38,812 nt of DNA from a virus. The notes under the pieces were generated by a model. The model was given only the letters and a program-made list of their open reading frames with translations, was not told the origin of the DNA and did not search any database. Shown in pieces: positions 1 to 38,812 of this stretch; position 1 is the stretch's first letter; each line of letters begins with the position of its first letter. The stretch lies in the IMG/VR virus record IMGVR_UViG_3300042691_014235, positions 1-38,812 of that record, one strand, 5' to 3'. The translations under genes and the position numbers were made by a program.

Positions 1-2
1 TT

Positions 3-251
3 GACGCTATTCTGGGCGTTGAAAAAATGATCCGCACAATTGACGACAAAACGCTACAAGTTAAGATTCGTCCAGGTGTTCAACACGGTGACGAATATTC
101 TTGTTCTGGAATGGGATTTCAAAACTCAAGGCATAGACACACTGGTAATTTTATCATTATTGTTAATGTCAAAGTTCCAACAATTACTGATAGTGCAATA
201 AGAGCCAAACTAGAAGCCATTCAAAAAGAAATTAATAATTTACCTCAATAA
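3..251 (+). CDS. DnaJ-like co-chaperone, C-terminal end (5' truncated)
   Basis: The gene runs in from the left edge in the frame starting at base 3; 82 residues and the stop are visible. The residues match the C-terminal substrate-binding region of DnaJ/Hsp40: a DAILG start, a DDKTLQVKIRPGVQHGDE stretch (the usual GK-x-KI-PPG-QPG pattern), a G-x-G segment, then a short strand ending in NVKVP. The J domain and any zinc-finger region lie outside the window. The family delivers substrates to Hsp70. It sits just upstream of a ClpA-type unfoldase, which suggests a phage protein-quality module. The first in-frame ATG (27) falls inside the conserved domain and is not the real start. Confidence 0.75.
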   Translation, partial: DAILGVEKMIRTIDDKTLQVKIRPGVQHGDEYSCSGMGFQNSRHRHTGNFIIIVNVKVPTITDSAIRAKLEAIQKEINNLPQ

Positions 252-266
252 CTTCTAAAAAATAAC

Positions 267-294
267 TTGACAAGTTACAAGTTTCGTATATAAT
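267..294 (+). promoter_or_regulatory. sigma70-type promoter for the ClpA-like gene
   Basis: TTGACA at 267-272 and TATAAT at 289-294 are both perfect consensus hexamers with a 16-base spacer. The predicted start near 301 gives a leader of about 40 bases before the ATG at 342. A short inverted repeat (AACTT-GAC-AAGTT, 264-276) overlaps the -35 box. Confidence 0.8.
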
Positions 295-341
295 AGAGTT
301 TGAAGGTATTGTTTATCTGATATAATAACAAAGGAACGAGA

Positions 342-2609
342 ATGGTAGAACCAAGTGAGAATTTAAAGTTAGTTTTTGAAAAGGCCATTGATGTAGCCAA
401 AAAACTACAACACGAGTACTTGACTGTTGAGCATTTGCTTTTTTCCATGCTGTGCGAAGAAAGTTTCTTTAAATGTGTTCAAGGATACGGTGCTGATCCC
501 GAGTATATCAAAAAAAATCTTGAACATTATCTAAAAACTAAACTCAACGATATTGTGACCAATACCGTTGGTAAACCTAAAAAGACACAAGCAGTTGAAC
601 GTGTGTTAAATCGTGCGTTTACACAAGTGTTGTTTAATGGTCGTCAACAAATTGAACCATCAGACGTTTTCCTAGCAATGATGGGTGAAAAACGATCATG
701 GGCATTATATTATATTCAACAAGCAGAAATTGACAAAGATAAATTTGCCGATTACATTAACAACGAAGTAGAAAGCGGCGAAGAAGAAGTGCATGATAAT
801 CAAAGCGAAAGAGCGTTAAAAGCATTCACAACCAATCTTAACGATTCAGTTAAGAAGAATAAAATTGACCCTGTAATAGGTCGTATTGAAGAATTAGAAA
901 ATATTGCTCTAGCAATGGGACGTAGAAGTAAAAATAACGTAATGCTAGTTGGTGATCCAGGAGTTGGTAAAACCGCTATTGCTGAAGGCCTTGCTTTTAA
1001 CATTGTTAATGGTGCAGTTCCAGATTTTCTAAAAGATTACCAAGTGTTTAATTTAGATATCAGTGCCATGCTTGCTGGATCTAAATATCGTGGAGATTTT
1101 GAAGAACGTTTTAAACTTGTTCTCAAAGCATTAGAAAAGAAAGGCAAGACTGTACTGTTTATTGACGAAGCACACATGATTAGCGGTGCTGGCAGTTCTG
1201 GAAATAGTGCCAATGACCTTGCCAACATGATGAAGCCTGCATTAAGCAAAGGTAACATTAAAGTTGTAGCGTCAACTACATGGGATGAATATCGCAAGCA
1301 CTTTGAAAAAGATCGTGCGCTCATGCGTCGTTTCCAACGCATTACAGTTGATGAGCCCACTCCAGAAGTAGCATTGCAAATTCTAAAAGGTCTTAAGAAG
1401 TATTACGAGGGTCATCATAAAGTTAAAATTCTTGATGAAGCTTTACATGTTGCAATTAAGTTGTCCGTTAAATATCAAGCAGATAAGAAGTTGCCTGATA
1501 AAGCAATTGACTTAATTGACTGTGCATGTTCTCGATTTAACTTAAAACTTGCAGATGAACGAGTTGTTGGTGAACGTGAAATCCAATACGAACTAGCACA
1601 AATGGTTCAAATGCCAGCAGAGCAAATTGCCGAAACTGAATCCAGTAATTTGTCTACTTTGGAAACAGAGTTACAAGCAGAGGTGTATGGGCAAGATACT
1701 GCTATTACAGAAGTAGTTGATAAAATTCTTGTTGCCCGTGCAGGACTTAAAGCTGATAATAAACCAGTTGGTAGTTTTGTGTTTATGGGTCCAACTGGTT
1801 GTGGTAAAACTGAAACTGCAAAAGCACTTGCTAAACAGTTAGGTGTTAAACTTATTCGCTTTGATATGAGTGAATATCAAGAAAAACACAGTGTGTCTAA
1901 ACTAATCGGTAGTCCCCCAGGATATGTTGGCTTTGAAGAAAATGCTGGCTTGCTAATTACACAAATTCAAGAGAATCCAAATTGTGTATTATTGTTTGAT
2001 GAAGTTGAAAAATCACATCCAGACGTAAGTACAATTTTGTTACAGCTAATGGATAACGGGTTTGTTACTGGCAGCAATGGTAAGAAAGCTGATTGCCGAA
2101 ACTTGATTCTTATATTGACCACTAACGCTGGCGCACAAGCAAGTGAAAAAAATCAAATTGGCTTTGGTGCACAAGAAAAAGACTACACTGATTCTGATCT
2201 AAAGAAGTTTTTTGCTCCAGAATTCCGTAATCGATTAGATGCTGTTGTTACCTTTAAGAAACTTGGCAAAGACATTATGGTTAAGGTTGTTAACAAGTTT
2301 ATTGCAGAATTGAGCGCACAGGTCAAAGAAAAGGGCATTAAAATTAAGATTGACAAATCTGCAATTGAACTACTAATTGAAAAAGGATTTGATTCAAAAA
2401 TGGGTGCTCGTCCTTTGCAGAGAACTATTGATCAACTAATTAAACGTCCGCTAAGTAAGATGATGTTATTTGGTGAACTAAAGAATGGCGGGCATTTGAC
2501 TATTGGCTCGTTAAACGGTGAAATTACTCTTACTAAGAGAATAAAAATAATCAAGCCATTATTGCTAGAAAATGAAACTCAACCAGAAAATACTAGTCAA
2601 GAAAACTAA
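342..2609 (+). CDS. clpA: ClpA-type AAA+ unfoldase
   Basis: The 755-residue protein has the full ClpA layout and length: an N-terminal Clp repeat domain (about 1-145), a first AAA+ module with Walker A GDPGVGKT at 204-211 and Walker B VLFIDEAH, and a second module with GPTGCGKT at 483-490 followed by the C-terminal small domain. The long ClpB middle coiled coil is absent. Just before FFAPEFRNRLD there is an IGF tripeptide (606-608), at the place where ClpA carries its ClpP-docking IGL loop. Family role: ATP-driven unfolding and threading of proteins into ClpP. No ClpP gene is visible here, so it may use host ClpP (inference). The ATG at 342 follows AAAGGAA and its own strong promoter. Confidence 0.9.
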   Translation: MVEPSENLKLVFEKAIDVAKKLQHEYLTVEHLLFSMLCEESFFKCVQGYGADPEYIKKNLEHYLKTKLNDIVTNTVGKPKKTQAVERVLNRAFTQVLFNGRQQIEPSDVFLAMMGEKRSWALYYIQQAEIDKDKFADYINNEVESGEEEVHDNQSERALKAFTTNLNDSVKKNKIDPVIGRIEELENIALAMGRRSKNNVMLVGDPGVGKTAIAEGLAFNIVNGAVPDFLKDYQVFNLDISAMLAGSKYRGDFEERFKLVLKALEKKGKTVLFIDEAHMISGAGSSGNSANDLANMMKPALSKGNIKVVASTTWDEYRKHFEKDRALMRRFQRITVDEPTPEVALQILKGLKKYYEGHHKVKILDEALHVAIKLSVKYQADKKLPDKAIDLIDCACSRFNLKLADERVVGEREIQYELAQMVQMPAEQIAETESSNLSTLETELQAEVYGQDTAITEVVDKILVARAGLKADNKPVGSFVFMGPTGCGKTETAKALAKQLGVKLIRFDMSEYQEKHSVSKLIGSPPGYVGFEENAGLLITQIQENPNCVLLFDEVEKSHPDVSTILLQLMDNGFVTGSNGKKADCRNLILILTTNAGAQASEKNQIGFGAQEKDYTDSDLKKFFAPEFRNRLDAVVTFKKLGKDIMVKVVNKFIAELSAQVKEKGIKIKIDKSAIELLIEKGFDSKMGARPLQRTIDQLIKRPLSKMMLFGELKNGGHLTIGSLNGEITLTKRIKIIKPLLLENETQPENTSQEN

Positions 2610-3234
2610 AAAACTTTTTATGGACAAATACCAGTACAAGGCAGTACTGGTATGTCCAGTTTCAGCTTGGTTTAGGGGTTGTGATTTAGACTTTGCAAGG
2701 CACAAACTAAAAGCAATTGATCCAACTAAACTACCCTTATTGTCTCCCCCATGGAGTAAATTAAGAAGTTTAGCGGATTTAGATTTTTGCTTAATTCTCG
2801 AACACAAACTATCAAGTTTTCAAAACTTTGATATTAGAGTTGAACATCCGTTATTAAGTTTTTACACTAATGATTTTAACGATGTAGTATCGTTAACGTC
2901 TGTTGATATTGATCGTACAAAGTATGTTAGTATTCCAGACGAATTCTTGTATCCCAAGTTGGAAAAGAACACTGTATTTTTACCTAAGATTGATTTTGAA
3001 TTCAAAATAACCATGGGTAAGACTCGTACTAGTTACGACAGCTTTATTAAATGGGCTAATACTAGTGACAAAGTTCGATTAACTAAGAAATGCATACAAG
3101 AATTGTCAGCTGACTATTCATGGGGAGGCAGTTACTTCTATGTTAAAGATGAGAAGTCTCTTACCATGGTGAAGATGTTTTTAGGCAGTGAAATCAGCAG
3201 AATAGACCGCGTAATCAACGCAATTCCAGCTTAA
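2572..3234 (+). CDS. conserved phage protein of unknown function
   Basis: A 220-residue protein that I do not recognise. It starts inside the 3' end of the ClpA-like gene in another frame (38-base overlap). An alternative start is ATG 2620 (Met17), ten bases after the ClpA stop; neither has a clear ribosome binding site. The first 16 residues are very basic and could be a tail added by the upstream start. No membrane segment, signal peptide or catalytic motif is visible. A late-promoter-like motif follows it, so this is probably the last gene of the ClpA transcript. Confidence 0.7.
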   Translation: MKLNQKILVKKTKKLFMDKYQYKAVLVCPVSAWFRGCDLDFARHKLKAIDPTKLPLLSPPWSKLRSLADLDFCLILEHKLSSFQNFDIRVEHPLLSFYTNDFNDVVSLTSVDIDRTKYVSIPDEFLYPKLEKNTVFLPKIDFEFKITMGKTRTSYDSFIKWANTSDKVRLTKKCIQELSADYSWGGSYFYVKDEKSLTMVKMFLGSEISRIDRVINAIPA

Positions 3235-3264
3235 ACAGAACAATCTCCTTAGAAGCTAAATTAG

Positions 3265-3271
3265 CTAAATA
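3265..3271 (+). promoter_or_regulatory. T4-like late promoter motif (CTAAATA)
   Basis: CTAAATA lies in the 90-base gap before the capsid-targeting-like gene cassette. The same motif or ATAAATA occurs 20-26 bases before several other start codons in this window. T4-type late promoters need only a TATAAATA-like -10 element, recognised by a gp55-type sigma factor. There is no sigma70 -35 box at the right distance. Confidence 0.5.
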
Positions 3272-3289
3272 TACGAACGGCGGATTAAT

Positions 3290-3328
3290 ATGAGTACGTT
3301 ATTAGTCTTACAGCTTGGACATATATGA
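3290..3328 (+). CDS. possible 12-codon leader ORF coupled to the next gene
   Basis: ATG at 3290 follows a weak GGCGGA and is followed by 12 sense codons. The TGA at 3326-3328 overlaps the ATG of the next gene (ATGA at 3325-3328). That gene has only a weak ribosome binding site of its own (TTGGA), so coupled re-initiation is plausible. It is short enough to be chance. Confidence 0.25.
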   Translation: MSTLLVLQLGHI

Positions 3329-3729
3329 AAATTACAGAACTATTCAATAATACATCAAAGAGCATAGATGATGAACTTGAGCTAGATAAAATTGGGCTGA
3401 ATAAAAAGACCAATGATCATAGCTCAGCAGATGACGAATATTCATTCGATCTTGCTGAAGACATTATCTATTTCATGCACAACAACGATGATTTTTATCG
3501 TAAAAAATTCTTTCCTATATTAAACTTATGTAAGAAACAGTTTGATCAAGGTCAATCATTTTCGCACAGAGTGTTTAAACCAGTTGTTACAAAAGCGTAT
3601 AGCATATACAAAGACGAATTCCCATTAAGAGAACTTAGAGACGAATTAGATAAAGAAATGATTGAAGAAATTTGTAAGAAAATTCACGAATCTGAGATGA
3701 CGAATATGCGTGAAGGGGCTTACAAATGA
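3325..3729 (+). CDS. unknown protein with capsid-targeting-like N-terminus
   Basis: A 134-residue acidic, mostly helical-looking protein of unknown function. Its first residues (MKITELF) match the opening of neighbouring proteins that start MRLRELFE, MRLRELL and MRLWEIL. This resembles the short N-terminal capsid-targeting sequence of T4 internal proteins (MKT-x-x-EF type), which prohead protease removes. Its stop overlaps the next start (ATGA), which ties it to the nucleotidyltransferase gene. The role as virion cargo or as a partner of the next protein is inference. Confidence 0.7.
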   Translation: MKITELFNNTSKSIDDELELDKIGLNKKTNDHSSADDEYSFDLAEDIIYFMHNNDDFYRKKFFPILNLCKKQFDQGQSFSHRVFKPVVTKAYSIYKDEFPLRELRDELDKEMIEEICKKIHESEMTNMREGAYK

Positions 3730-4601
3730 TTTTAAACGAAGGCGGCAACATTTGGCCTGAGAGTACTGATTACGAACAAACTGTTGAAATGATTGACGGT
3801 TTAGTTCAAACCACTGAAGAGTTTGTCAGTGAAATTGGTCTAAAGATTCATGTCATTGGTAGTAGTGCTACGCCTACGCAAAATGCTTATTTAGGTGGTG
3901 AGCTTATTGGTATCTACAGAGAGCGTGAACAAAAGTTTGTTCCAGTTAAAGCATACGCAGACAAATACAACACTGGAGAATTACCACAAGGTGTTGAACT
4001 AAAACCAAAAAGATCTGGCGACTTAGACGTTATGGCAGATTTAAATGATGCTGCTAGATTCTTTAAGACTAAAGATGGAAAAACAACACGTCAAGCGTTA
4101 GATGATTTCTTAAAAGAAAAAGGTTTAAAAACCCACAAAGCTGGTGTAACAGTTCATACACTCATTCCTTATGGTGAAGGTTTTTATCAAGTGGACATTA
4201 AAATTGTTCCTAAAGCAGAAATTGTAAGTAGATTTCATCACCACGCTATCCCACCAGGCAGTCCATACAAAGGTGTTAATAAACAAATGATGATTAATAC
4301 ACTTGCTAGCAGTGGAGGATTTTTGTGGAGTCCAGACGAAGGTCTTTACAAACGCGATGCTGCTGGTAAGAAGGCAGAGTTTATTAGTGATGATTTAAAT
4401 GTTATTGCTCAAACGTTACTTGGACCAAACGCAAATGCAGATAGTTTGGGCAGTGTTGAAAGTATAATGGATGCTATTCCAGACGAAGCAAAACGTAATG
4501 AAATTTTCGACAAGGCAAAGGCATCTAGCAGTTGGCAAGCCGCAACTCCCACAGTCGGTACTAACGAATGGTTTAGTCGCACACTAAGGATGTTGAAATG
4601 A
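3726..4601 (+). CDS. pol beta-type nucleotidyltransferase
   Basis: The 291-residue protein shows the polymerase-beta nucleotidyltransferase signature: a GSS turn at 45-47, the metal-binding pair in SGDLDVM (Asp99 and Asp101), and a third acidic strand in QVDIKIV (Asp157). About 50 residues separate GSS from the DxD, longer than the usual dozen, so an insertion is present. The family moves a nucleotidyl group onto RNA, DNA, protein or small molecules; the substrate cannot be read from the sequence. The gene overlaps both neighbours by four bases (ATGA). Its start MILNEGGN differs from the MRLRELF type, so if it enters the capsid it may do so through the preceding small protein (inference). Confidence 0.7.
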   Translation: MILNEGGNIWPESTDYEQTVEMIDGLVQTTEEFVSEIGLKIHVIGSSATPTQNAYLGGELIGIYREREQKFVPVKAYADKYNTGELPQGVELKPKRSGDLDVMADLNDAARFFKTKDGKTTRQALDDFLKEKGLKTHKAGVTVHTLIPYGEGFYQVDIKIVPKAEIVSRFHHHAIPPGSPYKGVNKQMMINTLASSGGFLWSPDEGLYKRDAAGKKAEFISDDLNVIAQTLLGPNANADSLGSVESIMDAIPDEAKRNEIFDKAKASSSWQAATPTVGTNEWFSRTLRMLK

Positions 4602-5749
4602 GATTAAGAGAACTATTTGAAGCAGCTCCACCCAAAGTAGGTCGTAAGTATCAACACATTGAAGACTTGGCGTTTACTAACGGCAGTAACGGAGCGCACC
4701 ATGCAGTTGAACGTTTACGTAGCATGGGCAAACAATCTGGTTCAATTGAATTAAAGTGGGACGGCAGTCCAGTTGTATACTGGGGTCGTGATGAGGATGG
4801 TGTTTTCCGTTTATTTCCTAAAAATGCGTGGGATTATTTGAAGCGTGGTACAACACAGACCAAGAGCGGTGTTAGTACTGAAATGAATAGTCCAGAAGAC
4901 ATTAGAAATTTTATTTTAGGTACTGGTAATACAGAACCTGGTAAAGAAAAACAACGCCAAAACTATGCTAATCAAATGGCAAGTTTGTGGAGTTACTTTG
5001 AAAAAATTAGTCCAGAGGTTGGATATATTGAAGGTGGTATTTTATTTCATCCTGGACAACCAGCAAAATTAAATCCCAAAACAGGCGATTACGATTTTAC
5101 ACCAAACATTACTAGTTTTCATATTCCAGCAGATAGTGACTTGGGTAAAAGAATTAGAACTGCAAAAGTTATGGTGGCAGCAACTGGCTATTACGAAACA
5201 ATGGGAACTAGCGATGAAACACGTTATCCCAACGCAGAAGAATTAAGTACACCAGACGTTATTGTGCAAGGCACAACTTATGTTGAAGAAGCTCCAGATG
5301 TTGATGATAGTGAGTTAGATCAAATTGAGCAATACATTGATGCAAATGCAGATGCTATTGATGCCTTTTTAGCACCCAAGCCAGGACTAAGCAAAGTGGG
5401 TGATATATTATATACATTCTTTAATCAAAATTTACGTGTAGCTGGAGTTAAAAATAAATTTCAGTCTTGGATTAAGAATCAAGTAGCAGCTAAAAAGATG
5501 TCGGCAGCTATGGCACAAAAAGTTTTATCTGATCCAGGATTAGATGCAGTTCTAACCACTGTGGAGATGATAACTGCTGCTAAGATGAATTTAATTACTG
5601 CATTAGGTGCAGGCACACATAGCGGCATTAAGCAAACTAAACCTGAAGGTTATGTTCAGGCCCATCCAGGCGGAGAATTTAAACGTGATGTTCCAGGACA
5701 GTTTGTTAAGGCAATTGACCAAGCTAACTGGGCTCCAAGGAAAGACTAA
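4598..5749 (+). CDS. ATP-dependent ligase-like covalent nucleotidyltransferase
   Basis: The 383-residue protein begins MRLRELFEAAPP, the capsid-targeting-like peptide with a likely protease site after Glu8. It then has a ligase-type motif I, LKWDGS, with candidate nucleotide-accepting Lys53, a glutamate-containing strand YIEGGILF (motif III-like), and near the C-terminus PEGYV followed by GGEFKRDVPGQFVKA, which fits motifs IV and V. These are the marks of the DNA/RNA ligase and capping enzyme superfamily. No OB-fold or zinc finger is obvious. The substrate (DNA nick, RNA end) is not predictable. It overlaps the nucleotidyltransferase gene upstream (ATGA) and the HxGH-type gene downstream (TAATG). 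Confidence 0.6.
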   Translation: MRLRELFEAAPPKVGRKYQHIEDLAFTNGSNGAHHAVERLRSMGKQSGSIELKWDGSPVVYWGRDEDGVFRLFPKNAWDYLKRGTTQTKSGVSTEMNSPEDIRNFILGTGNTEPGKEKQRQNYANQMASLWSYFEKISPEVGYIEGGILFHPGQPAKLNPKTGDYDFTPNITSFHIPADSDLGKRIRTAKVMVAATGYYETMGTSDETRYPNAEELSTPDVIVQGTTYVEEAPDVDDSELDQIEQYIDANADAIDAFLAPKPGLSKVGDILYTFFNQNLRVAGVKNKFQSWIKNQVAAKKMSAAMAQKVLSDPGLDAVLTTVEMITAAKMNLITALGAGTHSGIKQTKPEGYVQAHPGGEFKRDVPGQFVKAIDQANWAPRKD

Positions 5750-6777
5750 TGAGATTACGTGAACTATTGATAGAGAATTTAGACCGTACTGGCGAAAGTA
5801 AAAACGCAGTTGTAGGCTGGGGCCGTGGCATGGGGCACAAAGGTCACATGATGCTGGCCAGTAGCGTTTTAACACAGGCAAAAGATGATGGTGCCGATCC
5901 ATATTTTGTAATCAGCAAAACAATGGGCAAAGATGATCCGTTAAGTCCTGATGAAAAATTAGACATTTACAATCAAGTATTTCCAAATAATCCCAAAGTG
6001 TTCAACACAGCAACTGATGAAATGCCTGACTTGAATAGAGTACTTAAAAAGTTAGCTACTATGGGCTATGGTAATGTTACTGTAGTTGTTGGTGCTGACC
6101 AGGTTAATGCATTCCAATACCTAGTACGTCCAGACAAGTCTGGAGTTGAACCGTATAAGCAGTTTGGTTTAGATGATTTAAAAGTAATTGCACGTCAAGA
6201 AACTAATGATCCAAGCAGAGAAGAGGAAGGTCCACGTGCTACACCTATGCGTCAAGCATTGTTAGACCCCAACATGAGCGATGAGGAAAAGTTTCAAGTA
6301 TGGCGTGATTCAATGAATCCAGAAATTGACGATGAAAAAGTCAAACAACTAATGCAAACTGCATTACAGCGTATGCAAGACTTTGCAAAACCCAAAGTAA
6401 GAGTAAAGAAAGACAAAATGGCAGCAGAAAACTCTCGTAACCCAGACTTAATGAGTCCAAGCGATTATGATCGCTATCAACAAAATCAAATGGACTATGA
6501 AAAACGTGATTTCAAACGTCGTGAAATGGAACATGAACTAGGACACGAAGATGAATGGCAACGCCAGCAAGATTCTAAACCAGTAGTAGTAGGTAGGTAT
6601 TTTTATAACGTGCCAGCTGGCAGAGAAGACGAAGCAGCCAGCTACGGAATCAAACAAACTAAGAGTGGTAAATGGTCTAAGGCAAAATATAATAAGAGCG
6701 GACGCACATGGGGATTCCAAAAAGATCTTGCAGATAAAGCATTTGGTAATGGAAGATACTGGGAACCAAAAAAATAA
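5749..6777 (+). CDS. HxGH-type nucleotidylyltransferase (NMNAT/cytidylyltransferase-like)
   Basis: A 342-residue protein opening MRLRELLIENL, the same N-terminal peptide as its neighbours. After it comes a Rossmann-like strand and GMGHKGHMML (residues 28-37), a version of the GxFxPxHxGH nucleotide-binding motif. Further on are a VVVGADQV strand and RATPMRQAL, in the place of the ISSTxIR phosphate-binding motif. The family adenylylates or cytidylylates phosphorylated small molecules such as nicotinamide mononucleotide. The C-terminal third (from about 215) is highly charged and basic, looks disordered, and ends in a G/W/K-rich tail that could bind nucleic acid. A role in NAD metabolism is possible but unproven. 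Confidence 0.65.
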   Translation: MRLRELLIENLDRTGESKNAVVGWGRGMGHKGHMMLASSVLTQAKDDGADPYFVISKTMGKDDPLSPDEKLDIYNQVFPNNPKVFNTATDEMPDLNRVLKKLATMGYGNVTVVVGADQVNAFQYLVRPDKSGVEPYKQFGLDDLKVIARQETNDPSREEEGPRATPMRQALLDPNMSDEEKFQVWRDSMNPEIDDEKVKQLMQTALQRMQDFAKPKVRVKKDKMAAENSRNPDLMSPSDYDRYQQNQMDYEKRDFKRREMEHELGHEDEWQRQQDSKPVVVGRYFYNVPAGREDEAASYGIKQTKSGKWSKAKYNKSGRTWGFQKDLADKAFGNGRYWEPKK

Positions 6778-6779
6778 TT

Positions 6780-7073
6780 ATGAAACAGTATAGGATCACT
6801 ACACAGGATTTAAACACGGATAGTAGCGATGACTGCTATCTTGATCCCAATGATCCTATACATGAACTAAAAGCACTTGCAGGTATTGGCGGAGGTTTAG
6901 GCGGGCAAGCTAAACTACAAGAATACAGAGGTATGCAAGGAAGTAATATCAGTGCAACGGGTGACAGTAAAGGAGCCCTTATGAAGAAGCATGATATTAA
7001 ACCGGGTACGCCCGAGTGGTTTAAATTGTGGTTTTCAAGACCATATCTAACTGGTGAAAAACCAATAGATTAA
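6780..7073 (+). CDS. small unknown phage protein
   Basis: 97 residues, starting two bases after the previous stop. It contains a glycine-rich stretch (GIGGGLGGQ, about 36-44) and ends in GTPEWFKLWFSRPYLTGEKP, a compact aromatic segment. No known motif or membrane span. It is the last gene before the late promoter of the endolysin and probably belongs to the upstream transcript. Confidence 0.6.
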   Translation: MKQYRITTQDLNTDSSDDCYLDPNDPIHELKALAGIGGGLGGQAKLQEYRGMQGSNISATGDSKGALMKKHDIKPGTPEWFKLWFSRPYLTGEKPID

Positions 7074-7080
7074 TAAACCA

Positions 7081-7087
7081 ATAAATA
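7081..7087 (+). promoter_or_regulatory. T4-like late promoter motif (ATAAATA)
   Basis: ATAAATA ends 20 bases before the endolysin ATG, with a TGGAGA ribosome binding site between. Spacing and sequence match the motifs at 7978 and 10815, which also precede late genes. Confidence 0.6.
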
Positions 7088-7107
7088 CACTACAATGGAG
7101 AAATAAA

Positions 7108-7740
7108 ATGAGTTTTGATTTTGATTTTACACTAGAAAAGGTAGCCGCTTGTATTAGCAAAAATAAAGATCCTGAATCATGGTTCAAAGCACTTGCAGAG
7201 CATTTACCACAGTTCGAGATTAATACTCCAGCAAGAGTCGCTGGATTTATTTCGCAATGTCAGCACGAAAGTGGTGATTTTAATCTACTACAAGAAAACT
7301 TAAACTACGGAGCCAAAGGCTTACGTGGCACATTTGGCAAGTATTTTCCAACAGACGACATTGCAGTACAATACGAACGCAAACCAGAGATGATTGCTAA
7401 TCGTGTATACTCAAGTCGTATGGGCAATGGTGACGAAACTAGCGGAGAAGGCTGGAAATATCGTGGTCGTGGATTACTTCAATTGACTGGTAAGAGTAAC
7501 TACACGCAATGTAGTAAAGATCTTTTTGGTGATGATACACTTGTAGAAGATCCAGATCTTTTACGAACACCAGAATATGCAGTACTAAGTGCTTGCTGGT
7601 TCTGGAAGAAAAACAATTTAAACGCAATTTGTGATACTGGCGATGTAGTAGCACTGAGCAAACGTATTAATGGTGGAACTATTGGTCTTGATGACCGTAT
7701 TTCACACTGGAATCATTGCTTGGAAATTTTAGAAAGCTAA
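7108..7740 (+). CDS. GH19 endolysin (chitinase-like muramidase)
   Basis: The 210-residue protein is a single glycoside hydrolase family 19 domain, the usual size for phage lysins. Visible marks are QCQHESGDF with catalytic Glu54, and YRGRGLLQLTGKSNY, the family signature. There is no signal peptide or transmembrane segment, so export would depend on a holin. It presumably cuts the peptidoglycan glycan strand at lysis. It lies among virion-core genes, so a virion-carried role cannot be excluded. A late promoter motif and good ribosome binding site precede it. Confidence 0.9.
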   Translation: MSFDFDFTLEKVAACISKNKDPESWFKALAEHLPQFEINTPARVAGFISQCQHESGDFNLLQENLNYGAKGLRGTFGKYFPTDDIAVQYERKPEMIANRVYSSRMGNGDETSGEGWKYRGRGLLQLTGKSNYTQCSKDLFGDDTLVEDPDLLRTPEYAVLSACWFWKKNNLNAICDTGDVVALSKRINGGTIGLDDRISHWNHCLEILES

Positions 7741-7741
7741 T

Positions 7742-7981
7742 ATGAGGTTGTGGGAAATATTACAAGAAGAAGCAACTGCCGGTTCTACTAGTGCCGGCAG
7801 TATTGCTACGGTTGTTAGCCCACACTTAGCAATTGGCAATAAGAAGACGCGAAACAGGTACGGAAAGGGTGGTAAGCCAAGGCCTCCTAAAGCAAAACAA
7901 GCGAAAAACAAAGACGGAACAGCGAAAAATGCACTTGATATGAAGGGCAGTATTTTCGGCGGCAAGCCCGTAAAACGCTAA
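7742..7981 (+). CDS. small basic protein with capsid-targeting-like N-terminus
   Basis: 79 residues. It starts MRLWEILQEEA, fitting the MRLRELFE peptide of neighbouring genes with a probable protease site at the Glu-Ala step. The rest is strongly basic (Lys/Arg-rich from about 37 to 79), with no acidic cluster. This is what one expects of a small internal protein packed against DNA, like T4 internal proteins. The function is inferred from composition and context only. Its stop codon is embedded in the next late promoter motif. Confidence 0.65.
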   Translation: MRLWEILQEEATAGSTSAGSIATVVSPHLAIGNKKTRNRYGKGGKPRPPKAKQAKNKDGTAKNALDMKGSIFGGKPVKR

Positions 7982-7984
7982 ATA
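7978..7984 (+). promoter_or_regulatory. T4-like late promoter motif (CTAAATA)
   Basis: CTAAATA overlaps the stop of the preceding gene and ends 20 bases before ATG 8005, with CGGAG as ribosome binding site between them. Same arrangement as at 7081 and 10815. Confidence 0.6.
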
Positions 7985-8004
7985 CAACGATAACGGAGTT
8001 TACT

Positions 8005-9282
8005 ATGCACATCGATATGCAACCACAAGATGATATGAATGGCTTACCAGGCGGCGAAAGAGACCGTGAAGGTGCTATGGCCAAAGCTGACTTATACAAG
8101 TTAGCAAATTACAGTTTAAAACTATTTAAAATGATGGAAGCTAATACACAACTAGAAGGTTGGGTACAGGCTAAGATCACAAAAGCAGCTGATTATGTCG
8201 CTAGCGTATACCACTATATGGAATACGAAATGAAGTTTAGCGAATACGGCCAAGCTATCGATGACAGCGATGTTTATTCAGAAAGCCAAAAACGTGCTCT
8301 AAGAGGCAAGTTAATGGAAGCTAAAGAAAAGATCAAAGACCTTAAGAAAGCTCAAGCTGAAAAGATCAAGAAGAAAGAAGAAAAGGTCGATGAAGCAAGT
8401 GGTGTACGTGCAACAGACAAAAAGAAAGGCAAAGTTGAAAAGTCTGAAAAGAAGCAATACTTTGTCAAGTTAGAAAAAGACGGCGCGACGAAAGGCATGA
8501 CTATTACTGCTGACGAAGGCGAAGCGCAAAGTGAAGTGCGTGATCGTGCCGCACGTGATGCACGTAGTGGCGGATGGACAGTGGCTAGCATTCGTCTTAA
8601 AGACAGTGGTTCAGGTGAAGAATTAGACGAAGCTAAAAAATCAAAGAAAGCTAAAAGAGACTTTGATAAAGATGGTGAAGTAGAAACTGAAAAAGAAGAA
8701 GTATTTGGTTCACGTCGTAAAGCAGCCGGTTTACCATTTAAAGAATCTGCAGAAGAAAAATTTGCCAAAGAACGACAAGCCAAACGTGATGCTGAAGAAG
8801 ATGAATGGGCAAAAAGCCATGCACTAGACAAAGTTAATCTCCGCCGTCGAAACAAACAGGATGCTGAAGATGAAGAATTTTTAGCCAGCAGATCTGGTTC
8901 TAAAACAAAAGAAAGCATAGGACAAATAGGTAATAAACTTAGTGCTGCTGCTAAATCTGCCATCCCAGCAACAGCAACAACTACAGTACCAGGCATGAGA
9001 GCCACTGGCGCAGATTTAAAGAAAGCAAATGCCAGTGCGGCACTTGGTGAAGGCAAATGCAACCATACACCTAAAGGTAAAGCATGTCCAGTCCACGGTT
9101 TAAAAGAATGTGGCACATACATGGAAGCTAAAAAAGGAACTGGTGATGTAGGCAAGCCTAACACTGGTGGGAACAAAGGTTTCAAAGGTGTAGTTACTAG
9201 TGCTAAAAAATCTGGTTATTCAACTGAAGTTGCTAACAAGATTGCTGGCAAAGTTAAAAAAGACATAATGGCAAAGAAATAA
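8005..9282 (+). CDS. probable virion core/structural protein with Cys-His motif
   Basis: 425 residues. The N-terminal domain (about 25-95: DLYKLANYSLKL, EGWVQAKITKAADY, VYHYMEYEM) resembles a conserved N-terminal domain of cyanophage-type virion proteins. The middle is a very charged Lys/Glu/Asp-rich, probably coiled or disordered region. Near 352-369 there is C-x-H-x6-C-x2-H-x4-C (CNHTPKGKACPVHGLKEC), a likely metal-binding knuckle. Repeated KVDEAS and ELDEAK steps look like prohead-protease sites. Taken with its late promoter and neighbours, I infer a prohead core or capsid-internal protein. It is not a recognised enzyme. Confidence 0.65.
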   Translation: MHIDMQPQDDMNGLPGGERDREGAMAKADLYKLANYSLKLFKMMEANTQLEGWVQAKITKAADYVASVYHYMEYEMKFSEYGQAIDDSDVYSESQKRALRGKLMEAKEKIKDLKKAQAEKIKKKEEKVDEASGVRATDKKKGKVEKSEKKQYFVKLEKDGATKGMTITADEGEAQSEVRDRAARDARSGGWTVASIRLKDSGSGEELDEAKKSKKAKRDFDKDGEVETEKEEVFGSRRKAAGLPFKESAEEKFAKERQAKRDAEEDEWAKSHALDKVNLRRRNKQDAEDEEFLASRSGSKTKESIGQIGNKLSAAAKSAIPATATTTVPGMRATGADLKKANASAALGEGKCNHTPKGKACPVHGLKECGTYMEAKKGTGDVGKPNTGGNKGFKGVVTSAKKSGYSTEVANKIAGKVKKDIMAKK

Positions 9283-9286
9283 TACC

Positions 9287-10822
9287 ATGGACATGAAGAA
9301 ACTCCTATCCATTGTTGATAACAGTGGAACTAAAGAAAAAACAATAATCACTGAAGGTACTAACATGGCTCAACAAATGGTCATGCAACAGTACTCTAAA
9401 CCTCAACAAACTACTCCTAAGTTCAAAAGCAACATTAATGAATATTTAAAAGTAGTCAATAATGAAATGCTAGGTGCGCTACAAGAACAGCAAGAGCAGA
9501 AAAAGATACAAGTTAAAAAGATTGTCAATCGTGTTTTGACTCGTATGGACGAGGGCAAAACTGTTAAAGCTGAAGCTCCTAAGCCACGCAACTTTGTAGC
9601 TAAAAACGCAACAACAAGTGGCGCTGGCGCACACAAAGATAAAAAGAAAGCTGACAAGCAAGGCGATGTTAAGCACAAAGCCAAAGCATTGGAACTAGCT
9701 GAGTTACGTACTGAAGTAAAAGATAAAGATGGTAAAGTCACAAGTTGGAAAGATGAAGGCGAGTGGAAAAAGTCCACTGCTAATAAAGATGGTCGTGGCA
9801 AAGTTACTAACCTAAGTGACAAAGCACGTCGTGAAACAGAGAAGTTGTCTAAGAAAGAACAAGATATTGACGAAGCAGCCAAAAAAGGTCTTTACTATAA
9901 TGTAAACAAGCGCAAGGCTGCAGGTACTAGTAGACCAGCTAGCCATCCAAAAGCACCCACAGCACAAGCATGGAAGGATGCTGCCAAGACAGCTAAGAAA
10001 GAAAGCATAGCAGAAAGCTATGGTAGTGTAGAAGTTGGCGCACCAGTTAAAGTATACAGCAACGTACTAAAGAAAGCAGTATTTGGCAAAGTTGTTAAAC
10101 TTAGAGAAGGTCGTGCTTATGTTCAATATGATAATACAAAAATTATCATGGGACACCCAATTGACGCTGTTCAATTGAAAGAAGCAGCAACGGTTCCAGC
10201 ACCAGCACCAGGCATGTTAGCGGGAGCAGGTAAGTTGGCAGGTAGATTTTTACCAGGACTTGGCGCAATAGCTGGCGGTGTTGATGCTTACGATAGAATT
10301 AAGAAAGGTGATTACACTGGTGCTGCACTATCAGCCGGTGCTGGTTTAGCAAGTTTTGTTCCAGTTGTTGGCACAGCGGCAGCAATGGGATTGACCGCAG
10401 CACAGCTAGGTAGAGATAAAGCACGTACTGGTAGTTTCCTTCCAAGCGAAGAAGAACAATTAGCAGCGGCAGCTAAAGATAAAAAGGCAGCAGCTCCTGG
10501 TCAAACGGCAACTCCGGCTCCAGGCGCAATGACTCCTAATCCAAAAGCTCCAGCAACTGCCGCAGCTAAACCTCAAGGAAATTTGGGAGTTAAGCAAATG
10601 CAAAAAGAATTAGGTGTTGATGCTGATGGCATAATTGGCCCATTAACTAAAGCAGCAATTGCTAAGAATCCCACAGTAGCAGCAAAATATGGTTTTGGTC
10701 CTGATGGCGCTGCATTACCTCAACAAGCAGCAACTCCTGGTCCTGGCGGCAAAATAGCATCAGCAGTTACAGCGGCCCTTCCAGTTGCCGGTGCGGCAGC
10801 TAGACAAGCATTAACTAAATAA
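9287..10822 (+). CDS. probable virion-internal protein with C-terminal peptidoglycan-binding repeat
   Basis: 511 residues. N-terminus MDMKKLLSIVD resembles MDLRALINKMD of the next gene. The first 250 residues are Lys/Glu/Gln-rich and hold several DEA/DEG steps, likely protease sites. About 300-370 is a glycine/alanine-rich hydrophobic stretch that could contact membrane. After a Pro/Ala/Thr linker (APGQTATPAPGA), residues near 438-461 (VKQMQKELGVDADGIIGPLTK) match a PG_binding_1 domain. Such domains hold virion or lytic proteins to the cell wall. A virion-carried factor for wall passage is my inference; no catalytic lysin domain is visible. Confidence 0.6.
   Translation: MDMKKLLSIVDNSGTKEKTIITEGTNMAQQMVMQQYSKPQQTTPKFKSNINEYLKVVNNEMLGALQEQQEQKKIQVKKIVNRVLTRMDEGKTVKAEAPKPRNFVAKNATTSGAGAHKDKKKADKQGDVKHKAKALELAELRTEVKDKDGKVTSWKDEGEWKKSTANKDGRGKVTNLSDKARRETEKLSKKEQDIDEAAKKGLYYNVNKRKAAGTSRPASHPKAPTAQAWKDAAKTAKKESIAESYGSVEVGAPVKVYSNVLKKAVFGKVVKLREGRAYVQYDNTKIIMGHPIDAVQLKEAATVPAPAPGMLAGAGKLAGRFLPGLGAIAGGVDAYDRIKKGDYTGAALSAGAGLASFVPVVGTAAAMGLTAAQLGRDKARTGSFLPSEEEQLAAAAKDKKAAAPGQTATPAPGAMTPNPKAPATAAAKPQGNLGVKQMQKELGVDADGIIGPLTKAAIAKNPTVAAKYGFGPDGAALPQQAATPGPGGKIASAVTAALPVAGAAARQALTK
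10815..10821 (+). promoter_or_regulatory. T4-like late promoter motif (CTAAATA)
   Basis: CTAAATA straddles the stop of the preceding gene and ends 22 bases before ATG 10844, with an AAGGAAA ribosome binding site between. Confidence 0.55.
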
Positions 10823-10843
10823 ACAGAATTCAAGGAAACTATC

Positions 10844-12475
10844 ATGGACTTACGAGCACTTATCAACAAAATGGATCAGCTTTCAGAAGCTGAAGATCCA
10901 ACAGCAGTTATTGCAAAATATACAGAAATGGGTAAAAAGCCCACAGTAGACATGCCAGCATTTATTGACCCAAAGGATGGCAAGGTCAAATACATGGATC
11001 AAACTAATGCACGTATGGGGGGTGGCGAACCTCAAATTAAAGTTATGCCAAGTGACTGGATCAAACGTTATGCTCCAGATTTGGCAGCAGCAATAGCGGC
11101 ACAAGGTGCTACTGGATCTGCTTATGGCTCACAAGAAAAAGGTGGGTTATTTGGTATTAAGGGCCTTGGCAATTTTGATAAGGGAACTAGCGTTAATACT
11201 CAACAAGCTACTGGTGATGCGGAACACAAGAAAACTATTGCAAAAGCTAAAGAATTAATTACCAAAATTAAGGCAGCAATCAGCACACCAAATACTGGAA
11301 GTCCAAATAGCGGAAGTAGTTATACTGGATCAGTTGGCAACGCTACTAATGAAACTTTAAACTTCAAAGGAGCAATTGCTCGCCAGTTAGCTGAAAGTTT
11401 TGGGTATCAGTTAGTAGAAGGTGTTGAAGAAGCAAAGCCATTAATGGCAGAACTTGGAAAAATTGTACAGGGTTTTGGATCTACAGAAGACCCTGAAATG
11501 TTAGCCATTGCGCAACAATATTCAGAGTTACAAAATTCTATGAACAAGACTGCAACAGCTCCAGGTCAAACAGCAACTCCAACTCCGGGTCAAACAGCAA
11601 CACCAACACCAGGTAGTCCATCAACTCAAGACTTAACAAAAGCAGCTGGAGAAGCAGGCGAAGTTGTAGGTAAAAAATTACAACGTTTTAAAGAGCTACT
11701 AGCAAAGGCAAATGGAAAACCTGCGGCTGCGGCGGCAGGTGGTGCGCCAGCGGCAACCAATGCAGCAACATTAAGGGCAGCACAAAATCGAGCTTCTGGT
11801 TCTAATCCTTTATCAGCAGACTCAATTACTGCCAATGCAGCTCCTAAAAAGGAAAATATGAGTGAAGCAGAAAAGTATGCAGCTTTACGTGATCGTTTAG
11901 AAGCAATTGAATCAAGAGTTGACGAAGGTCCATTAGACTTAGTTAAAGGTGCATGGAATGCTGGTAAAGGTATTTACCAAGCTGCCAAGACAGGTTTATC
12001 AGGTGCACCAGTTGCAACTGGTAAACTAACATCAACTGGTGCTGCACAAATGACTGGTCAAGGTTCAAAGAAATTTGCAAAGCAATTGGCAACAATGCCA
12101 GCTGCTCAACGTGGTGCTTATCAAGCAGCTAAAGTTGTAAAAAATAATCCAGGCAAAACAGCACTTGCCGCAACAGCAGCTGGAGCAACGTTAGGTTACG
12201 GTTTAAGTGGTAGTCCAGAAACTCCAGAAACTCCGCCAACTCCAACCGCTACTCCGGTACCAGGTGGTGGTGGCGGAGGTGGCGGAGGTACACGTCCAAC
12301 TCCACAACCAACTCCACAACCAACTCCACAACCAACTCCATCAACTGGCGCACTAAGCGATGAAGAAATGAAAGAGTTAGACACATTAGCTCGATCTTTT
12401 AATGACAGCGAAGATGAAGAAATCTTAGGATTACAAAAACAATATAGTGATTTCAAATACTCACTACAGAAGTAA
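10844..12475 (+). CDS. repeat-rich probable virion core protein
   Basis: 543 residues, low complexity, Ala/Gly/Thr/Pro-rich. N-terminus MDLRALINKMDQLSEAE resembles the preceding protein's start. Two Pro/Thr linkers are visible: PGQTATPT in tandem near 241-256, and three TPQP units after a run of nine glycines near 474-500. A segment ending QQYSELQNSMNK (about 236) is echoed by the last residues, KQYSDFKYSLQK. A segment NFKGAIARQLAESFGYQ and VDEGP/EEAK steps look like core-protein processing sites. No enzyme motif is seen. The terminator that follows ends the late block. Confidence 0.6.
   Translation: MDLRALINKMDQLSEAEDPTAVIAKYTEMGKKPTVDMPAFIDPKDGKVKYMDQTNARMGGGEPQIKVMPSDWIKRYAPDLAAAIAAQGATGSAYGSQEKGGLFGIKGLGNFDKGTSVNTQQATGDAEHKKTIAKAKELITKIKAAISTPNTGSPNSGSSYTGSVGNATNETLNFKGAIARQLAESFGYQLVEGVEEAKPLMAELGKIVQGFGSTEDPEMLAIAQQYSELQNSMNKTATAPGQTATPTPGQTATPTPGSPSTQDLTKAAGEAGEVVGKKLQRFKELLAKANGKPAAAAAGGAPAATNAATLRAAQNRASGSNPLSADSITANAAPKKENMSEAEKYAALRDRLEAIESRVDEGPLDLVKGAWNAGKGIYQAAKTGLSGAPVATGKLTSTGAAQMTGQGSKKFAKQLATMPAAQRGAYQAAKVVKNNPGKTALAATAAGATLGYGLSGSPETPETPPTPTATPVPGGGGGGGGGTRPTPQPTPQPTPQPTPSTGALSDEEMKELDTLARSFNDSEDEEILGLQKQYSDFKYSLQK
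11564..11611 (+). repeat. 24-base tandem repeat, two copies
   Basis: Units at 11564-11587 and 11588-11611 both begin GGTCAAACAGCAAC and encode GQTATPTP. They differ at three wobble positions, so the protein repeat is better kept than the DNA. Confidence 0.8.
12263..12340 (+). repeat. glycine run and 12-base TPQP tandem repeats
   Basis: Nine consecutive glycine codons occupy 12263-12289. ACTCCACAACCA is then repeated exactly three times (12299-12334), plus half a unit to 12340. These encode a flexible Gly linker and a Pro-rich linker. The exact DNA repeat suggests recent slippage expansion. Confidence 0.85.
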
Positions 12476-12490
12476 TCAAGTATAAGCATT

Positions 12491-12516
12491 AATGGCAGAT
12501 TTATTCTGCCATTTTT
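12491..12516 (+). terminator. rho-independent terminator after the virion-core block
   Basis: A perfect 9-base stem AATGGCAGA / TCTGCCATT (12491-12499 with 12505-12513) with a five-base loop is followed by a short T run and a T-rich tract. It lies 16 bases after the stop of the preceding gene and ahead of a new promoter. Confidence 0.8.
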
Positions 12517-12537
12517 GTCTTTAAAATTTCTTAGGTG

Positions 12538-12566
12538 TTGACACAGGATGATAATTAATATATAAT
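12538..12566 (+). promoter_or_regulatory. perfect sigma70 promoter for the dsbA-like gene
   Basis: TTGACA (12538-12543), 17-base spacer, TATAAT (12561-12566): a full consensus match. The -35 region AGGTGTTGACACA (12533-12545) is identical over 13 bases to that of the clamp promoter at 16359-16371 and contains the inverted repeat GTGT-TG-ACAC. Confidence 0.9.
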
Positions 12567-12589
12567 AGGCTATGTAAAGGAGAATCAAT

Positions 12590-12847
12590 ATGTCAGGTCG
12601 TAATTACGGTGCAGAAGAAAAGGCAAAATTGGAGCGTTTGATTAGTGAAGGTTCTACAGTACTTCGTGAAATTGAAGATTTATCAGAAGGCTTGAAAGAA
12701 ACAGTTAAGGCAGTAGCAGAAGAACTCAATGTAAAACCCAGCGTCATTAATCGTGCTATCAAAATTGCACATAAAGGCGATTGGTCAGCGCACAATGAAG
12801 ATTGGGCAGAGATTGAAGCAATTCTTGATATCACCAAGCGTATCTAA
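12590..12847 (+). CDS. dsbA: DsbA-like double-stranded DNA-binding protein
   Basis: 85 residues with a strong AAGGAG ribosome binding site. Size and helical pattern match the T4 DsbA/late-transcription accessory family: an N-terminal helix, then AVAEELNVKPSVINRAIKIAHKGD as a helix-turn-helix-like core (about 43-66), and an acidic C-terminal helix. In T4, DsbA binds double-stranded DNA and helps late transcription. The gene has its own consensus early promoter, immediately after the terminator and ahead of the polymerase gene. The family assignment is by pattern only. Confidence 0.7.
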   Translation: MSGRNYGAEEKAKLERLISEGSTVLREIEDLSEGLKETVKAVAEELNVKPSVINRAIKIAHKGDWSAHNEDWAEIEAILDITKRI

Positions 12848-12926
12848 TAAATATTGCTAGGAAAGGTCGGCGGGCCATAAACCGCAACATGGGTGTTTGT
12901 CAGCCGCAAATGACATAAGGAGAGAT
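12847..12926 (+). promoter_or_regulatory. leader of the DNA polymerase gene
   Basis: The 80 bases between the dsbA-like stop and the polymerase ATG hold ATAAATA (12847-12853), a GC-rich stretch with short complementary arms (CGGC 12868-12871, GCCG 12903-12906), and AAGGAGAG as ribosome binding site. In T4 the gp43 mRNA leader carries a hairpin operator for autorepression. The position suits that role, but I see no convincing long stem. Confidence 0.3.
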
Positions 12927-15593
12927 ATGAGCTATGTAGACGCATGGTTCGACAGAGACAATGACGTTGTCAAAGTTGTCGAACGCAATAAAGACGGCAA
13001 GAGGGAATTTAAAGATATCCCGGCCCGTTACTCATTTTACTACGATGATGCAAGAGGAAAACACCAAAGTATACACGGTACTCCAGTTAGCAAAGTTGTT
13101 TGTAAAACACAAAAAGATTTCCGCAAGGAAATGGCAATCCACTCCAACAAGAAACTATACGAAGCAGATATTAACCAAGTATTTGTATGTTTGAGTGAGA
13201 ATTATATCAATGCCGAACCACCAAAGCTACACGTAGCATGGTTCGACATTGAGGTGGACTTTGATCCAGAAAGAGGCTACGCAAGTCCAGATGATGCGTT
13301 TATGCCAATTACTGCGATTGCTGTTCACCTACAATGGTTAGATACAATGGTTTGTTTAGCAGTGCCTCCAAAGACAATGACAATGGAGCAGGCTAAAGAA
13401 TCAATCAAAGACATTCCAGACACTATGCTGTTTGAAACAGAAGCAGAAATGTTAGACACATTCTTAGATATCATTCAAGATGCAGACATTTTAAGTGGCT
13501 GGAACAGCGAGGGATTTGATATCCCGTACACCGTTAATCGTGTGACCAAAACTCTAAGCAAAGAAGACACTAGACGTTTTTGTTTGTTTAATCAATTCCC
13601 AAAACGCAGAGAGTATGAGAAGTTTGGAAAAAGTGCTGTAACTTATGATCTCATTGGTCGTGTACACTTGGACAGTTTAGAATTGTATCGCAAATACACA
13701 TATGAAGAACGTCACACATATAGACTAGATGCTATTGGTGAAATCGAAGTTGGTGAAAACAAAGTTCCATATGAAGGAACTTTGGATCAACTTTATAATC
13801 ATGATTTCCGCAAGTTTATTGAATACAACAGACAAGATACTGCCTTGTTGGACAAGATGGATAAGAAGTTAAAGTTTATGGATCTTGCCAATACACTGGC
13901 ACACGAAAACACAGTATTGTTACAAACAATTATGGGTGCTGTGGCTGTTACTGAACAGGCCATTATCAACGAGGCACATCGTAGAGGCATGGTTGTACCC
14001 AATCGTGTTAAGATGGCTGAACGTGAAAATACTGCGGCAGCTGGTGCGTATGTTGCACATCCAAAAGAAGGCTTGCAAGATTGGATCGGCTCACTGGATA
14101 TTAATTCACTGTATCCGTCTGCAATTCGTGCGCTTAATATGGGACCAGAAACTATTGTTGGGCAGTTACGTCAAACAATGACACAAAACTATATTGACAG
14201 TTTAATGGCCAAAGGTAAAAGTTTTGCTGGTAGTTGGGAAGGCGTGTTTGCGGCTTTGGAATATACCGCAGTAATGAATCAAGAAGTAGGCACCGAAATT
14301 ACAATTGATTGGGAAAACGGAGACAGTGATGTACTAAGTGCTGCCGAAGTTTATAGACTAATTTTTGAAAGTAAACAGCCTTGGGTGCTGAGTGCAAATG
14401 GTACAATCTTCACTTACGAAAAAGAAGGTATTATTCCTGGCTTGTTAAAGCGGTGGTATAGTGAACGTAAGGAAATGCAAGCCAAACTAAAAGACGCTAT
14501 CAAAGCTGGTAATAAAATTGAAGAAGAATATTGGGATAAAAGACAACTGGTTAAGAAGATTAACCTAAATAGTTTATATGGTGCTATTCTTAACAGTGGT
14601 TGTAGATTCTTTGACAATCGTATTGGGCAGTCAACTACATTGACTGGACGCACCATTTGTAAACACATGGCTGGCAAGGTAAATGAAATTATTACAGGCG
14701 ATTACGACCATGTGGGTAAAGCTATTATTTACGGTGATACTGATAGTTGCTATTTCTCAGCGTATAAAACTTTGAAGAAAGATATTGATAACGGATCATT
14801 ACCATGGAGTAAAGAAACTGTTGTTTCATTATATGATCAAATTGGAGAAGAAGTAAACAGTACATTCCCACAGTTTATGCTTGACTCATTCCATTGTCCA
14901 AAGTCACGTGGAGAAGTTATCAAAGCTGGACGTGAAATTGTTGCTAGTAAAGGTTTGTTTATTACTAAGAAACGTTATGCTGTTCTTTACTATGATAAAG
15001 AAGGCAAACGTAGTGATATAGATGGCAAACCTGGTAAGATTAAAGCTATGGGTTTGGATTTGAAACGTAGTGACACTCCCGTGTTTATTCAAAACTTCTT
15101 AAGCGATGTATTGGAAAAAGTACTAACTGGTGCAACTGAAAAAGAAGTACTAGAAAATATTACTCAATTTAGAAGTGAATTTAAAGCACGTCCAGGTTGG
15201 GAGAAGGGTAGTCCCAAACGTGCTAACAACATTGCGGAATATCAAGAGAAAGAAAAGAAAGCTGGTAAAGCTAATATGCCTGGTCACGTTCGAGCAAGCA
15301 TTAACTGGAATACTCTAAAGCGTATGATGGACGACAAGTACAGTCAACAAATTGTAGACGGTATGAAAGTTATTGTTTGTAAAGTAAAACAAAATCCATT
15401 AGGGTATACTAGCGTTGCTTACCCAGTAGATGAATTGCGTTTGCCGCAATGGTTTAAAGATTTGCCTTTTGACCACGCAGAAATGGAACAATCAATTATT
15501 GATAATAAACTTGATAACTTGATTGGTGTATTGAAGTGGGACGTGCAAAGTACAGAGGAGAAGAACACGTTTAATAAACTGTTCGAATTTTAA
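12927..15593 (+). CDS. 43: family B DNA polymerase, gp43 type
   Basis: 888 residues from ATG 12927, which has AAGGAGAG just upstream; an in-frame TTG at 12897 lacks one and overlies the leader. Exonuclease motifs are intact: FDIEVD (106-111, Asp107 and Glu109), WNSEGFDIPY, and YNRQDTALLD. Polymerase motifs follow: SLDINSLYPSAI (motif A), KINLNSLYGA (motif B) and YGDTDS at 602-607 (motif C, both catalytic Asp). Length is close to T4 gp43 (898), and the order exonuclease then palm/fingers/thumb is complete with no intein or split. This is the replicative polymerase with proofreading; the gp45-like clamp lies one gene downstream. Confidence 0.97.
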   Translation: MSYVDAWFDRDNDVVKVVERNKDGKREFKDIPARYSFYYDDARGKHQSIHGTPVSKVVCKTQKDFRKEMAIHSNKKLYEADINQVFVCLSENYINAEPPKLHVAWFDIEVDFDPERGYASPDDAFMPITAIAVHLQWLDTMVCLAVPPKTMTMEQAKESIKDIPDTMLFETEAEMLDTFLDIIQDADILSGWNSEGFDIPYTVNRVTKTLSKEDTRRFCLFNQFPKRREYEKFGKSAVTYDLIGRVHLDSLELYRKYTYEERHTYRLDAIGEIEVGENKVPYEGTLDQLYNHDFRKFIEYNRQDTALLDKMDKKLKFMDLANTLAHENTVLLQTIMGAVAVTEQAIINEAHRRGMVVPNRVKMAERENTAAAGAYVAHPKEGLQDWIGSLDINSLYPSAIRALNMGPETIVGQLRQTMTQNYIDSLMAKGKSFAGSWEGVFAALEYTAVMNQEVGTEITIDWENGDSDVLSAAEVYRLIFESKQPWVLSANGTIFTYEKEGIIPGLLKRWYSERKEMQAKLKDAIKAGNKIEEEYWDKRQLVKKINLNSLYGAILNSGCRFFDNRIGQSTTLTGRTICKHMAGKVNEIITGDYDHVGKAIIYGDTDSCYFSAYKTLKKDIDNGSLPWSKETVVSLYDQIGEEVNSTFPQFMLDSFHCPKSRGEVIKAGREIVASKGLFITKKRYAVLYYDKEGKRSDIDGKPGKIKAMGLDLKRSDTPVFIQNFLSDVLEKVLTGATEKEVLENITQFRSEFKARPGWEKGSPKRANNIAEYQEKEKKAGKANMPGHVRASINWNTLKRMMDDKYSQQIVDGMKVIVCKVKQNPLGYTSVAYPVDELRLPQWFKDLPFDHAEMEQSIIDNKLDNLIGVLKWDVQSTEEKNTFNKLFEF

Positions 15594-15594
15594 T

Positions 15595-16389
15595 ATGAAA
15601 TTTATTATTGCAGGTTACGGATTTGTAGGTAAGGCAGTTAAGGCTGCTTTAAAATACACTTATGAAACTGAAGTAGTTGATCCAGCACTCACTGAAGTTA
15701 AAATTTCAGATCATTATGATGCCGCTGGAATTATTATCTGTGTTAATACCCCTAGTGACGATAATGGGGATTGTGATATCAGCAACGTGTTAGACGTTAT
15801 TAGTCAAACACCAGTTCATATGCCAATCTTAATTAAAAGCACAGTAAGTCCAGACAAACTTAAAGCTATTACAGAAAAATATTCTGAACATAGCATTGCG
15901 TATAGTCCAGAGTTTTTAAGAGCAAAGTCAGCAATTGAAGATTTTGCCAAGCAAAAGTATATGATTATTGGCGGTGATGATCCGTTGGATTTTTGGCACT
16001 GTGCTTTTAGGGGAGCAATGCCAAACTTGTTAGTAGTACACAAGTGTTCAATTGAAGAAGCTGCAATTATCAAATACGCAACAAATAGTTTTTTAGCAAT
16101 GAAAGTATCGTTCTTTAATCACATATATGATATATGTGAGGCAAGTGGACATGACTTTGATATTGTTAGACACTTAATTTGCCAAGATAACCGAATTGGC
16201 ACAAGTCACAGCATGGTTCCCGGACCTGATGGTGAAAGAGGTTGGGGAGGGCATTGCTTTCCAAAAGATACATCGGCGTTTATTCATTACATTAATTCAT
16301 TAGATCAAAAATTTGATTTATTGGAAACGGTAATAGAGTACAACAAAAAAGTAAAAAAAGGTGTTGACACAAGCGTCAATATCAGTTAA
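15595..16389 (+). CDS. short UDP-glucose/GDP-mannose dehydrogenase-like protein
   Basis: 264 residues, shorter than cellular enzymes of this family (about 390-450). It keeps the NAD-binding start (IAGYGFVGKAV, residues 4-14), the NTPSDDNG turn, STVSPDK, the YSPEFLR motif, and GGHCFPKD with the catalytic cysteine. The usual C-terminal UDP-binding domain is missing, so substrate range is uncertain. The family oxidises nucleotide sugars to uronates. It starts one base after the polymerase stop, and its own 3' end contains the promoter of the clamp gene. It may feed the glycosyltransferase downstream (inference). Confidence 0.8.
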   Translation: MKFIIAGYGFVGKAVKAALKYTYETEVVDPALTEVKISDHYDAAGIIICVNTPSDDNGDCDISNVLDVISQTPVHMPILIKSTVSPDKLKAITEKYSEHSIAYSPEFLRAKSAIEDFAKQKYMIIGGDDPLDFWHCAFRGAMPNLLVVHKCSIEEAAIIKYATNSFLAMKVSFFNHIYDICEASGHDFDIVRHLICQDNRIGTSHSMVPGPDGERGWGGHCFPKDTSAFIHYINSLDQKFDLLETVIEYNKKVKKGVDTSVNIS

Positions 16390-16392
16390 AAT
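16364..16392 (+). promoter_or_regulatory. sigma70-type promoter for the sliding clamp
   Basis: TTGACA (16364-16369), 17-base spacer, TAAAAT (16387-16392). It lies inside the last codons and stop of the dehydrogenase gene. It allows the clamp to be expressed independently, presumably at a higher level. Confidence 0.75.
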
Positions 16393-16410
16393 ACAAACTT
16401 GGAGACCCAT

Positions 16411-17142
16411 ATGAAAAACATTTTACAAGACATCGTAGCACATACACATAGCCTAGGCTTTTTGCCAACAGTTAAAGTTTCTGGTGAGAACGGAGAAACA
16501 ACTATTGAATCAATGGCAGAAGACCGTAGCGTTATTGTTAATGCTAAAACACACAAGGTAGTTACTGAATTTGCAGGCGTATTTGGTATGCCTAACTTAG
16601 ACAAATTAGCACTACACTTGAAGAATCCAGAATATAAAGAAAACGCAAAGATTAATGTTGTTACTAGTCAACGCAACGGCGTAGATATTCCAACAAGTTT
16701 GCACTTTGAAAATGCAACTGGCGACTTTGTTAACGATTATAGATTTATGAGTACTGAAGTTATTAACGAAAAGTTAAAAAGCGTCAAGTACAAAGGCAAC
16801 GGTTGGGACATTGAATTTGAACCTTCACTGAGCTCAATCAGTCGTTTGAAATTGCAAGCGGCTGCACATACAGAAGAAAACGTGTTCCAAGTCAAAACAG
16901 ACAATGGCAATTTAGTTGTAAGTTTTGGTGATGCAAGTACACACGCTGGTAACTTTGTATTCCAACCAAATGTTGTTGGTAAATTGAAACACACATGGTC
17001 ATGGCCAATTAACGCTGTTATTAGTATTCTTAACTTAGATGGTAAGAGCACAGTACGCATTAGTGATCAAGGCGCTATGCAAATTACAGTTGATAGTGGT
17101 ATTACAGAATACAACTATATTCTTCCAGCTCAATCTAAGTAA
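16411..17142 (+). CDS. 45: DNA sliding clamp, gp45 type
   Basis: 243 residues from ATG 16411, preceded by GGAGA; an in-frame TTG at 16399 is less likely. The clamp pattern is visible: an N-terminal helix-strand start, a middle FGMPNLDKLALHL segment, a repeated second half with FVFQPNVVGKLKHTWSWPI, and a beta-rich C-terminus ending ITEYNYILPA. Length agrees with T4 gp45 (228). It would encircle DNA as a trimer for gp43 and, in T4-like phages, also activate late transcription with gp33/gp55-type factors. That fits the late promoter motifs here. The clamp loader lies outside the window. Confidence 0.85.
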   Translation: MKNILQDIVAHTHSLGFLPTVKVSGENGETTIESMAEDRSVIVNAKTHKVVTEFAGVFGMPNLDKLALHLKNPEYKENAKINVVTSQRNGVDIPTSLHFENATGDFVNDYRFMSTEVINEKLKSVKYKGNGWDIEFEPSLSSISRLKLQAAAHTEENVFQVKTDNGNLVVSFGDASTHAGNFVFQPNVVGKLKHTWSWPINAVISILNLDGKSTVRISDQGAMQITVDSGITEYNYILPAQSK

Positions 17143-18719
17143 TGAATACAAACTTAACGGCTACACAAAGCGATTACGCAAAGTTTTTGCCAGCAACGTC
17201 GACATTTTATTCGACGTTTGTTGGTAAACAACGTCATTTTAATTATGTAGACCCCACTCGTATTCCGCCATCATTTGCACACGGTGCGGAGAGTCTCAAC
17301 TATTTGGATCCAGACAAGGGTGCATTTTATTATCACTGGTGCTTGTATAGTGCTGGACATGCTAACTTAGACTTGAATAAGTTTGATCCAAAAGAGGATA
17401 TGTTCCGTAACAGAGATCGCAATACATCTTGGGTGTTAGGTGACTCTGGTGGTTTCCAAATTGGTAAAGGCAAATGGACTGGTGATTGGAAAGATCCCAA
17501 CTGTCCACGTGCAATGAAAAAGCGTAAACAAGTTTTAGCTTGGATGGATACCTTAATGGACTATGGTATGTGTCTTGATATTCCAAGTTGGACTGCTAAA
17601 AATCCAGAAAGTCCTAAACTAATCGGCATTAGCAGTTATGCTGATGCAGTTAATGGCACATATATTAATAATGATTACTTTGTTAATAATCGAAACGGCA
17701 ATTGCAAGTTCTTAAACGTATTACAAGGCGAGAATCACGGTCAAGCAGATGACTGGTATGATCGCATGAAAAAGTATTGTGATCCAAAGCAATACGGTGA
17801 TCGTGCATTTAATGGCTGGGGTATGGGTGGCCAGAACATGTGTGATGTCGAGCTTGTACTAAGACGATTAGTTGAATTACGTTTTGATGGATTGTTAGAA
17901 AAAGGTCATCAAGATTGGATGCACTTTTTAGGTACAAGTAAATTAGAATGGGCAGTATTACTTACAGATATTCAACGTGTTGTTCGCAAACATCATAACG
18001 AAAACTTTAGTATCAGCTTTGACTGTGCAAGCCCGTTCTTAGCAACTGCTAACGGACAGATTTATATTCAAACAGAAACAGAAGATCGTAAAAAATGGAC
18101 ATACAGAATGACATCAAGTGCTGATGACAAGAAGTATGCTAACGATACACGTTTGTATAAAGACGCAGTTATTCAAGATGGCATTTTAAAAGTATTTGAA
18201 TCTAGTCCCATTATTGATCAGATTAAACTCAATGAAATTTGCATTTACGGCCCAGGCGATACTAACAAGTTTGGACAAGTTAATAAAACATCGTGGGATA
18301 GTTTTAGTTATGGCATTATGATGGGTCATAATGTTTGGATGCATTTGAACGCTGTTCAAGAAGCCAACAGACAATATGATGCTGGTCGTTGCCCTAATAT
18401 GTTAGTTGACGAACGTTTTGATCAGATATTCTTTAAAGACATTGTTGAAGCATTGTTTGCTACAAGCGACAAAGGTACTGCGTTAAAAGTTATCGATGAA
18501 TTTAGATTCTTTTGGAATCGTGTTATTGGTACACGTGGCGCAAGTGGTAAGAAAGCTATCAATGCTCATACAAATTTTGAAAACTTGTTTGAGGTTGTAG
18601 AAACTGCTCCAGTTGTTGCACAACCAGTTGTTGAACATAGCGATGAATTTAGTGAAGATGAAATTAACAAACTTGATGAACTAGAAACTGAAATCGAGAA
18701 AGAAGATGACGCTACCTGA
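17142..18719 (+). CDS. dpdA: DpdA-like DNA guanine transglycosylase (TGT superfamily)
   Basis: 525 residues, starting on the clamp stop (TAATG). VLGDSGGFQIGKG (98-110) is the TGT-family substrate-binding loop with general-base Asp101. Further family elements are NVLQGENH and GWGMGG, and a candidate nucleophile Asp in SFDCASPF. The bacterial Tgt zinc site (CxCxxC with distal His) is not seen. Phage DpdA proteins exchange guanine in DNA for a 7-deazaguanine base, protecting against restriction. FolE, QueE and a QueD-like protein in the same region support DNA rather than tRNA as substrate. The last 35 residues are acidic. I am sure of the superfamily, less so of the subfamily. Confidence 0.8.
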   Translation: MNTNLTATQSDYAKFLPATSTFYSTFVGKQRHFNYVDPTRIPPSFAHGAESLNYLDPDKGAFYYHWCLYSAGHANLDLNKFDPKEDMFRNRDRNTSWVLGDSGGFQIGKGKWTGDWKDPNCPRAMKKRKQVLAWMDTLMDYGMCLDIPSWTAKNPESPKLIGISSYADAVNGTYINNDYFVNNRNGNCKFLNVLQGENHGQADDWYDRMKKYCDPKQYGDRAFNGWGMGGQNMCDVELVLRRLVELRFDGLLEKGHQDWMHFLGTSKLEWAVLLTDIQRVVRKHHNENFSISFDCASPFLATANGQIYIQTETEDRKKWTYRMTSSADDKKYANDTRLYKDAVIQDGILKVFESSPIIDQIKLNEICIYGPGDTNKFGQVNKTSWDSFSYGIMMGHNVWMHLNAVQEANRQYDAGRCPNMLVDERFDQIFFKDIVEALFATSDKGTALKVIDEFRFFWNRVIGTRGASGKKAINAHTNFENLFEVVETAPVVAQPVVEHSDEFSEDEINKLDELETEIEKEDDAT

Positions 18720-18951
18720 TGAAAGATATCGAGCAGTATTGCAGACTCAAAAGTTTTTACTTGAGATTCTAACTACTCCTCGAGTTCCAAAAGCAATTAA
18801 AGACGGCGCTAGAAGTTGTTTGCGTCATTATCCTAGCGACTGGGATATGGAGCAGGCCGCAGAAGCAAGCCCGCATGTGTTTGCCAAACGCATGGAAGAG
18901 GTAACTCGAATGTTTAAATCCTACGAGGAAAAGAAAAATGAGCAAGCGTAG
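18706..18951 (+). CDS. BPSL0761-like small protein
   Basis: 81 residues overlapping the dpdA end by 14 bases. The start LPDERYRAVLQTQKFLLEIL, then TPRVPKAIKDGARSCLRHYPSDWDME, closely follows the pattern of the BPSL0761 family, small bacterial proteins of unknown role common in Betaproteobacteria. It hints at gene exchange with such hosts. The C-terminal part after about residue 60 is an extra charged helix. Confidence 0.6.
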   Translation: MTLPDERYRAVLQTQKFLLEILTTPRVPKAIKDGARSCLRHYPSDWDMEQAAEASPHVFAKRMEEVTRMFKSYEEKKNEQA

Positions 18952-19822
18952 TCTAGTCATTGGTATGGGTATTGGAAACTTGTACAAATCTGTGCTAGAC
19001 AAACTTGGCCACGAAGTTATTACTGTGGATCAGGATATTACAAAAGGTGCAATGTTACCCAGTATTGATTCTGCTATACTATTGTATGCTCCGTTTGATA
19101 CTGTACATATTTGTACACCTAACTTTACACATTTTGACATTGCAACCCGAGTTGCACCTGTAAGTAAAATTGTATTTGTTGAAAAACCTGGTGTTGCTCG
19201 ATCAGAAAACTGGGCTACATTGGTTCAAACATTTAGCAATACACGCTTCATGATGGTTAAAAATAACATGTGGCGTAGTAATATAAGTGAATTAAAGGAA
19301 TTAGCCGCTAAAGCAAAGACTGTAGACATATTTTGGAGTAGGAAAAATTGTATTCCCAATCCAGGCAGCTGGTTTACTACTAAAAAATTAGCGTTTGGCG
19401 GAGTTAGTAGAGATCTAATGCCACACTTACTAAGTCTTTATGTTGCTATGAATCCAAACTGGCTAAAAGAACAACAAACTGGAAGACACTCACTACAATG
19501 TCATAATCTGGAAAATATTAAAAGTACTGAATATGGAACTATAAATCCTAATGGGACATACGATGTGGATGATCGTTGCCATCTGTTATTTGGTAATAAA
19601 TGGACTTTACTAGCAGATTGGGCTAATATGCATGAAGACGATAGCTCTATTAAATTTACAATGGAAGATGGTAGCGTAGAACGTTTTGAACTAGGTTGGT
19701 GCCCAGAAGAAGCATATCATAATATGATTGTTGATACTATTGAAAACCTAACTAACAACAATTTTTGGCAAGAACAATTACAACAAGACTTTTGGATACA
19801 TGAAAGGATAGAAGATTTATGA
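18938..19822 (+). CDS. Gfo/Idh/MocA-type NAD(P)-dependent oxidoreductase
   Basis: 294 residues. A dinucleotide-binding start (VIGMGIGNLY, 7-16), then VHICTPNFTHFDIA and FVEKPGVA with the family's EKP lysine, mark the Gfo/Idh/MocA group, which oxidises or reduces sugar and sugar-nucleotide carbons. The C-terminal alpha/beta domain is shorter than usual. It overlaps its upstream neighbour by 14 bases and the next gene by four (ATGA), so the two oxidoreductases are co-translated. Substrate unknown; a sugar used by the glycosyltransferase at 21943 is a reasonable guess. Confidence 0.75.
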   Translation: MSKRSLVIGMGIGNLYKSVLDKLGHEVITVDQDITKGAMLPSIDSAILLYAPFDTVHICTPNFTHFDIATRVAPVSKIVFVEKPGVARSENWATLVQTFSNTRFMMVKNNMWRSNISELKELAAKAKTVDIFWSRKNCIPNPGSWFTTKKLAFGGVSRDLMPHLLSLYVAMNPNWLKEQQTGRHSLQCHNLENIKSTEYGTINPNGTYDVDDRCHLLFGNKWTLLADWANMHEDDSSIKFTMEDGSVERFELGWCPEEAYHNMIVDTIENLTNNNFWQEQLQQDFWIHERIEDL

Positions 19823-20712
19823 TAGTAGATACATTACAAACAGACGGTAAAGGTGCTTTCTTTGAAGCAAAGTACGATGTACAGCCTCCTGGAGAAACAG
19901 AAATCCAAGTAGCAGCGGTTATGACTGGTATTTGTAGAAGTGACATTGATATGATGCAAGGAAAGTTTGCGTTATTGCCATCAAATATGCATGGTCACGA
20001 AGGATTGGGTCAAATTATTGAAATTGGTAATAAAGTAACTGATGTTAAAGTAGGAGACCTTGTGGCAACACGTGGCGAGCCTGCGTATGCGGATGTATAT
20101 AATGTACGTGCTAGAGAATATGTTAAGGTACCCGAAGCTGATCCTAAATACATACTAGAACCAGTAGCATGCGGGATTAATATTATTCATCAACCCATTA
20201 GAGAAATTGCAGAACGAAGTGGGCCAGGTAAGAGATTGCTGATTATAGGCAGTGGCTTCCTTGCTTGGGTTGCGTATCATACAATTAAACTAAATCATTT
20301 AGATTTTGAAATCACAGTAAAAGGTAAAAGCAATAAACGTCAGTGGGGAGAACTGCTTTCTGAAGAATACACTGGAACCTTTGACGTTATTATTGATTTG
20401 GGTTCAGGCCCAGATGTATTTGATCAACCAATCGTAAACAACGAAGCGTTAATTGTGTTTGGAAATCAAAAGCAAGTAAACACTGATTTTGGTAATTTAC
20501 TTTGGAAAGCATGTACTATTATGTTCCCTAGTCCAAGAACTGAAGGTTTTTATAAATGTATGCAAGATGCGGCTACTTGGATTGAAAACGGTGACATAAT
20601 TGTTGATAGATTTTGGTCAAACGCATATCCTAGAGTATCACAGTGGGAACAAGCATTTGAAGAAAGTATTAATCGAAAAGCCAATCAAAGCAGAGGCTAC
20701 TTACTTTGGTAA
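19819..20712 (+). CDS. MDR-family (zinc alcohol dehydrogenase-like) oxidoreductase
   Basis: 297 residues. GICRSDIDMMQGK (38-50) holds the catalytic-zinc Cys region, HGHEGLGQIIEIG (58-70) the GHE motif, and VKVGDLVATRG the following strand. EPVACGIN aligns with the active-site EPLA-x-G segment, and LLIIGSGFLAW is the nucleotide-binding loop. The structural-zinc cysteine cluster is missing and the protein is about 40-50 residues shorter than usual. The reaction is probably oxidation or reduction of a polyol or sugar. No terminator is evident before the next promoter. Confidence 0.75.
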   Translation: MIVDTLQTDGKGAFFEAKYDVQPPGETEIQVAAVMTGICRSDIDMMQGKFALLPSNMHGHEGLGQIIEIGNKVTDVKVGDLVATRGEPAYADVYNVRAREYVKVPEADPKYILEPVACGINIIHQPIREIAERSGPGKRLLIIGSGFLAWVAYHTIKLNHLDFEITVKGKSNKRQWGELLSEEYTGTFDVIIDLGSGPDVFDQPIVNNEALIVFGNQKQVNTDFGNLLWKACTIMFPSPRTEGFYKCMQDAATWIENGDIIVDRFWSNAYPRVSQWEQAFEESINRKANQSRGYLLW

Positions 20713-20720
20713 AATTGGAT

Positions 20721-20749
20721 TTGACTTTATATATTAATTATTATATACT
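20721..20749 (+). promoter_or_regulatory. sigma70-type promoter, likely leaderless transcript
   Basis: TTGACT (20721-20726), 17-base spacer, TATACT (20744-20749). The expected start, six to eight bases on, falls at 20755-20757, on the ATG at 20756. No Shine-Dalgarno sequence precedes that ATG, which supports leaderless translation. Confidence 0.65.
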
Positions 20750-20755
20750 TACAAC

Positions 20756-21292
20756 ATGTTAGATACACAACAAAGACAAGACGTCACATATTTTACAGGC
20801 TACGAAGTAGAGCATACTGTTTGTCATGGCATGTTCACTTTGTTTGTTGTAGGCACACCTCCTTTAGAAGACATACTTCGTAAGGCAGGGGATACACAAG
20901 CATACTTGGACGAAAGCAAACGTATTAAACATATTTACTTTGGCACTAGTCAAAGTTTTAATCCTAAAAGTATTAGCCACGAAGAATATAAAGCATGGGA
21001 TGAAGTTATTATTGGCTGTTTAAAAGCAGACTATTGGGTTACTTTAGACTTTGGTGTTGAACACATTGAAGGTGTATTGGAATCAGCATATAACGAATAT
21101 CCTCGATTTGTTCCCATGATTAGTGTCAAGTTACCTTACATTAATCAACTCAACTATAATGCCACACTTAAACTGGACGACCGAACTTGGGGTGCTACAA
21201 ATCCAGGTGTGTGGACACATCACTTACAGAGCTTGATGAGTAAAGACAAGTACACTCATTGGGATCAGTACACACAAGATACAACACTATGA
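20756..21292 (+). CDS. conserved phage protein beside the QueD-like gene
   Basis: 178 residues, unknown function. Resembles a conserved protein of T4-like cyanophages. Notable segments are YFTGYEVEHT near the N-terminus, HIYFGTSQSF, WVTLDFGVEHIEG, and SVKLPYINQLNYNATLKLDD followed by TNPGVW near the C-terminus. These give an alternating strand pattern without an obvious catalytic motif. An in-frame TAA at 20735 rules out a start further upstream. It overlaps the QueD-like gene by four bases (ATGA), so a shared role is plausible. Confidence 0.7.
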   Translation: MLDTQQRQDVTYFTGYEVEHTVCHGMFTLFVVGTPPLEDILRKAGDTQAYLDESKRIKHIYFGTSQSFNPKSISHEEYKAWDEVIIGCLKADYWVTLDFGVEHIEGVLESAYNEYPRFVPMISVKLPYINQLNYNATLKLDDRTWGATNPGVWTHHLQSLMSKDKYTHWDQYTQDTTL

Positions 21293-21684
21293 TTCTTAAA
21301 CAAGATATACGGCCGCTTAAAATGATTTGGGTCACATTTCAAAAGGAAGGCATCCATTGCTATCCTGCGGCCGCAACAGACCCTAACCTAGCAACAGGAG
21401 ATCAATATGATGTATCGTTTCTTGCTAATCCTCATCGTCATATTTTCCATTTTAGGGTATGGCTTAGTGTCACCCACAATGACAGAGATGTGGAATTCAT
21501 ACAATTCAAGCGATGGCTTGAACAACTGTATTCTAGCGCACAAGGTGTTTTGTCGCTAGATCATAAGAGTTGCGAAATGATGTCGGACGAATTGTACGAC
21601 ACTATTTCCAATAAGTATCCAGGCCGTGAGGTTTGGATTGAGGTCTCCGAAGACGGAGAAAATGGTTCATTTATTAAGTACTAA
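21289..21684 (+). CDS. divergent QueD/PTPS-like protein (candidate)
   Basis: 131 residues from ATG 21289 (ATGA overlap with the previous stop). The order of features matches the 6-carboxytetrahydropterin synthase (QueD)/PTPS fold: a strand VTFQKEGIHCYP with a first His, then PHRHIFHFRVWLSV in place of LHGHSF-x-V-x-L (two zinc His), then VEFIQFKRWLEQL in place of the IDFAELK helix, then SCEMMSDELYDTI in place of the PTSE-x-LA-x-WI helix, and finally VWIEVSEDGENGSFI in place of the V-x-V-x-ET strand. The canonical active-site Cys of CxxxHGH is not in its usual place. With FolE and QueE nearby it would complete the route to 7-carboxy-7-deazaguanine. This is family inference by eye. Confidence 0.5.
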   Translation: MILKQDIRPLKMIWVTFQKEGIHCYPAAATDPNLATGDQYDVSFLANPHRHIFHFRVWLSVTHNDRDVEFIQFKRWLEQLYSSAQGVLSLDHKSCEMMSDELYDTISNKYPGREVWIEVSEDGENGSFIKY

Positions 21685-21703
21685 AATTAAAGGAAATACT
21701 CCT

Positions 21704-21943
21704 ATGAAAAACGAAGTCGTTAAGATTTTTGATGACCTGGACAACTATCTCGACTTTTGTCGCTTTGAGTTGCGTAACTATAACCCAGCCGACCTTTATA
21801 ATAGGGAAAGTCAAAATTGGCGAGATTTTGAGTACAGCCGTCGACCTAAGAAGGCATGGAACGGTGAACGTAAACCTTATTTGGGCAAGAATCCTCGTCC
21901 ACATAATCCAAATTTTAACAGCAAACCAAGGTTCAAAGACTGA
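21704..21943 (+). CDS. small basic phage protein
   Basis: 79 residues from ATG 21704, which follows AAAGGAAA; an upstream in-frame start at 21626 would overlap the previous gene and lacks support. The N-terminal half is acidic and helical; the C-terminal half (about 44-79) is rich in Arg, Lys, Asn and Pro and probably disordered. Function unknown. It overlaps the glycosyltransferase start (TGATG). Confidence 0.6.
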   Translation: MKNEVVKIFDDLDNYLDFCRFELRNYNPADLYNRESQNWRDFEYSRRPKKAWNGERKPYLGKNPRPHNPNFNSKPRFKD

Positions 21944-23016
21944 TGAAAGTCTTTTTAGTCGACCTTGAAGCAGTTGACACACGGTACACTGGTCAATGGA
22001 AAACTAGTGTACCCAAACTACTTAAAAAGGCAGGACACAATGTTCAAATTATCTCTGGTCCTATGGACATACCTAGTGCTACCACTCCAGGAGCGTTTCT
22101 TAACTTTGGCGGGACTAATATATACAAGGCTAGTCAAGTTGAGCAGATGGGTCGTTTATTTTGTAACGGAGCCGTTCATTCCGGCGATCACTTTATCTTT
22201 ACTGATGCTTGGCATCCTGGTATCATAAACTTAAAGTACATGAGTGAGTTGCTAGGTATTCCGGTAACTACACACGGCTTATGGCATGCTGGATCATATG
22301 ATCCACAAGACTTTCTTGGACGCTTGGTTGGTGCTAAACCTTGGGTTAGACATGCTGAGAAAAGTTTCTTCCATTCATTTGATTATAACTACTTTGCTAC
22401 AGAGTTTCATATTAACATGTTTACTGAAAACTTGTTCCATGATACTCTTACTCCACCAAACTATTATACTAATCAAAGTAAAATTATACGCACAGGATGG
22501 CCCATGGAGTATATGGAAGATACGTTAACAATGTATAAGAACATGCCCAAGCGTGATCTTATCTTATTCCCACATCGTATTGCTCCAGAAAAACAAGTTA
22601 ATATTTTTAGAGATTTAAAAGAACACTTACCACAATATGAATTTGTCGTATGTCAAGATCAACAACTGACTAAAAATGAATATCATAATTTATTGGGTGA
22701 GGCAAAACTAGTGTTTAGTGCTAATTTGCAAGAAACATTAGGCATTAGTTGTTATGAAGGCACTGTTGTAGATGCAATTCCAATGGTTCCTGACAGACTA
22801 AGTTACAAAGAAATGTACTTGGACACATTTAAGTATCCAAGTAAGTGGACCGAAAGCTGGGACGCATATAATGTATATCGTCCTAATTTGTGTAAAGAAA
22901 TTATACAGCATATGGATAATTACAGAACTAGGATTCCACAAATTAGAAAACAAAAGGATATCTTAAATGAACAGTTCTTTAGCGCCAGAGACTTACTCAA
23001 TAACATTAAACAGTGA
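21943..23016 (+). CDS. GT-B glycosyltransferase
   Basis: 357 residues. The C-terminal half carries the group 1 glycosyltransferase pattern: FPHRIAPEKQVNIFRDL with the Arg and Lys that contact the donor diphosphate, and SANLQETLGISCYEG with the acceptor/donor E-x-G-x-x-x-E layout. The N-terminal Rossmann-like half starts MKVFLVDLEAVD. The acceptor cannot be read from the sequence; DNA bases, tail or capsid proteins, or a host surface sugar are all possible. Neighbouring oxidoreductases and the nucleotide-sugar dehydrogenase may supply the donor sugar. Confidence 0.75.
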   Translation: MKVFLVDLEAVDTRYTGQWKTSVPKLLKKAGHNVQIISGPMDIPSATTPGAFLNFGGTNIYKASQVEQMGRLFCNGAVHSGDHFIFTDAWHPGIINLKYMSELLGIPVTTHGLWHAGSYDPQDFLGRLVGAKPWVRHAEKSFFHSFDYNYFATEFHINMFTENLFHDTLTPPNYYTNQSKIIRTGWPMEYMEDTLTMYKNMPKRDLILFPHRIAPEKQVNIFRDLKEHLPQYEFVVCQDQQLTKNEYHNLLGEAKLVFSANLQETLGISCYEGTVVDAIPMVPDRLSYKEMYLDTFKYPSKWTESWDAYNVYRPNLCKEIIQHMDNYRTRIPQIRKQKDILNEQFFSARDLLNNIKQ

Positions 23017-23332
23017 CACAATTGACTTGTCGTCAATAACAAGTGCCAATACTGTAACTATAGACACTTCCGTGTTTGCTGGAAGTTATACACTTGCAAG
23101 CGGAAGTATTAGTACAATCTCTCCTTTAGATACTATTACTATTGGTGGATCAGATAATTGGAGTTTTAATTTACCAATTGAATGGGTTGATAGTTTCCCT
23201 AGCTACTCAGAAGTTGAAAAAATGTGTAAGGAATATCCTGCTTTAAAAATTGCATTTGAAAAATTCAAACAAACTTATGCAATGATTGAGGACGATTGGG
23301 AAGCAAAGAAAGGCAATAAATATGCTTCTTAA
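22967..23332 (+). CDS. small phage protein with Ser/Thr-rich beta N-terminus
   Basis: 121 residues, overlapping the glycosyltransferase by 50 bases. The first 65 residues are Ser/Thr/Ile-rich with a repeated beta-like pattern (DTIDLSSIT, NTVTIDTS, SGSISTIS, DTITIGG), typical of virion surface proteins. The last 45 form a charged helix (MCKEYPALKIAFEKFK) that resembles the C-terminus of the protein at 23740. Function unknown; a small virion decoration or assembly protein is possible. Confidence 0.6.
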   Translation: MNSSLAPETYSITLNSDTIDLSSITSANTVTIDTSVFAGSYTLASGSISTISPLDTITIGGSDNWSFNLPIEWVDSFPSYSEVEKMCKEYPALKIAFEKFKQTYAMIEDDWEAKKGNKYAS

Positions 23333-23777
23333 ATTTTTAGAACACATTGGACGTAAACGTATTATTATGGATCGCCAAAACGGTGCTCCACTTATCACAC
23401 GTTACTATTTGTTCCTAAAGGATCGTAACTGGTTTCCGTTTAACATATTTTTACACAAGTTTCATCAGTCAGATCCTGGCGATGTACATGATCATCCGTG
23501 GCCTTATGCTACACTGATTTTAAAAGGCGGATACTATGAATGGATTCCGTTATTTGACGAGCAAGGTAATATGTCAGGTGAAATGTGTAAATGGCGAGGT
23601 CCAGGACATTTTCGTATATGTAGTGCTAACAGCTATCATCGTATTGAGCTTGATCCTAACGTAACTGCGTGGACATTGTTCATGCCAGGTCCACAAAAAC
23701 AAGAATGGGGATTCCTTGTTAAAAATAAATGGATACATAATGAGCTATATCTTGAAGAACGCAAACAACATAGCTAA
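23322..23777 (+). CDS. cupin-like protein
   Basis: 151 residues from ATG 23322. VHDHPWPYATLILKGGYYEW (55-74) is a cupin-type motif 1 with two metal-binding His (56, 58) and the following glycine turn; the later segment ANSYHRIELDP supplies the motif 2 His. Similar single-domain cupins are common in marine T4-like phages. They may isomerise sugars or bind iron. Location beside the glycosyltransferase and sugar oxidoreductases favours a sugar role, but this is inference. Confidence 0.65.
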   Translation: MLLKFLEHIGRKRIIMDRQNGAPLITRYYLFLKDRNWFPFNIFLHKFHQSDPGDVHDHPWPYATLILKGGYYEWIPLFDEQGNMSGEMCKWRGPGHFRICSANSYHRIELDPNVTAWTLFMPGPQKQEWGFLVKNKWIHNELYLEERKQHS

Positions 23778-24108
23778 TACTACTAGTGGTGGCTACGTTT
23801 ATACAACTACCAATACATCAGGACAGTTTTTAACAAGTGGGTCTAACGGTACAACGTGGACTAATCCAAATGACAATGTTATGATTGTTAAACAAACTCC
23901 GCCAGAATTAGAAGTTAAAGGTCGAATGGTTATTAACGGCCGTGACTTGGAAGAACGGTTAAACACAATTGAAAAAGTCTTGCAAATTCCCGAAAGAGAT
24001 GTTATACTTGAAAAGAAATATCCAAAACTAAAAAAGATGTATGACGAATACATAAATGCATTGGGTAAGTATAGAACATTTGAATCAATTAAAGGCGATC
24101 ATGACTGA
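23740..24108 (+). CDS. small phage protein with helical C-terminus
   Basis: 122 residues from ATG 23740, overlapping the cupin gene by 38 bases. The N-terminus is Asn/Thr/Gly-rich (TTSGGYVYTTTNTSGQF), followed by VKGRMVINGRDLEERLNTIEKVL and a helical end with KKYPKLKKMYDEY. This last part resembles the C-terminal helix of the protein at 22967. The layout recalls small virion-associated proteins in many phages. Function unknown. Confidence 0.6.
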   Translation: MSYILKNANNIANTTSGGYVYTTTNTSGQFLTSGSNGTTWTNPNDNVMIVKQTPPELEVKGRMVINGRDLEERLNTIEKVLQIPERDVILEKKYPKLKKMYDEYINALGKYRTFESIKGDHD

Positions 24109-24328
24109 TAAACCAAAAGCAACTAAAATCGAATTTGCACCAGGCTGCTTTGATAATTTTGATGGCACACAAGAAGAACTTGACGAACTTGTTTCTGAAA
24201 TTCATCGTATGTTCAAAAGTGGAGAACTTGAAGAAAACTCCCATGAGGTAGATATAGAAGATTTAGATGAAGACATTGTTGAAGCAATTATGCGTTCAGA
24301 AGAAGATGATAATCGTAATTTACAGTAA
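24101..24328 (+). CDS. small acidic conserved phage protein
   Basis: 75 residues from ATG 24101, overlapping the previous gene by 8 bases. IEFAPGCFDNFDGTQEELDELV followed by an EIHRM helix is a pattern I recognise from cyanophage unknown proteins. It is very acidic. No enzymatic motif; possibly a regulatory or DNA-mimic-like protein, but this is speculation. Confidence 0.65.
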   Translation: MTDKPKATKIEFAPGCFDNFDGTQEELDELVSEIHRMFKSGELEENSHEVDIEDLDEDIVEAIMRSEEDDNRNLQ

Positions 24329-24336
24329 GGCACTTA

Positions 24337-24888
24337 ATGAAAAAGGTTTACTATAGCTGGAGTCAAATTGAAGGTGCTTGTTTAGATATTGCTAGACAGC
24401 TACAGCAAGACAACTGGCGTCCAGATTATATTGTAGGTATCACACGTGGCGGTGCTGTGCCAGCAGTACTGCTTAGTCAATATATGGGAATTCCCATGCG
24501 TCCATTACAAGTAAGTTTACGTGATGGTGGAGATTGTGTAAGCGACTTAGGCATGGCTGAAGATGCATTTGGTTGTGTCCCTAGTGAAATACGAGAATCC
24601 ACTGGCACGTTTGTTGATCCGGCTTACAGAAAAAAAATTCTTATTGTAGACGACATTAATGATCAAGGTAGCACTATTGCCTGGATCAAACAAGACTGGC
24701 CAAGTGGCTGTCATCCCGATCACGATTTTTGGAATCACGTGTGGGGAGGCAATGTTCGATTTGCTACACTAACTAACAATATGGCAAGTAAAGAAACTGT
24801 TGACTACTCTGTTTGGGAAGTCAACAAAGCAGAAGAGGACTGTTGGTTAGTTTATCCTTGGGAAGAGTTTTGGCGCAATGACAACTGA
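24337..24888 (+). CDS. phosphoribosyltransferase
   Basis: 183 residues. ILIVDDINDQGST (101-113) is the PRPP-binding signature of type I phosphoribosyltransferases (two acidic residues, then the G-S/T loop), and GITRGGAVPAVLLSQYMG (34-51) is the pyrophosphate loop region. The hood residues resemble bacterial purine or xanthine/hypoxanthine-guanine enzymes. It transfers ribose phosphate from PRPP to a base. Close to FolE and QueE, it could act in purine salvage supporting 7-deazaguanine synthesis; the substrate is not established. Confidence 0.8.
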   Translation: MKKVYYSWSQIEGACLDIARQLQQDNWRPDYIVGITRGGAVPAVLLSQYMGIPMRPLQVSLRDGGDCVSDLGMAEDAFGCVPSEIRESTGTFVDPAYRKKILIVDDINDQGSTIAWIKQDWPSGCHPDHDFWNHVWGGNVRFATLTNNMASKETVDYSVWEVNKAEEDCWLVYPWEEFWRNDN

Positions 24889-25258
24889 TATTGAAAGGGC
24901 ACTTGATGAAAAACGAGCACCGTGGACCGGTATTGAATACCGAACTAAAGACTATTGGGTCTTCCGAGATGCATACCCAGTTACGGAAGGACATCTGTTA
25001 TTTGTGCCTACCAAAGAAGACTGGGACCATCTCTGGGATTGTTACAAAGCCGCATACAAATTTGGTTACATGGGCGTCGAGTCGGGCAGGTGGGACGCTT
25101 TTAATGTCGGACAAAACTGTGGCGAGGCTGCTGGACAAACAATAATGTATCCACATGTACATATGATTCCTAGACGCAAGGGTGATATGGAAGATCCACG
25201 TGGAGGTGTTAGACATGTTATTCCAGAAAAAGGAAACTATCGTGTTAGCGACAAATGA
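24878..25258 (+). CDS. HIT-family nucleotide hydrolase-like protein
   Basis: 126 residues, overlapping the phosphoribosyltransferase gene by 11 bases. GHLLFVPTK near the middle, then NVGQNCGEAAGQTI and MYPHVHMIPRRKGD, match HIT proteins. In the catalytic H-x-H-x-H triad the first His is replaced by Tyr, while the central nucleophile and the third His are kept. It probably cleaves nucleotide phosphate links such as diadenosine polyphosphates or AMP esters. Confidence 0.75.
   Translation: MTTDIERALDEKRAPWTGIEYRTKDYWVFRDAYPVTEGHLLFVPTKEDWDHLWDCYKAAYKFGYMGVESGRWDAFNVGQNCGEAAGQTIMYPHVHMIPRRKGDMEDPRGGVRHVIPEKGNYRVSDK
25231..25244 (+). promoter_or_regulatory. ribosome binding site selecting a GTG start
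   Basis: AGGA at 25231-25234 stands seven bases before GTG 25242. The in-frame ATG at 25215 has no such site, so the shorter protein is preferred. Confidence 0.5.
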
Positions 25259-25451
25259 GAATCAAGTAGCAGTATTATGGGACAACCAAAATGGTTTTTG
25301 GTGGAATGAAACATGTGCTCTAGTACTAGAAGTATTTGGATTGCCTGGAAACAGATACGAATCTCATCCTGAAGAAGATTGCATGACCTTTACATTTAAA
25401 AATAAAAAAGATGCTGATTTATGTCGTATACTTTTGAGCGAACGACTATGA
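25242..25451 (+). CDS. small unknown phage protein
   Basis: 69 residues from GTG 25242, overlapping the HIT gene by 17 bases. It contains VAVLWDNQNGFWWNETC, and near the end FTFKNKKDADLCRILL, a strand-helix layout like a small ferredoxin-like fold. No known family. If ATG 25215 is used the protein gains nine residues. Confidence 0.55.
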   Translation: MLATNENQVAVLWDNQNGFWWNETCALVLEVFGLPGNRYESHPEEDCMTFTFKNKKDADLCRILLSERL

Positions 25452-25645
25452 AGGATATTATCATTGTCATACTTGCCGTTACAATATTGAGTATCTTTGG
25501 ATATATGATTATACAAAATCAACCTCAAGGTAGATATTACGATTGCGGAATGGCAGAATGGCATCCAGATATTCCGCAATCAGTTAAAGAAGAATGCCGC
25601 AAGCGGCACTACGAAAACTATAAAAAAGATCGCAACATAATTTGA
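25448..25645 (+). CDS. small membrane-anchored protein
   Basis: 65 residues from ATG 25448, overlapping the previous stop (ATGA). Residues 3-22 (DIIIVILAVTILSIFGYMII) form one transmembrane segment. The rest is soluble with two cysteines (CGMAEWHPDIPQSVKEEC) that could form a disulfide outside the cytoplasm. Could be a lysis accessory or membrane-modifying protein; not assignable. Confidence 0.6.
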   Translation: MKDIIIVILAVTILSIFGYMIIQNQPQGRYYDCGMAEWHPDIPQSVKEECRKRHYENYKKDRNII

Positions 25646-25657
25646 TGGAAACAACAT

Positions 25658-25765
25658 ATGACTCTTAAAAATAAGATAGAAAATTTACTTGAAAAATATT
25701 GGTTAGAATATGTAATTTTCTGGTTTGGTATAGGGTTTGTTGTATCTTATGGATACTTTAGTTGA
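25658..25765 (+). CDS. 35-residue single-span membrane peptide
   Basis: ATG 25658 to TGA 25763-25765. A charged amphipathic start (MTLKNKIENLLEKYW) leads into a hydrophobic span (LEYVIFWFGIGFVVSYGYF). It follows another small membrane protein after a 12-base gap. Its stop codon lies within the -35 box of the folE promoter. The upstream site is weak (TGGAAAC). Confidence 0.45.
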   Translation: MTLKNKIENLLEKYWLEYVIFWFGIGFVVSYGYFS

Positions 25766-25790
25766 CATTTGCCTAAATAATCTATATAAT
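25762..25790 (+). promoter_or_regulatory. perfect sigma70 promoter for folE
   Basis: TTGACA (25762-25767), 17-base spacer, TATAAT (25785-25790). The spacer also contains CTAAATA (25773-25779), so both early and late recognition are conceivable. The predicted start near 25797 gives a very short leader with CGGAG. Confidence 0.85.
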
Positions 25791-25813
25791 GTACAAATGA
25801 TCGGAGAATTAAC

Positions 25814-26584
25814 TTGACAACATTTACAACAGAAGACTTGAAGAACGCACTTACCGGTGCAGAACAACAAGGCGACGACAACAAAGATTACAAAGAAGCA
25901 TACTTAGGCGATCATATTCGTTTTAAGATGAAACGTGAAGGTAAACGTTTTTGGGCAGGTGATAACATCAGTGAATACTTGCACGAAGGTGATATAGAAA
26001 AATTAATTGACGAAGCAACACCTGCATTTGAGCAAGTGCTTGATAGTTTACTTATTGATAGAGAAAACGATCCTAATAGCAAAGGCACAGCACGTAGACT
26101 TGCTAAGATGTATTTTAACGAAATTATGGCAGGTAGATATGAATCAGCACCAGACGCAACATGTTTTCCAAATGATTCGGCGGACCGTTATGAAGGCATG
26201 CTGGTTGTTCGTAGCGAGCTTCGCAGTATGTGTAGCCATCATCACCAACCCGTTACTGGCGTTGCTTATATTGGTATTATTGCGGCTGAGAAACTCATCG
26301 GACTTAGCAAGTATACAAGGATCGCTCAGTGGTGTGCCCGTCGAGGTACTCTCCAGGAGGAACTTTGCAATGACATTGCTAGGGAAATCAGCCGAGCAAC
26401 AAATTCCAAAAACGTAGCAGTATACATTCAAGCAACACACGGTTGCTGTGAGAATCGCGGCATTATGGCACATAGTTCATTAACACAGACAACTGTACTT
26501 ACTGGTTCATTTAAAACTGATCCAGGTGCTAAGAAAGAGTTTTTTGATAACATTAAATTACAACAGGAGTTTGCCCCAAGATGA
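25814..26584 (+). CDS. folE: GTP cyclohydrolase I
   Basis: 256 residues from a TTG start supported by GGAG seven bases upstream (25803-25806); no ATG gives a complete domain. MCSHHHQPVTGVAYIGI holds the zinc Cys and His, LIGLSKYTRIAQWCARR the substrate pocket, and ATHGCCENRG the second zinc Cys with the catalytic region. Length fits family members with an N-terminal extension. It converts GTP to dihydroneopterin triphosphate, the first step to folate and to 7-deazaguanines. Paired with QueE and a DpdA-like enzyme, it serves most likely the DNA base pathway. Confidence 0.93.
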   Translation: MTTFTTEDLKNALTGAEQQGDDNKDYKEAYLGDHIRFKMKREGKRFWAGDNISEYLHEGDIEKLIDEATPAFEQVLDSLLIDRENDPNSKGTARRLAKMYFNEIMAGRYESAPDATCFPNDSADRYEGMLVVRSELRSMCSHHHQPVTGVAYIGIIAAEKLIGLSKYTRIAQWCARRGTLQEELCNDIAREISRATNSKNVAVYIQATHGCCENRGIMAHSSLTQTTVLTGSFKTDPGAKKEFFDNIKLQQEFAPR

Positions 26585-26799
26585 CAACAGCTAAAGACTT
26601 AACTGATCAATTAATTTTCCGTGCAAAGAATTTACAAGAATTTATTGTAGAGAGAGAATTCGATCACATACCAGCAGGTGTGGTTAAATTTGATATACAA
26701 CATACAGTTGGACATCCAGCACGTATTTTTGTTCCGGCGTTAACGCAAGACGAAGCAGAAACAATGGTTGACGAATGGTTTGAGGAAGATGTAGAATGA
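26581..26799 (+). CDS. small unknown phage protein
   Basis: 72 residues, start overlaps the folE stop by four bases (ATGA). Strand-rich middle (GVVKFDIQHTVGHPARIFVP) and an acidic C-terminal helix (QDEAETMVDEWFEEDVE). No known motif. Translationally coupled to folE. Confidence 0.6.
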   Translation: MTTAKDLTDQLIFRAKNLQEFIVEREFDHIPAGVVKFDIQHTVGHPARIFVPALTQDEAETMVDEWFEEDVE

Positions 26800-27128
26800 A
26801 ATGGTTTGATAAATGGTTATATACCAAAGTTCGAGACATGTGGGAAAATAGAGACCACTACGATCAAATAAATTCAACAGTATGGTTACAGGATAAACAT
26901 AAAATGGCAATTGGTATGGGAACAGCAATGGTAGAACGTGGCCGTGCAGAAGGCGAAGGTCGCATTACATTTGAACTAAGCAATGCAGTTGGTGGTAAGA
27001 TTCTCAATGTTCGACATTATGATGACCGTAAGGATCGACACGATCAACAAACTTATGTTATTCCCACTGGTGAAAATGTCGGTGAGCGTGTTGCTAAAAT
27101 TATTAATTTAGAGATGTTCAAACAATGA
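26796..27128 (+). CDS. unknown phage protein
   Basis: 110 residues, overlapping both neighbours by four bases. N-terminal amphipathic helix (MKWFDKWLYTKVRDMWENR) followed by a beta-rich part (GRITFELSNAVGGKILNVRHYD, then QQTYVIPTGENVG). No catalytic motif recognised. It sits between folE and queE in one coupled operon. Confidence 0.6.
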   Translation: MKWFDKWLYTKVRDMWENRDHYDQINSTVWLQDKHKMAIGMGTAMVERGRAEGEGRITFELSNAVGGKILNVRHYDDRKDRHDQQTYVIPTGENVGERVAKIINLEMFKQ

Positions 27129-27514
27129 AAGCCCAAACTCCAGCAGAAGGTATTTTGAAGCAAAACGATTGGGGCGATTCAAAAGTTTATCGAGTTGCTT
27201 GCGAATGTTCTAATACAGATTGTGATCACAATGTCTGGGTAGAGTCTGATGATACAGGTATTTCTGTTAACATCTATGTTACTACTAGAACAAACTTTTG
27301 GTCAAAGTCACGCTGGACACATATTTGGACATTACTTACCAAAGGGTATATTGATACCGAATCGACTATTTGTTTGAAAGAGCAACAAGCGATTAATTAT
27401 GCTCAAACTCTTGTAACTGCATCAACAGACGTTAAAGAGTTTCGTAATACTAGACAAAATAAAGAAGAACGTGCTATAATAACAAAAATGGCAAAAGAAC
27501 AGGATTGTGTATGA
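27125..27514 (+). CDS. unknown phage protein with Cys-rich N-terminal segment
   Basis: 129 residues. VACECSNTDCDHNVWVE carries three Cys and a His and may bind a metal. The middle is strand-rich (ISVNIYVTTRTNFW, WTHIWTLLTKGYI) and the C-terminus a charged helix. Resembles conserved unknowns of cyanophages. Start and stop overlap both neighbours (ATGA). Confidence 0.6.
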   Translation: MKAQTPAEGILKQNDWGDSKVYRVACECSNTDCDHNVWVESDDTGISVNIYVTTRTNFWSKSRWTHIWTLLTKGYIDTESTICLKEQQAINYAQTLVTASTDVKEFRNTRQNKEERAIITKMAKEQDCV

Positions 27515-28377
27515 GTAAAATTAAAATAGCGGAACTGTTTTACAGTATCCAAGGTGAAGGACGCTACATGGGTGTCCCGTCTGTGTTTCTGCGTACATTT
27601 GGGTGTAACTTTAAATGCGCAGGCTTTGGCATGCCACGTGGTGAAGTCAGTCACGAAGCTACTGACATTGCGGCAACACACAAAATGATTGAGTCTTTTC
27701 AAAAGTATGAAGACTTGCCGCTTGTAAGCACAGGTTGTGACAGCTATGCATCATGGATGCCAGAGTTTAAAGATCTAAGTCCAATGTTAGAAAGTAACGC
27801 TATTGTAAATCGTATTATGGAGATACTTCCGCACAAGCGTTGGGAAGATGAGCATCTAGTTATTACAGGCGGAGAGCCGTTGTTAGGTTGGCAACGTGCT
27901 TATCCAGATTTGTTAGATCATCCTAGTATGTGGCGTCTTAGAGAAATTACTTTTGAAACAAACGGTACTCAAAAATTAACTCCAGAATTTGCTTCATATT
28001 TGCATACTTGGAAAAGTCATCATGATCAAGATTTTTGGCGTGAGATTACATTTAGTGTAAGTGCTAAACTTCCTTGTAGTGGCGAGAAGTGGGAAGAAGC
28101 AATCTGTCCTGAGATTGTATGTGAGTACGAAGAGTATGGTACAGCATATTTAAAATTTGTTATTGCTACAGAACAAGACTTTGCCGATGCAGAACGTGCT
28201 ACTGAAGAATATCGTAAAGCAGGTTTCACTGGACATGTTTATCTAATGCCAGTTGGCGGTGTAGAAAGTGTGTATGCATTAAACAATCGTAAGGTGGCCG
28301 ATCTTGCTATGAAACGTGGATGGCGTTATAGTGACAGATTACAAGTGCCACTATTTAAAAATGAGTGGGGTACCTAA
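27511..28377 (+). CDS. queE: 7-carboxy-7-deazaguanine synthase, QueE
   Basis: 288 residues from ATG 27511 (ATGA overlap). FYSIQGEGRYMGVPSVFLR is the QueE start. The iron-sulfur cluster motif is unusual: Cys32 and Cys36 are as expected, but the third Cys, in TGCDSYASW, is at 76, giving CX3CX39C with an inserted loop. LVITGGEPLLGWQ is the SAM-binding GGEP motif and FETNGT the next strand. It makes 7-carboxy-7-deazaguanine from carboxytetrahydropterin by radical SAM ring contraction. Longer than most bacterial QueE (about 210-230), mainly through this loop and a C-terminal extension. Confidence 0.9.
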   Translation: MSKIKIAELFYSIQGEGRYMGVPSVFLRTFGCNFKCAGFGMPRGEVSHEATDIAATHKMIESFQKYEDLPLVSTGCDSYASWMPEFKDLSPMLESNAIVNRIMEILPHKRWEDEHLVITGGEPLLGWQRAYPDLLDHPSMWRLREITFETNGTQKLTPEFASYLHTWKSHHDQDFWREITFSVSAKLPCSGEKWEEAICPEIVCEYEEYGTAYLKFVIATEQDFADAERATEEYRKAGFTGHVYLMPVGGVESVYALNNRKVADLAMKRGWRYSDRLQVPLFKNEWGT

Positions 28378-28925
28378 TGGCAAAATTACTAGTACTCGGA
28401 TGTGGTAAGAAAGAACGTCCAGGAAATCCTGGAGATACTATTGTTACTGTAGACATTAACGAAAATGTTGGTGCTGATGTAGTACACAACTTAGATGTAT
28501 TTCCATGGCCGTTTGAGAGTGGTGAGTTTGATGTTGTACATTTAGACAATGTATTAGAACATTTAAACAACATTGTTAAAACAATGGAAGAAATTCATCG
28601 CATAACCAAACCAGGTGCTACTGTTACTATTATTGTGCCGTATTTCCGCAGTAAATGGGCCTGCGTTGATCCAACACATGTTCACTTTTTTACAGTAGAT
28701 ACATTGAGCTATTTTGTAAAAGGACATACATATCATGAAAGATATGCATATAGTCCTTGTAAATTTAAAATGCATCGCAAAACATTTAACGAAGGAATTG
28801 ATCAAACTTGGTTCCAAAAATTGTTAATACCATTTGCTGAATCAAATTTAGAATTTTACGAGAATAAAATTAGTCCAATATTCCCGTTAGAAACATTAAC
28901 ATATCATATGGAAACGATAAAATGA
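28377..28925 (+). CDS. class I SAM-dependent methyltransferase
   Basis: 182 residues from ATG 28377, which shares a base with the queE stop. LLVLGCGKKERPG is motif I (SAM binding), TVDINENVGAD the acidic ribose contact, FDVVHLDNVLEHL the motif of small-molecule or sugar methyltransferases, and EEIHRITKPGATVTIIVPYF the following strand. Similar proteins are common in marine phages beside sugar genes. It could methylate a deazaguanine or sugar; target unknown. Confidence 0.75.
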   Translation: MAKLLVLGCGKKERPGNPGDTIVTVDINENVGADVVHNLDVFPWPFESGEFDVVHLDNVLEHLNNIVKTMEEIHRITKPGATVTIIVPYFRSKWACVDPTHVHFFTVDTLSYFVKGHTYHERYAYSPCKFKMHRKTFNEGIDQTWFQKLLIPFAESNLEFYENKISPIFPLETLTYHMETIK

Positions 28926-29374
28926 TTAAAGACTTTATAAAGAAAATTACTGGAATTAAAGCAATTGAAGATGCAACAGCAATGGCAAAAGCTGAGGCGG
29001 CAGTTGCTCAAAAGTTAACAGAACAAAAATTAAAAGAAGCCGCAGACGCAGAAGCCAAAGCAGAGCTTGCCAAATTGACTCCAAAAGAACGTGCTACACG
29101 TAAAGGCGAACCTTGGGTTTCCGTTTTGGATACTCATGTAAACAAAGATAATGTAAGAAACGGCTTTTTTGAGCTTGACTGGAACGCTGCTTTTGTAGTA
29201 CAATTAAAGCAAGAAGGATATGGTTATGACGGTGATCCAGATGAAGAAATTGTGGATCGCTGGTTTAGAGACTTAGCTCGTAACATATTAAGCGATGAAG
29301 GTCAGGATGCTTCTAGAGGTGCTGGCTACATTAACGTAAGTAAACTTGCAGACGGAAAAGCAGAGGTAAAATGA
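28922..29374 (+). CDS. conserved phage protein
   Basis: 150 residues with ATGA overlaps at both ends. An Ala/Lys/Glu-rich helix (about 15-55) precedes a conserved part (LTPKERATRKGEPWVSVLDT, then GFFELDWN and EEIVDRWFRDLARNIL) that I recognise from T4-like cyanophages. Role unknown. Confidence 0.7.
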   Translation: MIKDFIKKITGIKAIEDATAMAKAEAAVAQKLTEQKLKEAADAEAKAELAKLTPKERATRKGEPWVSVLDTHVNKDNVRNGFFELDWNAAFVVQLKQEGYGYDGDPDEEIVDRWFRDLARNILSDEGQDASRGAGYINVSKLADGKAEVK

Positions 29375-30372
29375 AATATATTTTAGTTGATACAGCAAAT
29401 ACGTTCTTTAGAGCGAGACATGTGATTAATGGAAGTGCTGATATCAAACTAGGTATGGCATTCCACATTACTCTCAACAGTATTAAAAAGGCTTGGAATG
29501 ACTTTGGTGGCGATCACGTAGTGTTCTGCCTCGAGGGTCGTAGCTGGCGCAAAGATCATTATCCTCCGTACAAACGTAACCGTAGCGAGGCACGTGCCGC
29601 ACATACTGAAAAAGAAGCTGAAGAAGAAACAGTATTTTGGGAAGCGTTTGATACATTTAAAACGTTTATTGCAGAAAAAACAAACTGTACAGTTTTACAA
29701 CATCAGCAATTAGAAGCAGACGATTTGATTGCTGGCTTCATACAAAGTCATCCAAATGATGATCATATTATCATTTCAACAGATACAGATTTCGTACAAT
29801 TGATTGCACCCAATGTAAAACAATACAACGGTGTAATGGAAACTATTATTACGCACGAAGGCATATTTGATGCTAAAGGTAAGCGTGTAGTTGATAAGAA
29901 AACACAAGAGCATAAAGAAATTCCAAATCCAGAATGGTTACTATTCCAAAAATGTATTCGTGGTGACCCCACTGATAATGTGTTTAGTGCGTATCCTAAG
30001 GTGCGTGTAAACAAACTACAAGAAGCATACAATGATCGAAAAGACAAGGGCTTCGCGTGGAACAATATGATGTTGCAACGTTGGGTTGACCATAATGGCG
30101 AAGAACATCGTGTACTAGAAGACTATGAACGAAATCGTGTACTGATCGATTTGTCTGCACAACCTAAAGAAATTCGAACAATAATTAACGAAACAATCGA
30201 CACACAAGCAGTTCCTAAATCTATTGATCAAGTAGGTATTAGACTGCTAAAGTTCTGCAATTTGTATGATTTGAAGAAAATTACTGACAACATTACACAA
30301 TATGCAGAACCATTCCAATCACGTTACCCTGAGTCAGCGGTAACATGGCGTAAATTACAACAGGAGAAATAA
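29371..30372 (+). CDS. rnh: T4 RNase H-type 5'-3' nuclease
   Basis: 333 residues, near T4 RNase H (305). ILVDTANTFFRARH gives the first metal Asp; FCLEGRSWRKDHYPPYKRNR the helical-arch region; LEADDLIAGFIQ and IISTDTDFVQLI the acidic cluster of flap endonuclease-like enzymes; RGDPTDNVFSAYP the H3TH-like DNA contact. It removes RNA primers and flaps during lagging-strand synthesis. ATGA overlap with the previous gene. Confidence 0.85.
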   Translation: MKYILVDTANTFFRARHVINGSADIKLGMAFHITLNSIKKAWNDFGGDHVVFCLEGRSWRKDHYPPYKRNRSEARAAHTEKEAEEETVFWEAFDTFKTFIAEKTNCTVLQHQQLEADDLIAGFIQSHPNDDHIIISTDTDFVQLIAPNVKQYNGVMETIITHEGIFDAKGKRVVDKKTQEHKEIPNPEWLLFQKCIRGDPTDNVFSAYPKVRVNKLQEAYNDRKDKGFAWNNMMLQRWVDHNGEEHRVLEDYERNRVLIDLSAQPKEIRTIINETIDTQAVPKSIDQVGIRLLKFCNLYDLKKITDNITQYAEPFQSRYPESAVTWRKLQQEK

Positions 30373-30373
30373 A

Positions 30374-30565
30374 ATGGCAAAACTAAGCAAACTAGCAAAA
30401 GTAAATGAATCAATTACAATCAACCGTTACGACAATGGTTGGATGGTAGAAGTTGGCGGTCGTGATAATGACAACGAATGGAAAAATTCTAAGATTGTAT
30501 GCAATACAGAAGAAGAAGTACTTGCTGTAGTTAAAGAGTACAACGCAATGGAATTAGATAATTAA
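30374..30565 (+). CDS. small unknown phage protein
   Basis: 63 residues, starting two bases after the RNase H stop; CAGGAG within the RNase H 3' end is its ribosome binding site. A strand pattern (ESITINRYDNGWMVEVGGRD) and an acidic C-terminal helix. Similar short proteins occur in cyanophages. Function unknown. Confidence 0.6.
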   Translation: MAKLSKLAKVNESITINRYDNGWMVEVGGRDNDNEWKNSKIVCNTEEEVLAVVKEYNAMELDN

Positions 30566-30576
30566 GGAGTTATCAA

Positions 30577-31242
30577 ATGGCTATTTGGAAACTATCTCCA
30601 CAATATAAAAAATCGGCCGTAGAAAAAATGTTTTTCTACAAAGAAGGTAAGGTCATCACTATTGAGCAAGGATATCGCTGGGCTACATTTACTGTAGAAT
30701 CTGACGAACAACCGCTTACCAATGATGAACTCAAAAACGAAGACGGTTACGAATTAAGCTGTATTGATAACGATGAATCGTGGGAAATGTGGGATATGAT
30801 TGACGGATGCTGGTGCGATATCGAAGATGGTAACGGCAAAGCATCTGAGGAAGATGTTGAAGAATTTATCACAGCGTGGGAAGAAGATTCTTTTGATGGT
30901 GTGGAAAATTTAGGTTGGCAGTGTGACGATACAGAGTACTATTACTATGGTCCATTGGAACTTACCAATGAAGATACTGGTGAAGTATTTAAAGGTGAGC
31001 CTGACGAAGATGCACCAGTTGCAAACGAAACATTAGAAGAAGCATCAGAAGAATTTCATGAAGAACCCGAAGTTACTGATTGGTTTCCAGTAAGCATTAA
31101 TCCAGCAAGACAGGGGGCATATCAAGTAACATCAAGCAACATTCCAAATTGGCCGTTTCCAAGTTATGCACAATGGGACGGCGTTCAATGGAGTGACGAA
31201 CATGTAGTCTCATGGAGAGGACTTTTAAAGGAGCCTGAATGA
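30577..31242 (+). CDS. large acidic unknown phage protein
   Basis: 221 residues, very rich in Asp, Glu and Trp. Starts MAIWKLSPQYKKSAVEK and ends PSYAQWDGVQWSDEHVVSWR. The middle (about 85-160) is extremely acidic. It has AAGGAG as ribosome binding site. A DNA-mimic or scaffold role would suit the charge but cannot be shown. Confidence 0.65.
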   Translation: MAIWKLSPQYKKSAVEKMFFYKEGKVITIEQGYRWATFTVESDEQPLTNDELKNEDGYELSCIDNDESWEMWDMIDGCWCDIEDGNGKASEEDVEEFITAWEEDSFDGVENLGWQCDDTEYYYYGPLELTNEDTGEVFKGEPDEDAPVANETLEEASEEFHEEPEVTDWFPVSINPARQGAYQVTSSNIPNWPFPSYAQWDGVQWSDEHVVSWRGLLKEPE

Positions 31243-31418
31243 TTACTAGAGAAAAACTAGAGCATCACATTGCACATTTGCAGGAAAAACATGACATCCT
31301 TGATGAACAAATTACTAAGTTAGAAGCGCATCATGAAAACGTGACTGATCTTAAAAAAGAAAAGTTACACCTCAAAGATGAAATTGAGAAATTTAAAGTT
31401 AAGGTAAAAATCATATGA
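31239..31418 (+). CDS. DUF465 (YdcH)-like coiled-coil protein
   Basis: 59 residues, start overlapping the previous stop (ATGA). HLQEKHDILDEQITKLE followed by DLKKEKLHLKDEIEKF fits the DUF465/YdcH family, small antiparallel helical hairpins of unknown role found across Proteobacteria. Well-formed heptads. It is a rare cargo for a phage and suggests host origin. Confidence 0.7.
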   Translation: MITREKLEHHIAHLQEKHDILDEQITKLEAHHENVTDLKKEKLHLKDEIEKFKVKVKII

Positions 31419-31888
31419 CAGATCTTCATGCTAAGCCAATCGTAGATGGCAAGCTGTGGGTAGTTGAACAAGACGGCGAACGTGTTGGGACTCTACATAA
31501 AAACGAAAACAACAAATATATGTTGAGTGCTAAAAACGGTGAACTTTACTTTAGTAAAAAATCAGAAATTACAAAGAAATTTGGTGATAACTTTTTCTTA
31601 AAAGGAATTAAGACAACTGTTTCACATAGTAATGAAAATGAGTGTCACGGTTATCCAACTAAATGGAAACCGTACAACTCAATGTATGATGTTAGACGCA
31701 AGCTACCCTTGTTTACTAAAAGTAATCAAAGTAAAAGTTTATTTTGTGCTGGTCATTATGTAATTAAATTTCCTAAAAATTGGGTACGTAGTTTTTGTCC
31801 AAAATTAATTACTATTGAACGTTATGAGTTTTCAGGTCCATACTTAACTGAAGAAGAATCTAAAGAGGTATTGGCAAATGTCAAATAA
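31415..31888 (+). CDS. conserved phage protein
   Basis: 157 residues. ECHGYPTKWKPYNSMYDVRR and KLPLFTKSNQSKSLFCAGHY, then FCPKLITIERYEFSGP, follow a pattern I recognise in T4-like cyanophage unknowns. Several Cys and His might bind metal. ATGA overlap upstream and 11-base overlap downstream. Confidence 0.7.
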   Translation: MTDLHAKPIVDGKLWVVEQDGERVGTLHKNENNKYMLSAKNGELYFSKKSEITKKFGDNFFLKGIKTTVSHSNENECHGYPTKWKPYNSMYDVRRKLPLFTKSNQSKSLFCAGHYVIKFPKNWVRSFCPKLITIERYEFSGPYLTEEESKEVLANVK

Positions 31889-32120
31889 TCCAATTAATAC
31901 AATACCTTTACAGCAATTCATTCAACAAGTAAAAATGGCTGATATGAGCCAGCAAAAAGAAGTAAAACTGGACATTAGGACTGCTAAATTGCTAGCATTC
32001 ACTCTTGGCGAAGTAACTAGTAAGCTAACGCAAGATTATGAAAATCTTTTACACATTTTAAAGCAATCTACCAACGATACCGTCACTGTTGAGCTTGACG
32101 GGGGCGGTTTTAAAGACTAG
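31878..32120 (+). CDS. small unknown phage protein
   Basis: 80 residues with a helical middle (RTAKLLAFTLGEVTSKLTQ) and an acidic end (VTVELDGGGFKD). Conserved small protein type in T4-like phages. Function unknown. Confidence 0.6.
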   Translation: MSNNPINTIPLQQFIQQVKMADMSQQKEVKLDIRTAKLLAFTLGEVTSKLTQDYENLLHILKQSTNDTVTVELDGGGFKD

Positions 32121-32127
32121 TTATAGG

Positions 32128-32134
32128 ATAAATA
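32128..32134 (+). promoter_or_regulatory. T4-like late promoter motif (ATAAATA)
   Basis: GGATAAATA precedes ATG 32161 by 26 bases, similar spacing to the late motifs at 7081, 7978 and 10815. It runs into the left arm of a start-codon hairpin. Confidence 0.45.
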
Positions 32135-32162
32135 TATGCGTATATTTGAGGAACGCATATAT
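32132..32162 (+). promoter_or_regulatory. hairpin over a start codon with exposed Shine-Dalgarno loop
   Basis: ATATATGCGT (32132-32141) pairs perfectly with ACGCATATAT (32153-32162), a 10-base stem with an 11-base loop. The loop contains GAGGA, the ribosome binding site of the next gene, and the ATG at 32161-32163 lies at the base of the stem. It could hide the start codon until opened. Confidence 0.55.
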
Positions 32163-32445
32163 GAGTCGACCAAAACCAAAGGTACTGTTAGAGCATGTTA
32201 ATAAGAAAAATTACAAATGTGAACAGGTTTTAGAAGCTGATGCCATCTGGGCTGTCTTCTATAAAGGTGCACCTTTTAATTTAAAGAGCTTTAGCAATAT
32301 TACAAGTTATCCAGGTCCTAAGTACAAGAAAGTTGCATTTAGTAATCCAGGCCATGCTATTAATTTGGCAAAAAAATTGAACTTAACTTTTGGATGCAGT
32401 GATTTCCAAGTAACAGTTCTAACAACTGGTCAAGTATTGAAATGA
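32161..32445 (+). CDS. conserved phage protein
   Basis: 94 residues from ATG 32161. CEQVLEADAIWAVFYKG and SYPGPKYKKVAFSNPGHAIN resemble conserved cyanophage unknowns; the latter half looks like an RNA- or nucleotide-binding turn but no motif is diagnostic. A start-codon hairpin suggests translational control. Confidence 0.65.
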   Translation: MSRPKPKVLLEHVNKKNYKCEQVLEADAIWAVFYKGAPFNLKSFSNITSYPGPKYKKVAFSNPGHAINLAKKLNLTFGCSDFQVTVLTTGQVLK

Positions 32446-32831
32446 TCAATTCACTGGCCTACACTAAGATTTTTTTAAAAGAACAAGAAAAATCCTTAGA
32501 TGAAGCTAATGTAAAAATACATCACAGAATGTGGTGGCAAAACACTAGAACAAAAGACAAAGGCGGCTTACGCCTTACTGATGCTGGATACGAACATGTA
32601 ACATCAGTCTTAGACTTAAAAGAATACGAAATCCCTTTCACTGAGCATGTGGAGCTAAGTCCACAAACGATCATATTTTTTGATCAATTTATCGATTGTC
32701 CGTACTATCTGACCAATCAGAGTATAACCGTTTTTTCCGAGAAAAAAGCGTTCGAACTAATGTTGTTTTCGGACGACATCCGCAAGTACGGACTTATAAA
32801 AGCCATTAATTCACGAAAAGAATCTGAGTGA
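32442..32831 (+). CDS. conserved phage protein
   Basis: 129 residues, ATGA overlap. MWWQNTRTKDKGGLRLTDAG and IDCPYYLTNQSITVFSEKKAFELMLF with DIRKYGLIKAI form a strongly patterned sequence I recognise in many T4-like marine phages. Function unknown. Confidence 0.7.
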   Translation: MINSLAYTKIFLKEQEKSLDEANVKIHHRMWWQNTRTKDKGGLRLTDAGYEHVTSVLDLKEYEIPFTEHVELSPQTIIFFDQFIDCPYYLTNQSITVFSEKKAFELMLFSDDIRKYGLIKAINSRKESE

Positions 32832-32847
32832 TTTAACCAATTTCCTA

Positions 32848-32876
32848 TTGACTTTGTTGTGGAATTGCCGTATAAT
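32848..32876 (+). promoter_or_regulatory. sigma70-type promoter for the MoxR/VWA pair
   Basis: TTGACT (32848-32853), 17-base spacer, TATAAT (32871-32876). The predicted leader of about 45 bases leads to ATG 32928. Confidence 0.75.
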
Positions 32877-32927
32877 ACATACATAGACAGTTAAACAACA
32901 ACCCTCAACTTAAGATTGGAACATTAA

Positions 32928-34019
32928 ATGAGCGAGATTATTTCACGTACAGTTGGCCCAAAAGCAGCCAAAAAAGCTATTAGCAAAGGATTTGCAAAAC
33001 GGCGTCCTTTGTTCCTATGGGGTCCTCCCGGTATTGGTAAATCCGATATTGTCAAGCAACTTGGCGAAGATATGGACGCTCATGTAATTGACGTTCGTTT
33101 GTCACTTTGGGAACCTACTGATATTAAAGGTATTCCATATTTTGATTCAAACGCTAACACAATGGTTTGGGCTCCCCCAGGCGAATTGCCTAGCAAAGAG
33201 TTTGCTAAAAATCACAAACAAATTATCCTGTTCATGGATGAAATGAACTCTGCTCCGCCAGCAGTACAAGCGGCAGCTTATCAACTTATTTTGAATCGTA
33301 AAGTTGGTACTTACGAACTTCCAGATAACGTTCTCATTGTTGCGGCGGGTAATCGCGAAGCAGATAAGGGTGTAACTTATCGTATGCCCGCTCCGTTGGC
33401 TAATCGCTTCTTGCATTTGGAAATGCGTGTAGACTGGGAAGACTACAGTTTTTGGGCTACAGAAAATCGTATTCATAAAGACGTTGTTGGCTTTTTGACA
33501 TTCTCTAAAAAGGACTTGTACGATTTTGATCCAAAAAGTTCAAGTCGTGCATTTGCTACTCCACGTAGCTGGACATTTGTAAGCGAATTGCTTGAAGATG
33601 ACGATACTGATGAAAACACACTGACTGACTTGATCTCTGGAGCAGTTGGTGAAGGCCTTGCTATTAAGTTTATGGCGCACCGCAAGGTTGCTAGCAAGAT
33701 GCCAAATCCAACTGATATTTTGACTGGCAAAGTTAAAAAGATGGATTCAAAAGAGATTTCTGCAATGTATTCATTAGCTGTTAGTTTGTGCTATGAACTT
33801 AAAGATTCTAGCGACAAGAATGCTAAAAATTGGAACGATCAAGTTAACTGTTTCTTTGAATTCATTATGAATAACTTTGAAACTGAATTGGTTATTATGA
33901 GTACTAAACTTGCTCTTACCCAATACAATTTGCCTCTGGATCCGGATGAGATTAAATGCTTTGATGATTTCCATGCCAAATTTGGTAAGTATATTTCGGC
34001 TGCAACGGAAAAACGTTAA
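32928..34019 (+). CDS. MoxR-type AAA+ ATPase
   Basis: 363 residues. LFLWGPPGIGKSDIV (Walker A, 32-39), ILFMDEMNSAPPAVQAAAYQL (Walker B and sensor region), VAAGNREADKG (sensor 1) and PAPLANRFLHLEM (arginine-finger region) mark the MoxR branch. The family works with VWA proteins to remodel or activate complexes, as in E. coli RavA-ViaA. The next gene encodes a VWA-like partner, which supports this call. Substrate in the phage is unknown. Confidence 0.85.
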   Translation: MSEIISRTVGPKAAKKAISKGFAKRRPLFLWGPPGIGKSDIVKQLGEDMDAHVIDVRLSLWEPTDIKGIPYFDSNANTMVWAPPGELPSKEFAKNHKQIILFMDEMNSAPPAVQAAAYQLILNRKVGTYELPDNVLIVAAGNREADKGVTYRMPAPLANRFLHLEMRVDWEDYSFWATENRIHKDVVGFLTFSKKDLYDFDPKSSSRAFATPRSWTFVSELLEDDDTDENTLTDLISGAVGEGLAIKFMAHRKVASKMPNPTDILTGKVKKMDSKEISAMYSLAVSLCYELKDSSDKNAKNWNDQVNCFFEFIMNNFETELVIMSTKLALTQYNLPLDPDEIKCFDDFHAKFGKYISAATEKR

Positions 34020-34029
34020 AATAAACCGA

Positions 34030-34058
34030 TTGACACCGCCTTCGGGCGGTGTTATAAT
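34030..34058 (+). promoter_or_regulatory. sigma70 promoter with hairpin-filled spacer
   Basis: TTGACA (34030-34035), 17-base spacer, TATAAT (34053-34058), both perfect. The spacer is almost wholly one arm and loop of a hairpin: ACACCGCC (34033-34040), loop TTCG, GGCGGTGT (34045-34052). Confidence 0.85.
34033..34052 (+). terminator. UUCG hairpin between the MoxR and VWA genes
   Basis: An 8-base perfect GC-rich stem with the extra-stable C(UUCG)G tetraloop lies 14 bases after the MoxR stop. The sequence after it is TATAATATA rather than a T run, so termination may be weak. It may protect the 3' end of the MoxR mRNA while its DNA serves as promoter spacer. Confidence 0.55.
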
Positions 34059-34086
34059 ATATACTATAGCAACTTAGGAGCAGAAC

Positions 34087-35265
34087 ATGCAACACAGTCT
34101 AGACCCCGTAGTAGACAAAATTATCGTAGCTCGTGTGGGCTTACTTCTTCGCCATCCATTTTTTGGAAATATGGCAACACGCCTTAAGGTTGTAGACGCC
34201 AGCGACTGGTGTAAAACTGCGGCAACTGATGGTCGCAATCTATTTTACAGTCGTTCGTTTTTTGAAACCCTCACTACTAAGCAAGTAGAGTTTGTCGTTG
34301 CACACGAAATTCTTCATAACGTTTTTGACCATATGGGCCGACGTGAAGGACGCGATGCACGTATTTTTAATATTGCCGCAGACTATTGTGTTAACGGACA
34401 ATTGATTCGTGACCGTATTGGAGAACAGCCTCCAGAAATTAAAATCTTTCATGATCCAAAACATTATGGTAAGAGTGCAGAACAAGTATATGACGAGATT
34501 TATGACAGCATGGACGAACAAGAACTTGCCGCATTAGGCGAGTTACTTGACGAACATATTGACTGGGAAAAAGATCCTAAAGACGGAGAAAGCCGTCCGC
34601 AATATACAAAAGAAGAACTTAAACAAATCCGTGATGAAATCCGTGAAGCTACTATGCAGGCTGCAAATGCGGCTGGTGCAGGTAATACCCCGGCCAATAT
34701 TGCACGTATGATTAAGGAACTTACAGAACCTAAAATGAATTGGCGTGAATTGTTGCGTCAACAAATTCAAAGTTTAATTAAAAACGATTACACTTTTGCA
34801 CGTCCAAGTCGCAAAGGTCAAATGTCAGGTGCTATTTTGCCTGGTATGAAATTTGACGAAACAATTGATGTTGCTATTGCTATTGACATGAGTGGTTCTA
34901 TTGGAGATGATCAAGCAAAAGACTTTATTAGTGAAGTCAAAGGCATTATGGACGAGTACAAAGACTATAAAATTAAATTATGGTGTTTTGATACCAAAGT
35001 ATATAACGAACAAGACTTTGACGGATACAGCGGTGAAGATATTCTCAATTACGAAGTTAAAGGCGGCGGCGGCACAGACTTTGATGCCAATTGGGAATAC
35101 ATGAAGAAATACGATATCAATCCTAAAAAGTTTATCATGTTTACTGATGGATATCCTTGGGACTCATGGGGTGATGAAAATTACTGCGATACGCTATTCA
35201 TTATTCACGGAAATGATTCTATTGTTCCACCATTTGGTTCTCACGCTTATTACGAGTTTAAATAA
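34087..35265 (+). CDS. VWA-domain protein with metallopeptidase-like N-terminus
   Basis: 392 residues. FVVAHEILHNVFDH contains HExxH (73-77), as in the DUF2201 putative metallopeptidase domain that often precedes a VWA-like domain. A charged linker (about 150-210) follows. The C-terminal part has the MIDAS motif DMSGS (267-271), then GGGGTDF and MFTDGYPWD, the metal-binding Thr and Asp of VWA. It is the expected partner of the MoxR ATPase. Whether the peptidase site is active is unknown. ATTTA-free leader with TTAGGAG ribosome binding site. Confidence 0.85.
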   Translation: MQHSLDPVVDKIIVARVGLLLRHPFFGNMATRLKVVDASDWCKTAATDGRNLFYSRSFFETLTTKQVEFVVAHEILHNVFDHMGRREGRDARIFNIAADYCVNGQLIRDRIGEQPPEIKIFHDPKHYGKSAEQVYDEIYDSMDEQELAALGELLDEHIDWEKDPKDGESRPQYTKEELKQIRDEIREATMQAANAAGAGNTPANIARMIKELTEPKMNWRELLRQQIQSLIKNDYTFARPSRKGQMSGAILPGMKFDETIDVAIAIDMSGSIGDDQAKDFISEVKGIMDEYKDYKIKLWCFDTKVYNEQDFDGYSGEDILNYEVKGGGGTDFDANWEYMKKYDINPKKFIMFTDGYPWDSWGDENYCDTLFIIHGNDSIVPPFGSHAYYEFK

Positions 35266-35274
35266 GAGAGTGAG

Positions 35275-35553
35275 ATGGCAATAAAAAATGGTAAACCAAA
35301 TCCTCTAAATTTGTTGGATCTAAGGAGAGTGGACTTTCCCGCTCACCATTTCTATTACATGACTGTACCCAAGTACAATCCCACTTATGTAAAAACAATA
35401 GATAGTTGGATCTTCAATAACTTGAACGGCAGATATTATGTTGGGCAAGGTATTGAGCTAGATTCAACTAACTCTATCATCTATGTCACAAAAGTTGGAT
35501 TTGAGCAAGAAAAAGAGATTAGTTTTTTCTTGCTCGCATATTCAAATCTGTAA
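35275..35553 (+). CDS. small unknown phage protein
   Basis: 92 residues, nine bases after the VWA gene with GAGAGTGAG upstream. Aromatic N-terminal part (FPAHHFYYMTVPKYN) and a strand-rich end (NSIIYVTKVGFEQEKEISFFLLAY). Function unknown. Confidence 0.6.
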   Translation: MAIKNGKPNPLNLLDLRRVDFPAHHFYYMTVPKYNPTYVKTIDSWIFNNLNGRYYVGQGIELDSTNSIIYVTKVGFEQEKEISFFLLAYSNL

Positions 35554-35562
35554 CTCCTAAAA

Positions 35563-35581
35563 TATAATACGGCTATATAAT
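35563..35581 (+). promoter_or_regulatory. possible promoter -10 region
   Basis: Two TATAAT boxes (35563-35568 and 35576-35581). The first has only a weak -35 candidate (TTCAAA, 35541-35546, 16-base spacer). Transcription from the first would begin near the hairpin at 35578. Confidence 0.4.
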
Positions 35582-35605
35582 AACGACATCACAATGTCGT
35601 TATTA
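35578..35605 (+). promoter_or_regulatory. 12-base-pair leader hairpin abutting the Shine-Dalgarno
   Basis: TAATAACGACAT (35578-35589) pairs perfectly with ATGTCGTTATTA (35594-35605), loop CACA. AAGGAG (35605-35610) begins at the base of the stem, and the ATG is at 35616. It could be an mRNA-stabilising or regulatory structure; there is no T run, so it is not a typical terminator. Confidence 0.7.
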
Positions 35606-35615
35606 AGGAGATACT

Positions 35616-35846
35616 ATGACTGAACAAACTAAAGAACAAGTCCAGGAAACTGCGCCAGAAACCGCACAAGCACCTGACAACGATTTAACAATTAATGATC
35701 TAAACTCTATGAAGCAGATCATCGACATCGCAAGTTCACGCGGTGCATTTAAGGCAAACGAAATGGAAGCTGTTGGTAAGGTTTATAATAAATTATCAAA
35801 CTTCTTAGCTCAAGTAGCCGCAAAAGGACAACAAACAAATGGTTGA
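35616..35846 (+). CDS. small conserved phage protein
   Basis: 76 residues. A Glu/Thr/Gln-rich disordered start, then LTINDLNSMKQIIDIASSRGAFKANEMEAVGKVYNKL, a helix pattern I recognise from cyanophage unknowns. Strong AAGGAG after a leader hairpin suggests high or controlled expression. Confidence 0.7.
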   Translation: MTEQTKEQVQETAPETAQAPDNDLTINDLNSMKQIIDIASSRGAFKANEMEAVGKVYNKLSNFLAQVAAKGQQTNG

Positions 35847-36444
35847 TTTAAAACACGTAGCTAGGTTTATTGATTCTGGCAGAAAGTGTTTAGTAGCATA
35901 TAGAACACTTCCTGGCGATGCATATAGCTGCCTAGTAATCCCAACAGAAAATTTACCAGAATCACAACACGATGCACTTATTAGCATTGTCGAGTCTTCT
36001 GCTGCTCAATCGGCAAATGAATTTGCAGAAGTTCTTGCACGTCAGCAATTCCCAGATGGTAGCATTATGCTTGCCGCATTACACACCCAAGGTAAATTGA
36101 TTAAAGTTGCAACTGATGCAATTGAAATGATTCCAAACTTTTCTGCCAAAGTAAGATTAGATAAGTTAAACATTATCATTGCTGAACAGCGTAATGTTGC
36201 AGTTGACGATTTAGCAATCAAACCACCAGGTGGAAAATCTACTCAACTTGCTGAAGTGGTAGAGATTGCAACAGTAAATGAAGTTCCATCAGTTGCTCCA
36301 AAGGTTGATGCTACTGCGCCGGTTGAAGGAGATACGCCAGAGATCGTTGCCAAACGTTATCGCAGTCAAGCAGATAAGTTGGCAAAAGAAGCTGCACAAT
36401 TTCGTAGACTAGCAGAGGACTTGGTACCGACTAAGAAAAAATGA
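35839..36444 (+). CDS. conserved phage protein
   Basis: 201 residues overlapping the previous gene by eight bases. The conserved part (DLKHVARFIDSGRKCLVAYRT, VIPTENLPESQHDALISIVESS) corresponds to a common T4-like marine phage unknown. The C-terminus (about 165-201) is a charged helix, rich in Lys, Ala and Arg. The N-terminal beta region may be a regulator fold, but no function is known. Confidence 0.7.
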   Translation: MVDLKHVARFIDSGRKCLVAYRTLPGDAYSCLVIPTENLPESQHDALISIVESSAAQSANEFAEVLARQQFPDGSIMLAALHTQGKLIKVATDAIEMIPNFSAKVRLDKLNIIIAEQRNVAVDDLAIKPPGGKSTQLAEVVEIATVNEVPSVAPKVDATAPVEGDTPEIVAKRYRSQADKLAKEAAQFRRLAEDLVPTKKK

Positions 36445-36755
36445 CATCCAAGAAACTTTCAAAGGATGTTATTGAACGATGGCCCGAAGTATTTGAAGGG
36501 ATACAGTTAAATGTAGTTCCCTTAAAATACTTACACTCTATTCAGATACATTTTAAAGATAAGAAGACCTGGGACATTGATATTTCTTCTAAAAAAGAAG
36601 AAATGACTTGGCAAGATGTTGAGAAAAATATTCACGAATTATTTGCACAATATCAAGACGAAATTGAAAATGTAGATTTTAAACTTAATACTGAAAAATT
36701 AAAAAGTGATATAATCCAAGGTACTTCAAAATTCCTTAAGAAAAGAAAATTATAA
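36441..36755 (+). CDS. small unknown phage protein
   Basis: 104 residues, ATGA overlap with the previous gene. LHSIQIHFKDKKTWDIDIS in the middle, an acidic helix, and a basic C-terminus (KFLKKRKL). Similar unknowns occur in marine phages. No diagnostic motif. Confidence 0.6.
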   Translation: MTSKKLSKDVIERWPEVFEGIQLNVVPLKYLHSIQIHFKDKKTWDIDISSKKEEMTWQDVEKNIHELFAQYQDEIENVDFKLNTEKLKSDIIQGTSKFLKKRKL

Positions 36756-37420
36756 TGAAAGTTAAATTAATATCATCAAGTAAAGCCAGTAGAGAAATGG
36801 TAAATGAAGGTATTTACGATGCACAAGAGCTTATTGCCTTTTGTGCAAGAGTAAGTAACCCAGCTAATCAATTCAATACAGAAACTAGTGAGAAATTAAT
36901 CAACTATCTAATCAAGCATCAACATTGGAGTCCGCTCGAAATGGTAAGTGCTTGTTTAGAAATTGAAACCACACGTGATATTGCAAGGCAAATTTTAAGA
37001 CACCGTAGTTTTAGTTTCCAAGAGTTCAGTCAACGCTATGCGGATCCTACTAAAGACTTGGACTTTGTCATACGTGAGGCACGTCTGCAAGATACAACAA
37101 ATCGTCAAAATTCTGTTGTAACTGATGACGTTGAATTGCAAGCGTGGTGGGATGCCAAGCAAAAGTTTATTATTGAAACTGTTAAACAAACATACGCAGA
37201 AGCTATTTCTAAAGGTATTGCTAAAGAACAGGCTCGTGCTATTTTACCAGAAGGTAATACAGTAAGTCGCTTGTACATGAACGGTACTTTGCGTAGTTGG
37301 ATTCACTTTATTGAATTGCGAAGTGCAAACGGCACACAGTTAGAACATCAGCTGGTTGCTCGCGAGTGCGGACGAGTCATTGCAGAAGTGTTTCCAATGG
37401 CATCAAACCATATTAATTAG
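36755..37420 (+). CDS. thyX: flavin-dependent thymidylate synthase
   Basis: 221 residues. LRHRSFSFQEFSQRY holds the ThyX signature RHRX7S (82-92), and ARAILPEGNTVSRLYMNGTLRSWIHFIELR the conserved C-terminal helix with the substrate-binding residues. It makes dTMP from dUMP with FAD, NADPH and methylene-tetrahydrofolate, feeding phage DNA synthesis. Start shares a base with the previous stop (TAATG). The stop overlaps that of the minus-strand gene by three bases. Confidence 0.95.
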   Translation: MKVKLISSSKASREMVNEGIYDAQELIAFCARVSNPANQFNTETSEKLINYLIKHQHWSPLEMVSACLEIETTRDIARQILRHRSFSFQEFSQRYADPTKDLDFVIREARLQDTTNRQNSVVTDDVELQAWWDAKQKFIIETVKQTYAEAISKGIAKEQARAILPEGNTVSRLYMNGTLRSWIHFIELRSANGTQLEHQLVARECGRVIAEVFPMASNHIN

Positions 37421-38577
37421 TTGTAAGAGTTATCGCCGGGCCACAGAGGCAACTTTGTTCCCGGCGACCTTTTGGGTATTTTACTGTCAGCACTACTTAC
37501 ACAACTAGAAGTAATGCATGATTTAGGACCATCAAATAAGTTAAATCCAGTTTCAATATTGCCTAATGGAGCGTCATGACAACTATAGCTACGTTTGATA
37601 CTGCCGTCAGGTTCACGTATAATAATACTACGGTATCCGCTTGAACATTCCCAATCTTTAAATTTATTAAAGTTAAATGCATTAAATCGTTCAGCTTGAT
37701 CCATGTACCAAACTTTTTTATTTTTGTCCACAAACTCTACTTGAAAGTGTTGCGGGATAGTATCTTGTGAATATATAGGATCTGGAACTTTCTTAAATGT
37801 GGGTTCTGGTCTAACTACTAACTTAGCTTCTGCTGCCTTTGCTTCTGTATAGCCACGTTGCGGCATTCCGTTGTGTAATACTTTAAGCATTTCTGGAGTA
37901 TACCCATCAACTACACGACTAGCAGTGGGATCACTTTGAGGCTTTAATGTTACATTAATTCCACGATTGTGAAAGTATAATGCGTTCTCATAATCTTTAT
38001 CAAACCATTCAGGAACCATTACCATGTTAATAGTTACTTGAACATCATGTTGCTGACATAATTCTAATTTATCAGCAAACTCACTCATTTTTTCTTTAGT
38101 ATTAACGTGTTCAGTATGCAGGCTAGCAGTGATACTTGCTCTATGAAATTTACTAACTGCCTTACAATATTCATCTCGATGCCATGCTAAACTACGACTC
38201 ATATTCGTTGTCATATGTACACTAGTATAGTTTGTGTTTTCTGAATCATTGTTTAAGTGATTCAAAATGTCAATATAACCAGGATGAAACGTGGGTTCGC
38301 CGCCACTTAAACTAAAATGGAAACTATTAAATCCTCGGTCACGAGCTTGACGTTTAATCTCGTCAACAGTCTTTAAACACAGCTCAGTTGGTCTATGATC
38401 TTTTTTATCGCTTCGTGCGTAAGGCCAGCAGTAACTACACTTATAATTACAGAATCTGCCTAACAGCCAACTTACTGTGAATAAGTCTCTATAAAGCATT
38501 GTACGTTGTCCAACACGTACTATATCGTCATAGGGTATTTGTGTAAAGTCGTATGCAGATGTTTTTAAATCACTCAT
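37417..38577 (-). CDS. radical SAM protein
   Basis: 386 residues from ATG 38577 (minus strand), sharing a base with the upstream stop (TAATG); a GTG 15 bases further up would overlap more. RFCNYKCSYCW carries the cluster motif CX3CX2C (43, 47, 50), and SLSGGEPTFHPG the SAM-binding GGEP. C-terminal cysteines (ECSSGYRS, SYSCHDAPLG, SCITSSC) resemble a SPASM/twitch auxiliary-cluster domain. The family modifies peptides, proteins or small molecules. Substrate unknown. It runs opposite to the rest of the window. Confidence 0.85.
   Translation of the reverse strand: MSDLKTSAYDFTQIPYDDIVRVGQRTMLYRDLFTVSWLLGRFCNYKCSYCWPYARSDKKDHRPTELCLKTVDEIKRQARDRGFNSFHFSLSGGEPTFHPGYIDILNHLNNDSENTNYTSVHMTTNMSRSLAWHRDEYCKAVSKFHRASITASLHTEHVNTKEKMSEFADKLELCQQHDVQVTINMVMVPEWFDKDYENALYFHNRGINVTLKPQSDPTASRVVDGYTPEMLKVLHNGMPQRGYTEAKAAEAKLVVRPEPTFKKVPDPIYSQDTIPQHFQVEFVDKNKKVWYMDQAERFNAFNFNKFKDWECSSGYRSIIIREPDGSIKRSYSCHDAPLGNIETGFNLFDGPKSCITSSCVSSADSKIPKRSPGTKLPLWPGDNSYN
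37433..37467 (+). terminator. possible terminator between convergent genes
   Basis: TCGCCGGG (37433-37440) pairs with CCCGGCGA (37460-37467) around a 19-base loop, 12 bases after the thyX stop. It is followed on the + strand by CCTTTTGGGTATTTT. It lies inside the 3' end of the minus-strand gene, so it may act mainly for thyX. Confidence 0.4.
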
Positions 38578-38812
38578 TAAGATTGAATCCACATAACTTT
38601 GGGTTTTGTTTCTACAGCATTTTCAAACACTTTCATGTCAACGTGTCTAGCCATAACAGCTTCATATTTGCTTTTATCAGAACTTTTGGGAGCGCATAGT
38701 CCACAACCACAAGTGTGTTTGGGACATATAATTGTTGGCATTGTACCAGCTTTTAAATGCTCTTCTAATTCTTTTAGAATTTTGTCGCCTTCGCTTAACT
38801 TACCAATTGGTC
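38577..38812 (-). CDS. Cys-rich protein, C-terminal end (5' end outside window)
   Basis: A minus-strand reading frame open from the right edge to TAA 38577-38579, 77 codons visible. The visible part contains TIICPKHTCGCGLCAPKSSD, a C-x3-H-x-C-x-C-x2-C cluster, then KYEAVMARHVDMKVFENAV. Such clusters occur at the ends of radical SAM or metalloproteins. The next gene is a radical SAM protein coupled by TAATG, so the two may act together, either as two radical SAM enzymes or as an enzyme and its partner. Identity is uncertain. Confidence 0.6.
   Translation of the reverse strand, partial: PIGKLSEGDKILKELEEHLKAGTMPTIICPKHTCGCGLCAPKSSDKSKYEAVMARHVDMKVFENAVETKPKVMWIQS

Follow-up and report, generated by a model that had tools for sequence, protein, structure and literature searches.

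Gene content and layout of the locus

The window, which is the whole 38,812-nucleotide stretch of virus DNA analysed here (IMG/VR record IMGVR_UViG_3300042691_014235), is a fragment and contains three consecutive genes predicted to encode nucleotidyl-transfer enzymes (Table 1). Genes 1 and 2 share an ATGA overlap at 4598-4601 and genes 2 and 3 a TAATG overlap at 5747-5751. These overlaps, reported in a preliminary description of the DNA, are borne out by the ORF coordinates, and the motifs listed there (GSS, DLD, KWDG with Lys53, PEGYV, FKRD, and GHKGH) are all present in the genes. A further ATGA overlap links gene 1 to the preceding gene for a 134-aa protein, whose relatives occur in 77 of 94 records searched, mostly immediately upstream of the trio. 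A gp43-type replication gene at 12897 is among the neighbours of the trio in the window. No enrichment of a late-promoter pattern was found in the window, a negative result that counts against the head-delivery reading given below.

Table 1. Features of the three-gene locus and its surroundings (window coordinates).
Feature	Position	Strand	Details or basis
Leader-bearing protein (MKITELF...), overlapping gene 1	3325..3729	+	134 aa; ORF list
Gene 1, pol beta/pol X-type nucleotidyltransferase (predicted)	3726..4601	+	291 aa; ORF list
N-terminus MILNE of gene 1 before GG; L-x-E site right after Met, where a full leader would not fit	3726..3740	+	Comparison with standalone pol X proteins
Gene 2, DUF6267 ligase-type covalent nucleotidyltransferase (candidate)	4598..5749	+	383 aa; PF19782, E 1.4e-18
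Leader MRLRELFE of gene 2 before AAPPK, predicted head-targeting propeptide	4598..4621	+	Comparison with T4 Alt and gp24
Gene 3, HxGH (HIGH) adenylyltransferase-type enzyme (predicted)	5749..6777	+	342 aa; phrog_3041, E 8.8e-19
Leader MRLRELLIE of gene 3 before NLDRT, predicted propeptide	5749..5775	+	T4 Alt/gp24-derived pattern; L-I-E before N
Basic protein with leader MRLWEILQE, candidate internal head protein	7742..7981	+	79 aa; wide leader pattern only

Predicted folds and active-site motifs

The acidic residues of gene 1 (GS...DLD and QVD) are intact. Between its GSS and DLD lies an insert of ~40 aa, which the other 24 rows of the alignment do not have; a similarly long spacing occurs in 12 of 73 distinct relatives. 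By pattern, GS..D[LIM]D is found in 81 of 88 distinct relatives, the seven misses reading GS...NDLD by eye, and 87 of the 88 have the third acid, Q[VC]D. Fold comparison used the model of a relative that is part of a triple fusion (L093), not the window protein itself. This model (residues ~20-213), which has the palm (and thumb) fold, matches pol lambda (3pnc; Z 12.2, rmsd 3.6, 176 residues aligned) and AsfvPolX (5hrf; Z 11.7, 163 aligned of 178 residues). Foldseek likewise returned pol lambda/beta (E 1.4e-6), with CCA-adding enzymes lower in the list (E 5.6e-4). Fold prediction and motifs thus support membership of the gene 1 product in the pol beta/pol X superfamily, with the corresponding predicted activity.

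Gene 3 has GHKGH and ATPMR motifs and a variable C-terminal tail; the tails of HxGH proteins are rich in lysine. GHxGH is kept in 78 and [AS]TP[LM]R in 76 of 79 relatives. The model (pLDDT 74.2) matches PPAT, NadD and NMNAT structures at Z ~10 over residues 17-208, with nearly equal scores for PPAT (6b7d; Z 10.2, rmsd 3.2, 146 aligned) and NadD (4s1o; Z 10.1, rmsd 3.6, 156 aligned), so that NadD/NMNAT and PPAT, lying within one Z unit, are not separable by fold. A Rossmann-type adenylyltransferase fold of the HIGH superfamily is therefore a supported prediction for gene 3, and its activity a predicted one.

Gene 2 contains, in order, the candidate ligase motifs KWDG, EGG-LF, PEGYV, and FK; the codon for Lys53 lies at 4754-4756, and K53, D55, and G56 are invariant in the alignment. 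Among 89 relatives motif I (KWDG) is found in all, motifs III (EGG-LF) and IV (PEGY[VA]) in 84 each, and motif V, searched as [FI]K after PEGY, in 61, which makes the FKRD of the preliminary description the least conserved motif. The retention of GS/DLD, KWDG, and GHxGH across relatives shows that the motifs are not due to chance. Alignment of the ligase domain with the T4 Rnl1, Rnl2, and gp30 families by hhalign was not significant (probability <5%). In a Foldseek comparison with viral models the first named ligase, the RNA ligase of phage Atu_ph07, was a weak match (E 1.8e-3, rank 46). The ordered motifs together with this one fold match make the gene 2 product a candidate ligase-type covalent nucleotidyltransferase. 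Of the three nucleotidyl-transfer superfamilies originally proposed, two are thus recovered by predicted fold and the third, tentatively, by motif order and the weak Foldseek match.

These data also bear on a possible function in RNA repair. The pol beta-type enzyme would then restore missing 3' nucleotides of tRNAs cut by host defence nucleases, the ligase-type enzyme would reseal them, and the HxGH enzyme would supply NAD+ or another cofactor, whether or not the proteins are packaged. That the first named ligase is an RNA ligase fits this explanation, as does the only stretch of the domain that aligns with T4 Rnl1, motif IV-V, without significance. In 12 DUF6267 proteins of cyanophages and pelagiphages, KWDG is found in 12, QGD[LM][LM] in 9, and PEG[YF]V in 9, a signature that presumably resembles those of RNA ligase families; motif III is QGD in most cyanophage DUF6267 proteins and EGG in the gene 2 group. 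That phages employ nucleotidyltransferases together with RNA ligases is discussed in PMC9503650. Against RNA repair, the structural neighbours of the pol domain are DNA gap-filling pol X enzymes, although CCA-adding enzymes appear further down, the Rnl1/Rnl2 profile matches lack significance, and a scan of the ten neighbouring proteins revealed neither a kinase/phosphatase nor a 2H partner. On balance we consider RNA repair rather unlikely.

Conserved association and gene fusion

The association of the three genes is strongly conserved. Ligase loci with sufficient flanking sequence number 70 (42 distinct ligase domains), and 68 of them have both partners. Among the 58 pol X loci whose flanks are long enough, the ligase is present in 57 and both the ligase and the HxGH gene in 53. 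In a large group of relatives pol X and ligase are fused, and a clade nested inside this group has a triple fusion; the tree places the fusions as a nested series. Separate ligase-HxGH fusions are found in L303/L307 and in cyanophage S-PM2. Conserved association and outright fusion give a sound basis to the earlier suggestion that the three enzymes serve one pathway.

Fusion is also relevant to the alternative that the locus takes over NAD metabolism or adenylylation, with the HxGH enzyme refilling NAD+ or making another dinucleotide against an NAD-depleting defence and the other two enzymes modifying host proteins or small molecules rather than nucleic acid. The nearest folds of the HxGH domain (NadD/NMNAT/PPAT) agree with such a role, as does the match of the S-PM2 fusion protein to the NadD-like NCBIfam family TIGR00482 (E 2.9e-6, below the family cut-off), and packaging of an NAD enzyme is already known from T4 Alt (PMC9503650). 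However, this explanation leaves the pol X and ligase-type domains fused to HxGH unaccounted for, and the HxGH fold fits PPAT as well as NadD/NMNAT. We regard it as improbable.

N-terminal leaders and prohead-protease-type sites

The leaders of genes 2 and 3 are similar to the N-termini of T4 Alt (MELITELFDED), gp24 (MAKINELLRES), and IPIII (MKTYQEFIAEA), whose short leaders likewise contain [L/I]xE and read almost the same. In gene 2 the candidate cut lies between E and A of L-F-E-A, with a second possible site between E and L of L-R-E-L; leaders in general contain more than one possible LxE site. Of the 55 window ORFs, 3 match a pattern derived from Alt and gp24 only: those of the HxGH, ligase, and 134-aa proteins. 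The same pattern matches 2 of 3404 internal methionines from five genomes, and 5 of 19,100 N-termini after shuffling. With a wider pattern, leaders are seen on 34 of the 44 standalone ligases, 60 of the 64 HxGH proteins, and 37 of the 39 pol X-ligase fusions, but a protease-type site within 26 residues was found in only 30 of the 64 HxGH proteins. Standalone pol X proteins carry a leader in just 1 of 46 cases, whereas an L-x-E site like that of gene 1 is found in 43 (two of the 46 are truncated).

In the fusions the inner leader is lost (0 of 73), yet a protease-type site is kept at 62 of the 73 junctions in a short window. In a 25-residue window [LIV]xE[AGSN] occurs at 34 of 35 distinct junctions versus 381 of 19,819 control windows, the junctions not being independent because the fusions share ancestry.

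In T4, the propeptides of internal head proteins (IPI-III, Alt) are removed by gp21, and the vertex protein gp24 has a comparable leader. A gp21-type protease (PF03420) is encoded on the contigs of 3 of 8 relatives and in 10 of 10 cyanophages. In the three relatives examined, a protein of 80-82 aa has a similar leader; its gene lies upstream of that for the prohead protease and adjoins a putative portal gene, at the position of gp67 as judged by eye. The 79-aa protein of the window does not match the T4-derived Alt/gp24 pattern; it has an ATAGSTSAG stretch, and the putative major capsid protein contains a similar stretch in its N-terminal part. From these similarities it is probable that the leader-bearing proteins of this clade are targeted to the head and cleaved there, and, since most trio genes bear a short tag resembling the head-loading tags of T4-like viruses, the trio may be injected with the DNA to repair or modify nucleic acid as infection begins.

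Alternatively, the three genes might be ordinary cytoplasmic repair or metabolism genes expressed after infection, their common N-terminus serving translation or protein stability. The presence of the replication gene in the window, the leaderless standalone pol X, and the leaderless cyanophage DUF6267 proteins, one of which is not listed in the S-SZBM1 virion (see below), are compatible with this. The likeness of the leader to propeptides removed by gp21, its occurrence beside prohead protease genes, the persistence of cleavage-type sites where the leader itself was lost, and the presence of HxGH relatives in virions (PMC10665884, PMC9602691, and PMC9146016) argue for a head signal and make a purely cytoplasmic role quite improbable. 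A structural role, with the proteins as scaffold-like parts of the prohead core and secondary or inactive enzyme folds, could be linked to the leader shared with the protein at the gp67 position (assigned by eye) and to the lysine-rich HxGH tails. It is very improbable, as near invariance of the key residues of all three enzymes is not expected of purely structural proteins.

Relatives in cyanophages and virion proteomes

In marine T4-like phages, homologues of the ligase-like and HxGH genes are adjacent (T4-GC 71 and T4-GC 190, annotated as hypothetical protein and 'cytitidyltransferase'). In S-PM2 the two are fused (Pfam DUF6267, residues 5-398; CTP_transf_like, 414-554), and this fusion lacks both a leader and a protease-type site at the junction. 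The cyanophage pair also differs from the window trio in its motif III, in its leaderless DUF6267 proteins, and in that no pol X partner was found among the cyanophage proteins tested. The claim that no such system had been described must therefore be narrowed: the ligase-like/HxGH part already exists as an established gene pair in marine T4-like phages, whereas the addition of pol X sets the trio apart from the cyanophage proteins tested.

We know of no virion proteome from the clade of the window phage, nor of any report of a pol X or DUF6267 protein in a virion. HxGH relatives have been detected by mass spectrometry in virions of S-SCSM1 (PMC9602691), S-SZBM1 (two peptides; PMC9146016), and S-CREM2 (PMC10665884). 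The N-termini of the S-SCSM1 (MKSFLQFLKEAAE) and S-SZBM1 (MRFRQFIIEAV) proteins resemble that of T4 IPII/III (MKTYQEFIAEA). Short, leaderless forms account for 4 of the 16 cyanophage HxGH proteins. Two leader types are mixed in this comparison, the T4 IP-type in cyanophages and the Alt/gp24-type in the window: the IP-type pattern matches 0 of 55 window ORFs and the Alt/gp24 pattern 0 of 258 Syn19 ORFs. The DUF6267 protein of S-SZBM1 (SSZBM1_141) is absent from the text and proteome table of PMC9146016. As it has no leader, its absence fits the leader rule, yet lends no support to packaging of the ligase. The proteome authors suggest NAD+ supply by the virion enzyme, which would also suit the NAD take-over discussed above, and mention that it might be carry-over (PMC10665884, PMC9602691). 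Together with the leaders and protease-type sites, the published proteomes of gene 3 relatives lend new weight to the early proposal of delivery at the start of infection.

A possible head-delivered enzyme set

We favour, at a probability of about one half, the reading that the trio is a single nucleotidyl-transfer unit that is loaded into the head and leaves it together with the DNA, its packaging being deduced from leaders and sites and its chemistry predicted. An Alt/gp24-kind leader on the ligase, the HxGH protein, and the fused chains would bring the enzymes into the prohead core, where a gp21-type protease would then cut after [L/I]xE. In fusions it would be expected to cut the sites kept between the domains, so that two or three separate enzymes could arise inside the head from one targeted chain. 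After entry, the set would work ahead of all phage gene expression. The pol X enzyme could add nucleotides where there are gaps or ends, and the ligase-type enzyme could adenylylate and seal these. The product of the HxGH enzyme would be a dinucleotide cofactor, of which NAD+, formed from NMN and ATP, is the likeliest. A role in nucleic acid repair is put forward tentatively, and NAD+ as the HxGH product more tentatively still. In its most elaborate form, which we offer as speculation, this would be a capsid-delivered polyprotein with one leader followed by pol X, ligase, and HxGH, cut in the head at the kept [L/I]xE sites and injected with the genome as a gap-filling, sealing, and cofactor kit.

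The head cargo of T4 differs in that here three nucleotidyl-transfer enzymes are involved, which are fused in many relatives with protease-type sites kept between domains; to our knowledge, T4 packages neither pol X nor ligase. The pairing of genes 1 and 2 resembles the small pol X and ligase of African swine fever virus, which act in DNA repair (PMC5330486, PMC6344480). There, however, the genes are separate, the virus infects animals, and the likeness of the ligases is one of role. No HxGH partner is known to us for that set. Several enzyme domains in one virion chain, as proposed for the fusions, are also found in phage polyvalent proteins and packaged NAD-ADPr enzymes (PMC9503650), but the passages of that paper considered here name no pol X-ligase-HxGH set, and cyanophages are unmentioned in the text.

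If this reading is correct, T4-like phages of lakes and seas would inject a whole nucleic acid repair set, beyond small inhibitors and an ADP-ribosyltransferase, and the head protease would be used to mature enzymes from a polyprotein. This would provide a mechanism for the repeated finds of 'cytidylyltransferase/NMNAT' in cyanophage virions and give DUF6267 a likely chemistry, and what uncultured phages package could in part be predicted from a ten-residue signal.

Conservation and fusion of the three enzymes

The preliminary description placed a pol beta-type, a ligase-type and an HxGH-type gene in one overlapping run, and both the ORFs and their overlaps are indeed read from the sequence of the window, a virus record of 38,812 bases. 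The last two fall into known families (see table). For the pol X-type protein, searches of Pfam, PHROGs and NCBIfam gave a best match of only E = 0.098, and NCBIfam had no match to any of the three window proteins.

An IMG/VR scan with gene 2 found 283 relatives; the analysis used the best 80. At 70 loci (42 distinct ligase domains), the ligase domain was flanked by at least 1000 bases on its upstream side and at least 800 on its downstream side. Two of them have neither a pol X match nor an HxGH match with GHxGH: in L016 and L027 the HxGH-profile matches represent the tail domain, and both partners are absent once GHxGH is required, although L016 has a weak catalytic-domain match (E = 1.1e-7) in a different ORF. 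The pol X-side set comprised 80 viral loci and four genome contigs (84 in total), 58 of them with 2000 bases downstream; the four contigs (pol X identity 32-33%) carry the ligase only, and one locus carries neither partner. As both sets were selected for similarity and limited to 80, the presence of both partners at 68/70 ligase loci and 53/58 pol X loci shows co-occurrence within the clade, for which the preliminary description had proposed a neighborhood search. Gene order is widely conserved: clp, 220 aa, 134 aa, pol X, DUF6267, HxGH, 97 aa. Relatives of the ClpA/ClpB-type ATPase occur in 83 of the 94 records searched, typically upstream of the trio.

Pol X and ligase share a single ORF at 36 of the 75 loci having pol X, and three further loci encode all three domains in one ORF; over all 94 records there are 38 pol X-ligase and four triple ORFs. 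In a ligase tree of 52 rows the fused forms group together (25 rows; support 88/80, short of the level that the tool stars). Nested within them, the three-domain fusions make up a clade (100/99, starred). Separate ligase-HxGH fusions exist in the relatives L303/L307 and in cyanophage S-PM2. The three genes are thus a conserved and repeatedly fused set, and since they are fused so often and in the same order, their domains probably work together. In another relative, L254, pol X is present and no ligase or HxGH matches lie nearby. In L016 and L255, a separate ORF encodes the tail domain that otherwise forms the C-terminus of the HxGH protein.

Features of the window and of related IMG/VR loci or records (L numbers)
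Record	Position (strand)	Feature	N-terminal leader	Match or remark
Window	342-2609	ClpA/ClpB-type ATPase		phrog_4871, E = 1.3e-247
Window	3325-3729	134-aa protein	MKITELF	
Window	3726-4601 (+)	Pol X-type protein		
Window	4598-5749 (+)	Ligase-type protein	MRLRELF	Pfam DUF6267, E = 1.4e-18
Window	5749-6777 (+)	HxGH-type protein	MRLRELL	PHROG 3041, cytidyltransferase, E = 8.8e-19
Window	7742-7981	79-aa basic protein	MRLWEIL	
Window	12897-15593	T4-type DNA polymerase		By eye; relatives in other records
Window	17142-18719, 25814-26584, 27505-28377	GTP cyclohydrolase I, radical SAM protein, 525-aa protein		Cyclohydrolase: Pfam E = 7.4e-40; radical SAM: Pfam E = 1.5e-4, fails cut-off; 525-aa: no Pfam match
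Window	32928-35265	MoxR-type AAA ATPase, then DUF2201 metallopeptidase-like/VWA protein		MoxR-VWA kind of pair
L016	9231-9620	Separate HxGH tail domain		
L255	7045-7419	Separate HxGH tail domain	MKLRELISEM	
L161	2640-3974	Member of ~440-500-aa family		
L254	6311-6997	Second pol beta-like protein (GSNAGYNYSEYSDIDLH)	MQFTELS (leader-like)	By eye
L097-L114 (345 kb)	297071-298942	623-aa protein, ExK-like stretch	Present	Far from trio; no Pfam name
L097-L114 (345 kb)	336904-337332	136-aa protein, HELVH zinc-protease-like motif	Present	Far from trio; no Pfam name

Elsewhere in the window, the 525-aa protein looks to us like a relative of tRNA-guanine transglycosylase, and together with the GTP cyclohydrolase I and radical SAM genes it points to a possible 7-deazaguanine DNA modification.

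Predicted folds and catalytic residues

In the AlphaFold model of the triple fusion L093 (43 alignment rows, mean pLDDT 66.6), block means reach ~90 for pol X and ~83 for the ligase, and the HxGH part is poor. Residues ~20-213 match pol lambda and beta (Z 12; Foldseek E = 1.4e-6), and the pol X part aligns with AsfvPolX over 163 of 178 residues (Z 11.7). A model of the window HxGH protein (20 rows, pLDDT 74.2) finds PPAT, NadD and NMNAT with residues 17-208 (Z ~10 for PPAT and NadD); on these scores the three are indistinguishable. Because the PDB matches listed for the triple fusion are pol X-type entries, nothing follows from the lack of ligases among them. In a Foldseek search of viral models, the highest-ranking entry named as a ligase is an RNA ligase at rank 46 (E = 1.8e-3).

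DUF6267 gave no significant hhalign match to T4 Rnl1, Rnl2 or DNA ligase. Its motifs follow one another as in ligases, reading KWDG, EGG-LF, PEGYV and FK in the window clade and KWDG, QGD[LM][LM] and PEG[YF]V in 9 of 12 proteins from cyanophages or pelagiphages; the other three (Syn19, P-SSM7, ACG-2014d) keep KWDG alone. Ligase-type chemistry is the likely assignment. Of the three nucleotidyl-transfer folds originally claimed, pol X and HxGH are upheld by predicted fold; the ligase is a candidate with ordered motifs and the weak Foldseek match, its profile matches being short of significance. Profile searches of PDB sequences with the three alignments yielded no convincing relative (best E = 0.11 for the ligase and 2 for HxGH). 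The best pol X match, a fatty-acid peroxygenase (E = 0.0077), covers a short stretch and was rejected; the terminal uridylyltransferase Tailor and a CD-NTase appeared at E = 0.5-0.7.

Leaders and junction sites

The predicted leaders of four window proteins can be compared with the N-termini of T4 Alt (MELITELFDED) and gp24 (MAKINELLRES). According to two reviews, the T4 prohead protease gp21 cleaves after L/I-X-E (PMC9026906), trims IPI-III and Alt at the N-terminus, and removes a 10-residue peptide from gp24 (PMC9958956). A pattern built from Alt and gp24 only, in a scan that accepted any Met up to residue 40-45 and so allowed several tries per ORF, matches 3/55 window ORFs (134-aa protein, ligase and HxGH), 6/413, 2/111 and 1/118 ORFs in three relatives, and 0/258 in cyanophage Syn19. 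Internal Met (2/3404) and shuffled N-termini (5/19,100) served as backgrounds; the first starts of all other ORFs (168/1843 with a leader) were discarded for this purpose, because near-identical loci were recounted and other leader-bearing genes of the run were included.

A wider pattern, adapted to the clade, finds leaders on 34/44 standalone ligases, 60/64 HxGH N-termini and 37/39 pol X-ligase fusions, versus 1/46 standalone pol X proteins. The ten leader-negative ligases comprise six near misses (e.g., MRAFELLFEA), three proteins of marine phages with no leader at all (L002, L003, L005) and one whose leader sits downstream of a GTG start. Earlier possible cut sites, LRE and ITE, lie inside the leaders. 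A leader-like N-terminus is also present in three relatives on an 80-82-aa protein, which has no function from PHROGs and adjoins a putative portal gene (by eye), two genes upstream of a gp21-type protease (Pfam).

In the fusions the inner domain has lost its leader (0/73 retain one). Immediately before the ligase domain, 34 of 35 distinct junctions contain [LIV]xE[AGSN] within 25 residues, compared with 381 of 19,819 other such windows of the same proteins, the 35 junctions being related by descent and hence not independent; a shorter window finds the site at 62 of 73 redundant junctions. It is spelled INEA, VNEA, LNEA, LLEA, LAEA, LSEA, LKEA, LQEA or ITEA. Between ligase and HxGH, the triple fusions have LQE/N or IQE/N and a separate fusion IDE/S. 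So many spellings around one fixed pattern suggest selection for a cut.

T4-like late promoters showed no excess in the window (HTAAATAY, 12 found versus 19 expected; TATAAATA, 0 versus 3.6). In three relatives, the putative major capsid protein contains SPTAGATSAGNVAT in its N-terminal part, and the stretch ATAGSTSAGSIAT of the 79-aa protein resembles it; among the ORF sets searched such a stretch occurs in these four proteins only. The two leader-bearing proteins of L097-L114 are possible further packaged enzymes.

Cyanophage relatives and virion proteomes

Sixteen marine phage loci were selected by matches to HxGH or DUF6267, and by this selection all carry an HxGH gene or domain. DUF6267 profile matches occur at 11, ten directly before the HxGH gene and one fused to it (S-PM2). 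The pair lies between mazG and gp61, close to genes annotated as head proteins. The pol X profile had no match among the cyanophage proteins tested. Nine of 16 separate HxGH proteins begin MKx[FY]xxF[LIF]xEA, the pattern of T4 IPII/III (MKTYQEFIAEA); three have start variants (S-BM3, S-CAM9, S-SZBM1), and four are short forms without the IP-type start. In all of Syn19 this pattern matches one of 258 ORFs, the HxGH gene, and none of 761 internal Met; it matches none of the 55 window ORFs.

According to published proteomes, virions of S-SCSM1 (PMC9602691), S-SZBM1 (PMC9146016) and S-CREM2 (PMC10665884) contain the HxGH protein, and S-CBWM1 is cited there as well; N-termini were read for S-SCSM1 and S-SZBM1. 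Carry-over of the enzyme is raised as possible by the authors of two proteomes (PMC9602691, PMC10665884), and "capsid-targeting" and "internal protein" are absent from the S-SCSM1 paper (PMC9602691). In the S-SCSM1 record, neighboring genes are also labeled virion proteins. The DUF6267 protein of S-SZBM1 lacks a leader and goes unnamed throughout its proteome paper (PMC9146016), including the table, which counts against packaging of the ligase.

Directly before the ligase/HxGH genes, several cyanophages encode a fast-changing family of ~440-500 aa (BLAST links), one member of which is labeled a virion protein in S-SCSM1. BLAST from the S-CREM1 HxGH protein found relatives in enterobacterial jumbo phages (121Q, PBECO4, RaK2), Paride and HTVC008M. 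The latter also has DUF6267, and neighboring proteins tested in 121Q and Paride matched neither the DUF6267 nor the pol X profile.

A possible packaged polyprotein

Literature searches of one open-access library found nothing on the pol X-DUF6267-HxGH set or on prohead protease with nucleotidyltransferase and phage internal proteins; DUF6267 and "cytitidyltransferase" were not found, and capsid targeting sequence with cyanophage led to a T4 review only. Leaders, kept sites and cyanophage proteomes together favor packaging of the trio in the head as the best reading; for pol X and the ligase we infer it. We rate the packaged set at about even odds; that the S-SZBM1 paper does not name DUF6267 slightly lowers this estimate and the one that follows. 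The fused chain might even be a polyprotein that is cut within the head, so that separate enzymes would be injected as a repair kit, a scenario to which we give a probability of roughly one in three. Going by the predicted folds, the chemistry of the three enzymes would be nucleotide addition, sealing and cofactor supply.
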